Shown here: piece by piece, positions 1 to 43,697 of the stretch
Layout: every line of letters begins with the position of its first letter
Numbering within the stretch: position 1 is the stretch's first letter
Source of the DNA: Saprospiraceae bacterium
GTDB taxonomy: Bacteria > Bacteroidota > Bacteroidia > Chitinophagales > Saprospiraceae
Direction of reading: 5' to 3'
NCBI GenBank assembly: GCA_028285085.1
Contig: JANQQI010000138.1
Span: 1-43,697 of the forward strand
DNA: 43,697 nucleotides
Notes under the pieces: model-generated
The model's input: the letters and a program-made list of their open reading frames with translations, nothing else
What the model was told of the DNA's origin: nothing
The model's database searches: none
Position numbers and translations under genes: made by a program

Positions 1-1147
1 CGGCTCCCAAACCAAACTGTCCCCCATCGGTGAAGGCTGTCGAAGTATTGGCGTAGACCACGGCGGCATCGACACGCCGGAGGAATTGCTCAACGGTCAA
101 TTGATCTTCGGCGATGATCGCCTCGCTGTGGCGAGAACTGTGGTGCTGAATATGCTGGAGGGCTTCCGGCAGGTCGGCCACCGTTTTGACGGAAAGTTGC
201 ATAGAGAGGAACTCGGTCCCAAACATCTCAGGCGTGGCCGCCCTCAGCAAATGATCCGGGTAGCGGCCTTGGAGTTGAGCGTGCGCCTCAGCATCAGCGT
301 GGACGACACATTGGTGCTGCTCCCCTAAGGATTGTAGCAGGATCGGTAAATCTGCCAAGCGTTCTCGATGTACTAATAAAGTATCAAGCGCATTACAAAC
401 GCTCACCCGCCGGGCCTTGGCATTTTCAATAATAGCTTGGCCTTTTTCCATATCCGCGGATCGATCGTAGTAAGTGTGTACGATGCCGGCGCCAGTTTCA
501 ATGACGGGGACGCGGCTATTTTCTCGTACATAGTTGATGAGTCCCTGTCCACCGCGCGGTATGAGGATATCGATCAATTGATGGGCCTGTAAAATATATC
601 CCAAAGCTTCTCTTTCACTTGGTGCCAAATAGATGATATCTGCTAAATTATATTCTGCGAGTACCTCACGAATAATCTGGACGATTGCCAGATTAGAGAA
701 GTGCGCATCCTTACTGCCTTTGAGCACGCAGGCGTTGCCAGATTTAAGGCAGAGCGCAAAAACGTCGAAGGTGACATTGGGGCGCGACTCGTAGACAATC
801 CCCACCACACCGAGCGGCACACTTGAACGGCTCAATTGTAGCCCATTGGGGAGTTCGCGCTGTTCGAGACTTTGGTTCAGGGGAGAAGGCAGTGCCGCTA
901 CTTTGCGCAAATCATCGGCAATGGATCGGAGCCGCTCGGGATTTAGTAAGAGACGGTCGTACTTCGGGTTGACGGGATCCATACGATCGAGATCTTTTTG
1001 ATTCTCTGCGAACAACAGCTCAGTTTTTTCCAGCGTACGATCAGCCAGCGTATTGAGGATGTTTGCGATATCGTGATCTTCCAGCGTGACTAGGCGATAG
1101 CTCTGGGCTTGTACTTTTTCAAGCTGATGCAGTATACTTTGTTCCAT
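1..1147 (-). CDS. proA: Gamma-glutamyl phosphate reductase (partial, C-terminus cut by window edge)
   Basis: This enzyme makes the second step of proline synthesis: NADPH-dependent reduction of gamma-glutamyl phosphate to glutamate-5-semialdehyde in the cytoplasm. I translated the reverse strand from the ATG at 1147 and the frame stays open to position 1. Visible landmarks are [18 protein letters not shown] in the N-terminal half, [16 protein letters not shown], the catalytic-cysteine region [13 protein letters not shown], and near the edge the C-terminal signature [11 protein letters not shown]. About 382 residues are visible, so roughly the last 30-40 residues of a normal ProA lie outside the window. 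The start is 5 bases after the proB stop, so the two form a proBA operon. There is no AGGAGG-like ribosome site, as is usual in Bacteroidota. Identity is secure. Confidence 0.97.
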
Positions 1148-1152
1148 AGGAG

Positions 1153-2232
1153 TTATTTTTCAAGTAAGAGGTAATCGTAATGAATGATTGGTTTTTTGCC
1201 TTGTTGGCCGATCCATTTGCGGGCTTTATCGCTTTGGTACTGGGCCATACCCAGACCAATATTTTGACCGCTTTCGTCTTGGATCATGACGACTTCGCCT
1301 TTGACGAAATCACCATCGATGTGCAGAATGCCAACCGGGAGCAGGCTATTGGCTTGATGGATGTCTTGGAGTGCCGCTGCTGCTCCGGCATTGATGATAA
1401 TCGTGGCTTGAGCGCCAAAACTTTGAGTGGCCATCCATTTTTTGACATTAGAGAGCTTACCATTGGCAGGAAAACGTGTACCACTAAATTGCCCTTGCAG
1501 CAAGTCCGTCAAAACACCGGGCCGCTTGCCGTGTCCGATGTAAACGTCGATACCGAGGCGAGCGGTTTTTTGGGCCATACGCAGCTTGGTACGCATCCCG
1601 CCCCGGCCAAGTGAGGAGCGCTCCGGCGCGATGAGTTGGGCGACACTGCGGTCATTGGCTTCAATAACGGGAATGACTTTGCTCCGATTATCCTGCGGCG
1701 GGCCGTCGAAAACGCCATCTACATTGCTGAGAATCATGAGTGCATCGGCCCCCATCATGGTGGCAATCAGTCCTGCTAGTTCATCATTATCGGTAAACAT
1801 GAGTTCGTTGACGGAGATGACATCATTTTCGTTAACGATGGGGATGAGATTATCTCGAAGAAGAGCCTGGAAGCAATTCTTCATATTTAGGTAATGTCTT
1901 CGATCGCGAAAATCCTCCTTGGTGGCGAGTACCTGAGCACAGTGTAATTGATAGTTGGCCAGGAGCTGAGAGTAGCTTTGCATTAAGCGAATTTGTCCGA
2001 CGGCGGAAAGCACTTGTCGGCGGACTGTTTTATTACCACTAGCTGGGAGCTGGATCATTGATTTGCCCGCACCAACGGCTCCCGAGGACACCACAATGAG
2101 CTGCCAGCCTTCTTGTTTTAAGACGGCAATTTGATCAACTAATTGGCTGATGGTCGTCAAGTCCAATAAACCATCAGCTCGGGTGAGGACGTTGGTACCA
2201 ATTTTGACAATGAGTTTTTTTATTTTTTTCAT
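1153..2232 (-). CDS. proB: Glutamate 5-kinase with PUA domain
   Basis: Phosphorylates glutamate to gamma-glutamyl phosphate, the committed step of proline synthesis, and hands the unstable product to ProA. The 359 residues show an amino-acid-kinase fold: KIGTNVLT near the start, [11 protein letters not shown] around residue 50, [10 protein letters not shown] and [18 protein letters not shown] in the middle, and [16 protein letters not shown] near residue 210. The last 80 or so residues fit a PUA domain, as in full-length ProB (E. coli ProB is 367 residues). The family is feedback-inhibited by proline; nothing in the DNA shows extra control. It is the first gene of the proBA unit, reading leftwards. 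Confidence 0.97.
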
Positions 2233-2592
2233 TATAATTTCAAGATATCGAATCAGTACAGCAATGATCGCGTAAGCAAAAATGTCAAACTTTGTTTGGT
2301 TTATTTTTAATCAACAGTACAATCTTATGCCCTGTGGACCAGATGATTTGGACTGGGATCAAGGTGCTAAAAACACCTAAAACAAAAAATGGGCATAAAG
2401 CATTCCATTATTGAGGACGCCGCGTTCTGATTTGGATAAAAAATGATGGAAAAAAGATTATTTTTGTAGCCCATTTGAAAAGTAGCCCAAGTGGCGCCGG
2501 GCAATAGGTTTTTGAAAACGCTTTGACGTTCCCAATAATCCCACGTATTAACTCTAGCCAAAAAATAGAATTTTAATTACAAACAACAAGTT
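2233..2592. other. Divergent intergenic region between proB and aconitase
   Basis: This 360-base stretch separates two divergently read genes, so it should hold both promoters. I see no convincing TTTG/TAnnTTTG pair for either direction. A 64-codon open frame on the minus strand (2367-2561) has no recognisable family or composition typical of a protein and I do not call it. No hairpin or repeat stands out. Confidence 0.6.
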
Positions 2593-4863
2593 ATGGTATT
2601 TGACATCGATATGATCCGGGCTTACTACGCCTCACTCGTCGAAAAAGTAGATGAAGCCAAAACGGCACTCGGCCGACCACTTACCCTCTCCGAGAAAATT
2701 CTCTACTCTCACCTACATCCTGATTCTCCTCTTAGTAATTACCAGCGTGGAAAAGACTATGTTTTCTTTGCCCCAGACCGCGTTGCGATGCAAGATGCTA
2801 CGGCGCAAATGGCTTTGCTGCAGTTTATGATGGCTGGTAAAGACCAAGTAGCAGTGCCATCAACGGTACACTGTGATCACTTGATTCAGGCTCAGTCTGG
2901 TGCGGATGAGGATTTGCAACGTGCCTTGGATACCAGCTCGGAGGTATTCGACTTTTTGCAATCGGTGTCTAATAAATATGGAATTGGTTTTTGGAAACCC
3001 GGAGCCGGCATTATTCACCAAATCGTTTTGGAAAACTACGCTTTTCCCGGTGGGATGATGATCGGGACAGATTCACACACCGTAAATGCTGGTGGACTTG
3101 GTATGGTAGCGATTGGTATTGGAGGTGCGGACGCAGTTGATGTGATGGCCGGAATGCCTTGGGAGTTGAAAATGCCAAAGCTGATAGGTGTGAAGTTGAC
3201 CGGTAAGATGAACGGTTGGACATCCTCTAAAGACGTTATTTTGAAAGTAGCGGGTATCCTTACTGTAAAAGGAGGAACCGGTGCGATTGTAGAATATTTT
3301 GGTCCGGGTGCTGAGTCCATGTCTTGTACGGGTAAAGGGACCATTTGTAACATGGGCGCAGAAATTGGAGCGACGACTTCAACCTTCGGTTATGATGAAT
3401 CCATGAGTCGTTACCTCAAGGCCACCGGCCGCGCTGAAGTAGCAGAATTGGCCGATGATCTTAGCGCTTACCTCACTGGGGATGCGGAGTGCTATGCGAA
3501 TCCTGAGCAATACTTTGATCAGGTGATCGAAATCGATCTCTCAACTTTGGAGCCACATATTAATGGCCCTTATACGCCGGATTTGGCGTGGCCAATTTCG
3601 AAATTTGCTCAAGCCGTGAAGGAAAATAATTATCCAGAACGCTTGGAGGTTGGCTTGATTGGTTCTTGTACCAACTCTTCTTACGAAGATTTGACGCGTG
3701 CCGCTTCATTGGCTAAACAAGCTGCAACGAAAAAACTGAAAGCGAAGGCAGAATTTACGATTACCCCAGGCTCGGAGCAAATTCGCTTTACTGTAGAGCG
3801 CGACGGCATCCTCGATGATTTTGAAGAAATTGGCGGCGTGGTTTTGGCTAATGCCTGCGGACCTTGTATCGGACAATGGGCGCGTCATATGGACGACCCG
3901 GATCGTAAGAATTCGATCATTACTTCATTCAACCGTAACTTTACCAAGCGTAATGACGGTAACCCTAATACTCACGCTTTTGTCGCTTCACCTGAATTAG
4001 TGACCGCAATGGCAATTGCGGGTGATTTGACTTTCAATCCGCTCACGGATACCCTAACGAACGAAGAAGGGCAGGATGTAAAACTAGATCCACCAACGGG
4101 ACTGGAATTGCCTCCTCGTGGTTTCGACGTTGAAGATCCTGGCTTTATTGCACCGGCTGCGGATGGCAGTAGCGTAGAGGTCGTGATCAATCCAGAATCA
4201 AATCGTTTGGAGCGTCTGACACCCTTTGTGCCGATTACTCAAGAGCAGTTGAAAGGGATGCGTTTGTTGATTAAGGCCAAAGGGAAGTGTACTACGGATC
4301 ATATCTCTATGGCAGGTCCGTGGTTGAAATTCCGTGGACACCTCGAAAATATTTCAAACAACTGTTACATCGGTGCCATCAATTACTTCAACGAAGAAGC
4401 GAATAATGTCTTCAACGCTGAGACAGGCGAATACGGTGCCGTACCGGATACTGCGCGTTATTACAAAGCACAGCAAATTGGATCGATTATTTTCGGTGAA
4501 GAGAATCTCGGAGAAGGTTCTTCTCGGGAGCACGCGGCGATGGAGCCACGTTATTTGGGCGTGAAAGCGGTAGTTGTGAAATCTTTTGCGCGTATTCACG
4601 AAACGAATTTGAAAAAACAAGGGATGCTGGCTTTGACTTTCGTTAATCCAGAGGATTACGAAAAGGTACGCCAGGATGATAAAATTGATTTGCTAGGCTT
4701 CGATGCAATGGCACCGGGTGAAAACTTGACTATCGTGTTGCACCACGCTGATGGTACTCAGGATCAGTTTGAAGTCAAGCACAGTTACAACGAAGCCCAG
4801 ATTGAATGGGTACGCGCGGGTTCCGCTTTGAACAAGATTCGCCAGGAGGCGGGTATGGTCTAA
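2593..4863 (+). CDS. acn: Aconitate hydratase (mitochondrial-type aconitase)
   Basis: Interconverts citrate and isocitrate in the TCA cycle using a [4Fe-4S] cluster. At 756 residues it matches the mitochondrial-type aconitase usual in Bacteroidota rather than the longer AcnA/IRP type. The cluster ligands are visible as C359 in [11 protein letters not shown] and C422/C425 in [11 protein letters not shown]. Other family landmarks are [19 protein letters not shown] near residue 160 and the domain-4 motif [14 protein letters not shown] near residue 640. A second in-frame ATG lies six codons in, but the first matches the usual N-terminus of the family. It stands alone and is followed by a strong hairpin terminator. 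Confidence 0.97.
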
Positions 4864-4898
4864 GCAACTAAAACCTTGTGCTAGCCGCTTGCGGCGGG

Positions 4899-4931
4899 AA
4901 GCCTTGTAGTATTAACTACAGGGCTTTTTTT
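4899..4931 (+). terminator. Rho-independent terminator after aconitase
   Basis: A 12-base stem (left arm 4899-4910, right arm 4915-4926) with one G-T wobble and a four-base ATTA loop is followed directly by a run of seven T. It begins 35 bases after the aconitase stop. Confidence 0.9.
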
Positions 4932-5012
4932 GTTAGTACGAGATAATGATTATTAGGATTATTAAGTATTTTGTTTGTGACAAACCTTTTTACCAACTGT
5001 AATAACAATACT

Positions 5013-5417
5013 ATGATCAAGGAATTCAAAGAATTTATCATGCGGGGCAATGTGCTCGAATTGGCTATCGCCGTAATTATTGCGGGAGCATTTGGGGCCA
5101 TTGTGACCACCTTTACTAAAGATGTACTCATGCCTCCGATTGGACTTGCACTGGGTGGCGTTGACTTCAGCGATTTACAACTCATTTTGCAGGAAGCTAC
5201 CACTGCAGCAGATGGTACGGAAGTACCTGCAGTAGCCATTAAATGGGGAAAACTAGTAAATGAGATCATTAACTTTTTGATCGTGGCTTTTGTCTTATTT
5301 ATGATTATTCGTTCTTACAATAAATTAAATCCGAAAGAAGAACCAGCTCCGGCACCAGATCCTGGACCAAGTGAGAAGGATTTGCTGGCAGAAATCCGCG
5401 ATTTGCTGAAAAAATAA
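5013..5417 (+). CDS. mscL: Large-conductance mechanosensitive channel MscL
   Basis: Forms a homopentameric inner-membrane pore that opens under high membrane tension and releases osmolytes on hypo-osmotic shock. The 134-residue product starting at the ATG at 5013 has the family start MIKEFKEFIMRGNVLELAIA and the pore-lining TM1 continuing into GAFGAIVTTFTKDVLMPPIG. A periplasmic loop follows, then TM2 around residues 85-105 (IINFLIVAFVLFMIIRS). The C-terminus has a Pro/Ala-rich linker and the usual short amphipathic helix SEKDLLAEIRDLLKK. An upstream in-frame start at 4971 would add 14 residues not found in the family, so I prefer 5013. Confidence 0.97.
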   Translation: MIKEFKEFIMRGNVLELAIAVIIAGAFGAIVTTFTKDVLMPPIGLALGGVDFSDLQLILQEATTAADGTEVPAVAIKWGKLVNEIINFLIVAFVLFMIIRSYNKLNPKEEPAPAPDPGPSEKDLLAEIRDLLKK

Positions 5418-5437
5418 GCGAATTTGGGTTATCTTTC

Positions 5438-5474
5438 AAAGGCTGTTCATCTCACATTGAGGTGAACAGCCTTT
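5438..5474. terminator. Long hairpin after mscL
   Basis: A 17-base stem (5438-5454 with 5458-5474), one G-T wobble and a three-base loop, starts 20 bases after the mscL stop and ends 13 bases before the next start codon. The T-tract is weak (CTTTCGTT), so termination may be partial and the next gene could be read through. Confidence 0.7.
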
Positions 5475-5487
5475 CGTTATCTAGCAC

Positions 5488-6831
5488 ATGAGCAACGCAA
5501 ACCAAAAAAGCAAACTCTCCGAAATACTCGAACGATTGCAGGTTGAAAGCTGGCAGTTAGAGTTGCTGGTATCTGGTTTTGCCATCTTTTTGGTTGCGGC
5601 GAGTTTCGAACCTGTACTGAATTTTGGGCGCACACTCCGGGTGATCGCCGAAAGCCTCGAAGGGTTTTACAACATCCTTTTCCTTATCCCGATTATTTTA
5701 CTCGGTGCCACATTTTTTCTCTTTATCAACCTCATTCTACACGTTATCTTCCGAGGACTTTGGATCAGTGCTATCGGGCTGCGTTATGTGTCGGGTGATA
5801 TTGATTTTGATGAACTTCGACTACAAAATCCTTTTCATCAGTTTCTGACCCGCCGACTCGGCTCTTTCGACAATTTTATAGAGCGCCTGGAGAACATCAG
5901 TAGCGTACTCTTTGCCTTTACTTTTTTGATTGTTTTCATGCTGCTTTCGTTGGGACTATTTAGTCTCTTGACGGGCTTGATGCAGCTTTTAGTGGAATAT
6001 ATAGGAAAGCATTGGTTATCTGACGCTAGAACGGAACTTCTGGGAGGGCTGACCCTTTTTGTGTTATTATTTACCGGCTTTCTCTACTTTCTGGATTTTG
6101 TGACGATTGGCTTTTTTAAGCGGAAGCGATGGATTACGATATGGTACTATCCGATTTATCGTTTTTATAGCTTGGTGACCTTCTCGTGGCTTTATCGCCC
6201 ATTGTACTATAACTTAATTGATAATAAATTTGGCCGGCGCATTGGGTTGATTCTGGTACCCTACTTTTTCTTGATCGTCACCTTGGCCACGTTATTTGTC
6301 AATCGCTACAACTACATCCCCTCTAATGCAACTGACCACACCCATTATCAGCAGATGTTTTATGCTGATCAGCGTGCCGAGCGTAAGAGAATTGACCGCA
6401 TCTCTTTACCATCACGGTTTACGAATAATGGCTATCTGGAATTATTCCTGCGGCACTATCCACTCGTTGACAACCCTGTGATTGAGCGATTGTGCGCAGG
6501 TATCCGGCCAGCTCAATTGGCGGGACTAAGAGTTTCTATCATTCAAGTCAATACGGGAAAAAAAGAGATTCCACCCGACCCTGATAGTTTATTGCAATGT
6601 ATGGGAATGCTTTACCAAATTGCGATTAACGATAGCATCTTTCAACAGCCAGAATACCTTTTTTACGAATCCCAACAATTCTCCGAAGCTGGGCTACAGA
6701 CCATTTTAGACGTGGCTTATTTGCCTCGGGGGCGCCACCAGTTGCGCGTTGATGTCCAACGGTTGGGTGGCGAAAATCGGGATTCACTATACTGGCGAAA
6801 GTTCGCCCAAATTCCTTTCTGGCGCGACTAA
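5488..6831 (+). CDS. Integral membrane protein of unknown function
   Basis: I do not recognise the family. The 447-residue product has a short charged N-terminus and then about five hydrophobic helices: around residues 23-45 (ELLVSGFAIFLVAASF), 60-85 (ILFLIPIILLGATFFLFINL), 140-170 (VLFAFTFLIVFMLLSLGLFSLL), 185-210 and 250-270 (LILVPYFFLIVTLATLFV). The last 175 residues are soluble and probably lie on one face of the membrane. No catalytic motif is apparent. It starts 13 bases after a hairpin with a weak T-tract downstream of mscL, so it may be partly cotranscribed with mscL; a role in envelope stress is only a guess. Confidence 0.85.
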   Translation: MSNANQKSKLSEILERLQVESWQLELLVSGFAIFLVAASFEPVLNFGRTLRVIAESLEGFYNILFLIPIILLGATFFLFINLILHVIFRGLWISAIGLRYVSGDIDFDELRLQNPFHQFLTRRLGSFDNFIERLENISSVLFAFTFLIVFMLLSLGLFSLLTGLMQLLVEYIGKHWLSDARTELLGGLTLFVLLFTGFLYFLDFVTIGFFKRKRWITIWYYPIYRFYSLVTFSWLYRPLYYNLIDNKFGRRIGLILVPYFFLIVTLATLFVNRYNYIPSNATDHTHYQQMFYADQRAERKRIDRISLPSRFTNNGYLELFLRHYPLVDNPVIERLCAGIRPAQLAGLRVSIIQVNTGKKEIPPDPDSLLQCMGMLYQIAINDSIFQQPEYLFYESQQFSEAGLQTILDVAYLPRGRHQLRVDVQRLGGENRDSLYWRKFAQIPFWRD

Positions 6832-6858
6832 TTCCGCCTGTCCCACTTCGTCCCTATC

Positions 6859-6887
6859 TGTCCGCTTTTGTCCGCTTTTGTCCTTTA
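6859..6887. repeat. Short 10-base tandem repeat
   Basis: Two exact copies of TGTCCGCTTT (6859-6868 and 6869-6878) are followed by a partial third copy (TGTCCTTTA). It lies about 30 bases after the stop of the membrane protein gene. Similar TGTCC/CGTCC words occur just upstream, so the block may be an eroded longer array. No function is evident. Confidence 0.6.
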
Positions 6888-7058
6888 CTCGGGTAGCCCT
6901 GAGGACTAATTTTATGGTCATAAAATGCAGAGGGTTTACCCACCTAGTATAGACTTGCCACAGGAATAGTTTCCAAAATCAAACATAAAATAGATTTATG
7001 ATTGGCTTTCGTCAATCGAATATAATGTATGCTTTTTCTCACAAAAAATTTTTAAATC

Positions 7059-7817
7059 ATGAAATCATTAAAGAACTGTTTTCTCTTAGGTATTTGCGCC
7101 ATGTTTGCTTTCATGTTGCCACAGCAGGCTTCTGCACAGTGGGTCAACAGTCCAAGTACGCGTTTGTATACGTATGATCAAGTAATCATTGATCGTACCA
7201 CCGCAAAGTACTCCTGGCTAGAACTCGATGTAAATGGAACTATTGGTACGGAAGGGCTTGATATGTACACGGAGTCTAGTACAAGTACGGGATGGACACA
7301 GCAAATCACCTGGAATAACCCATCAGGTCGTCGTCATATTTTGACAGATCACGGCGGGACTGATCGCTTGTTGTTCTACGTTGGTATCGGTGGTGGTGCC
7401 AAAAATGAAATGGAGATTCATGGGAAACTTGGTGTAGGTCGTGTAGGTACGATCAATATGCCAACAACCGTAGGTGGTATTAATATCAGTGCTTATAATC
7501 TATACGTTGAAGGTGGTATCCTAACCGAAGAACTACGTGTGCGTACTGATTGGGCGGACTACGTTTTTGCTGAAGATTACGAACTGAAATCTTTGGAAGA
7601 GGTAGAAGCACATATCGACGAAAACGGCTACCTGCACAATACTTTATCTGCTGCTGAAGTAGAAGCACAAGGTATTGAAGTTGGTGAAATGACAAAGAAT
7701 CAGCAAGAAAAAATCGAAGAGTTGTTCTTGCACATGATCGATATGAACAAGCGATTGAAACAATTGGAAGAAGAAAATGCAGCGCTAAAAGCGAAGGTTG
7801 CGGAACTGGAAAAGTAA
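7059..7817 (+). CDS. Secreted coiled-coil protein with S74-chaperone-like C-terminus
   Basis: A 252-residue exported protein. The N-terminus is a type I signal peptide, a hydrophobic core LLGICAMFAFMLPQQASAQ probably cut after SAQ. The middle is Gly/Thr-rich and beta-structured. From about residue 147 the text NLYVEGGILTEELRVRT, then WADYVFAEDYELKSLEEVE and HIDENGYL, is a pattern common in Bacteroidota surface and tail-fibre-like proteins. It is related to the intramolecular chaperone (peptidase S74) region without an obvious catalytic part. The last 35 residues are a heptad coiled coil (MNKRLKQLEEENAALKAKV), suggesting trimerisation. There is no T9SS sorting domain. It lies 49 bases before a secreted protease gene and may be cotranscribed. 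Confidence 0.85.
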   Translation: MKSLKNCFLLGICAMFAFMLPQQASAQWVNSPSTRLYTYDQVIIDRTTAKYSWLELDVNGTIGTEGLDMYTESSTSTGWTQQITWNNPSGRRHILTDHGGTDRLLFYVGIGGGAKNEMEIHGKLGVGRVGTINMPTTVGGINISAYNLYVEGGILTEELRVRTDWADYVFAEDYELKSLEEVEAHIDENGYLHNTLSAAEVEAQGIEVGEMTKNQQEKIEELFLHMIDMNKRLKQLEEENAALKAKVAELEK

Positions 7818-7866
7818 CATAGACTGGTTAGGCTTAATTCATTCAACATTTCAATTATTTCATATT

Positions 7867-9747
7867 ATGAAAATATCAAGAAACTTATCTATTGTTTTCT
7901 TGCTGTTAGCCGCTCCAGTTTTTCTTTTTGCTCAACGCCCTCTAATAGAGGAATTCTTACCAATCAATTATCCAATTAGCGAAGAGAATGTTAAATATCT
8001 GGATGTCTACCAAAAAGAAAACAGAGTTGCGAAACTGCAACTTGTAAAAATTAATACAGAGATTTTCAAAGATGAGCAGGTTGTTGTTAATCTTGCTCTT
8101 GAATCAGCGATTGCTACTCGAATTCAAGATCGCGTACGTAGCGATGAAGACTTCTCTTGGTTTGGTACATTAGAAGACGAATCGGGAATTTACTTTTCCG
8201 TTTTGGAAGATCAAGTAATGTCCAAGTTTAGAATCGGAGATTACGCTTATTCGATTGTACCTCTAGACGGAGATGTACACATGCTAATAGAGGTTAATGC
8301 TGATGCAAAACATCCTGAAGGCCATGTAGGGTGTATTCATGATGCTATCTCGGAGCAAAGCCAAAATCATCGCCCAAGCCAAGAGCATCATCATTCTGAA
8401 GATCGGCCAGAACCTTCATCTCAGGGTGGTGCTCGAACCGATACAGATTGCGTCTATCGAATTTCGATCTTATACACTGATGATGCCGCTGCTAACATAG
8501 TTAACCTAGCCTTGTTCTCTCAAACATTAGCGGATGAAGCTAATCTGGCTTATACCCTAAGTCAGATAGATCTTGTAGCTGAGGTAGCCCGGTCATTGGA
8601 AGTAAACCATGCCGAATCAGATGTATTAATCGCTTTTCCTGGGTTCGCAAACACGACTATTTCTACCGACGTTGTTCGATTCCGAAATAATAATGATGGC
8701 GTTCTGGACGAGATTCATGACATGCGTGGCCGTTATCAAACGGATGTACAAGTCCTGGTGCGTGAAAATATCATTGATTTTGGAAATGGCGCTGGTGTAT
8801 TTTTGGGTTCTGCTTTTGGTGTTGCTTTTGATGTGGACGCTGCTAATGCAGCAGATGCATTTGTGGCTGTACAACGGGCAAGTATCCCCCTGAATCGCTT
8901 CACCTTTACACATGAAATTGGTCACATTCAAGGAGCGAAACATGAGAATGATAACAACGCCCCTCTTTTTGCCCGAGGTTTTCTGTTTGCCAATGGAGCT
9001 GCGGGTCGTACTCTAATGGTGCGAGGTGCAGCGGGTGTTTGTGCTACTGCAAACGGCGATGCTTGTCGTATCGGACGTTTTTCAAATCCTAATGTTGTCG
9101 TTGGTGGTACCACAATTGGTGTTGCTAATAATTTTGATAATGCTCGCCGCCTCAATGAGACCGCCGATCGTACGCGAAATTATCGCATGACCAACGATGT
9201 TTTTACGATTGCTGCCGAGGATATTCCCAACGAAACGCTCTCTCATCATTTGGCAAATGACCGATTGACGACTGGGGGAAATACCGTCACTTACCAGTCA
9301 GGTAGCATCGCCACGATGCGGGCGGGCCAGGAAGTTTTACTCCAGAATGGCGCTTGGATACGAGATGGCTCCAGGTTTAGAGCATATATTGAAAATGATC
9401 CATGTGAAAATCCTGCACCACTTCCATTGAATCAACCTGATGAAGATTTGGTGGAACAGCGATCAGAAAATCCGGCTCAAGCAATGAATGATCAGCTAAT
9501 GATTCAACCGAATCCCGCTCGTGATTTTATTGTGATTGCGTATCGATTTGATACACCTCAGACTGCTACAACAGCAATTTTTGATGCTAATGGTCGGGTT
9601 GTGCAAATTATCGATAATGCAGTATTGAGAGATGCCGGAGAGTATCAAATAGAAGTGGATATCCAAAATTTACCTGCTGGATTCTACTACTGTCAATTAC
9701 AGACAGAGGAAACGAAGTTGACTAAAAAATTTATCGTGAATAAGTAA
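7867..9747 (+). CDS. Secreted metzincin zinc metalloprotease with 3-coathanger and T9SS domains
   Basis: A secreted endopeptidase of 626 residues. The start is the ATG at 7867, directly followed by a signal peptide (MKISRNLSIVFLLLAAPVFLF, cut near FAQ); the longer frame from 7798 would bury it. Residues about 25-190 look like a propeptide ending in a His/Ser/Glu-rich stretch. The catalytic domain has the metzincin zinc site HEIGHIQGAKH (H349, E350, H353, H359) and a probable Met-turn at M384 (RTLMVRG). This fits the reprolysin-like (M12B-type) group. About residues 445-520 resemble the 3-coathanger stack domain. The last 80 residues form a type A T9SS sorting domain (IQPNPARDFIVIAY to TKKFIVNK). 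Substrate unknown. Confidence 0.93.
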   Translation: MKISRNLSIVFLLLAAPVFLFAQRPLIEEFLPINYPISEENVKYLDVYQKENRVAKLQLVKINTEIFKDEQVVVNLALESAIATRIQDRVRSDEDFSWFGTLEDESGIYFSVLEDQVMSKFRIGDYAYSIVPLDGDVHMLIEVNADAKHPEGHVGCIHDAISEQSQNHRPSQEHHHSEDRPEPSSQGGARTDTDCVYRISILYTDDAAANIVNLALFSQTLADEANLAYTLSQIDLVAEVARSLEVNHAESDVLIAFPGFANTTISTDVVRFRNNNDGVLDEIHDMRGRYQTDVQVLVRENIIDFGNGAGVFLGSAFGVAFDVDAANAADAFVAVQRASIPLNRFTFTHEIGHIQGAKHENDNNAPLFARGFLFANGAAGRTLMVRGAAGVCATANGDACRIGRFSNPNVVVGGTTIGVANNFDNARRLNETADRTRNYRMTNDVFTIAAEDIPNETLSHHLANDRLTTGGNTVTYQSGSIATMRAGQEVLLQNGAWIRDGSRFRAYIENDPCENPAPLPLNQPDEDLVEQRSENPAQAMNDQLMIQPNPARDFIVIAYRFDTPQTATTAIFDANGRVVQIIDNAVLRDAGEYQIEVDIQNLPAGFYYCQLQTEETKLTKKFIVNK

Positions 9748-10153
9748 TGGAATTGCCCTCATCAGAATCAGTAATAAATAATGATTTATTCTGGATGATC
9801 GGCACTTAAAAAATATATAATAATAGTTGGATAAGTACCCACCCCGAAACCATTTTGATTTTGGGGTGGTTTTTGTTGTTTTAATATTGGCATTAAAGCA
9901 AAAAAAATAGTATTTTTATAACAACTTAATCCGCTCTTTTTCAACACTGTAAGGCAAAAGTTTTATTTCCAAAGCCTTTTACCCTGGTGCCTAAATTGCA
10001 TTTTCTAAAGTGCACGCTTTCCGTTCTTTTATAGAACGAAACATACATACGCATATCTTGCTTGTCTAAGTAGTCAACAAAATTTATGAAAAGGCTAATA
10101 CAAAAGTGTATTAGTTAAGAACTTATGATTTGATCTAAAACAAAAGTTGAAAA
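9748..10153. other. Intergenic region with hairpins upstream of the small HTH gene
   Basis: This 406-base gap holds the terminator of the protease gene (separate entry) and two further small hairpins: CGTTCT/AGAACG at 10022-10038, and CTAATACA/TGTATTAG with an AAAG loop at 10096-10115. The second sits 38 bases before the small HTH-like gene and could be an operator. TTTG boxes are present but none is correctly spaced from a TAnnTTTG box. Confidence 0.5.
9839..9875 (+). terminator. Terminator after the metalloprotease gene
   Basis: Stem CCACCCCGAAA (9839-9849) pairs with TTTTGGGGTGG (9859-9869) with one G-T wobble, followed by TTTTT. It lies about 90 bases after the stop. Confidence 0.88.
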
Positions 10154-10330
10154 ATGAGAACAAAAACATCCCTTAAAGCGAAGACAAGAAAAGAGCTCGC
10201 GGACGAATATGGGGTGAGTCCCCGCACGTTTCGCCGTAAGCTAAAATCCAAAAACTTAGATTTACCTAACGGTTTAATTACGCCCAAGGATCTTGAAAAA
10301 ATTTATCAGACTTTTGGGGTGCCACGTTAA
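10154..10330 (+). CDS. Small helix-turn-helix-like protein (58 aa)
   Basis: I translated this by eye because it is short. From the ATG at 10154 it gives MRTKTSLKAKTRKELADEYG, then VSPRTFRRKLKSKNLDLPNG and LITPKDLEKIYQTFGVPR, ending at TAA 10328-10330. KELADEYGVSPRTFRRKLK has the spacing of a helix-turn-helix with a basic recognition helix. The tail LITPKDLEKIYQTFG resembles the second half of small HTH proteins common in Bacteroidota. A strong terminator follows 26 bases later and a perfect 8-base hairpin lies just upstream. DNA binding is likely; targets are unknown. Codon use looks normal. Confidence 0.75.
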   Translation: MRTKTSLKAKTRKELADEYGVSPRTFRRKLKSKNLDLPNGLITPKDLEKIYQTFGVPR

Positions 10331-10355
10331 ACACGTTTAAAAGGATGAAAACGAA

Positions 10356-10398
10356 GAGGGGCAGCTTGAATAAACATCAAGCTGCCCCTCCATTTTTT
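10356..10398. terminator. Bidirectional terminator between the HTH gene and fadD
   Basis: A perfect 14-base stem (10356-10369 with 10377-10390) and a seven-base loop, with TTTTTT on the plus side and a weaker T-rich stretch on the minus side. It sits between two convergent genes and probably serves both. Confidence 0.92.
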
Positions 10399-10415
10399 AA
10401 CACAGACCGGACGAA

Positions 10416-12089
10416 CTACGACTGCTTTGCTTCATCTTTTAGCTTTCGTCGTAGGATTTTTCCAACATTAGTTTTGGGAAGTTCATCTCGGAATTCCACC
10501 GCTTTGGGGACTTTATAGCCTGTCATGTTTTCGCGGCAGTAAGCGACAACTTCATCTTCGGTTAACGACTTATCTTTTTTTACTACGAATACTTTTACCG
10601 TCTCACCGGATTTTTCGTGTGGAATGCCAATGGCTGCAACCTCCAGTACCTTAGGATGCGCTGCGATTACCTCTTCTATTTCATTGGGATAGACGTTAAA
10701 ACCAGAAACCAGAATCATATCTTTCTTGCGATCCACAATTTGGAAGTAACCATCCTCTGACATCTTGCCAATATCGCCGGTACACATCCATCCATCGATG
10801 ATGACCTTTTCGGTTTCAGCCGGTCGATTATAATAGCCCTTCATAACTTGTGGGCCCTTGATCTGGATTTCACCCACTTCGCCAGTCGGCAAGGGTTGGA
10901 GTTGATCGTTGACTACCCGCATATCCGTTGATGGAACGGGAATACCGATGGTGCCCAAGCGGCCGGAGCCATCAATGGGGTTGGTGCTGGCTACCGGCGA
11001 AGTCTCCGTCATGCCATAGCCTTCGGCTAAAGGACAACCCGTGACTTTTTGCCATTGCTCCGCCACCGTGCGCTGCACCGCCATTCCACCACCTACGGTA
11101 ATCTTTAAGCTGCTAAAGTCTAGTTTTTGAAAATCGGGATGATTGACCAAGGCATTAAAGAGGGTATTGATCCCGGTCATCAGGGAGATATCATATTTTT
11201 TGAACGGCGCAATGACCGTCTTTAGATCTCGTGGATTAACGATAAGGACAGTTTTGGTGCCCACGCTCATCAAGGCCAAACAATTGACCGTGAATGCAAA
11301 GATGTGGTACATTGGCAAGGGAGACAAAGCAATTTCTTTACTTTCGACCAAGAAAGGCATCATCGCTGCACGAATTTGCTGCATATTGGCGACGAGATTA
11401 CGATTAGTGAGCATGGCGCCTTTGGCTACACCAGTTGTTCCGCCGGTATACTGTAATAAAATCACATCCTCCGGTTGCCCATCGTGGCGTTCCAAAGTGA
11501 ATTTTTTCCCCTGGGCAAGTGCCTCTTTGAAAGAGACCGTGTTGGGGATATTGTATTTAGGAACCATGCGTTTGACGCTACGCACTACAAAATTGACGAT
11601 GGTGCCTTTTACCAAGCCAAGCAGTTCACCAATACTGGTGACGATGACCGTTTTGATATCAGTGTCTCCGATAATCTTCTCGAGGTTCGCCGCAAAATTT
11701 TCTGCAATCACAACAGCCTTAACGCCAGCGTCTTTAAACTGATGACTCATCTCCCGTGGTGTATATAGCGGATTGGTATTGACCACAACTAGGCCGGCGC
11801 GTAAAGCGCCGAACAGCGCAATGGGATATTGCAACATATTGGGCATCATCAGCGCAATGCGATCACCTTTTTCGAGTCCTCTGGATAGTAAATACGCCCC
11901 GAATTGTTTGGAATGGCGATCCAGTTGATCAAAGGTCAATTCTTTTCCCATGCAGATGAAGGCCACTTGCTTGCGGTACTTTTCGAAAGTCTCTTCAAAC
12001 AAATCGAGCAAACAGTTATAAGCATCAGGATCGATATTAGCGGGGATTCCTGTGGGATAGTTTTTGAGCCAAGGACGAGATTCGGTCAT
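10416..12089 (-). CDS. fadD: Long-chain fatty acid-CoA ligase
   Basis: Activates fatty acids to acyl-CoA using ATP, via an acyl-adenylate, for beta-oxidation or lipid synthesis. The 557 residues carry the ANL superfamily motifs in order: the phosphate-binding loop LLQYTGGTTGVAKGAMLTN (about residue 215), EGYGMTETSPVAS (about 360), the motif DGWMCTGDIGKM (about 430), VSGFNVYPNEIEEVI (about 465), and the catalytic lysine region LPKTNVGKILRRKL at the C-terminus. Length and the FNVYPNEIE wording fit FadD rather than acetyl-CoA synthetase. It is a single gene with its own terminator. A TAAATTTA box at 12143-12150 (minus strand) could be its -7 element, without a clear -33 partner. Confidence 0.95.
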   Translation of the reverse strand: MTESRPWLKNYPTGIPANIDPDAYNCLLDLFEETFEKYRKQVAFICMGKELTFDQLDRHSKQFGAYLLSRGLEKGDRIALMMPNMLQYPIALFGALRAGLVVVNTNPLYTPREMSHQFKDAGVKAVVIAENFAANLEKIIGDTDIKTVIVTSIGELLGLVKGTIVNFVVRSVKRMVPKYNIPNTVSFKEALAQGKKFTLERHDGQPEDVILLQYTGGTTGVAKGAMLTNRNLVANMQQIRAAMMPFLVESKEIALSPLPMYHIFAFTVNCLALMSVGTKTVLIVNPRDLKTVIAPFKKYDISLMTGINTLFNALVNHPDFQKLDFSSLKITVGGGMAVQRTVAEQWQKVTGCPLAEGYGMTETSPVASTNPIDGSGRLGTIGIPVPSTDMRVVNDQLQPLPTGEVGEIQIKGPQVMKGYYNRPAETEKVIIDGWMCTGDIGKMSEDGYFQIVDRKKDMILVSGFNVYPNEIEEVIAAHPKVLEVAAIGIPHEKSGETVKVFVVKKDKSLTEDEVVAYCRENMTGYKVPKAVEFRDELPKTNVGKILRRKLKDEAKQS

Positions 12090-12395
12090 ACGGTTATTAA
12101 GTTTTGTATTTGGGTCAAAAAAGATGTCATTGAGACACGTTCTAAATTTACATTTTTTTTAATAAAAGTGAAGGAACAAGCCTATTTAGGTCTTCTAAGT
12201 ACTTAATCCGGCAGAGCCGTAAAAAGTTTAGAATTAAAAGAGGTAGAGAGTTGGCACTTTCTTAAGATAAATGCCCTTGGTTATCTCCGTAGGCAACATC
12301 ATAGCTGCGACCTCATGCCTTGAGGTCAGCGGTGCGGCAGCATTAAAGCCTGACTTTTACTAAATTAGCAGAATCGATAATCGTGCAAGTTGACT
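12090..12395. other. Divergent intergenic region with structured leader before the HTCS gene
   Basis: The right part, 12265-12341, has nested inverted repeats. AGATAA/TTATCT lies at 12265-12270 and 12281-12286. GACCTCA/TGAGGTC lies at 12309-12315 and 12321-12327, enclosed by GCTGC/GCAGC at 12304-12308 and 12337-12341. If transcribed with the HTCS gene this would fold into a stacked hairpin 55 bases before its start. No T-tract follows, so it is not a simple terminator. Confidence 0.5.
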
Positions 12396-15300
12396 ATGAC
12401 TCGTTCTCGGAAGTATCTTTCTGCGCTTTACTGCATACTAGTCTCCTTTGGCCTTTCTGCACAAATTCCCGCGGACCTACCCATCCGTACGCCCTCTTAC
12501 ACGGAAGATTTCCAGCGGTACAAGTCTTACCCTTCGATGTGTTTGGAAGATGTCTATTTTGGGAAAGACGGTGAGTTATGGTTGAAAACTTGTGGGGTGG
12601 GCAATCATTTTAACTTGCGGCTGTTCCAGTTCGATGGCTACGAATTCAGATCGCTACAGCATTTGTTTTCGGAACTTGACTTTACATTTGCCATCTACGG
12701 TCTAGTGGAAGGGCGTCAACTGGTAGGGGCTACATATGAACAAGCAACAGATAAGCATCAGCTATTTTTTCTTGATTTGTATACGGGCCGATTTCAGTTT
12801 CATGCCTTCCCTCAAAATGCGTATCCCAGTGCCGTTTACGTTAGTAAGACTGGCGAGGTATTTTATCTCCTCGAAAAAGACGATTGGTTCTACGCTTACA
12901 GATGGGAGAAAGGCGAAGCCATTTTAATCAATCAAATCCAATCAAAATACGAGCATACGGTTTTCAGTCCTAAGATGACGGATTATGGTCTGCCACTTTC
13001 TAATGTTTTATTATTCGATGGGAAAGTAATTTGGATACACAATGATATTTCGGCTTCATTTGTCGATCGCATTGAATTAGCGACAGGTGAGGTACAAAGG
13101 TTTAATGCGGCTGACTTTTTGGGGGAAACGAATCGGGAGCTTAAAACCCAGCAAGAGGAGGAGGCGTGGATTGAAATGAAGGTACTAGGTGAAAGGACAT
13201 TTTTAAAAGTATCTTTTGACAAACAAAACTATCAGATTCTTGAATTGGATTTGCCGAATCAGCAGTTTACGCTCATTGACGGCTTACCCTCTGATTTGCG
13301 GAATGTATATATCTATGAAGATAAGGTGGGGAACCTCATTTATGTGTTATTTAAAAAGGACAGAACTTATGCGGCAATTTTAGAGGATCATGATGGTAAC
13401 CGATTTGATTATTCTTCTTTTTTTGAATCATTATCATTGTCGAAACTGGGAGTCAGAGAAGTAAAAGGGGAAGATTTTAAAAAACAATTGTTGATTTGTA
13501 GCGACCAGGGGGTACAAATTCACCGGGTGAAATCAACGGATGCGATACAAACCTACGCATCGGGATTTGCGATTAGAGCTATGACAGAACTGCCTAATGG
13601 AGAGATTCATATTGCTACTCAGGGTAATCTTCGTCTGCGCCTGAATCTCGCTACAAAAACTATCAAACGTGTTGATCTTGGAAATTGCCAAATGCAGTAT
13701 CACAAGTTTATATCCGACGGAACTGGCCAATTCTGGGGTGCCCTTTTTAAAGATCTTGCGAAGTATGATCCGACCACTAATTCATGTGATGTCTATCCTA
13801 CCGATGCTAGCCAAATCAGAGTGTTTGATTTTCTTGACCAAGATAGGGTCATATTTATCGATTTTAATCAGGAAATCGGCATGAATGATCTCAATGATAG
13901 AACGACTACCCGATTTAAAGTAGACGGTGAAAATTATAAAGTCACTGGGTTTGTTCATGATTTGATGGTGGCAAAAAATGGCTTAGCGTGGGCCGTGACA
14001 ACTTCTGGATTATATAAAATAGATCTCGCCGCCAATCAAGTAGAAGTTATTGGAGGGGACGCCATTATTCCCGATCCTCGTTTTTTGTGTATCGAAGAAG
14101 ATGAGCAAGGGAAGTTGTGGCTGGGCACACCGAATAGTGGAATTATTATTTACGACCCCAGTGATCAAAGTGTACAACGGATCAATAGCGAAAATGGCTT
14201 GGCCAATAATACGGTAGTCACTATTACCACTGATGATGATGGGATGAAATGGATTGGTACCTACAACGGCATTTCTCTAGTCTCCTCGAAAGGGCAATTA
14301 ATTACCAATTTATACGAAGAAGATGGCGTAGCTCATCGAGAGAGTAATCGATACGCTAAGCTGAAAACAGCCGATGGGAAGATTGTCATTGGATCAATAT
14401 CCGGCTTGACAATAATTGATCCTGACCAGGTGCGGCAAGATTTTATTCAAAACAAGGCACTTGGTTTGTACCTGACGAAGTTGGAGTACTTTGATCCTTC
14501 CGCTCAGCAGGATACCGTGCAGCGTTTAGGCTTAAAGGCTTTGGAGCAGATCACCTTGCCAGCGGAACGACGTGATTTATCCCTTGGTTTTGCGATCTCT
14601 AATTACCTACGGCCCGCGGAGAATAAATATGCTTTTAAATTTGTGGAGGATGAGGACTGGACTGCGCTAGGGAATCAGCCCCATTTAAATCTCAAAAATA
14701 TCCCGGCGGGAAGACATCAATTACTGATTCGCGGTGGAGATGGTATTGGTAACTGGGCCCAAAGTGTACTTAAGGTCAATATCCGTGCACAGGAATATTT
14801 TTACAAGCAACTTTGGTTTTATGTCTTGCTCGTTGCTCTGGGGATTGGAGGAGCCTTGCTGTGGATTACTCGATTGCAAACGGCTGTTCGGAAGGCGACC
14901 CAAAAAATCCGGACGGATAAAGCCATCATTGAACAGCAAGCAGAAGAACTCAAAGCCTTAGATCAGGCCAAATCACAGTTTTTTACCAATATCTCTCATG
15001 AGTTCCGAACCCCACTCACGATCATCTCCGGCGTGGTGGATCAGATGAAAGCTAAGCCAGATATTTGGGCGGATAAAGGTATCGATACGATTAAACAGCA
15101 TAGCGAGAACTTGCTGCATTTGATTAATCAGATTTTGGATTTGAGAAAATTATCTTCCAACAAACTAGACCTCAATCTAGTGAAAGGAGATATTCTGGAA
15201 TACCTTAGATACATCACCAATTCCTACCGATCGTTTGCTGAAAACCAAGGACTTCAACTACATCTTATCTCAACTCAGTCGTCCATTATTATGGACTACG

Positions 15301-16514
15301 ATCCAGACAAGCTTTTGAGAATTATTTCCAATCTGCTTTCGAACGCCATTAAATACAACCGGGAAAATGGTAACATTTATTTCAATATTGATTGCGTCGC
15401 GCTTGATAACAAGGAATGGTTGAAATTACAAATTCAGGATACAGGCGTCGGTATCCCCGAGGAAAAGCTGGTTCATATTTTTGATCGCTTCTACCAAATC
15501 AATGAACCCGGAGAGAAAAAAGTGATCGGATCGGGTATTGGTTTGGCTCTGACTCACGAATTGGTGCGTCTGATGAAAGGAGAGATTGAGGTAAAAAGTG
15601 AGATTGGAGCAGGTACTACTTTTTTTATTAAAATTCCTATCACCCGAAACGCTGCGGAGATCGATACCCTAACCAGTGGGATTGCAGAGTCTGCCAAGGG
15701 ATTAACTATCAACCCCATAGCAGAGAAAACGTCGACCCAAATTGTATTTACCAATGAAAATGTGAATCGACAGTTGCCTACTTTGCTAATTGTGGAAGAT
15801 AACCTAGATATCATTCAGGTGCTAGTCGCTTGCCTGGAAATGGACTATCAACTGGAGGTCGCCCAAAATGGTGAAGAGGGGATCGAAAAAGCGGTTGAAG
15901 TTGTCCCCGATATCATTATCAGCGACGTAATGATGCCCATTAAAGATGGCTTTGAACTGTGTAATACGCTAAAGCAAGACGAGCGAACAAGCCATATACC
16001 TATCATTTTATTGACGGCAAAATCGGGAGACAGTGCCAGAATCAAAGGCCTTGAAAAAGGAGCAGATGCTTATCTCTCTAAACCATTCAATCCCGAGGAA
16101 CTCTTGGTGCGCTGTAAAAAACTTCTGGAGCTACGCCAAAAATTACAGGAACGTTATCGCTCTTTTGACGTTAATGCCGAGCAGGCAGCCACAACGGTAG
16201 AGGATGCCTTCATTCAAAAAGTGAGGCAAGCTGTCGAAGCGCATATCGAAGATGATTCCTACGGCATTCCTCACCTTTGTCGGACGATTGGTTTGAGTCG
16301 GGCACAGATGCATAATAAAATAAAAGCATTGACCGGCTTGGCAACTTCCGCTTTTATGCGCTCCGTGCGACTGAACAAAGCCAAACACCTGCTTCAATCC
16401 ACCACGCTCTCCGTTTCTGAGGTGGCCTGCAAAGTTGGATTTAAAAACCCTACCTACTTTTCTTCGGCTTATTCGAAAGAATTTGGTGAATCGCCGAGTA
16501 AGACGCGTAAATAA
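12396..16514 (+). CDS. Hybrid two-component system sensor/regulator (HTCS)
   Basis: A single protein that senses an extracellular ligand and binds DNA. From the ATG at 12396 (a TTG six bases earlier is less likely) it has 1372 residues. A signal peptide ends near FGLSAQ. Residues about 30-740 are beta-propeller (Reg_prop) repeats, such as GKLWLGTPNSGIIIYD and GMKWIGTYNGISLV. A Y_Y_Y domain follows at about 745-805, then one membrane helix (LWFYVLLVALGIGGALLWI). The cytoplasmic half has HisKA with H868 in SHEFRTPLTI, HATPase with LLSNAIKYN, DTGVGIPEEK and GSGIGLAL, a receiver with phospho-acceptor D1177 (ISDVMMPIKDG) and KGADAYLSKPF, and a C-terminal AraC-type HTH. No SusC/SusD genes lie nearby. 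The downstream operon is its natural candidate target. Confidence 0.96.
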   Translation: MTRSRKYLSALYCILVSFGLSAQIPADLPIRTPSYTEDFQRYKSYPSMCLEDVYFGKDGELWLKTCGVGNHFNLRLFQFDGYEFRSLQHLFSELDFTFAIYGLVEGRQLVGATYEQATDKHQLFFLDLYTGRFQFHAFPQNAYPSAVYVSKTGEVFYLLEKDDWFYAYRWEKGEAILINQIQSKYEHTVFSPKMTDYGLPLSNVLLFDGKVIWIHNDISASFVDRIELATGEVQRFNAADFLGETNRELKTQQEEEAWIEMKVLGERTFLKVSFDKQNYQILELDLPNQQFTLIDGLPSDLRNVYIYEDKVGNLIYVLFKKDRTYAAILEDHDGNRFDYSSFFESLSLSKLGVREVKGEDFKKQLLICSDQGVQIHRVKSTDAIQTYASGFAIRAMTELPNGEIHIATQGNLRLRLNLATKTIKRVDLGNCQMQYHKFISDGTGQFWGALFKDLAKYDPTTNSCDVYPTDASQIRVFDFLDQDRVIFIDFNQEIGMNDLNDRTTTRFKVDGENYKVTGFVHDLMVAKNGLAWAVTTSGLYKIDLAANQVEVIGGDAIIPDPRFLCIEEDEQGKLWLGTPNSGIIIYDPSDQSVQRINSENGLANNTVVTITTDDDGMKWIGTYNGISLVSSKGQLITNLYEEDGVAHRESNRYAKLKTADGKIVIGSISGLTIIDPDQVRQDFIQNKALGLYLTKLEYFDPSAQQDTVQRLGLKALEQITLPAERRDLSLGFAISNYLRPAENKYAFKFVEDEDWTALGNQPHLNLKNIPAGRHQLLIRGGDGIGNWAQSVLKVNIRAQEYFYKQLWFYVLLVALGIGGALLWITRLQTAVRKATQKIRTDKAIIEQQAEELKALDQAKSQFFTNISHEFRTPLTIISGVVDQMKAKPDIWADKGIDTIKQHSENLLHLINQILDLRKLSSNKLDLNLVKGDILEYLRYITNSYRSFAENQGLQLHLISTQSSIIMDYDPDKLLRIISNLLSNAIKYNRENGNIYFNIDCVALDNKEWLKLQIQDTGVGIPEEKLVHIFDRFYQINEPGEKKVIGSGIGLALTHELVRLMKGEIEVKSEIGAGTTFFIKIPITRNAAEIDTLTSGIAESAKGLTINPIAEKTSTQIVFTNENVNRQLPTLLIVEDNLDIIQVLVACLEMDYQLEVAQNGEEGIEKAVEVVPDIIISDVMMPIKDGFELCNTLKQDERTSHIPIILLTAKSGDSARIKGLEKGADAYLSKPFNPEELLVRCKKLLELRQKLQERYRSFDVNAEQAATTVEDAFIQKVRQAVEAHIEDDSYGIPHLCRTIGLSRAQMHNKIKALTGLATSAFMRSVRLNKAKHLLQSTTLSVSEVACKVGFKNPTYFSSAYSKEFGESPSKTRK

Positions 16515-16814
16515 TTGATTTTTAGTTTTTTATGTGGTGGCGTCTAATGCTAATTAGACAATAGTTAAAGTCTTTTCGCTAAGAATAAATCACGGTCTAA
16601 AGCTTTTGGAACATTAGCAAAAGCGCTTTTTTACGTTTCCCTTCATCTTTGTAGTATCACCCTAGAAAGCTTAATCAAATAGACTCTAAAAAGAGCACGA
16701 ATAGACCTCAGCTACTGATCTTTCAATCTTTTTAACCCATAAAGCTGCGAGTAGTGCGAAGGAGCGCACCCCCCTCCTCAACTCCTTTCATCGATCGCAA
16801 CATTAATGTACTAA
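16515..16814. other. Intergenic region between the HTCS gene and the four-gene operon
   Basis: This 300-base gap contains two hairpins: GTCTAAT/ATTAGAC with a GCTA loop at 16542-16559 just after the HTCS stop, and GTGCG/CGCAC with a six-base loop at 16754-16769, about 45 bases before the next start. Neither has a T-tract. I found no well-spaced TTTG/TAnnTTTG pair. It is the likely binding region of the HTCS regulator, which is inference. Confidence 0.45.
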
Positions 16815-18053
16815 ATGTCATTTTTGATGAAAAACAAGAAACTTAATGAACGCATGCTGATGTACTGTCAGCAAAGATTTGATCAAAGCCAGGACAATGG
16901 CTTGTCTCTGAAAATCGCAGTGATGGCTCCTTTGGCACTCTTAGCCAATGAAACGGCACTAGCCCAATGTAATACGGGGACGCTCAGCGATTCGGGCGGC
17001 TTTTATAATATCGACGTCGATAATGACGGTAACCCGGATTTCATCATTGATGATGGCTATGCCCCTAGATTGTGGTTTACCCTGGCCAATAATTCCTGCA
17101 GCGTTGCGGTTGATACCGGAAATGGTTGGAATGGGTATACTTCTTTGTTTCAATCTGCTGCGGCACCGATTAAATTAACAACGAGTAATTATTTACCAAT
17201 TCAGAATTTCGTTCCACGTACAGCATTAAATTACAATGGCAGTACACACGGTTATGGTGCCTTGAACACCCGAGGTGGTGTTTGGCCAAATACACCGATG
17301 TCAGGCTATGTAGGGGTGCGTTGTGATTATGATGGAGACGGTAATTACAATTACGGTTTTTACCATCTGGATTTTAATGCGGGCGGTAATGTTACGGTTG
17401 ACTTAACGAAATCTGGTATTGATGAAGTTGATGACAATATCGGTATCGTAGGCTACTGTGAAAGTATCGGAGGGGTTGGGCCATTGCCAGTCGAATTGGT
17501 GAAATTAGATGCGCGATACGATACGGATCAAGTTGTGATTAATTGGGAGACCGCGACAGAGATCAACAATATGGGCTTTCGGGTACAACGCAGTACCAAT
17601 GGTCGTGACTTTCATAATGTTGGTTGGGTAGATGGCTACGGCACCACTACAGAAGAGCAGAACTATTTGTTAGTAGATAAAGAGTTGCCAACGAGTTCTG
17701 TATTATACTATCGCTTGGTCCAAACTGATTTTGATGGTGCTACTGAGCTATCAGATGTTGTTTCCGTTAATATTTCTTCGGACGGCGATGCCGTTGTCAG
17801 TGAGTTCCAACCTAATTTGTTCCGCCCCGGCGTAAACACGAGCTTGATTATTGATTTACTAGAAAATAATAACGACGTTGATATTCGGGTTTTCAACGCG
17901 AATGGTCAGCTATTTAGAACCTTCAATTACCGCAAAGATAGCGGTAAGCACATTATGGCTTTTGAGACTTTTGATTTGCCTTCCGGGGTATTTTACGCCA
18001 GCGTAAATATTAACGGAGAGACCTTCCACCGAAAGTTTTTCATTCAGGAATAA
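16815..18053 (+). CDS. Secreted T9SS-dependent protein of unknown function
   Basis: First gene of the four-gene operon; 412 residues. The N-terminus is unusual: about 30 hydrophilic residues precede the signal core LSLKIAVMAPLALLANETALAQ, with cleavage probably after LAQ. Starts at M5 or M14 are also possible. Residues about 60-70 contain DVDNDGNPDFIIDDG, a calcium-loop-like motif of the kind seen in VCBS/FG-GAP repeats, and DYDGDGNYNYG recurs near residue 175. Residues about 222-320 (LPVELVKLDARYDTDQVVIN onward) form a fibronectin-like domain common in T9SS cargo. The C-terminal 75 residues are a sorting domain ending TFHRKFFIQE. Its stop is 12 bases from the next start. Confidence 0.88.
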   Translation: MSFLMKNKKLNERMLMYCQQRFDQSQDNGLSLKIAVMAPLALLANETALAQCNTGTLSDSGGFYNIDVDNDGNPDFIIDDGYAPRLWFTLANNSCSVAVDTGNGWNGYTSLFQSAAAPIKLTTSNYLPIQNFVPRTALNYNGSTHGYGALNTRGGVWPNTPMSGYVGVRCDYDGDGNYNYGFYHLDFNAGGNVTVDLTKSGIDEVDDNIGIVGYCESIGGVGPLPVELVKLDARYDTDQVVINWETATEINNMGFRVQRSTNGRDFHNVGWVDGYGTTTEEQNYLLVDKELPTSSVLYYRLVQTDFDGATELSDVVSVNISSDGDAVVSEFQPNLFRPGVNTSLIIDLLENNNDVDIRVFNANGQLFRTFNYRKDSGKHIMAFETFDLPSGVFYASVNINGETFHRKFFIQE

Positions 18054-18065
18054 GCCAAATTAATC

Positions 18066-21000
18066 ATGATTCGTACAGTTAGCATCCTAACCTTATTAGG
18101 AGTGGGCTTGCTTTGCCCGGAAATAGCACTCGGTCAGGCCGAAACCTTGTTCCGCCCGGTGCCGGCTAGCCATTCCGGTATACAGCACTGGAACACGGTG
18201 GTTGAAACGCCCGAACTCTTTCTGTGGCATTTCGACTATTTCTACACGGGAAGTGGTGTTGCCGTTGGAGATTTAAACAATGATGGATTGCCGGATTTAG
18301 TATTCGGTGGTAACCATGCGCCTAATTCAGTATACATCAATCAAGGCGACCTGAGGTTTAAATCCATTTCTGAAAGCTGCGGGATTCAAGCCAAAAAACG
18401 CTGGACGAATGGTGTCAATCTGATTGACATCAACCACGATGGTTGGCTGGATATTTATTGCAATAATGGTGGCCCCGGTTCGGATACTCTGGTTTTTGCC
18501 AATCAGCTATTTATCAATCAAGGTGTAGATGAGTCGGGACAAATTCATTTCATCGATCAAGCTGAGCAATATGGCCTGGCCGGCCATTCTCGCTCTGTTC
18601 ATGCCAACTTCTTTGATTTTGATAAGGATGGAGACCTTGATGTATTTGTTAACAATCACAGTCATCCAGAGATACTCCGTCCGAAGAGAAACAGGTTACT
18701 CAAAGATAGCATTGCAACAGTTGAACAGCCGGTGAGTAGCCGTCTTTATCGTAATGAAGGCAACGGATACTTCGTTGATATTACGGTCAAAGCCGGGCTG
18801 TTGCGTACCTATTTTGGTTTGGGAAGCACCGTTTCGGATTTTGATCAGGACGGCTGGCTCGATTTGTACGTTAGTAATGATTACGATATCCCGGATTACT
18901 TCTGGCGGAATAATGGAGATGGCACTTTTAGCGAAGTGATTAAAAAGCGGATGGGGCATGTCTCCTGGTTTGGGATGGGCTGTGATGCGGCGGATTTGAA
19001 TAACGATGGTCTGGAAGATATTCTGGTTGCGGATATGACGCCTTCGGACCACGTCCGCAATAAGACGCTCATGGCTCCGATGCATCCGGCCCGTATTCAC
19101 CGCATGGTGAACGAGAAAAAATATATCCCTCAGTATATGTTTAATACTTTACAAGTGAACATGGGGGGTGGGTACTTTTCTGAAGCGGCTTTGATGTGTG
19201 GCTTTGCGCAGACGGACTGGACCTGGTCTGTTTTAATGGCCGATTTTGATTTGGATGGTTATAAAGATGTGTTTTTTAGCACCGGCTTTTTGAAAGACAT
19301 CAGAGATAATGATTGGCGTCAATCCATTTCCAAGATGGTGAAAAAGAAAGATGGAAAGGTCACCGCCGAAGATATTTTTAACTGGCAGCAACAAACGCAT
19401 TCGGAACCAACACCCAACCGTATTTATCAGAATTTGGGGGAGTTGAAATTCAAAGCGCGAACCCAGGACTGGGGGCTTGGACAAGCTAGTTTTACTAACG
19501 GTGCTGCTTACGCTGACCTGGATCAGGATGGCGATCTGGATTTAATCCTCAATCACCTCAATGACGTTGCAGAGGTTTACGAAAACCATGCCCGGGACAA
19601 ATCTACGGGCGCTAATTATATTCGCTTTGCGCTACTTGATCAGGAGGGGGGGGCGACAACACTCAATGCGAAGGTCAACATCTTTTATCAAGATCAACAA
19701 CAAGTTATAGAAAACAAGTGGGTGCGGGGCTACGAATCACAAATGGAGCCCGTGGTTCATTTTGGCTTAGGTGACGTAACCCAGATTGACCGTGTAGAAG
19801 TTAACTGGCCCGATGGAACGGTCAGTACAATTCAAGGCCCCGAGATTAATACCACCCATCAAATTGAAAAAGAGAAATCAGGACGAGGTGTCAAAACTAA
19901 CTCAGACCAACCAACACCTATATTTAAATCGTTTTTGTCGGGCGTGCCCTACCACCATTTTGAAAATCAATTTTATGATTTTGGGAAAGAGCGACTCTTG
20001 CCACATCGGCAATCTCGTCAAGGTCCCGCTCTAGCTACCGGCGACCTCAATGGTGATGGCTTGGATGATTTTTATGTCGGCGGGGCTCGCGCTCAGATGG
20101 GCGCCGTTTATTTGCAAGGAGAGTACAATCAATTTTACGAATTAGAGCAAGCAGCCTTTGTTGGCTCGGCCGGTTACGAGGATCAAGGGGCGAGCCTGGT
20201 CGATATCGATGGAGACGGTGATTTGGATTTGTACGTTGCTTCCGGTGGGGATGGTTCTTATCCCGAAAACACCCATTGGATGCAAGATCGACTGTATTGG
20301 AACGATGGGCAAGGGAACTTGACCGAAGACAAAACCGCTCTGCCACCGATGTACTCTTGTACCCAAAGCATCAGCTTTTGCGATTGGGACGGGGATGGTG
20401 ATCTGGATATTTTTGTCGGTGGACGAAATATTCCTAATCGTTATCCATTTGCACCACCTTCCTATTTGTTGGAAAATAAAGGCGGCCAATTTGTTCAGGT
20501 TGATTCGACTTTAATCCCTGATCTGAGCAAATTAGGTTTAGTGACCGCCGCCGAGTGGTCCGATATCGATCAAAACGGCTGGCCTGATTTGCTGGTCGTG
20601 GGCGAGTGGATGCCGCTCACCATTTTTTTCAATGACGGAGGTGAGTTCACCAAAATGCAATTGCCGGACTCGGAAGGTTGGTGGTATAGCTTGGTGAAAG
20701 CGGACTTTGATGGCGATGGCGATGAAGATTTCATCGCGGGCAACCTAGGACTCAACAATAAATTCCATCCCAGCCCGGAAAAACCTTTACACATTTACAC
20801 GAATGATTTTGACGAAAATGGCTCTTACGATATCGTATTGAGTAAGTACTATCAAGGGCAAAAAGTGCCGGTCAGAGGGCGACAGTGTTCCGCTGAGCAA
20901 ATGCCTAATCTGCGCGCTAAATTTCCCAGCTATCGCGCTTTCGCGGAAGCCAGCTTGGAAGAAATCTATTCCCCGGATAAACTTGACCAGGCATTACATC

Positions 21001-21386
21001 TCGAAGCCCGAACTATGGCCCATCTGTATCTGGAAAATGATAATGGCCAACTCACCATGCGGCCTTTACCACGTATGGCCCAAATAGCCCCCATCAATGC
21101 GATGGTGTTGGCGGATGTAGATGGTGATGGCCGCGAAGATGTTATCGCTGCCGGGAATAATTTGAATACCGAAGTCGAAACACCCCGCTACGATGCGGGC
21201 AAAGGTATGGTACTGCTCAATCGCCCGGAGGGCTTTGAAGTCCGTTACCACTTGCATGAAACGGGCTTGCTGTTGCGCAGAGATTTACGCCAACTCGCTA
21301 AGGTGAAACTCACCGATGGTTGGGGCATAATTGGAGCCAACAACAACGGGCTTTTGCAATTTTACAAACACAATTTGATGCATTAA
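18066..21386 (+). CDS. Exported VCBS/FG-GAP repeat protein with ASPIC/UnbV domain (CRTAC1-like)
   Basis: An 1106-residue exported protein, probably a calcium-bound beta-propeller scaffold or adhesin. A signal peptide (ILTLLGVGLLCPEIALG) is cut near GQA. I count 14 DxDxDGxxD-type loops, seven before and seven after residue 600; examples are GDLNNDGLPDLVFGG, FDKDGDLDVFVNN and VDIDGDGDLDLYVAS. Between the two blocks, about residues 515-605, lies an ASPIC/UnbV domain recognised from KWVRGYESQMEPVVHFGLG and VEVNWPDGTVSTIQG. This order resembles the CRTAC1-type proteins frequent in Bacteroidota. There is no T9SS sorting domain and no clear lipobox. It is followed after only two bases by the next gene, so it is firmly in an operon with the two cytoplasmic proteins downstream. 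Confidence 0.92.
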   Translation: MIRTVSILTLLGVGLLCPEIALGQAETLFRPVPASHSGIQHWNTVVETPELFLWHFDYFYTGSGVAVGDLNNDGLPDLVFGGNHAPNSVYINQGDLRFKSISESCGIQAKKRWTNGVNLIDINHDGWLDIYCNNGGPGSDTLVFANQLFINQGVDESGQIHFIDQAEQYGLAGHSRSVHANFFDFDKDGDLDVFVNNHSHPEILRPKRNRLLKDSIATVEQPVSSRLYRNEGNGYFVDITVKAGLLRTYFGLGSTVSDFDQDGWLDLYVSNDYDIPDYFWRNNGDGTFSEVIKKRMGHVSWFGMGCDAADLNNDGLEDILVADMTPSDHVRNKTLMAPMHPARIHRMVNEKKYIPQYMFNTLQVNMGGGYFSEAALMCGFAQTDWTWSVLMADFDLDGYKDVFFSTGFLKDIRDNDWRQSISKMVKKKDGKVTAEDIFNWQQQTHSEPTPNRIYQNLGELKFKARTQDWGLGQASFTNGAAYADLDQDGDLDLILNHLNDVAEVYENHARDKSTGANYIRFALLDQEGGATTLNAKVNIFYQDQQQVIENKWVRGYESQMEPVVHFGLGDVTQIDRVEVNWPDGTVSTIQGPEINTTHQIEKEKSGRGVKTNSDQPTPIFKSFLSGVPYHHFENQFYDFGKERLLPHRQSRQGPALATGDLNGDGLDDFYVGGARAQMGAVYLQGEYNQFYELEQAAFVGSAGYEDQGASLVDIDGDGDLDLYVASGGDGSYPENTHWMQDRLYWNDGQGNLTEDKTALPPMYSCTQSISFCDWDGDGDLDIFVGGRNIPNRYPFAPPSYLLENKGGQFVQVDSTLIPDLSKLGLVTAAEWSDIDQNGWPDLLVVGEWMPLTIFFNDGGEFTKMQLPDSEGWWYSLVKADFDGDGDEDFIAGNLGLNNKFHPSPEKPLHIYTNDFDENGSYDIVLSKYYQGQKVPVRGRQCSAEQMPNLRAKFPSYRAFAEASLEEIYSPDKLDQALHLEARTMAHLYLENDNGQLTMRPLPRMAQIAPINAMVLADVDGDGREDVIAAGNNLNTEVETPRYDAGKGMVLLNRPEGFEVRYHLHETGLLLRRDLRQLAKVKLTDGWGIIGANNNGLLQFYKHNLMH

Positions 21387-21388
21387 TC

Positions 21389-21592
21389 ATGGAAGAAAAG
21401 AAGAACATCCATATTTCTGAGCTCGTCTTGCGGACGCCCGATGGACAGCCTTATGATATTCCCGTAAGAGGAAGCTTGGGGCTCTTAGCATTGGGGGATA
21501 TCGGGGTAATGGCTTGGAGGAATAAAATCCAGCAATTGAAAAACGAGAAAATCCAGGCCGTACTGGACAAAAGAAAAAATAGCGAGAAATGA
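21389..21592 (+). CDS. Small conserved-looking protein of unknown function (67 aa)
   Basis: I do not recognise the family. The ATG at 21389 lies two bases after the stop of the VCBS gene, and the stop overlaps the next ATG (ATGA at 21589-21592), so translation of the three genes is probably coupled. The product begins MEEKKNIHISELVLRTPDGQ, continues with YDIPVRGSLGLLALGDIGVM, and ends in a charged helix (RNKIQQLKNEKIQAVLDKRK). It has no signal peptide and only a weakly hydrophobic centre, so it is probably cytoplasmic. Its position suggests a partner or adaptor of the large enzyme that follows, but this is inference. The longer frame from 21320 only extends it into the previous gene. Confidence 0.82.
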   Translation: MEEKKNIHISELVLRTPDGQPYDIPVRGSLGLLALGDIGVMAWRNKIQQLKNEKIQAVLDKRKNSEK

Positions 21593-24150
21593 ATCCACAA
21601 CCAAAAAAGCAAAAAGTCATTCTCCTGGGGTGGGATGCCGCTGACTGGAAGATTATTAATCCTTTGATGGATCAAGGCTTGATGCCCAATTTAAAAAAAC
21701 TGGTAGAAGGCGGAAGTATCGGTAAACTTAAGACGCTTGATCCTGCTTTCTCTCCGATGATTTGGACCTCAATGGCGACGGGAAAGCGACCGTATAAACA
21801 CGGTGTACTGGGATTCCAGGAAGTTCGCCCAAATCGCGACGGTATTCAGCCTATCATGGGGACTTCTCGGAAGGTGAAGGCCATCTGGAATATTCTGGGA
21901 GACAAAGGCTATAAAACGCACGTTGTGGGCTGGTGGCCGAGCCATCCGGCAGAACCGATCAATGGGATTTGTATTTCGGACATGTACCAAAAATCCAATA
22001 TGGAAGCGTTTCCTAAGGATTGGAAAATGTCAGATGCTTGTGTCTATCCCAGAGAGATGGCAGCTCACTTTAAGCAGTTGCGGGTGCATCCCCGGGAGCT
22101 CAACGAGCAGCATCTCTTACCCTTCGTACCGGAGTTAGGTAAGATCAACCAAAAACGCGGTGGAAATATCTACGGTCTGGCCCAGACCCTTAGTCATGCG
22201 GCTAGCCTGCATTCGGCCTTTACAAATATTCTGCGCACTCAGGAATGGGATTTTGCGGCCTTATATTTGGACGCTATCGATCATTTTTGTCACGGCTTTA
22301 TGAAATATCATCCGCCGCATCGACCCAATATTTCGAAGGCGGATTATGATCTTTATCACCGGGTCGTGACGGGGGCTTATCAGTTTCATGACATGATGCT
22401 GCGGCGCATCATGGACTTTGTGGACGAGCATACGACCATCTTGCTGGTCTCAGATCACGGATTTCAGCCGGATCATCTTCGCCCCAAAATTCTGCCGAAT
22501 GAGCCAGCCAGTCCGGCTTTGGAGCACAGCCCCTACGGTATTATTGCCGCCCAAGGGCCCGGCATTAAAAAAGACAGCTTGCTATACGGTGCCAGCGTAC
22601 TCGATCTCACGCCAACGATCTTGAATATCTTTGGCTTACCGACTGGCTTGGATATGGACGGTAAAATCCTTAATAATATCTTCGAAAAACCAGTGGATAT
22701 TCCGCCGATCGAAACTTGGGAAAATACGGAAGGTTTCCATCGTACGGATGAGCAGGTTGGAGAAGATGAGATGAATATCATGCTCAAACAATTGGAGGAC
22801 TTAGGCTATATTGAAAAAACGGATAGTGCAAATGTCGAGAAGTCAATTCGCAGGGTAGAACGAGAATTGGATTACAACTTGGCTTGCTCTTACATTGATG
22901 GCCGCCAACTGTTCGAAGCGATTGAAGTATTAGAAGGTTTACAAGAAAAATACCCCAACGATCGCCGCTTTTTATACAAACTCGCCACCTGTTACCAATC
23001 GGTGAATGATCTGAAAAAATGTAGAACGAGTGTAGATGCCTTACGCGCTATGGATATTTATAATTCAGGAACTTTAGATGTACTCGAAGGGTCTTTACTA
23101 TTGGGTGAAAAAAAGCCCAATGAAGCCATGGCGATGTTTAAACGTGCGGAAGAAAATGTTGATCCGAATACATCGAAAATATACTTCATGTTGGCGCGTT
23201 GCCATTTTATGGTCTCTCGTTTTGAGAATGCACTTCGTCTTTTAGAAAAAGAAAAACAAATCAACCCGGATGAGCCGATGGTCTATCAATTGATGGCCAA
23301 GTGTTATACTAAACAGCAAGAATATGCCCAGGCTGCCGAGCACGCTTTAGAAGCGATTGCGCTGGATTTTCAAAATCCCGTTTCCCATTTTGTGCTCGGG
23401 TTTAATTTATTCCATTTAGGCCGCTACGAGGAAGCCACTACCGCTCTGGAAAATGTATTGAAATTGGCCCCGGATTACAACGATGCCCGTAAGTTGTTGA
23501 TGACCATTTACCAAACGCATCTGAATAAACCGGACCAAGCTATAGCGTTACGAAAGGCCTTTGAGCAAAAAATCGAAGGCACCATTTATATCGTTTCGGG
23601 GATGCCTCGTTCCGGGACTTCTATGATGATGCAAATGCTCCATAAAGGTGGCTTGGATGTTTTTACGGATCGAAAAAGGGAGGCCGACGAAAATAATTCC
23701 AAAGGCTATTTCGAGCATGAATTAGTGAAATCTTTGCCGCGTAATAAATCCTGGTTATCCGATGCAAATCAAAAAGCCGTAAAAATCATCGCTAATTTAT
23801 TACCGCATCTTCCGGGACGATTTAAGTACAAAATTATTTTTATGGAACGTAGCGTCCCGGAGCTATTGCAATCACAAACGCGAATGCTGCAGCGTTTAGG
23901 TAAACGCACCGGAGATGAGGAGACCTATCCACTCAGCCTCGCAGATTCTTTTCAAAAAAGTATTGACCGCGCGCTGCAATGGATGACTCATAATCCCAAT
24001 GTCGAATACATCCGCATTAACTATCCCGACGTCATCGAAAATCCTTTCGAACAGGCGCTGCATATCAACGCCTTTTTAGGCAATATTCTCAAGCCGGAAT
24101 TAATGGCGACTGCAGTGGATGGTCAATTGTATCGAGAGAAGAGTCGGTAA
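21589..24150 (+). CDS. Alkaline-phosphatase-superfamily / TPR / sulfotransferase fusion protein
   Basis: An 853-residue cytoplasmic-looking protein with three parts. Residues about 8-380 are a type I phosphodiesterase/nucleotide-pyrophosphatase-like domain: metal ligand D16 (GWDAAD), a Ser at the nucleophile position (S55 in PAFSPMIWT), TGKRPYKHGV, then D228/D231/H232/H235 in LDAIDHFCHG and D289-H290 in SDHG. Residues about 430-660 are tetratricopeptide repeats. Residues 665-853 are a sulfotransferase with the PAPS phosphate loop SGMPRSGTSMMMQML and a C-terminal part typical of the family. No signal peptide is visible. All metal ligands expected for the first domain seem present, so it may be active. 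Presumably one end handles the same polymer as the other, with the repeats binding it or partners. Substrates are not determinable here. Confidence 0.92.
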   Translation: MNPQPKKQKVILLGWDAADWKIINPLMDQGLMPNLKKLVEGGSIGKLKTLDPAFSPMIWTSMATGKRPYKHGVLGFQEVRPNRDGIQPIMGTSRKVKAIWNILGDKGYKTHVVGWWPSHPAEPINGICISDMYQKSNMEAFPKDWKMSDACVYPREMAAHFKQLRVHPRELNEQHLLPFVPELGKINQKRGGNIYGLAQTLSHAASLHSAFTNILRTQEWDFAALYLDAIDHFCHGFMKYHPPHRPNISKADYDLYHRVVTGAYQFHDMMLRRIMDFVDEHTTILLVSDHGFQPDHLRPKILPNEPASPALEHSPYGIIAAQGPGIKKDSLLYGASVLDLTPTILNIFGLPTGLDMDGKILNNIFEKPVDIPPIETWENTEGFHRTDEQVGEDEMNIMLKQLEDLGYIEKTDSANVEKSIRRVERELDYNLACSYIDGRQLFEAIEVLEGLQEKYPNDRRFLYKLATCYQSVNDLKKCRTSVDALRAMDIYNSGTLDVLEGSLLLGEKKPNEAMAMFKRAEENVDPNTSKIYFMLARCHFMVSRFENALRLLEKEKQINPDEPMVYQLMAKCYTKQQEYAQAAEHALEAIALDFQNPVSHFVLGFNLFHLGRYEEATTALENVLKLAPDYNDARKLLMTIYQTHLNKPDQAIALRKAFEQKIEGTIYIVSGMPRSGTSMMMQMLHKGGLDVFTDRKREADENNSKGYFEHELVKSLPRNKSWLSDANQKAVKIIANLLPHLPGRFKYKIIFMERSVPELLQSQTRMLQRLGKRTGDEETYPLSLADSFQKSIDRALQWMTHNPNVEYIRINYPDVIENPFEQALHINAFLGNILKPELMATAVDGQLYREKSR

Positions 24151-24163
24151 GAAATAATGAAAG

Positions 24164-24213
24164 ATGCAGATTATTCTAGGAATGTATCACTTGACTAGTC
24201 TGCATGCTTTTTT
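24164..24213 (+). terminator. Terminator of the four-gene operon
   Basis: Left arm ATGCAGATTA (24164-24173) pairs with TAGTCTGCAT (24196-24205) with one wobble; the loop is long (22 bases). GC and a T-run follow. It lies 13 bases after the stop and ahead of a convergent gene. Confidence 0.7.
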
Positions 24214-24312
24214 TATCAATAATATTCTATTGAGAGAATTTATTTTTTTCGTCTAATTTGAGCCTAGCTCAGTGTTGATATACTCGGAACCTCTTTTGCC
24301 GAAATTTAAGGC

Positions 24313-25242
24313 CTACTTCGGAAGCATCGCACTTTCCCGATAATTATTATAGAGCGCGTCCCAGCCCATAACGTAAATATTGGTATTTGTACTCTTTAGG
24401 CTATCACTACTCGTATAGTAAAGCAACTGCTGATCTTCAAGAATGTCAGCATAAAGATCACTACCGGTCGTATTGATTTCTTTGATTGGCTGCGGCACCG
24501 ACCATTGTTCGTTCAATTTAAAGCTAATATAAAAATCGCCGTAGGGAGATAAACTCTGTTCCCTGCCAGAGGCTTCGAATATCAGCAGATCCCCATTATC
24601 GCTGATCTCTAAATTCCACTCCCCTTGCTCCGTATTTATGGTCGGTCCCAGGTTGATTGGCTGGACGAAACTATCCTTGTTTCTTTTGGCGACATACAAA
24701 TCTCCCTGACCGTAACCACCGGAACGGGTAGAGGCGAAATATAAATTACCGTATTGATCGGTACGCGGACTGAACTCGCTCTTTTCGGAATTGATAGGTA
24801 CACTCAATTTATTTGGTGTTCCCCATTGGTTATTGCCTTCTTTTTTTATCACCCAGATGTCCGATGAAATAGGCAGCGTATCCTTCGCTGGTCGCTTCGA
24901 AATAAAATATAGGCTTTGCCCATCCTGGCTTAGATGGGGATCACTGTCATTGTATTGGCCCGAAAAGGAGACTACCTGAGGTGTGGACCATTTGCCATTC
25001 TCCTGCTGCGAATAATAGATAGTACTTTTCATTCCACCTTTTCCCCATTCGCCGTTACTCCTCGCGAAATAAACTTCTGAGCCTGTCTTAGAAAAAGTAG
25101 TAGAATATTCTACGGCCTCGGTTGAGATATTACCCAGCTCAAAAACTTGTGATTTTTGGAGGGCGGACTCGTTTTCACAACTCGCTAAAAAGAGTAATAG
25201 GATATGACTGGCAAGTACATAAAATCTAATGGGTTGATTCAT
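24313..25242 (-). CDS. Lipoprotein with TolB-like beta-propeller repeats
   Basis: A 309-residue predicted lipoprotein. I place the start at 25242 because it begins a clean signal peptide with lipobox LASC (MNQPIRFYVLASHILLLFLA then SC). The 67-residue longer frame overlaps the upstream gene. The mature part consists of repeated beta-propeller blades of the TolB/PD40 type: SKTGSEVYFARSN, LSQDGQSLYFISKR, TDQYGNLYFASTRSGGYGQGDLY, and ISDNGDLLIFEASGREQS. Similar proteins in Bacteroidota carry PD40 repeats and often sit in the outer membrane or periplasm as binding or sensing modules. No enzymatic motif is visible. It is convergent with the sulfotransferase gene and monocistronic. Confidence 0.85.
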   Translation of the reverse strand: MNQPIRFYVLASHILLLFLASCENESALQKSQVFELGNISTEAVEYSTTFSKTGSEVYFARSNGEWGKGGMKSTIYYSQQENGKWSTPQVVSFSGQYNDSDPHLSQDGQSLYFISKRPAKDTLPISSDIWVIKKEGNNQWGTPNKLSVPINSEKSEFSPRTDQYGNLYFASTRSGGYGQGDLYVAKRNKDSFVQPINLGPTINTEQGEWNLEISDNGDLLIFEASGREQSLSPYGDFYISFKLNEQWSVPQPIKEINTTGSDLYADILEDQQLLYYTSSDSLKSTNTNIYVMGWDALYNNYRESAMLPK

Positions 25243-25310
25243 TTGTATTGAGCGTTGGGAATGGAAAAATAGGGGAACAAATTCCGAACAAGCTCTTAAT
25301 ATGCAAAGCA

Positions 25311-25347
25311 AGAGGGCAATGTGAGATAGTGCTGCACATTGCCCTCT
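25311..25347 (-). terminator. Hairpin after the cold-shock-domain gene
   Basis: A perfect 13-base stem (25311-25323 with 25335-25347) with an 11-base loop lies about 45 bases after the cold-shock gene stop on the minus strand. The T-tract is interrupted (TTGCTTTGC), so termination strength is uncertain. Confidence 0.65.
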
Positions 25348-25390
25348 GACTGCGGAGTTGATTCGGGGACAGGAGTCGTCCGTTTCTTGA

Positions 25391-25849
25391 TTACTCTTTC
25401 TCTTTCTGCTCGTCTTCTTTGTGAAGCTGCACCTTAATCGCAACTGGGCCTTTTGGCCCCGAACCTATTTCAAAAACAACTTTGTCGTTTTCTTTTATGG
25501 GATCAAGTAAATTTTCTTCGTGTACAAAGTAATCGGTCTTTGTACCTGCTTCTTGAATAAAGCCAAATCTTTTTTCCGGGTTGAAGAATTTTACATGTCC
25601 CTTTTTTAGGAATTTATCTTCATCGGAAGCAACGCTACGGGGCGTACTGATATCGATGTCCTCAGCATTTATCTCTTCTCGCTTGGATGGGTCTGGCGGT
25701 GTTGGCGTCAGATTGCCATCAGCGTCCACATACATAAACTCTTCTGACTTTACCCCGTCAAGCTTTTTCTGCTTTTTCTTTTCCGCCTTATCTTGTTTTC
25801 TCTTTCTTCTCTTCTTCTCACGCTCTTTTTTATTATAGCTATCTGCCAT
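25391..25849 (-). CDS. Cold-shock-domain protein with charged N-terminal extension
   Basis: A 152-residue nucleic-acid-binding protein. Residues about 85-142 form a cold shock domain: GHVKFFNPEKRFGFIQ contains the RNP1-like KRFGFI, DYFVHEENL contains the RNP2-like FVH, and it ends GPKGPVAIKV. The usual KGFGFI is changed to KRFGFI. The first 30 residues are almost entirely Lys/Arg/Glu (KKEREKKRRKRKQDKAEKKK), followed by a Pro/Asp-rich linker of about 50 residues. It probably binds RNA or single-stranded DNA as a chaperone; the basic tail could add non-specific RNA binding. It has a good Bacteroidota promoter 20 bases upstream and a very short leader. Confidence 0.9.
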   Translation of the reverse strand: MADSYNKKEREKKRRKRKQDKAEKKKQKKLDGVKSEEFMYVDADGNLTPTPPDPSKREEINAEDIDISTPRSVASDEDKFLKKGHVKFFNPEKRFGFIQEAGTKTDYFVHEENLLDPIKENDKVVFEIGSGPKGPVAIKVQLHKEDEQKEKE

Positions 25850-26192
25850 ATTGTTATTTTTATAATATCCATAAATATGTTACAGTCAAAGTCAAGCAAA
25901 TAGTTCGGATCTCAAGCTACTCAATTGAGTTTAAATATAACTTTCCGTTATCTAAGGTAGTTACTTTGGCTAAGAATCTCAGGGAATTGATCTCGCTAAT
26001 TGTAAGAAATCAGGTCTGTTGTTTGTAGGTGTCTGATTTTCAGTGTATTATGAAAAGTTTTCTGATGCGTACACTTCGTGCATATACAGATGAATGCGCT
26101 TTCTGGACTTGATCAATGGGATGGCTACATAAGATAGAAATATTGCTCTACGATAAGGTTTACATTTTGAAAAGTGGAAATAGGTGATGTTT
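25850..26192. other. Intergenic region
   Basis: Apart from the promoter of the cold-shock gene at its left end I see no gene, repeat or strong hairpin in this 343-base AT-rich stretch. The right part follows the stop of the membrane protein gene on the minus strand and shows no clear terminator. Confidence 0.5.
25870..25900 (-). promoter_or_regulatory. Bacteroidota-type promoter of the cold-shock-domain gene
   Basis: On the minus strand TTTG (25900-25897) is followed after 19 bases by TATTTATG (25877-25870), which matches TAnnTTTG at all but one defined position. Spacing is within the known 19-21 range. The start codon is at 25849, so the leader would be about 15 bases. Confidence 0.65.
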
Positions 26193-26876
26193 TTATTCAT
26201 CTTTTCCTGAAAGACCTTTTTTGTTTCGTTTGTAGATACCCACGCCGTAGGCGATTAATAAAGGACCGATCAATATGACAGAAATTCCGGTCAACAACAT
26301 AAGGATGACATAAGAAGAATCGTGTGGAGTTGGATTCCTGACACCTCCCATAATGTTGAAAACGACTCTGTGTAAATTCAAAAAAGTCAACACAGAAATA
26401 ATCAGGCAGATTGGCATTAAGGTTACCGTCAAAATGTTTCCAAGACTTAGCCGGGTAAACTTTTTTAGAAAATAATAGAGTAAACCCAATCGCCATGCGG
26501 CTACAATAGCAAGGAACCAAACGTTAATCGTATTAGCAGTATCGATTGAGAAAAAACGCTCTACGGGTATCGCATAAAAAATAGCTGGAAAAGAAGTTAA
26601 GCCAATGAAAGTGACGACTATGAAATAACTCCATTTTTCTACTTTGAAGGGCAACAGGATCAACCAGATCAAAGCGGCAAGCACGAAAATATAAATCACG
26701 GAGCCTAAGCCCAGATGCTGCAATAATTTCGCACCAGGATCGTCCCAATAACGTCCCATACCAACAACCCAAGTACCAATAAGACCAGCGATGAAATGTG
26801 TTTGATTAAACTGGAGTATTTCTGCTCTGTTTAATTTGAAGGTTAATAATCGGATGATAGTGTTGAAAGTGTTCAT
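26193..26876 (-). CDS. Multi-pass membrane protein of unknown function
   Basis: A 227-residue protein with about six hydrophobic helices, such as IYIFVLAALIWLILLPF, YFIVVTFIGLTSFPAIFYAI, ILTVTLMPICLIISVLTFL and VILMLLTGISVILIGPLLIA. The N-terminal 40 residues are amphipathic and may lie on the membrane. I see no catalytic motif and cannot name a family; a Yip1-like fold is one possibility. It is the third gene of a minus-strand unit, 17 bases after the TPR lipoprotein gene, so it probably works with that lipoprotein and the hydrolase upstream. Confidence 0.8.
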   Translation of the reverse strand: MNTFNTIIRLLTFKLNRAEILQFNQTHFIAGLIGTWVVGMGRYWDDPGAKLLQHLGLGSVIYIFVLAALIWLILLPFKVEKWSYFIVVTFIGLTSFPAIFYAIPVERFFSIDTANTINVWFLAIVAAWRLGLLYYFLKKFTRLSLGNILTVTLMPICLIISVLTFLNLHRVVFNIMGGVRNPTPHDSSYVILMLLTGISVILIGPLLIAYGVGIYKRNKKGLSGKDE

Positions 26877-26893
26877 CGCTTGGCGTCATTACA

Positions 26894-27652
26894 TTAATTA
26901 CAGAATTCTCTTTTCAATCTTTTTAGTTCAGCGGTATCCTTTGCTCTTCCGTATTCAGACATATCTTGCTGTAAAGCTATTGCGAGAGCTTTGCATGCTT
27001 TTTCTAAATCATTTTTTGTCTGATAAAGGAAAAAGTAATTTCTGTAAAGAAATGGATTTTGGTTATTCAGGTTTTTAGAAGCATCTAGATCAGATTTTGC
27101 TTTCAGGTATTCAGCTGTTTTGATATAAGCTAGTCCGCGATTATTGTAAGCATAAGCGTCCTTTTTATTATTGTTAATTACTTTGGTTAAGAGATCTATA
27201 GCCTCGTTAAGTCTATCGCTTACAACTAAAGCATAACCTAACGTCGTTTTTAACTGGCTATTATTTGGATTGTATTCGATCGCTTTTTGATAGGATTGGA
27301 TTTCCAAATCTATATCGCCCTCTTCTGAGGCAATCATTCCTTTTAACCAATAAATATTACAATTTATGTCCTCATTGTTTATCGCTTCCGTTTTAAGGCT
27401 TTTTTCGATATCAGATTTTGCTTCAGAAAGTTGATTTAGTTCAAAGTAGGCATAAGCTCTTCCATAGTGATTTGCACTTTTTGCAAAATCATCTAATGCA
27501 ATACCTGTTGAAAAAATATCGACGGCTTTTTGATAGTTTTCCTGATTCAATAAATTAATGCCTTTATTATAATGCCACATACCATCTTGACTACAAGAGG
27601 TCATAACGACTGAAATTATTAAAACAAATGTATGCGTAGCTTTTAATTTCAA
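26894..27652 (-). CDS. TPR-repeat lipoprotein
   Basis: A 252-residue predicted lipoprotein: a signal peptide (THTFVLIISVVM) ends in the lipobox MTSC. The mature part contains at least four TPR-type helix pairs, with characteristic text WHYNKGINLLNQENYQKAVD, YGRAYAYFELNQLSEAKSDI, QSYQKAIEYNPNNSQLKTTL and AYNNRGLAYIKTAEYLKAKS. TPR lipoproteins of this kind bind other envelope proteins. It starts 11 bases after the hydrolase stop and ends 17 bases before a membrane protein start, so it is the middle gene of a three-gene unit. Confidence 0.88.
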   Translation of the reverse strand: MKLKATHTFVLIISVVMTSCSQDGMWHYNKGINLLNQENYQKAVDIFSTGIALDDFAKSANHYGRAYAYFELNQLSEAKSDIEKSLKTEAINNEDINCNIYWLKGMIASEEGDIDLEIQSYQKAIEYNPNNSQLKTTLGYALVVSDRLNEAIDLLTKVINNNKKDAYAYNNRGLAYIKTAEYLKAKSDLDASKNLNNQNPFLYRNYFFLYQTKNDLEKACKALAIALQQDMSEYGRAKDTAELKRLKREFCN

Positions 27653-27663
27653 TACCTTCTATT

Positions 27664-29259
27664 TTAATCATTTAGGTTATTAAGAATGGTTTTAGCTTCG
27701 TTATTATCAGGGTCAATTTTCAATAAATTCGTTAAACATCGTTTCGCGTAATCCTTTTTTCTCATCATTACGGAAAAGTTGCTTAGCGAAATGAATCTCT
27801 TAGTGACGGGAATATCTTTTTCCTTGTAAAAAGTATAAAGCCGGTTGGCTATATCTATATTTTTTTCCTCGATTAATTCTGAAATTAGAGCAAAAGCAAA
27901 AAGCTCGTGATAAATGGGATTGTCTGTATCTCGATCGTAAAAATAATCCAGGTAATAAACAACTGAATCCGCTTGCGCTGAGCGTACCATCTGCCAAAGA
28001 TGTCGTGGACTTAAAGAACGATTTGGTTTGAAGACGTATGGCTCTATACCAAGTTTGCCCACCGGAACGTGATTGATGATTGTGTTATTATAATTTATTG
28101 GAAATGAATTATTACGCTCCAAAAATGAGGCTTGACTCGATGGTTTATTTTTTAGTTTCCAGTCCAGGAAATTTAAAATGTAATTATTAACCTTAAAATA
28201 GTTAGATAAATCTTCATTATAAGCCGCTAGTTGCTCTGGAGAACGATCTTCTAATTTTCGCTTCAGAAAATTGGCTGTGATGCCCTGAGAAATATACTCA
28301 TTGTGGTTTAGCGTTGCAGGGAAGGTGACGTAATATCGATTTGCTCGTGACATTAAATCGTATAGCTGAAATACAGCTTTGTGTTCAGTGAATCCTAATA
28401 ATGCACCGTCCATGTGCATTTGCTTTACTAAAGCCGGCTGGGTGAAGTTATTCCATCTGCTATCCGAAAGACCAAAAATTTCTTGAGTTGTTTCGATAGC
28501 GATTACGGCCTTGATGGCGTTTTGAGATTCACACTTTGCTAAGATCGACGCTTGCGCGCCGCCACTGTGTCCCATCAAAGCAATATTGGAGACATCTACA
28601 TGAGGTAATTGAGCGGCATAATTAATTAAATAAGCGATATCTTTTACCGACTCCCCTTTACCGTCAATACCTAGACCCTCGGCATTAGCATTGAAGAAAG
28701 AGCTACCAATGACGACGTAACCATTCCGGGCAAGAAATTGCGCTAAAATGGAATTATCCTCGAATGAAGCTCCGTAACCTTGATGATAAATGACCAAAGG
28801 AAAACGCCCCGAAGCTGGCCGTACATCTTTTTGAGCCAACGTTTTTTCTGCTAAGAAATCGTTGAAGTATTTGTTTTCTTGAGCCGTAAATTCATGCTTT
28901 TCTTTTCCGATCAACTCATAGGCTAATACGGATAAGTTGTAGTCGATGTACTTACGTGAAATATTGTCTAATCCCTCCTTTTTAGATTCGATATCAAAGT
29001 AATCTCCGTGAGCTATTAATGCTTCATTACGGTCCTTTTTGACTGGATACCAAACGTTGATCAATAAGGGACGGATGAGTGTGTCGCCCTCAAAAATTAC
29101 GGAACGGGAATAATCTTTTGCCCAAAAAGAATTGAATCCCACTTGGTATTCGCCTTGTGCTAAATCACCCCATGCTACAGTTTGCGCTCGCAAGCCGTGA
29201 AAGTTAAGCAAGAGCAATAAAATCAAAGAGATCGTTTTAATCACTTGGGAGAAAATCAT
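27664..29259 (-). CDS. Secreted alpha/beta hydrolase
   Basis: A 531-residue exported serine hydrolase. The signal peptide is LISLILLLLLNFHGLRAQ-like near the start (cleavage after RAQ). The core resembles platelet-activating-factor acetylhydrolase/dienelactone-hydrolase-type enzymes: FPLVIYHQGYGASFEDNS gives the oxyanion region and GHSGGAQAS the nucleophile elbow with S232. A later NHNEY may hold the catalytic His. The last 100 residues (SLSPRHLWQMVRSAQADSVV onward) look helical and TPR-like. The substrate, an ester or acetyl group, is unknown. It leads the unit hydrolase, TPR lipoprotein, membrane protein. Confidence 0.87.
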   Translation of the reverse strand: MIFSQVIKTISLILLLLLNFHGLRAQTVAWGDLAQGEYQVGFNSFWAKDYSRSVIFEGDTLIRPLLINVWYPVKKDRNEALIAHGDYFDIESKKEGLDNISRKYIDYNLSVLAYELIGKEKHEFTAQENKYFNDFLAEKTLAQKDVRPASGRFPLVIYHQGYGASFEDNSILAQFLARNGYVVIGSSFFNANAEGLGIDGKGESVKDIAYLINYAAQLPHVDVSNIALMGHSGGAQASILAKCESQNAIKAVIAIETTQEIFGLSDSRWNNFTQPALVKQMHMDGALLGFTEHKAVFQLYDLMSRANRYYVTFPATLNHNEYISQGITANFLKRKLEDRSPEQLAAYNEDLSNYFKVNNYILNFLDWKLKNKPSSQASFLERNNSFPINYNNTIINHVPVGKLGIEPYVFKPNRSLSPRHLWQMVRSAQADSVVYYLDYFYDRDTDNPIYHELFAFALISELIEEKNIDIANRLYTFYKEKDIPVTKRFISLSNFSVMMRKKDYAKRCLTNLLKIDPDNNEAKTILNNLND

Positions 29260-29354
29260 TTACCTGGATTTAAAAGAGGTTATCGTGGACCGGCTTAAGA
29301 AAGGTATGGAAAAAAGTTCGATTTTTTCGAAAAGTGCATTGTCGTTCCATAGAG

Positions 29355-29383
29355 AAATGGACGAACACATTTAAATGGACGAA
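29355..29383. repeat. Direct repeat upstream of the hydrolase operon
   Basis: AAATGGACGAA occurs twice, at 29355-29365 and 29373-29383, 18 bases apart. An imperfect inverted copy (TCGTTCCAT) lies immediately before the first. It falls in the 169-base gap upstream of the hydrolase operon and could be a regulator binding site. Confidence 0.4.
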
Positions 29384-29428
29384 GGAGAGTGTTAAACGGT
29401 AAGAAAGTGAAAGTGAATGGGGCTTCAC

Positions 29429-30511
29429 TTAGTACGTAAATCCTATGGGCTTACTTTTAGGATTAGAAAATCCTTTTTGGGTGTGGTTATAAATATCTGC
29501 GACGGTTAGTGCCTGATGGTGTGCTTCAAGGCCGAGTTCGTTTAGTAATTTATTGGTTTTAGCGATACAAAGTGGTTTGAATTCATACATCGCAATCATT
29601 CTGCCTTTGCGGAGCAGTGCAGCATCGATCTTAGATAAATTACTATTGAACGTGCAAATAACTTTGATATTAAGATAGTCACTGAATAGGCCATCGGTCA
29701 GCTGCAATATGGTAGATACGACGGATTCGTTGCCTTGTTTTTCTCTAGAGATAATAACTTTCTCGGCATCTTCAATAACTAAGATAGCATTGCGTTGTTT
29801 GAGTAAAAATGCGATGAAATCTGGATCGAGTAAATTGTGGACAAACTCATTTTGTACAAAAATGAAGTTGCACGTTTGGTTTTCGGAGATCAAGCTTTTG
29901 ATGAAAGTGGTCTTGCCTGTACCGGGGGTACCATAGAGCAGAATCAGGCCAGATTGTTTTTTGCTAATCGCGTTTTTTATACTCTCCGACACTTCGATAA
30001 AATCGTCGTTATAATGCGCGGCTAAATTGAATTTGACCGGCTCAATGCGTACTTCTTCGGTACCAAAGTGGCCATGCGCTCTGATTAAAACATTGAAGGT
30101 TGGGCCTCTGGATAAGCCAAATTGTTTCCTTAAAAGGTCATTAGTTCTGGTAATCCATTTTTCCAATTCCATATCATGACAGTCGTAGAGAAAATCGACG
30201 GAAAGGGTATCGTTGTCCAGAAGAATCCAAATGAGTGCCTTTTTATCCAGACTTTTAAAGAGCAGTTCGTAGGGGAAGTCTTTGTCGGAATCAGCATTGC
30301 ATGTATCCTCGGTATTCCAAATTTTAAACACCAATTCGTAATTGTTCTCGGTAGGGTTTATCGCTCGAATCACCTTGTGTAAATTCTCTTTTGTCTCTTT
30401 TAAAGGTACTTCCAGCGAAAGCGTCGATGATACCGCATCAAATACCAAAGTATAGTACGCATGGCGACTAAAATCCTGACAGGAATCAAATGCTTTTAAT
30501 AACTCTGACAT
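29429..30511 (-). CDS. AAA-family ATPase
   Basis: A 360-residue ATPase. The N-terminal half (about residues 1-170) is acidic and of unrecognised fold. Residues about 190-330 are an AAA module: Walker A GTPGTGKTT with K200, Walker B AILVIEDAE, a sensor-1-like CTFNSN and a conserved arginine-containing ALLRKGRMIAMYEF, similar to Bcs1/26S-ATPase-like AAA proteins. No membrane helix or protease domain is present. It is alone, with gaps of about 100 and 170 bases around it. I infer remodelling of an unknown protein partner; neighbours do not reveal it. Confidence 0.87.
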   Translation of the reverse strand: MSELLKAFDSCQDFSRHAYYTLVFDAVSSTLSLEVPLKETKENLHKVIRAINPTENNYELVFKIWNTEDTCNADSDKDFPYELLFKSLDKKALIWILLDNDTLSVDFLYDCHDMELEKWITRTNDLLRKQFGLSRGPTFNVLIRAHGHFGTEEVRIEPVKFNLAAHYNDDFIEVSESIKNAISKKQSGLILLYGTPGTGKTTFIKSLISENQTCNFIFVQNEFVHNLLDPDFIAFLLKQRNAILVIEDAEKVIISREKQGNESVVSTILQLTDGLFSDYLNIKVICTFNSNLSKIDAALLRKGRMIAMYEFKPLCIAKTNKLLNELGLEAHHQALTVADIYNHTQKGFSNPKSKPIGFTY

Positions 30512-30612
30512 GCTTAATCTTTTAGCGATGGCGACAAATTCCTCAACGACAACAGCGACCGATAAAGATTAATTCATTTTTGGAAGGATTAATTTTTTCA
30601 TTTTCTAGTGGA

Positions 30613-31233
30613 CTAAAGTTGTTTATACTTCTCTTTGAATGCTTGGATTTCTTTGAAGCTCAATTTTTTGCCACCATATCTTCGTTCATTTCTAAAATGC
30701 TCAACAGTTTGGATTTGGTGTTTTAAACACCATTCTATTATTAGATTATAGAAATCTCGATCTTTTTTACTATCCAGGTAGATGAAAAATTTCTTTGATA
30801 TACCTTCTATAGATAAATAGTTTGTTGTTCCAAAGAAATGGTCTGGATAGCCAAAATATCCAGTTGTTTCTCCTTTATATCCGAAATAATGAAACTGTAA
30901 AGATGTTGTAATGCCTTTTTTAATTGAGATGACATCATTTTTTAAATGTATGTTAATTTCATTATTTAAAAGTTGAATAAAACCGTATTTATTCTTAGTA
31001 ATTAATTTCTGTTGTTTTCGATTACCAATTTTTGAAAAGATAAAACGTGTGAGTACAAATGCGATAAACATTGCTCCTAGAATTGTATAGTAATCTGTGC
31101 TATTTCGAGAATAGGATAATAGCAATGATGCCAATAAGATAATAACGAACTGGAAAACAAAACTATATCGAAGTGAACCCATCTTGAGTTCTGAATCAAA
31201 AGATTTTTCGAGAAGAATTAGACGCTGATTCAT
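30613..31233 (-). CDS. Two-helix membrane protein of unknown function
   Basis: A 206-residue protein with two adjacent hydrophobic helices at about residues 24-42 (FVFQFVIILLASLLLSYS) and 48-66, followed by a soluble, basic C-terminal domain of about 130 residues rich in Phe, Tyr and Lys. The layout resembles YcxB-like proteins but I cannot confirm it. It starts 21 bases downstream of the serine-hydrolase stop, so the two may be cotranscribed. Confidence 0.78.
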   Translation of the reverse strand: MNQRLILLEKSFDSELKMGSLRYSFVFQFVIILLASLLLSYSRNSTDYYTILGAMFIAFVLTRFIFSKIGNRKQQKLITKNKYGFIQLLNNEINIHLKNDVISIKKGITTSLQFHYFGYKGETTGYFGYPDHFFGTTNYLSIEGISKKFFIYLDSKKDRDFYNLIIEWCLKHQIQTVEHFRNERRYGGKKLSFKEIQAFKEKYKQL

Positions 31234-31254
31234 GCTGGAGTGTGATTGATTATC

Positions 31255-32325
31255 TTAATCTGTTGTCATTACTAATCCTGCAAGATCGTTGATCACCTTT
31301 TCGATATCGTAAAACTGGGTTAAACCATTGGAAAGAAAGATAATGCTTAAATTTTTGCCGGGGAAAATTCGATAGGCAGTAACTAACGATCCCGAAAAAC
31401 CATAAGAAACTTGACCATTGACCACACGTTGGTCCCATCCGTAGGTAAATACTTTATTGGAATTGGTATAAGGATAAGGCTGCCACATTGTAGCTTTGGT
31501 TTTTTGATCCAGGAATTTATCATGGTTTAAACGATCGTTCCATTTGATGAATTCATTGAGGCTAATATTTAAGCCATTTTGCGCGTGTGCGTAAGTGCCT
31601 TGGAGATAAGAATGGTCAATGGTGAGTGTACGCTTGGTAAATGGAAAATAGGGGGTGACGCGATGCAAAACAATATCTCGGGAATCGCTGGAAAAAAAGG
31701 CAGTATCGCAAGGGGCTTGAAATTGTTGCTCTGTGATCCAACGGGAAAATTCGGTCCCTTCAATTTTCTCAATAACTTTTTTCAAAAGCCAAAATCCGGT
31801 TTGATTATAATCGTATTGCTCGCCGGGCTTAAACTTGCAATCCTGAGCGAAGACTTTTGCGCTGGCCGCCTGCTCACTCAATTCTTTAAACTCAGGAATA
31901 GGCGCCATATCGGGTATGCCAGAAGAATGAGATAGTAAATGCTTGATGCGTATGGATTGCCAGGCCTTGGGTAAATCCGGGACATATTTTGAAATCTTAT
32001 CCTTCAAGCGCAATTTTCCTTCCTCGACGAGTTGAAAAATACCAACGGCAACGATCGGCTTAGTCAGTGAATACACCCGAAAAATTGATTGATCGGAGAT
32101 TGGTACTTGGTGCTCAAGATTGGCGTAGCCATAATTGTTTTTATGGAAAATCCGGTCATCTTTAATCACGGCTAAGGCTACTCCCGGGATACCCTGCCGA
32201 GCCATCAAGTCGTGGATGTATCGGTCTATTTTGTCATTCTGATTGGAGGGATTGTCAATAGCGGGAGACTGTTCGAAGGAAAGTACAGTTTGCAATAGGA
32301 ATATTGCCAGGGTGATTTTTTTCAT
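31255..32325 (-). CDS. Serine hydrolase of the beta-lactamase/class C PBP family
   Basis: A 356-residue secreted or periplasmic enzyme with a signal peptide (MKKITLAIFLLQTVLS, cut near FEQ). The nucleophile motif SxxK is S86-LTK in VYSLTKPIVA, and the second motif is YNQ (YDYNQTGFWLL) in place of the classical YxN, a variation I have met in Bacteroidota homologues. The third motif region reads YGFSGS, without the usual His. Members act as D-amino-acid or ester hydrolases, and only some as beta-lactamases; resistance should not be assumed. It is the likely first gene of a two-gene unit. Confidence 0.92.
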   Translation of the reverse strand: MKKITLAIFLLQTVLSFEQSPAIDNPSNQNDKIDRYIHDLMARQGIPGVALAVIKDDRIFHKNNYGYANLEHQVPISDQSIFRVYSLTKPIVAVGIFQLVEEGKLRLKDKISKYVPDLPKAWQSIRIKHLLSHSSGIPDMAPIPEFKELSEQAASAKVFAQDCKFKPGEQYDYNQTGFWLLKKVIEKIEGTEFSRWITEQQFQAPCDTAFFSSDSRDIVLHRVTPYFPFTKRTLTIDHSYLQGTYAHAQNGLNISLNEFIKWNDRLNHDKFLDQKTKATMWQPYPYTNSNKVFTYGWDQRVVNGQVSYGFSGSLVTAYRIFPGKNLSIIFLSNGLTQFYDIEKVINDLAGLVMTTD

Positions 32326-32434
32326 AACCTATTTTTTGTTCTAAAATAAAAGCATTTTTTCATTTTAAAACCCATTTGATACAAACTTATTGTACCAATA
32401 CGATCGACTATTCTTTGGCTTTGGGCGCTTGAAT

Positions 32435-33229
32435 TTATTCAATAAAATAGATTTGAAGGCCCAATTCGTCGCTGGTTAGTTGTAATCCTTGCGGATTATT
32501 CACGGTCTTAAAACCAAGCGTCTCTAATTCCATTTTGGTCTTTTGGAGAGATTGTACTTCAATACGTAAGCTGAGAGAAAATTGATCAGCGGCCATGAAT
32601 TTTACGGCCGGCCCTTCGGTAAAAACAAAGTGGTTGTCGCATTGCATCATACCGGGAAGTTTTGCCCATTCTGTTTCGAAGCGCAGCGGTTCCTTAGTGT
32701 TGATCACAATCTCTTGTAGTTGCAAAATCCCGAGCGGGTTGTGCTGCAGCAATTGTAAGTTGGCCGCTGCAGCTTGACGTTCCTCCTGCACACGGCTTCT
32801 ATCGTGATAATCACACAAAAAGAGGTCCACTGGTTGGGGCACGAATTGCTCCAAAGTCACGATACTCCAATGGGGTGTTTTTTGCTGAGGGCCGTGCGCA
32901 ATGCCGCCCGCATCGAGGATAGAAACGAATTGACTGGCGGAACCACTAGGCGCCAACGCAATCCCGTAGCGTTTTTCTGGCTTTTCAGCCGGAGGCATCA
33001 TAACTTCTAAAACGGCATTGCCTAAGGATAAACCGCCGCTCTCAAAAGTACCCCAGTCTTGGTAATCCCAGACCACGGGCCATCCAAATTGGTCTTTTAG
33101 GATTCCAAAAATGGCAGGGGCATTAGATAACGAAACGTAAACGTGTTCCACTTTGATGATTTCTCCCGGCTTGCTTTTGGAACAAGTCAGCAGAAGAGGA
33201 AGCAAAGAAAGCAGAAGCGCATATTTCAT
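32435..33229 (-). CDS. Lipoprotein with VOC/glyoxalase-like fold
   Basis: A 264-residue predicted lipoprotein. A short signal peptide ends in the lipobox LLTC. Two paired beta-alpha-beta halves are suggested: the first around EIIKVEHVYVSLSNAPAIFG and GGLSLGNAVLEVM, the second around QLQEIVINTKEPLRFETEWA, ending TSDELGLQIYF. This resembles the vicinal-oxygen-chelate superfamily. His13-type ligands are present (VEHVYVSLS) but the full metal set is not obvious, so activity is uncertain. It is monocistronic. Confidence 0.8.
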   Translation of the reverse strand: MKYALLLSLLPLLLTCSKSKPGEIIKVEHVYVSLSNAPAIFGILKDQFGWPVVWDYQDWGTFESGGLSLGNAVLEVMMPPAEKPEKRYGIALAPSGSASQFVSILDAGGIAHGPQQKTPHWSIVTLEQFVPQPVDLFLCDYHDRSRVQEERQAAAANLQLLQHNPLGILQLQEIVINTKEPLRFETEWAKLPGMMQCDNHFVFTEGPAVKFMAADQFSLSLRIEVQSLQKTKMELETLGFKTVNNPQGLQLTSDELGLQIYFIE

Positions 33230-33337
33230 GTAACACCGTTATCAAATACTGAGCAATTATGCATGGCCACGCAAAATAACCAAAACCGGTTTTGATTCTT
33301 AAGGTATAAACGTTGCCTGAGGAGCATTTTTTGTTTG

Positions 33338-33363
33338 GACAATGATTGTCTTAGTCAGACAAT
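33338..33363. promoter_or_regulatory. Repeated GACAAT half-sites upstream of the VOC-like lipoprotein
   Basis: GACAAT (33338-33343) and its inverse ATTGTC (33345-33350) form a near-perfect palindrome with one central base, and a further GACAAT follows at 33358-33363. The cluster lies in the 248-base gap between two minus-strand genes, about 110 bases before the lipoprotein start. Confidence 0.35.
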
Positions 33364-33477
33364 GGATTTACTTTTGTAAAGTACTAAGCGCGTGTTGAGG
33401 AGCTGTGCTTTAGACCAACCGTCTAAGCATTCTTCAACGTGTGCTCTTGCATATGTTTCATGTGATACCATGATCAA

Positions 33478-33891
33478 TTAGCGCTGGTGACTAATTGCCA
33501 GCTCATCCATGATAGATTGAATTTTGGCTGGCCCCCCATCTAAGATTGATTTTGCTTTCTTTGCATCGTCTTCATCTACCGTTTTATACTTCAGACTCCA
33601 GCGTGCATTTTCCATTAAAATTGGAAATAGGTCGATCCCTTTTTGAGTCAAAGAATAGCAGATTTTTTGTTTGTGATCGGGTGATTTTTTTTTGTAAATG
33701 ATCTCTTCCTGCTCAAGCATTTTAAGTCGATTGGATAAAATGTTTGAGGCTATCTTCTCCTCTGATTGTAAGAATTCTCTGAAGTAGCGTTTGTTGTTCA
33801 GCATCATATCCCGGATAATGAGTAGTGTCCATTTATCGCCGATAACTTCCAAGATTCGATTTTGTGGACAATAGGATTTTGGTTTTTTCAT
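33478..33891 (-). CDS. HxlR-family transcriptional regulator
   Basis: A 137-residue winged-helix DNA-binding protein. The family start CPQNRILEVIGDKWTLLIIR is clear, with Cys 8 in the usual position. The recognition region is FLQSEEKIASNILSNRLKML, followed by the wing EEIIYKKKSPDHKQKICYSL and the C-terminal dimer helix. Some HxlR proteins sense redox or aldehydes through the N-terminal cysteine. It is read divergently from an SRPBCC gene across an 89-base region that holds two dyads, which are good operator candidates. Confidence 0.94.
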   Translation of the reverse strand: MKKPKSYCPQNRILEVIGDKWTLLIIRDMMLNNKRYFREFLQSEEKIASNILSNRLKMLEQEEIIYKKKSPDHKQKICYSLTQKGIDLFPILMENARWSLKYKTVDEDDAKKAKSILDGGPAKIQSIMDELAISHQR

Positions 33892-33908
33892 AAGTCAAGC
33901 TATATCTG

Positions 33909-33963
33909 GTTGCAAAATACAACTAGATGAACTATATTGCAACCGATTGTATTTTGCAATCGG
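33909..33963. promoter_or_regulatory. Paired dyad operators between the HxlR and SRPBCC genes
   Basis: Site 1 is GTTG-N7-CAAC (33909-33923); site 2 is CCGATTG-N7-CAATCGG (33943-33963), a perfect 7-base dyad. The 13-base word TTGCAAAATACAA in site 1 (33910-33922) recurs exactly inverted in site 2 (33947-33959). Centres are 37 bases apart. Probably bound by the adjacent HxlR regulator. Confidence 0.75.
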
Positions 33964-33980
33964 TTTAAAACTTGCTTTAA

Positions 33981-34418
33981 ATGAAACCTTTAGACAACCC
34001 GGATTATTCTCGTGCTTTGATTGCGAGGACAAATAGTGAAACCGCTTTTAAAGCTATCAGTAATGGATTGCCTGATTGGTGGGGAAAGATGGATACTTCA
34101 GTGGAGGCAGTCAACGATATCTTCACCGTCTCTTGGGGGGAACCTTGGTACCAATTTCAAGTGACTGAATATTATCCGAACGAAAGAATCACTTGGAAAT
34201 GCATTGACGCCAATCAAATCATCAAACATTTGGAGGATGTGGAAAAAGAATGGGTTGGTACAATATTATACTGGAGAATTAATGAATTAAGTTCGGAAGA
34301 AGTAGAGATCAGGTTAACGCATCAAGGTCTCAATTCATCTCTGGAATGTTATGCCTTTTGCTCATCGACCTGGGATAAATTTTTAATGAATAGATTGAAG
34401 ACTTATTTGGAAGGATAA
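33981..34418 (+). CDS. SRPBCC (START/AHSA1-like) domain protein
   Basis: A 145-residue protein with the SRPBCC fold, a hydrophobic-ligand-binding cup. It begins with a strand-helix segment (RALIARTNSETAFKAISNGL) and continues with PDWWGKMDTSVEAVNDIF, YYPNERITWKCID and a long C-terminal helix (STWDKFLMNRLKTYL). This matches the AHSA1 group often paired with HxlR or ArsR regulators. The ligand is unknown. It is divergent from HxlR and shares its operator region, so it is the likely regulated gene. Confidence 0.87.
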   Translation: MKPLDNPDYSRALIARTNSETAFKAISNGLPDWWGKMDTSVEAVNDIFTVSWGEPWYQFQVTEYYPNERITWKCIDANQIIKHLEDVEKEWVGTILYWRINELSSEEVEIRLTHQGLNSSLECYAFCSSTWDKFLMNRLKTYLEG

Positions 34419-34430
34419 GAAGTTAAGCAT

Positions 34431-34487
34431 TCACTCTAGCACCTGACATATCCAGACGCGGGGAACCTCAATATTGAAGCACCGTGC
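34431..34487 (-). pseudogene. C-terminal remnant of a GNAT acetyltransferase gene
   Basis: Reverse-strand reading of 34431-34478 gives FNIEVPRVWICQVLE followed by a TGA stop. The intact GNAT gene at 35015-35527 ends FTVEIPSVWMCQVLD followed by TAG. Ten of fifteen residues are identical and the rest are mostly conservative, in the same position relative to the stop. Just upstream the frame reaches a TAA at 34491-34493 and similarity ends. This is the decayed tail of a duplicated acetyltransferase gene. Confidence 0.75.
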
Positions 34488-34504
34488 TAATTACCTAATA
34501 AAGC

Positions 34505-34531
34505 CACTAAAGGCCATTTCGAGTTTTAGTG
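34505..34531. other. Hairpin between convergent genes
   Basis: CACTAAA (34505-34511) pairs with TTTAGTG (34525-34531) around a 13-base loop. There is no T-tract. It lies between the SRPBCC gene and the convergent small membrane protein gene and might be a weak terminator. Confidence 0.35.
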
Positions 34532-34579
34532 TATTGATGATGAATCGTGGAATGATTGCCGATCAACTTTTTTCAAGTC

Positions 34580-34828
34580 TTATCCACGCTCAGCCCAATA
34601 GGCTCTTACACGCTTTACCCTTCTAATAAGCGCAGGCACTGTATAACAGCCTCCGAGAATGATGGGGAGGATACCGATGAAAATGACTTTTTTCGTGAAT
34701 AGCATTGCTAATTGTGCAAGCACAAAAATGATGGCAACTCCAATTAGGATGTCTAAGAGGAACATAAGTTTTTGGGTGTGGATAAAGTTGTAATCTGCTT
34801 TAGTTAAATATTCTTTGTTGTTTTTCAT
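34580..34828 (-). CDS. Small two-helix membrane protein
   Basis: An 82-residue protein of unknown function. A 20-residue polar N-terminus (MKNNKEYLTKADYNFIHTQK) is followed by two hydrophobic helices, about residues 22-42 (LMFLLDILIGVAIIFVLAQLA) and 47-66 (KVIFIGILPIILGGCYTVPA), and a basic tail (RRVKRVRAYWAERG). The start at 34828 precedes a Lys/Asn-rich opening that suits a start. It lies between the GNAT remnant and the intact GNAT gene and is transcribed in the same direction. Confidence 0.72.
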   Translation of the reverse strand: MKNNKEYLTKADYNFIHTQKLMFLLDILIGVAIIFVLAQLAMLFTKKVIFIGILPIILGGCYTVPALIRRVKRVRAYWAERG

Positions 34829-35014
34829 TAGAGTGATCTTTTATAATAAAATATCCAATTACTGATTATCATCGTTGTTTTTTCGATCACTCAAGAAGGA
34901 AATACGATGAATTATATTTGAACTAAATGCGCTATGGAAACGAGATAATCACTTCGGCCGATAGAATAAGATGGTGATGCTTTATGATGCCTCTAACTTT
35001 CATGGCTTCCAGGA

Positions 35015-35527
35015 CTAATCTAACACCTGGCACATCCAAACACTGGGGATCTCAACGGTGAAGCCGGCCTTTTGGTAAGCCTTTCTTGCTGGCAGATGAG
35101 CGGGATCTCCACCCGTGGCGACGGTGGCTACTTTCATGCCGGCTTGCTTCATTGTGTCCAAGGCAAAATTGTACATCCGGGTACCATTCCCTTTCCCCGA
35201 AAAATCGGGATCAATAGCATTTAAGCCTATTTCTCCGACTTGGGTTGGGGCATCCATTCTGATGGATATAAAACCAATACAGTTTTTGTCATCAATCACC
35301 TTCCACGTTTTCCAGATCGAATCTTCATCGAATAAGGACTTGAGAAAATCTTTTTGGGCCAGATCCTCGGGGCGTTGAGCGTGCTCGTAAATGGTCTCCC
35401 CAAGGATACTGCGGAAGGAATCAAAAATGGGTTGAAATGCTTTCTTTCTGATGATCTCTAATTGGTCAATATCCTCTTTTTGAGCAATGACAAATTGGAG
35501 GTCTGCAGTGTGGGTTTTATGCTTCAT
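35015..35527 (-). CDS. GNAT-family N-acetyltransferase
   Basis: A 170-residue cytoplasmic acetyl-CoA-dependent transferase. Motif A is visible as IDPDFSGKGNGTRMYNFALD (about residues 108-127), with the acetyl-CoA pyrophosphate loop GKGNGT, and motif B follows as PARKAYQKAGFTVEIPSVWM. The acceptor is unknown. A decayed copy of its last 17 residues lies about 550 bases downstream, so the gene was once duplicated here. Confidence 0.92.
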   Translation of the reverse strand: MKHKTHTADLQFVIAQKEDIDQLEIIRKKAFQPIFDSFRSILGETIYEHAQRPEDLAQKDFLKSLFDEDSIWKTWKVIDDKNCIGFISIRMDAPTQVGEIGLNAIDPDFSGKGNGTRMYNFALDTMKQAGMKVATVATGGDPAHLPARKAYQKAGFTVEIPSVWMCQVLD

Positions 35528-35779
35528 TGGCCTGCTTTATAAATCTAAAATAAGGTTTGTCTAAATTCCGACCTTTATCTCCGGCTTATTCCTGTAGCCA
35601 GCGGGAGTCGCTGGAAGTACCAACTCTAACTAGTGGTGAATAGTTCGTTTAATGGACAGGTCTAGCCGACACTCCCTGAAGATTCAGTGAATAGCAAATT
35701 AAAATTCAGGAGATTCTTATTAATTTTAAGAGAGCTTCTAAAAGAGCCATTTCTATTTCTCATCTCTTTTTACCCTTGC

Positions 35780-35812
35780 TTTGAGTGCGGTAATATTGAG
35801 ATAATATCTTTT
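35780..35812 (+). promoter_or_regulatory. Promoter of the PNGase F-like gene
   Basis: TTTG (35780-35783), 21-base spacer, TATCTTTT (35805-35812), a near match to TAnnTTTG. The start codon is 15 bases further, giving a short leader. The rest of the 299-base gap shows nothing clear. Confidence 0.6.
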
Positions 35813-35826
35813 AAACGTTACTTACA

Positions 35827-38800
35827 ATGATTAGACATTTTACCTGCCTTGCTATTTTTCTACTGCTCTGTACCTTGTCCTTTGGACAAGAGGAGATCGA
35901 AGTGCAAGCATTTAACTATGAGTCCACCACCAGGGATACCGTAATTGAATTTCCTACCGGAGATCATAATCAATACGAAAAAATTCTCATGATCTACTCC
36001 ATGCGCTGCAAGGATGGTTTGGTTTCGCCGGCCATTTCCGGGCAGACGAATATTGGCTGTGGAGAGTGGGATTATAGTTGTAATACTTACATCACGGATT
36101 CGACTCGCGTCGATTCGTTTTTCTCAACTTCTCCCAACTACGTTATTTCCGGGTTTTCGGGCGATGTCTTTGAATATACGACTCAGCCGACCTATACCTA
36201 TTATCAATCGACCCAACAGCAAGTCAATTATACTTCTACCATTAATGAAGTTGAAACGGCTTACGGCACAGGAACAATGCCTGAGGGTGTGCCTTTCAAC
36301 GGAGAGGCGACGCGGGCGCGGTTTCAGTTGTTGTATCCTGCTGCGGAGCTGAGCAATGCAGGACTTAGCGCAGGTAATCTCACCGGCCTTAAGTTTGATC
36401 TGGCCAATGCTTCGGCCGCTTACGATAAGCTAAGCATTCGCATTAAATCCACCTCGGCGAGTGCCTTGGAAGCAAGCAGTATCGATAATGATGGATTCAC
36501 GGAGGTCTATTTTCTGGATACGGATTTGGCTGCTGGGGAAAATTTCTTCGCTTTTCATACGCCCTTCAATTGGGATGGCAGTGCTAATCTGCTGATCGAT
36601 GTTAGCTACCAACGTCCTGCCCCGGAGACACCAACTTCGGTGATGGGAGACGAACAGACTGAGGTCGTACAGCTGCAAGCGGATGCCAGCGATGATCAAT
36701 TCGTCGAACTCAATGGTGCGGGCTACATTGACGTACCTCATGCTTTGAGTACGGTGCAGAATGAAATAACGGTAGCCTTCTGGTACCGTGGTGATGATGT
36801 GCTGCCGATTAACTCAACCACTTTTGAGGGGACTGACGCAGTCGGCCGCCGACAAATCAATGTCCACGCTCCCTGGAGTAATGGACAAATCTACTGGGAC
36901 TGTGGAAATGACGGCTCCGGTTACGATCGGATCAATAAAGCTGCCGCTGCGAATGAATTCAAAAATGAATGGAACCACATGGCGTTTACCAAAAACGCGA
37001 CGACCGGACAGATGAGAATCTACATCAACGGTAGCCTGTGGCATTCCGGCACTGGAAAAACGAAGCCGATTGATGTACAAGCTTTCCGAATCGGTGGTTC
37101 GATGAGTGGTACTTTGCGAAACTATGGTGGTATCGACGATTTTCAGGTTTGGGATAAGGAGCTTTCGCAGGCCACTATCCAAGAGTGGATGACCAAGCCA
37201 TTGAGTAACGAGCATCCAGATATCGACCACTTGGTGGCGAATTATGAATTCAATAATGTGGTTGGTAATGACATTACAGATGCTTCTCCCAACGCACTAA
37301 ATGGACAGAGCGTAGGGCCGATGGCGTTTCGGGATTACGAAAGTGCGCTACTTGAGAAAAATATCACCGCTTCCAACTTTCTACCCAATATCGTTTTTGT
37401 ACAGGGCGAGTATGAAATGGACGTTGTAGAGATTATCACGCTGGATTCCCTACAAAATATCGCTAACGAAGTACAAAGCTATACTGTCAATGGTACGGAT
37501 CTCGAACTCGTAAATACCGAATATGTCTACGCTTCGGGCGAGATGCCGATCTACGATAGTGAGGGGAATATCCTCGATTATGTTGAGGTGACACCAGAAG
37601 CTTCACTAACCATTGACCAATTGGAGCACTTTACGAAGCGACCTTCTAAATTCGAGATTATGTCTTTCGTTACACCCTACGGGATCAACCTTGATCTGGG
37701 AATAGAAGGAAAATCCTGGGTATTTGACGTTACGGATTTTGGTCCTATTCTGAAGGGAAACAAAAGGATCACCATGGAGCGCGGTGGACAATGGCAGGAA
37801 GATAACGATATCCGCTTTGTCTTCATCGAGGGTACGCCTACCCGGGAAGTCGTAGACATCCAGCAGGTTTGGCCGGTCACTTCGGAGAGCTACGTCAGAA
37901 TTGAAAATAACGAACGCTTCGAGCCACGTACTTTATACCATCCGCACGGCGGACAAATTGAGCTCAAAGCCGCCGTCACTGGCCACGGTCAGGAGGGTGA
38001 GTTCATCCCCCGCCAGCATTTTATTAACCTGGACGGCGGCAGCAGTGAATTTGAATGGACGGTTTGGAAAGAATGCGCTGGCAATCCCGTTTATCCACAA
38101 GGAGGTACCTGGGTATACGATCGCGCGGGATGGTGTCCCGGTGAAGCGACAGACGTTCAGACCTTTTCGGTAAGCGAATTCGTAGGCCCCGGCGACTTTT
38201 TCGATGTGGATTACGGCGTTATCGGTGCTACCGGAAATAGTAATTACATCGTCAATGTACAAATGGTGACCTACGGTGGCGCTAACTTCAGCCTTGATGC
38301 CGAGCTAGCCGATATTATTACCCCCTCACAGAAAGTGGAACACGAGCGATTTAACCCCATGTGTGGCAAGCCAAAGGTCTTGATCAAAAACAACGGTTCT
38401 ACGCCGTTGACCTCTTTGGATATCACCTATTCTGTCGAGGGGCTTGCTCCGCAGACCTACACCTGGAATGGTAATCTGGGCTTTCTGGAAACTGCCGAGG
38501 TCGAGCTCCCCGAATTACCGATTACCGCATTTGCCAGTGATGAATCTACCTTCACGGCTAGCGTGAGTAATCCTAACGGTGGAGCGGATCAATACAGCAA
38601 TAATGATTTACGAAGCACGAACTTTGATCTCGTTCCAACCTATGGCACCGATGTCGTCATCAGATTACGGACCAATGGCGCTGGCCATGAGACGAATTAT
38701 TGGGTGTACGATATTGATGGTAATGTCTTGGCCTCGAGAACGGGTAATCTGGATAATTTCACACTTTACACGGATACCTTATATGGCCTGAATGGCTGCT

Positions 38801-39237
38801 ACCGATTATACGTGGAAGATAGTGATGATGATGGTATCGAATGGTGGGCAAATAATGATGGCACAGGGAGTGTTGGGATCAAAAGCCTGGACGCTTCCTA
38901 CAAATTTCTCGAGCCTGATTTTGGTGGATTTATCCAGTATGAATTCTTCGCGGGTGAGATCACGCCAACCTTCGAGGTAGAGGCTCAGCAATTTTTAAAT
39001 GTCTATCCCAATCCAAGTCGAGATATTTTCTTCGCGGAGCTAGAAGGTTACAAAGGAGAAATACAAATTAATGTGGTAAATCAAATTGGGCAGGTCTTGC
39101 AATCCAAACAATTTGATAATCTCTCGGGAGATATTCTTAGTACTACCTTTGATTTGACGGCCTACGATAGTGGGATGTACTATTTAGAAATCCAGCAGGA
39201 GGATAAGATTGAAGTTCGAAAGTTGGTGAAGTTATAG
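35827..39237 (+). CDS. Secreted peptide:N-glycosidase F-like enzyme with LamG-type insert and T9SS domain
   Basis: Removes asparagine-linked glycans from glycoproteins, if active. 1136 residues with a signal peptide (HFTCLAIFLLLCTLSFG). The N-terminal part contains CGEWDYSCNTYI, aligning with the Flavobacterium PNGase F segment CDEWDRYANVYV, whose Asp is catalytic; here it is D82. A LamG/concanavalin-like domain occupies about residues 295-455. The C-terminal PNGase half follows: ITMERGGQW (E651), GEFIPRQHF (E725) and GTWVYDRAGWCPGE, the strongest family signature. E651 and E725 are my candidates for the other two acidic residues. A type A T9SS sorting domain ends the protein (NVYPNPSRDIFF to EVRKLVKL). 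The start follows a good promoter. Monocistronic. Confidence 0.9.
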   Translation: MIRHFTCLAIFLLLCTLSFGQEEIEVQAFNYESTTRDTVIEFPTGDHNQYEKILMIYSMRCKDGLVSPAISGQTNIGCGEWDYSCNTYITDSTRVDSFFSTSPNYVISGFSGDVFEYTTQPTYTYYQSTQQQVNYTSTINEVETAYGTGTMPEGVPFNGEATRARFQLLYPAAELSNAGLSAGNLTGLKFDLANASAAYDKLSIRIKSTSASALEASSIDNDGFTEVYFLDTDLAAGENFFAFHTPFNWDGSANLLIDVSYQRPAPETPTSVMGDEQTEVVQLQADASDDQFVELNGAGYIDVPHALSTVQNEITVAFWYRGDDVLPINSTTFEGTDAVGRRQINVHAPWSNGQIYWDCGNDGSGYDRINKAAAANEFKNEWNHMAFTKNATTGQMRIYINGSLWHSGTGKTKPIDVQAFRIGGSMSGTLRNYGGIDDFQVWDKELSQATIQEWMTKPLSNEHPDIDHLVANYEFNNVVGNDITDASPNALNGQSVGPMAFRDYESALLEKNITASNFLPNIVFVQGEYEMDVVEIITLDSLQNIANEVQSYTVNGTDLELVNTEYVYASGEMPIYDSEGNILDYVEVTPEASLTIDQLEHFTKRPSKFEIMSFVTPYGINLDLGIEGKSWVFDVTDFGPILKGNKRITMERGGQWQEDNDIRFVFIEGTPTREVVDIQQVWPVTSESYVRIENNERFEPRTLYHPHGGQIELKAAVTGHGQEGEFIPRQHFINLDGGSSEFEWTVWKECAGNPVYPQGGTWVYDRAGWCPGEATDVQTFSVSEFVGPGDFFDVDYGVIGATGNSNYIVNVQMVTYGGANFSLDAELADIITPSQKVEHERFNPMCGKPKVLIKNNGSTPLTSLDITYSVEGLAPQTYTWNGNLGFLETAEVELPELPITAFASDESTFTASVSNPNGGADQYSNNDLRSTNFDLVPTYGTDVVIRLRTNGAGHETNYWVYDIDGNVLASRTGNLDNFTLYTDTLYGLNGCYRLYVEDSDDDGIEWWANNDGTGSVGIKSLDASYKFLEPDFGGFIQYEFFAGEITPTFEVEAQQFLNVYPNPSRDIFFAELEGYKGEIQINVVNQIGQVLQSKQFDNLSGDILSTTFDLTAYDSGMYYLEIQQEDKIEVRKLVKL

Positions 39238-39265
39238 TACGGTAAAAATTATTAATTTAATTTTT

Positions 39266-39307
39266 AAACATCTTCCGGCGACAGGTCGTCGCCGGAAGAT
39301 GTTTTTT
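39266..39307 (+). terminator. Terminator of the PNGase F-like gene
   Basis: A perfect 17-base stem (39266-39282 with 39288-39304), five-base loop AGGTC and a T-run, 28 bases after the stop. Confidence 0.93.
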
Positions 39308-39355
39308 ATGTCTTTAAGGAAAGGTAGAATGTTTAAAACATTTCTCTTCGCTAAA

Positions 39356-39547
39356 TCAAAATAAACCATCCTGCGCGTTCTTAATTTGAGTGTCGAAGGC
39401 TGATTTAAGCTTGGCAATTTCATCCTTTTTCTCGGCCGGACTCAAAGTCGTCGAAGCATTTATCAATTTGATTTGCTTATCTAACTCTTTTTGGAGTTCA
39501 GCTTTATAATTATTTTCTCCTTCGAAATGTAGTTGTAGATGTGACAT
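39356..39547 (-). CDS. Small coiled-coil protein (63 aa)
   Basis: A 63-residue protein of unknown function, almost entirely helical and heptad-like (YKAELQKELDKQIKLINAST and AEKKDEIAKLKSAFDTQIKN). No signal peptide. The start at 39547 is an ATG after an AT-rich stretch. It follows the methyltransferase gene by 39 bases and may be cotranscribed with it. Moderate confidence, because short acidic/basic helical frames can occur by chance. Confidence 0.62.
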   Translation of the reverse strand: MSHLQLHFEGENNYKAELQKELDKQIKLINASTTLSPAEKKDEIAKLKSAFDTQIKNAQDGLF

Positions 39548-39586
39548 GTTTGTCTTGTTTAGGGATACATGAAAAATATAACGACC

Positions 39587-40192
39587 TCAGTCTTTTTTTG
39601 TCATAAGAATAATCCCGGTAGACCAATCCATTTTGGTGAGGGAGAAATCTTTTCTGTTTTCTAAATAAGCAATTAATTGCGTGGCTTTTTCTTGGTGACC
39701 CTCAGGCCAATTGGATTGGGGGCGCATATCATCGATGACGTAAAAACCACCTATCTTGATTAAATCTAGAATCTCATCAATTTCACTGTATTTTCCGGGC
39801 CAGGCATCCGCAAAGACCAGATCAAATTGTTGACCTTGATAATTCTTGATCCAGGTTGTTCCATCCGCACAGATCAATTCAACCCTTTCATCTTGTCCAA
39901 AAAATGTGTTAGCAATCTTTATGAGTTCGGGATCATTGTCGATCGACACTAAAGTGGAATGTTGGTCTAAACCATCGACCATCCAAGCTAACGCCAACCC
40001 TACCCCTGTGCCTAATTCTAGTATGCGTGATTGTGGCTTGGAAGCAACCAATGTTTTTAAAAAAGTACCGATATAAATATCCGAGGGCATGGTGAAGCCG
40101 ATCTCATTTGATTTGGCCAAAATCTCGTTATACACTTTGGGCTTGTCTAAAATGTTAGATTGATCCATTTTGCTACAACTTTTTTGTTTCAA
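39587..40192 (-). CDS. Class I SAM-dependent methyltransferase
   Basis: A 201-residue methyltransferase. The SAM-binding motif I is ILELGTGVGLALAWM (about residue 57), then the acidic motif II LVSIDNDPELI, and motif III/IV as FDLVFADAWPGKYSEID. The final strand holds GGFYVIDDM. The fold resembles O-methyltransferases of the COMT type, but the substrate is open. The frame begins at 40192 and overlaps the previous gene by 20 bases; the ATG at 40168 (MDQSNILDKP), 4 bases after that stop, is an equally likely start. Confidence 0.9.
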   Translation of the reverse strand: MKQKSCSKMDQSNILDKPKVYNEILAKSNEIGFTMPSDIYIGTFLKTLVASKPQSRILELGTGVGLALAWMVDGLDQHSTLVSIDNDPELIKIANTFFGQDERVELICADGTTWIKNYQGQQFDLVFADAWPGKYSEIDEILDLIKIGGFYVIDDMRPQSNWPEGHQEKATQLIAYLENRKDFSLTKMDWSTGIILMTKKD

Positions 40193-40997
40193 TATCCCTG
40201 ATCACTGATTTGACCATATTCATTTTAGATAAATGGCCTTGGGAAAATATTTTAATAAATAGATTTTCGCGCAAATTTAGACGCTTAAATATCTCTTTGG
40301 GCGAACAGCCTTGGCGATGAAAAGTGGCCACGTCATCAAAAAAGGATTCTAAAAAACTAAGCTTTTTGGATAATTGCTGCTTGCTATTTTTTAGTTGCGG
40401 ATTATGACTACAAAACATCACCTTGAAATCAAGCTGTAATATTTTTTTTGTAGACTCAATTTGCTCACGGATGCTTTCATCCTTTAAAAAATATCCGATG
40501 TAGGAATTGATATATAAATCCGCAGAAAATAACCATTTCCTATCAGGCTCATATAAGGCGACCATATCCGGTGCGTGTCCGGGGATAGGAATGAGGTCGA
40601 AACAAAATTTATTGGTTTTAATGGTGTCCGATATTGGAATTAAATCATGAAAAGGAGGACGATTGCCCCAAGTGACCTGCTGAGCGAGACTCAGCTTTGG
40701 CGGATTTTTCATCAATTGGCAGCACGGCCAGGGGGCGTAGACCTTGCAGTTGTGTAAAGCTTGGAGCGGTTTAATATTGCCGCTATGATCTTCGTGGTGG
40801 TGCGTAATAAATATTTGCTGTACATCGAGGGATTGGGTGGCAGCGATGATGCTGTCTTTCATTCTGCTCTGCCCCGTATCGATCAAAAGCCCGTCAATAT
40901 AGTAGATATGCGAAAACATTTTTGGCTGGCCCATCAGCTTACGCCCAAATTTAAAGCCCAAGACTTCCTCGTACGTCAATGTGTTTGAAACGACCAA
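40173..40997 (-). CDS. Metallo-beta-lactamase-fold hydrolase
   Basis: A 274-residue metal-dependent hydrolase. The signature THHHEDHSGN (about residue 70) supplies the first metal ligands, with DTGQSRMKD upstream. Later ligands are suggested by PIPGHAPDMVALYEP (second-half His) and SADLYINS, with a final CSHNPQL. It looks like a general MBL hydrolase of the glyoxalase II-like group, not an antibiotic-resistance enzyme. It heads a unit with the methyltransferase gene, which it overlaps or nearly touches. Confidence 0.92.
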   Translation of the reverse strand: MVVSNTLTYEEVLGFKFGRKLMGQPKMFSHIYYIDGLLIDTGQSRMKDSIIAATQSLDVQQIFITHHHEDHSGNIKPLQALHNCKVYAPWPCCQLMKNPPKLSLAQQVTWGNRPPFHDLIPISDTIKTNKFCFDLIPIPGHAPDMVALYEPDRKWLFSADLYINSYIGYFLKDESIREQIESTKKILQLDFKVMFCSHNPQLKNSKQQLSKKLSFLESFFDDVATFHRQGCSPKEIFKRLNLRENLFIKIFSQGHLSKMNMVKSVIRDIETKKL

Positions 40998-41156
40998 TTG
41001 CGTTTTGATTTTATAATTGGGGATGGATAAGACTAAAATAAATTACCCCACATTTATCTTTTTCGAAAGATAGTGATAAGCTATTGCAACATCAATAGCT
41101 GCTCAGTTTACTAATTGAGTTTATTCCCAAATACACTTAACGATCAAAGAGGAGCA

Positions 41157-41195
41157 TAATGCGGACTTCAGAGCAGTGACCTTCGGCCCGCATTA
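41157..41195. other. Hairpin downstream of the beta-barrel gene
   Basis: TAATGCGG (41157-41164) pairs with CCGCATTA (41188-41195) around a 23-base loop. It starts about 25 bases past the beta-barrel stop on the minus strand and has no T-run. It may stabilise the transcript end. The rest of the 222-base gap shows nothing clear. Confidence 0.4.
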
Positions 41196-41219
41196 CACTT
41201 ATAGATCGGGGCCTATATT

Positions 41220-42077
41220 TTATTTTTGATGTCCCGGCTCCCAAATCAGACGGACAAAAGAACTCAGTCTCTCATTTTCTCTGCTTACTGGGATGCCTGC
41301 TACAATTCCGATCAACAGGTTGTCGGCAATGCCGACTCTCATTTGTGGACGCATGGTCATATCAAAATTGCCATTGTCAATCGTCTTGTTAAATTCAACG
41401 CCAATGAAATTTCGTGTGCCTGAAATCATGTAGTGAAAACTGGTGTTCGCATCATAAGTCGTATGAAATTTGTTGGTGTCGAAGTGCTGTGCAATCATGG
41501 GCCCGGTATAGATCAAGGAGTGCCAGTTGTTGCCCCAACGCTTGGCGACGACCAAGAATGGATTGTAGATATTACCTTGGATGAGCGGCTTACCAAACTG
41601 CCTAAAGTCGGATAGCTCAAACTCATTGATATAACCCAAAGCAATCGAGGTGGCCATTGGTTCATGCACCAAGCATGACCATTGAGCGGCAATCTTCAAA
41701 CTGTTTAACCGATTGGATGGCGTTGAATCTTTTTCTGTGCCATTAACCGGGGAATAAAATGTAAACGGCAGCTCCACTTCGAGCCCTAACCGATCAATGG
41801 GTGCCCATTCGTATTCCACTAAGGCTTCGTAGGAATCAAATCTTAGATTGTCTGTCAAGCCTAAACCGATGTTCCATTCTTTTTCGCCTTTTCGTGCTCC
41901 GAGGTCTCGGATGAGATCAATATAAAGTGGTTCAGCGTGCAAGACCTTGTCGGGCTCTTTATGGTCCTCGATTTGTTGAATGTAGATGCTATCCTTTTCG
42001 GCACCTGTGATTTGAGCAAAACTATAAGTAGAGAATGCCAATGCAAAGACTGGCATCATGGTTTTAATGATGGTCAT
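41220..42077 (-). CDS. Outer-membrane beta-barrel protein
   Basis: A 285-residue exported protein with a signal peptide (IIKTMMPVFALAFSTYSFAQ). The mature N-terminus contains HAEPLYIDLIRDLGARKGEK, a wording (RDLGARKGEKEWN) I have seen in Bacteroidota beta-barrel families. Alternating hydrophobic/aromatic strands follow, such as WNIGLGLTDNLRFDSYEAL, LGLEVELPFTFYSPV, NNWHSLIYTGPMIA and FIGVEFNKTIDNG, ending with a Phe/Trp-rich strand. This fits a barrel of about 12 strands, probably a porin or lipid-exchange channel. Substrate unknown. It is 76 bases after a small exported protein gene. Confidence 0.78.
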   Translation of the reverse strand: MTIIKTMMPVFALAFSTYSFAQITGAEKDSIYIQQIEDHKEPDKVLHAEPLYIDLIRDLGARKGEKEWNIGLGLTDNLRFDSYEALVEYEWAPIDRLGLEVELPFTFYSPVNGTEKDSTPSNRLNSLKIAAQWSCLVHEPMATSIALGYINEFELSDFRQFGKPLIQGNIYNPFLVVAKRWGNNWHSLIYTGPMIAQHFDTNKFHTTYDANTSFHYMISGTRNFIGVEFNKTIDNGNFDMTMRPQMRVGIADNLLIGIVAGIPVSRENERLSSFVRLIWEPGHQK

Positions 42078-42153
42078 TTTGATTTATTTAAAGCATTACA
42101 AGATTAGCCCGTGTCCGTAAGGACGCAGGAATTATTCGAGTCGTAAAAACAAA

Positions 42154-42540
42154 TCAAACTTTGGGTGGGGGGGGATCGATTTCGAAGAAACCGGTTGATA
42201 AATCAGCTTCCTCCTCGGGGAAAAGCGCCTTCCTGCCCGCTAGCTGTAGTTGGGCGGCTTTATCGGCAGTCGGCAGATCAACCAATAAATCAAGATGGGC
42301 ACTTTTTTTATTGTTAGGATTTTCGGTATCGCGGTCATCATATTCCTTGATCGCATCTTCATAGCCTAGTACTTTCTCGATCACGAATTCGATAAAACTC
42401 TCTTGATCATTGAATGATAAATCCTCTGGGATATAATCAGGCTCGGGGTCTGCGGCGTCAACACTTAGATTCAATAAGTGCAGCCCCATGAGTCCCCATA
42501 GGATTCTAGTAAATAGGCTATTTCTGATTCGACTGATCAC
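42154..42540 (-). CDS. Small exported protein of unknown function
   Basis: A 128-residue protein with a signal peptide (LFTRILWGLMGLHLLNLSVDA). The mature part is strongly acidic with a helix (QESFIEFVIEKVLGYEDAIK) and an Asp/Glu/Asn-rich segment, then PPPPK at the end. I have a memory of similar proteins next to barrel genes in Bacteroidota but cannot verify it. It lies 76 bases before the beta-barrel gene, same direction, and may be cotranscribed. Confidence 0.7.
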   Translation of the reverse strand: MISRIRNSLFTRILWGLMGLHLLNLSVDAADPEPDYIPEDLSFNDQESFIEFVIEKVLGYEDAIKEYDDRDTENPNNKKSAHLDLLVDLPTADKAAQLQLAGRKALFPEEEADLSTGFFEIDPPPPKV

Positions 42541-42666
42541 GTTGCAAAATTAACGCTCCTTCGTCGTTTTTCATATGGCCATGCTCTACTTTAATGTCAG
42601 CAGATTGCTTTTTTTAGAAAAGGTAGGGATGCCCTGGCTCGGCTTTTTATATTCGGATTAATAAGA

Positions 42667-43697
42667 TCAATTCCACCGCCGCCTCTTGCGATATTTTATA
42701 TTGACTCTTTTCCGGTTAGCAGGTGTGTTTATTTCGATAATGTTGTCATAATGATCAAATGTTATTGAGAAAAGTAGATTACCTGCCCCGGAGATCGTGA
42801 TGTTCAGGTGCTTATTTTCCAGATACTCAATGTTTGTTTCGAATTGGGTCGTTGACCAATTTACTTGCCCACCCTTCCTCTGGCTGATACTTTGGATTAA
42901 CCCAAGCTGATCGTAAGCGAATTTTAAAAAAGTCGTATCCGCACTTCCATTTTTAAATTTCATTAGGGTGTTTTTTGTAATAATCCGCTTTTCTTCCCAT
43001 GCATACACTTCTACTTGACATTCAACTCCGGGGCCAAAGTAATGCCCCATGGTTTTGATATTTGACACGCGATTTCTTTCATCATAAGAAATGACATACT
43101 CGAGTTGACCATTCCTCACGTTATACCATTCGAAGAGCTTACCTTTCCGCTTTGCTTTTTTTAGCTCTCCTCCAAAGCCGTGTTGAATTAAAAAGCGATC
43201 CTCATCAATGACAAATAGATCATCAAGATGCTGGCCTCTAAAGATTTTATGAATACGACCATCGTCGCGATAGGAATAAGTCCATGAATTAAACCTTTCA
43301 TCGGGTTTCAGGATAACGGTTTGGTTGTCTTTAACCACAAAAGGAATCGTATCCGTTTTAGAAGACGTCTCTCGGTATAGATCAAATGCTTTTACCCATT
43401 CAATATTTTTGATGGTTTGATCTCGGTGATGCTGTCGAAGCTCAAAGGGACTTAGGAAAATCCCTTGCGCGTAAGGGCGAAGGAATAAATCGTTCGCTTG
43501 CTTTATCAGCTGAGCCGTTCTTAAGCTATCTTCCTCTTGGCATAAGGCTTTAGAGCCTGTTTGGGAATTATTAGTTGGTCTACAAACGTCATTTTTTCGC
43601 TTACACTTCGGCTCTTTTTCGTTACGTAGCCTCCGGCTATGCTCCTCAAAAGGGGCCTCGTTTAAACAAAAAAATGTCAGTTTTCGACTGAAAGAAC
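42667..43697 (-). CDS. Hypothetical protein, open to the right edge, possibly 5'-disrupted
   Basis: The visible 3' end (stop at 42667) encodes a beta-rich protein with short Tyr/Asp repeats (YSYRDDGRIHKIFRG, VISYDERNRVSNIKT, FAYDQLGLIQSISQR, TFDHYDNIIEINT) reminiscent of RHS/YD-type strands. A GTG at 43338 could start a 223-residue form, but codons continue in frame without a stop to the window end. The sequence ALCQEEDSLRTAQLIKQAND directly after position 43552 looks like a mature N-terminus after a signal peptide. Further upstream the frame turns Arg/Lys-rich (SRRLRNEKEPKCKRK) with no hydrophobic core. I suspect the natural signal peptide was lost at 43552; see the next entry. No family recognised. 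Confidence 0.68.
   Translation of the reverse strand, partial: SFSRKLTFFCLNEAPFEEHSRRLRNEKEPKCKRKNDVCRPTNNSQTGSKALCQEEDSLRTAQLIKQANDLFLRPYAQGIFLSPFELRQHHRDQTIKNIEWVKAFDLYRETSSKTDTIPFVVKDNQTVILKPDERFNSWTYSYRDDGRIHKIFRGQHLDDLFVIDEDRFLIQHGFGGELKKAKRKGKLFEWYNVRNGQLEYVISYDERNRVSNIKTMGHYFGPGVECQVEVYAWEEKRIITKNTLMKFKNGSADTTFLKFAYDQLGLIQSISQRKGGQVNWSTTQFETNIEYLENKHLNITISGAGNLLFSITFDHYDNIIEINTPANRKRVNIKYRKRRRWN
43553..43697. mobile_element. Possible end of an insertion sequence (IS5/ISL2-like)
   Basis: The text GAGCCTGTTTGGGAATTATT begins at 43553, right after TTA (43550-43552). A GAGCCTGTTT-type terminal repeat with a TNA target duplication is known from some IS5-family (ISL2/IS1031) elements. The region further in has small hairpins and no relation to the hypothetical gene. 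The element would extend past the edge, so neither transposase nor the other end is visible. Tentative. Confidence 0.35.

Follow-up and report, generated by a model that had tools for sequence, protein, structure and literature searches.

Sorting enzymes follow a many-to-one pattern in which a single enzyme serves many exported targets, as described in PMC3237569. A different arrangement is found in Xanthomonas, where the sulfotransferase RaxST is genetically linked to the small tyrosine-sulfated protein RaxX (PMC6637879, PMC4216712). The locus described here comprises an enzyme, a small protein and exported proteins whose joint occurrence, partly in two phyla, points to an undescribed form of surface-protein modification or sorting. 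In an open-access literature library no described system with this gene set was found, in line with an earlier sequence-only reading of the locus that knew of none.

The window, i.e. the whole stretch of 43,697 nucleotides that was analysed, contains a co-directional run of four genes on the plus strand (16815-24150) which encode a T9SS-tailed protein, a VCBS/UnbV protein, the 67-residue protein P67 and the fusion protein AP-TPR-ST (Table 1). The first two genes are separated by 12 bases and the second and third by 2 bases, and the third overlaps the fusion gene by 4 bases (ATGA). The run is preceded at a distance of 300 bases by a large HTCS gene; its open reading frame starts with ATG at 12396 and can also be read from an in-frame TTG at 12390. 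This layout is as the sequence-only reading had described it, including the absence of SusC/SusD, of which none was detected among the 17 window proteins scanned (a subset of the open reading frames). A consensus scan of the locus for promoters and terminators performed no better than shuffled sequences, and an RNA-fold scan was uninformative. A defence system was rejected, as the PADLOC matches, to kinase, receiver and TPR regions, were all generic.

Table 1. Features of the AP-TPR-ST locus (positions refer to the window).
Feature	Position	Strand	Basis or remark
HTCS hybrid two-component sensor	12396..16514	+	Domain matches; HTCS at 1/39 AP-TPR-ST loci; apparently outside the module
Exported T9SS-tailed protein, 412 aa, divergent member of AP-TPR-ST-linked exported family	16815..18053	+	Profile E=3.4e-8; positional homologue L054|10
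N-terminal region: conserved Tyr (residue 17, ERMLMYC), then insert and signal-peptide core	16815..16970	+	Alignment only
VCBS/FG-GAP and UnbV_ASPIC exported protein, 1106 aa	18066..21386	+	Occasional neighbour, not core (3/39 loci)
P67, 67-residue partner protein of unannotated family	21389..21592	+	27/119 genomes of the order, E<=5e-13
P67 core motif GSLGLLALGDIGVMAW (G28-W43), PEP-CTERM-tail-like	21470..21517	+	16 residues long in 28/28 aligned members
AP-TPR-ST (phosphoesterase, TPR superhelix, sulfotransferase), probably cytoplasmic, 853 aa	21589..24150	+	Pfam, AlphaFold2, Foldseek
AP (Phosphodiest/NPP-like) domain; putative ligands/nucleophile D16, S55, D228, H232, D289, H290, H313	21610..22758	+	
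TPR superhelix, about residues 416-660	22834..23568	+	
Sulfotransferase domain; 5'-PAPS loop PRSGTS (R674, G676, T677, S678), 3' motif R754...S762, K732, E709	23569..24147	+	

Comparison of 39 loci encoding AP-TPR-ST separated conserved from occasional neighbours. Of the elements that the sequence-only reading had grouped together, P67, AP-TPR-ST and the exported family are retained, and HTCS and VCBS/UnbV are not. A relative of the HTCS (Reg_prop, HisKA, HATPase_c, Response_reg and HTH_18; Y_Y_Y below its cut-off) was present within four genes of AP-TPR-ST only in the window itself; it was dropped as regulator of the operon and does not appear to belong to the module. VCBS/UnbV genes were found within the same distance at three loci. 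The 1106-residue protein, which consists of FG-GAP repeats and UnbV_ASPIC, was likewise dropped as a core member; UnbV genes are common in the window's genome (18 matches). The conserved module is thus AP-TPR-ST, P67 and the exported family, of which the T9SS protein is a member.

Domain assignment of the fusion was based on Pfam matches to Phosphodiest (PF01663, 98.6 bits), TPR and Sulfotransfer_3 (PF13469, 31.6 bits; cut-off 27); PF00685 scored 21.1 bits, just below its cut-off of 22. The AlphaFold2 model had a mean pLDDT of 87.8, and Foldseek matched it to NPPs (including Xac NPP, 7mw8/2gsn), OGT and designed TPRs. The seven AP-site residues, whose roles were assigned by eye against NPP motifs, are all retained in 31 of the 38 homologues that were aligned; two have a different residue 228 (E, N), and five have lost the site. 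All seven are intact in the window protein, which combines an NPP-like fold with a complete two-metal site and a Ser/Thr nucleophile. In the sulfotransferase domain, R674, G676, T677, S678 and E709 are jointly intact in 37 of 38 homologues (G676 alone in all 38), K732 and R754 are kept in 38 and S762 in 36, the window protein included; presumably R674, G676, T677 and S678 provide the 5'-phosphosulfate loop, and R754 and S762 the 3'-phosphate Arg/Ser. By curated profile and PAPS motifs the protein is classed as a putative PAPS-dependent sulfotransferase, and its sequence matches to solved sulfotransferases were weak (E of 0.06 and 0.16). The N-terminus starts MNPQPKKQKVILLGWD and shows no signal peptide by eye, which is consistent, together with the retention of both active-site sets, with the cytoplasmic bifunctional enzyme that had been suggested from the sequence; the location is probably the cytoplasm. 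At locus L070, one of two tandem copies keeps the AP site without the PAPS loop and its neighbour keeps the loop without the AP site. Because the two sites are partitioned in this way, both domains appear to be under selection. APS kinase was present in all 13 enzyme-positive genomes tested and also in 11 of 14 controls, and is therefore permissive only.

AP-TPR-ST was found in 28 of 119 genomes of the order, a count that leaves out two partial or weak matches. P67 was present in 27 of these 28 genomes; at the thresholds used, one genome had the fusion only and none had P67 only (Fisher p about 7e-26, a value that ignores the relatedness of the genomes). This supports the proposed association of the 67-residue gene with the fusion. 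The two genes lay at most 900 bases apart at 27 of the 39 loci, and at L068 only a VCBS gene lay between them. Linked genes had short stop-to-start distances and at seven loci overlapped by 1 to 23 bases, lengths that depend on the starts as placed by the ORF caller. In four draft genomes (G013, G041, G077, G500) the best P67 match and AP-TPR-ST were on separate contigs, and close linkage alone is therefore no explanation of their co-occurrence. A Bacteroidota-wide search, scoring two candidates per genome listed, was positive in 2 of 395 genomes, which both belong to the same family as the window. At this depth of search, rarity outside the order is likely.

The 412-residue protein carries a T9SS type A sorting domain (TIGR04183, 27.5 bits; cut-off 23), which classes it as T9SS cargo by the curated criterion; PF18962 scored 20.5, below its cut-off of 27. 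A broad exported-family profile built without this protein and without locus L054 found it at E=3.4e-8, with the next best of 39 window ORFs at E=2.3; with a stricter six-sequence profile it was marginal (E=0.0025 to 0.035). Its positional homologue at L054 is also located upstream of P67 and AP-TPR-ST. Members of the family were encoded near AP-TPR-ST at 28 of 39 loci, in support of the view that the exported T9SS protein belongs with the enzyme, and the family often has many dispersed copies in a genome. At 11 loci no family member was present within four genes, some of these being short contigs; L040, L041, L051 and L063 lacked one nearby despite flanks of 5.6 kb or more in both directions. 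Matches at E<1e-40 occurred in 21 genomes of the order, 20 of which have AP-TPR-ST; the exception, G114, is 85% complete. Three genomes had 24 (G042), 23 (G055) and 19 (G066) matches to one AP-TPR-ST each, and three others (G000, the window's genome; G031; G074) had the enzyme and a single match closely adjoining it. The 412-residue protein is the single member detected in the window's genome. Weaker matches (best E 5e-6 to 1e-21) occurred in 19 genomes without AP-TPR-ST, and the exported domain alone therefore needs no enzyme. G022 and G026 had the enzyme and P67 and no exported-family match in the genome search; at the G022 locus a local scan gave a weak match nearby (E=1.5e-4). The exported-family, tag and P67 profiles were all built from loci found through AP-TPR-ST, and stronger matches in enzyme-positive genomes, the genome-level tag search below and the locus tallies are therefore partly expected.

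In the exported proteins an N-terminal motif, K..K[KL]xxY[STCA]xxA, abuts the signal peptide, and its Tyr column is at least 90% conserved in the family alignment. N-terminal regions were compared for proteins whose core match began near the start of the core (78 of 81 from enzyme-positive and 23 of 28 from enzyme-negative genomes). A held-out profile of this tag gave at least 10 bits for 37 of 47 proteins from AP-TPR-ST genomes (41 at least 5 bits) versus none of 21 from genomes without the enzyme (one at least 5 bits). Duplicates, training sequences and five separately scored proteins had been removed from this set, the remainder still being relatives of the training sequences. A lipobox-like stretch was present in 10 of the 21 homologues from enzyme-negative genomes. 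In a genome-level tag search, 10 of 12 enzyme-positive genomes and, marginally, one of 12 negative genomes were matched; G000 and G031 gave no match. The separately scored proteins reached 20.3 (L043), 5.7 (L054), 0.3 (L044), -1.0 (L089) and -2.5 bits (window). The window's copy is thus atypical, as the tag profile does not find it and its Tyr is placed by alignment only. A count by regular expression (loose 63/77 versus 1/21; strict 40/77 versus 0/21) was set aside in favour of the profile because it missed copies with a visible Tyr. The Tyr is not universal: L044, encoded beside AP-TPR-ST, has Phe, L089 has no Tyr there, and five paralogues of G072 (L139) lack the motif. Since L044 has Phe there, sulfation of the conserved Tyr itself is only a possibility.

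In Verrucomicrobiota, an exported-family protein was encoded at most four genes from AP-TPR-ST in 14 of 18 regions (three by weak matches) and was missing from four. These proteins mostly carry a PEP-CTERM-like tail. The P67 profile scored at least 10 bits on 13 of 21 verrucomicrobial family entries, the best two (38.6 and 36.7) being from one locus, and below 10 bits on eight, one of them truncated before the tail. Four of those genomes supplied 26 unrelated PEP-CTERM tails for comparison, of which one reached 10 bits (13.4). A regular expression for the tail (12/21 versus 0/26) had been written after viewing the tails and was set aside as evidence. In two verrucomicrobial genomes searched, no free-standing P67 was found apart from the PEP-tail match. 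P67 thus looks like a PEP-CTERM-like tail set free, judging by this profile similarity. The domain scan assigned the 67-residue protein to no family at E<=0.01; among its relatives FAM165 was the commonest Pfam match (7 of 28 members, best E 8.5e-4), PEP-CTERM was matched by only two, and the P67 of L053, one of nine scanned singly, passed the curated PEP-CTERM cut-off (23.7 over 20.7). The structure was predicted with low confidence (pLDDT 69). By eye there is no signal peptide, and the motif is mostly followed by a longer charged stretch; P67 does not show the signal peptide with C-terminal PEP motif, membrane helix and basic cluster of PEP-CTERM targets. The exosortase profile PF09721 had no match at E<=1e-3 in the window's genome, which is one of 16 among 27 P67 genomes without such a match, and P67 as an exosortase substrate was set aside for this genome. 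Within the 16-residue core, G36 and W43 are invariant. In 26 of 28 members this core has polar residues in its interior, and its mean hydropathy is 1.16; it therefore seems unlike a normal membrane helix and too polar for a plain membrane anchor. A RaxX-like sulfated peptide was rejected as well, as the P67 alignment contains no conserved Tyr.

We tentatively propose, at somewhat less than an even chance, that P67 and AP-TPR-ST assemble in the cytoplasm into a complex devoted to modifying the exported surface proteins, with a docking tail supplied in cis or in trans. The complex would recognise its substrates by two motifs, the N-terminal one adjoining the signal peptide and a docking motif similar to PEP-CTERM tails, P-x-x-GSLGLLALGxxGLxxWR. 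The docking motif would reside in cis at the C-terminus of the exported protein in Verrucomicrobiota; in Bacteroidota, where the C-terminus is often a T9SS signal, P67 would provide it in trans. The TPR superhelix would most likely hold the docking motif or the substrate, the sulfotransferase domain would transfer sulfate from PAPS, and the NPP-like domain would hydrolyse a phosphoester, which might be the PAP released or a mark carried by the same substrate. That this amounts to a new class of protein modification and sorting, with motif-guided N-terminal marking and a docking tail residing on the substrate or, after gene fission, on a trans-acting 67-residue adaptor, is doubtful as yet.

The likeness of P67 to PEP-CTERM tails might instead reflect convergence in a short Gly/Leu/Ala-rich helix, P67 being a small structural subunit of AP-TPR-ST. 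The brevity of the motif, the low-scoring exported-family entries, the P67 genomes without an exosortase match and the predominance of FAM165 matches would all fit such convergence, which we nevertheless consider rather unlikely: ordinary PEP-CTERM tails of the same four genomes score far below the two best tails, and the L053 protein exceeds the curated cut-off. The sequence-only reading had suggested an HTCS-controlled operon that may act on a sulfated or phosphorylated polymer of the surface, either modifying or sensing it, with the exported VCBS and T9SS proteins serving as a scaffold. In the window's genome the genes do lie side by side in one direction, but the rarity of HTCS and VCBS at other loci, the gap after the HTCS gene and the lack of SusC/SusD make this very improbable. 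A protein-directed role is better supported than polymer modification because an exported family with a shared N-terminal motif co-varies with the enzyme.

The same co-variation bears on a complex acting on a small-molecule, lipid or glycan carrier, in which AP-TPR-ST would sulfate or dephosphorylate the precursor of a surface anchor and the exported proteins would be the anchor's cargo. Known systems link T9SS and PEP-CTERM proteins to glycolipid or polymer at the cell surface, and Phosphodiest-family and Sulfotransfer_3 domains have many small-molecule substrates. Carrier modification is still unlikely, as the co-varying features, located at the exported proteins' N-terminus and on a tail-like peptide, would be superfluous for a pure carrier enzyme. 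Among neighbour families, only the exported one and P67 recurred at more than four of the compared loci; the rarer families might include carrier-pathway genes. Quite unlikely is an export chaperone or quality-control function, in which P67/AP-TPR-ST would hold on to the signal-peptide and tail regions until secretion, with catalysis in a regulatory role, e.g. in sensing PAP. TPRs are peptide binders, the N-terminal motif abuts the signal peptide, the P67 core is not that of a normal membrane helix and the AP site is lost in five copies; however, both active sites are otherwise conserved, and their division between the two L070 copies is hard to explain without catalysis.

If the proposed protein-modifying complex exists, bacteria would use PAPS chemistry to modify entire families of surface proteins ahead of their export, by means of an enzyme present in Bacteroidota and Verrucomicrobiota, and in a T9SS-exporting lineage a C-terminal sorting tail would have become a separate adaptor protein. 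Three protein families hitherto without any role would acquire testable ones, and bacterial protein sulfation could be tested directly in a system outside plant pathogens.

Compared with known systems, the window's HTCS has the usual domains of regulators of SusC/SusD glycan loci, from which the locus differs in that no SusC/SusD was found among the 17 proteins scanned and the HTCS link is not conserved. AP-TPR-ST resembles NPPs of the alkaline phosphatase superfamily in its fold according to Foldseek and in the pattern of metal ligands and Ser/Thr nucleophile typical of them; unlike NPPs, it is fused to TPR and sulfotransferase domains and has no signal peptide by eye. The 412-residue protein and several relatives in Bacteroidota bear a T9SS tail like other T9SS cargo, whereas elsewhere this exported domain occurs in proteins that terminate in PEP-CTERM, that contain an IPTL segment or whose C-terminus matches no recognised tail. 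We know of no AP-TPR-ST among T9SS parts. As in RaxST/RaxX, a bacterial sulfotransferase is linked to the gene of a small protein; RaxX is a 60-residue substrate (PMC6637879, PMC4216712), and P67 differs from it in having no conserved Tyr. The present system further differs from RaxST/RaxX by its many larger candidate substrates, the fused phosphoesterase and the TPR domain. Exosortase and rhombosortase are membrane proteases, in contrast to the soluble-looking phosphoesterase-TPR-sulfotransferase, and Bacteroidota encode the tail-like motif as a small protein of its own, in the window's case in a genome without an exosortase match. With exosortase/PEP-CTERM and rhombosortase/GlyGly-CTERM, as presented in PMC3237569, the system shares (i) what appears to be one enzyme with many dispersed exported targets, which are adjacent when single; (ii) a short motif followed by a hydrophobic stretch and a basic cluster; and (iii) different tails within one protein family.

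The four-gene run downstream of a large hybrid regulator gene (HTCS), described in the sequence-only reading, was confirmed together with its 12-base gap, 2-base gap and 4-base overlap, and the gene labels were upheld by domain searches. The run occupies part of a complete contig (C28, 43,697 bases) from a 7.47-Mb genome in 140 contigs (G000), across which UnbV was matched 18 times. The fusion enzyme AP-TPR-ST matched Phosphodiest (PF01663), TPR and Sulfotransfer_3, and its 67-residue partner P67 had no match at E≤0.01 in either Pfam or NCBIfam.

Coordinates of the genes and loci discussed (L numbers denote compared loci)
Location	Strand	Feature
Window 7798-9747		Reprolysin-like metallopeptidase with T9SS tail
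Window 12396-16514	+	HTCS
Window 16815-18053	+	Exported-family protein, 412 residues, T9SS tail
Window 18066-21386	+	VCBS/UnbV gene
Window 21389-21592	+	P67
Window 21589-24150	+	AP-TPR-ST, 853 residues
Window 25391-25849	-	Cold-shock domain protein, long Lys-rich N-terminal extension
Window 35827-39237		T9SS protein, laminin-G/ConA-like and PNGase F C-terminal-like domains
L066:1371-3917		AP-TPR-ST paralogue, phosphoesterase site lost, PAPS loop kept
L068:6441-8966		As L066
L070:6157-11270		As L066
L074		As L066
L075		As L066
L046:8767-9729		Exported-family protein adjoining AP-TPR-ST; mid-protein IPTL-type segment, then more hydrophobic stretches; IPTL-CTERM over cut-off, 'midcut-by-XrtH' under cut-off
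L052:8384-9532		Exported-family protein adjoining AP-TPR-ST; mid-protein IPTL-type segment, then more hydrophobic stretches
L088:5445-18755 (G000 contig C125)		Three clustered VCBS/UnbV genes, 36-39% identity to the window VCBS protein
L189:4403-7033 (Verrucomicrobiota)		Phosphoesterase-TPR and sulfotransferase parts can occupy separate ORFs; may instead be an internal stop within one gene
L199:5792-10812 (Verrucomicrobiota)		Phosphoesterase-TPR and sulfotransferase parts can occupy separate ORFs

AP-TPR-ST was matched in 30 of 119 genomes of the window's order at E≤1e-10; 28 were counted after two had been set aside: G044, whose phosphoesterase match spans 140 residues, and G076, which matches in the sulfotransferase part alone. 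A P67 profile of 28 sequences (alignment A1), run over the same genomes, matched 27 at E≤5e-13, all of them among the 28 with the enzyme; two further genomes, both lacking it, matched at E 0.004-0.009. In G110, the sole enzyme genome without P67, a contig start cuts the first fusion copy. The best P67 match lies on a contig other than that of AP-TPR-ST in the draft assemblies G013, G041, G077 and G500 (a MAG labelled Owenweeksia).

The synteny proposed for the grouping held in part when 39 AP-TPR-ST loci, the window and two Verrucomicrobiota loci included, were compared. P67 lies within 900 bases of the enzyme gene in 27 loci, and in a further one, L068, a VCBS gene alone stands between them. 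An exported-family gene is found within four genes in 28 loci; a VCBS relative is that close in three and an HTCS relative in one, the window. This tally is a description and not a test, because the contigs of some loci are short and many of the same loci contributed sequences to the profiles.

The secreted proteins of the exported family carry a D-x-DxDG-DF stretch as well as a YGW/YGF motif. The window's T9SS protein, upstream of P67 and the enzyme, is a divergent member: a profile built without it and its nearest relative gave it E=3.4e-8 (for a database size fixed at 5000), the runner-up among 39 window ORFs reaching E=2.3; with a stricter six-sequence profile it was marginal (E=0.0025 to 0.035). 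Matches were found in 46 of the 119 genomes at E≤0.001 and in 21 at E<1e-40, 20 of these possessing AP-TPR-ST, with a profile made from enzyme-linked loci and hence biased toward enzyme-positive genomes. The one genome of these without the enzyme, G114 (85% complete), belongs to family f3, where the enzyme is common.

Most exported proteins of enzyme-positive genomes carry an N-terminal tag, K..K[KL]xxY[STCA]xxA, before the signal-peptide core. The tag profile scored at least 10 bits in 37 of 47 held-out proteins (absent from the profile, yet still relatives of the training set) from enzyme-positive genomes and in none of 21 from enzyme-negative ones; all three G114 proteins tested scored like positives. 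Exceptions within the held-out set include five G072 paralogues and L047. Those kept apart from it are L044 (Phe), L089, the window's own protein and that of L054, the last two with an insert after the tag Tyr.

The AlphaFold2 model of AP-TPR-ST (mean pLDDT 87.8) matched NPP-like phosphodiesterases, sulfatases and TPR proteins; the sulfotransferase part is predicted from Pfam and motif residues. All seven residues of the putative phosphoesterase site are kept in 31 of 38 homologues, and residue 228 is altered in two more. The site is lost in five copies, three of which (L066, L068, L070) have a tandem neighbour that keeps it intact. The neighbouring copy in L070 shows the reverse loss, that of the PAPS loop, as confirmed with unaligned sequences. 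These reciprocal losses partition the two predicted activities between adjacent copies, which argues that both matter, and tandem copies may work together. APS kinase, which makes PAPS, is encoded in 13 of 13 genomes tested, yet also in 11 of 14 controls.

AP-TPR-ST was also found at E≤1e-50 in 14 of 288 sampled Verrucomicrobiota genomes, from which 18 regions were drawn. In 14 regions the enzyme has an exported-family protein no more than four genes away (L189, L191-L197, L200-L205; matches weak in L197, L204 and L205; L191 and L043, a member of the profile, are one locus), and none was found at that distance in L190, L198, L199 and L206. At their C-termini most of these proteins carry a PEP-CTERM-like tail. 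A P67 profile made from 22 sequences, taken from the window's order and from three MAGs that bear the label Saprospiraceae or Cytophagales, scored at least 10 bits in 13 of 21 exported-family entries (19 from the 18 regions, L044, and L089, which is not adjacent to AP-TPR-ST; one truncated ahead of the tail), the best being 38.6 bits (AVPEPASLGLLAVGATGLLLWRKRR) and 36.7 bits (a near copy) at one locus. Among 26 unrelated PEP-CTERM tails (G518, G631, G498 and G506, drawn from 30 loci of a PEP-CTERM search) one reached 10 bits, with a score of 13.4 (Mann-Whitney p=6e-4, ignoring relatedness). Independently, some P67 members match Pfam and NCBIfam models of PEP-CTERM type, and one of these members passes the curated cut-off; FAM165 is matched by more members. 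Together, these matches point to a docking-like motif present in cis in Verrucomicrobiota and as a separate protein, P67, in Bacteroidota. As no exosortase was matched in G000, P67 is unlikely to be processed there as a PEP-CTERM protein.

Most likely, AP-TPR-ST uses PAPS to sulfate exported-family proteins while they are in the cytoplasm. For this the enzyme would be docked on P67 or on a PEP-like tail, and its phosphoesterase domain could clear PAP, an inhibitory product, or strip off a mark, either phosphate or sulfate.

The claim that no described system has this set held within the open-access literature searched (most subscription journals lie outside it), where no paper joining these features was found. 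The component folds are already known; what appears undescribed, in the literature searchable here, is their combination, together with the P67 family, the tag and the cis/trans tail. Sulfation by RaxST is cytoplasmic and precedes secretion of RaxX. The RaxST/RaxX pair (PMC6637879) is a precedent in bacteria for sulfating a small protein that is exported. As many as 24 exported-family matches were counted in a genome where one AP-TPR-ST gene was detected (matches: G042, 24; G055, 23; G066, 19; some copies neighbouring). For sorting enzymes, Haft and Varghese (PMC3237569) describe many targets per enzyme with a lone target adjacent, and the exported family and AP-TPR-ST seem to follow the same many-to-one pattern, a single target being adjacent.
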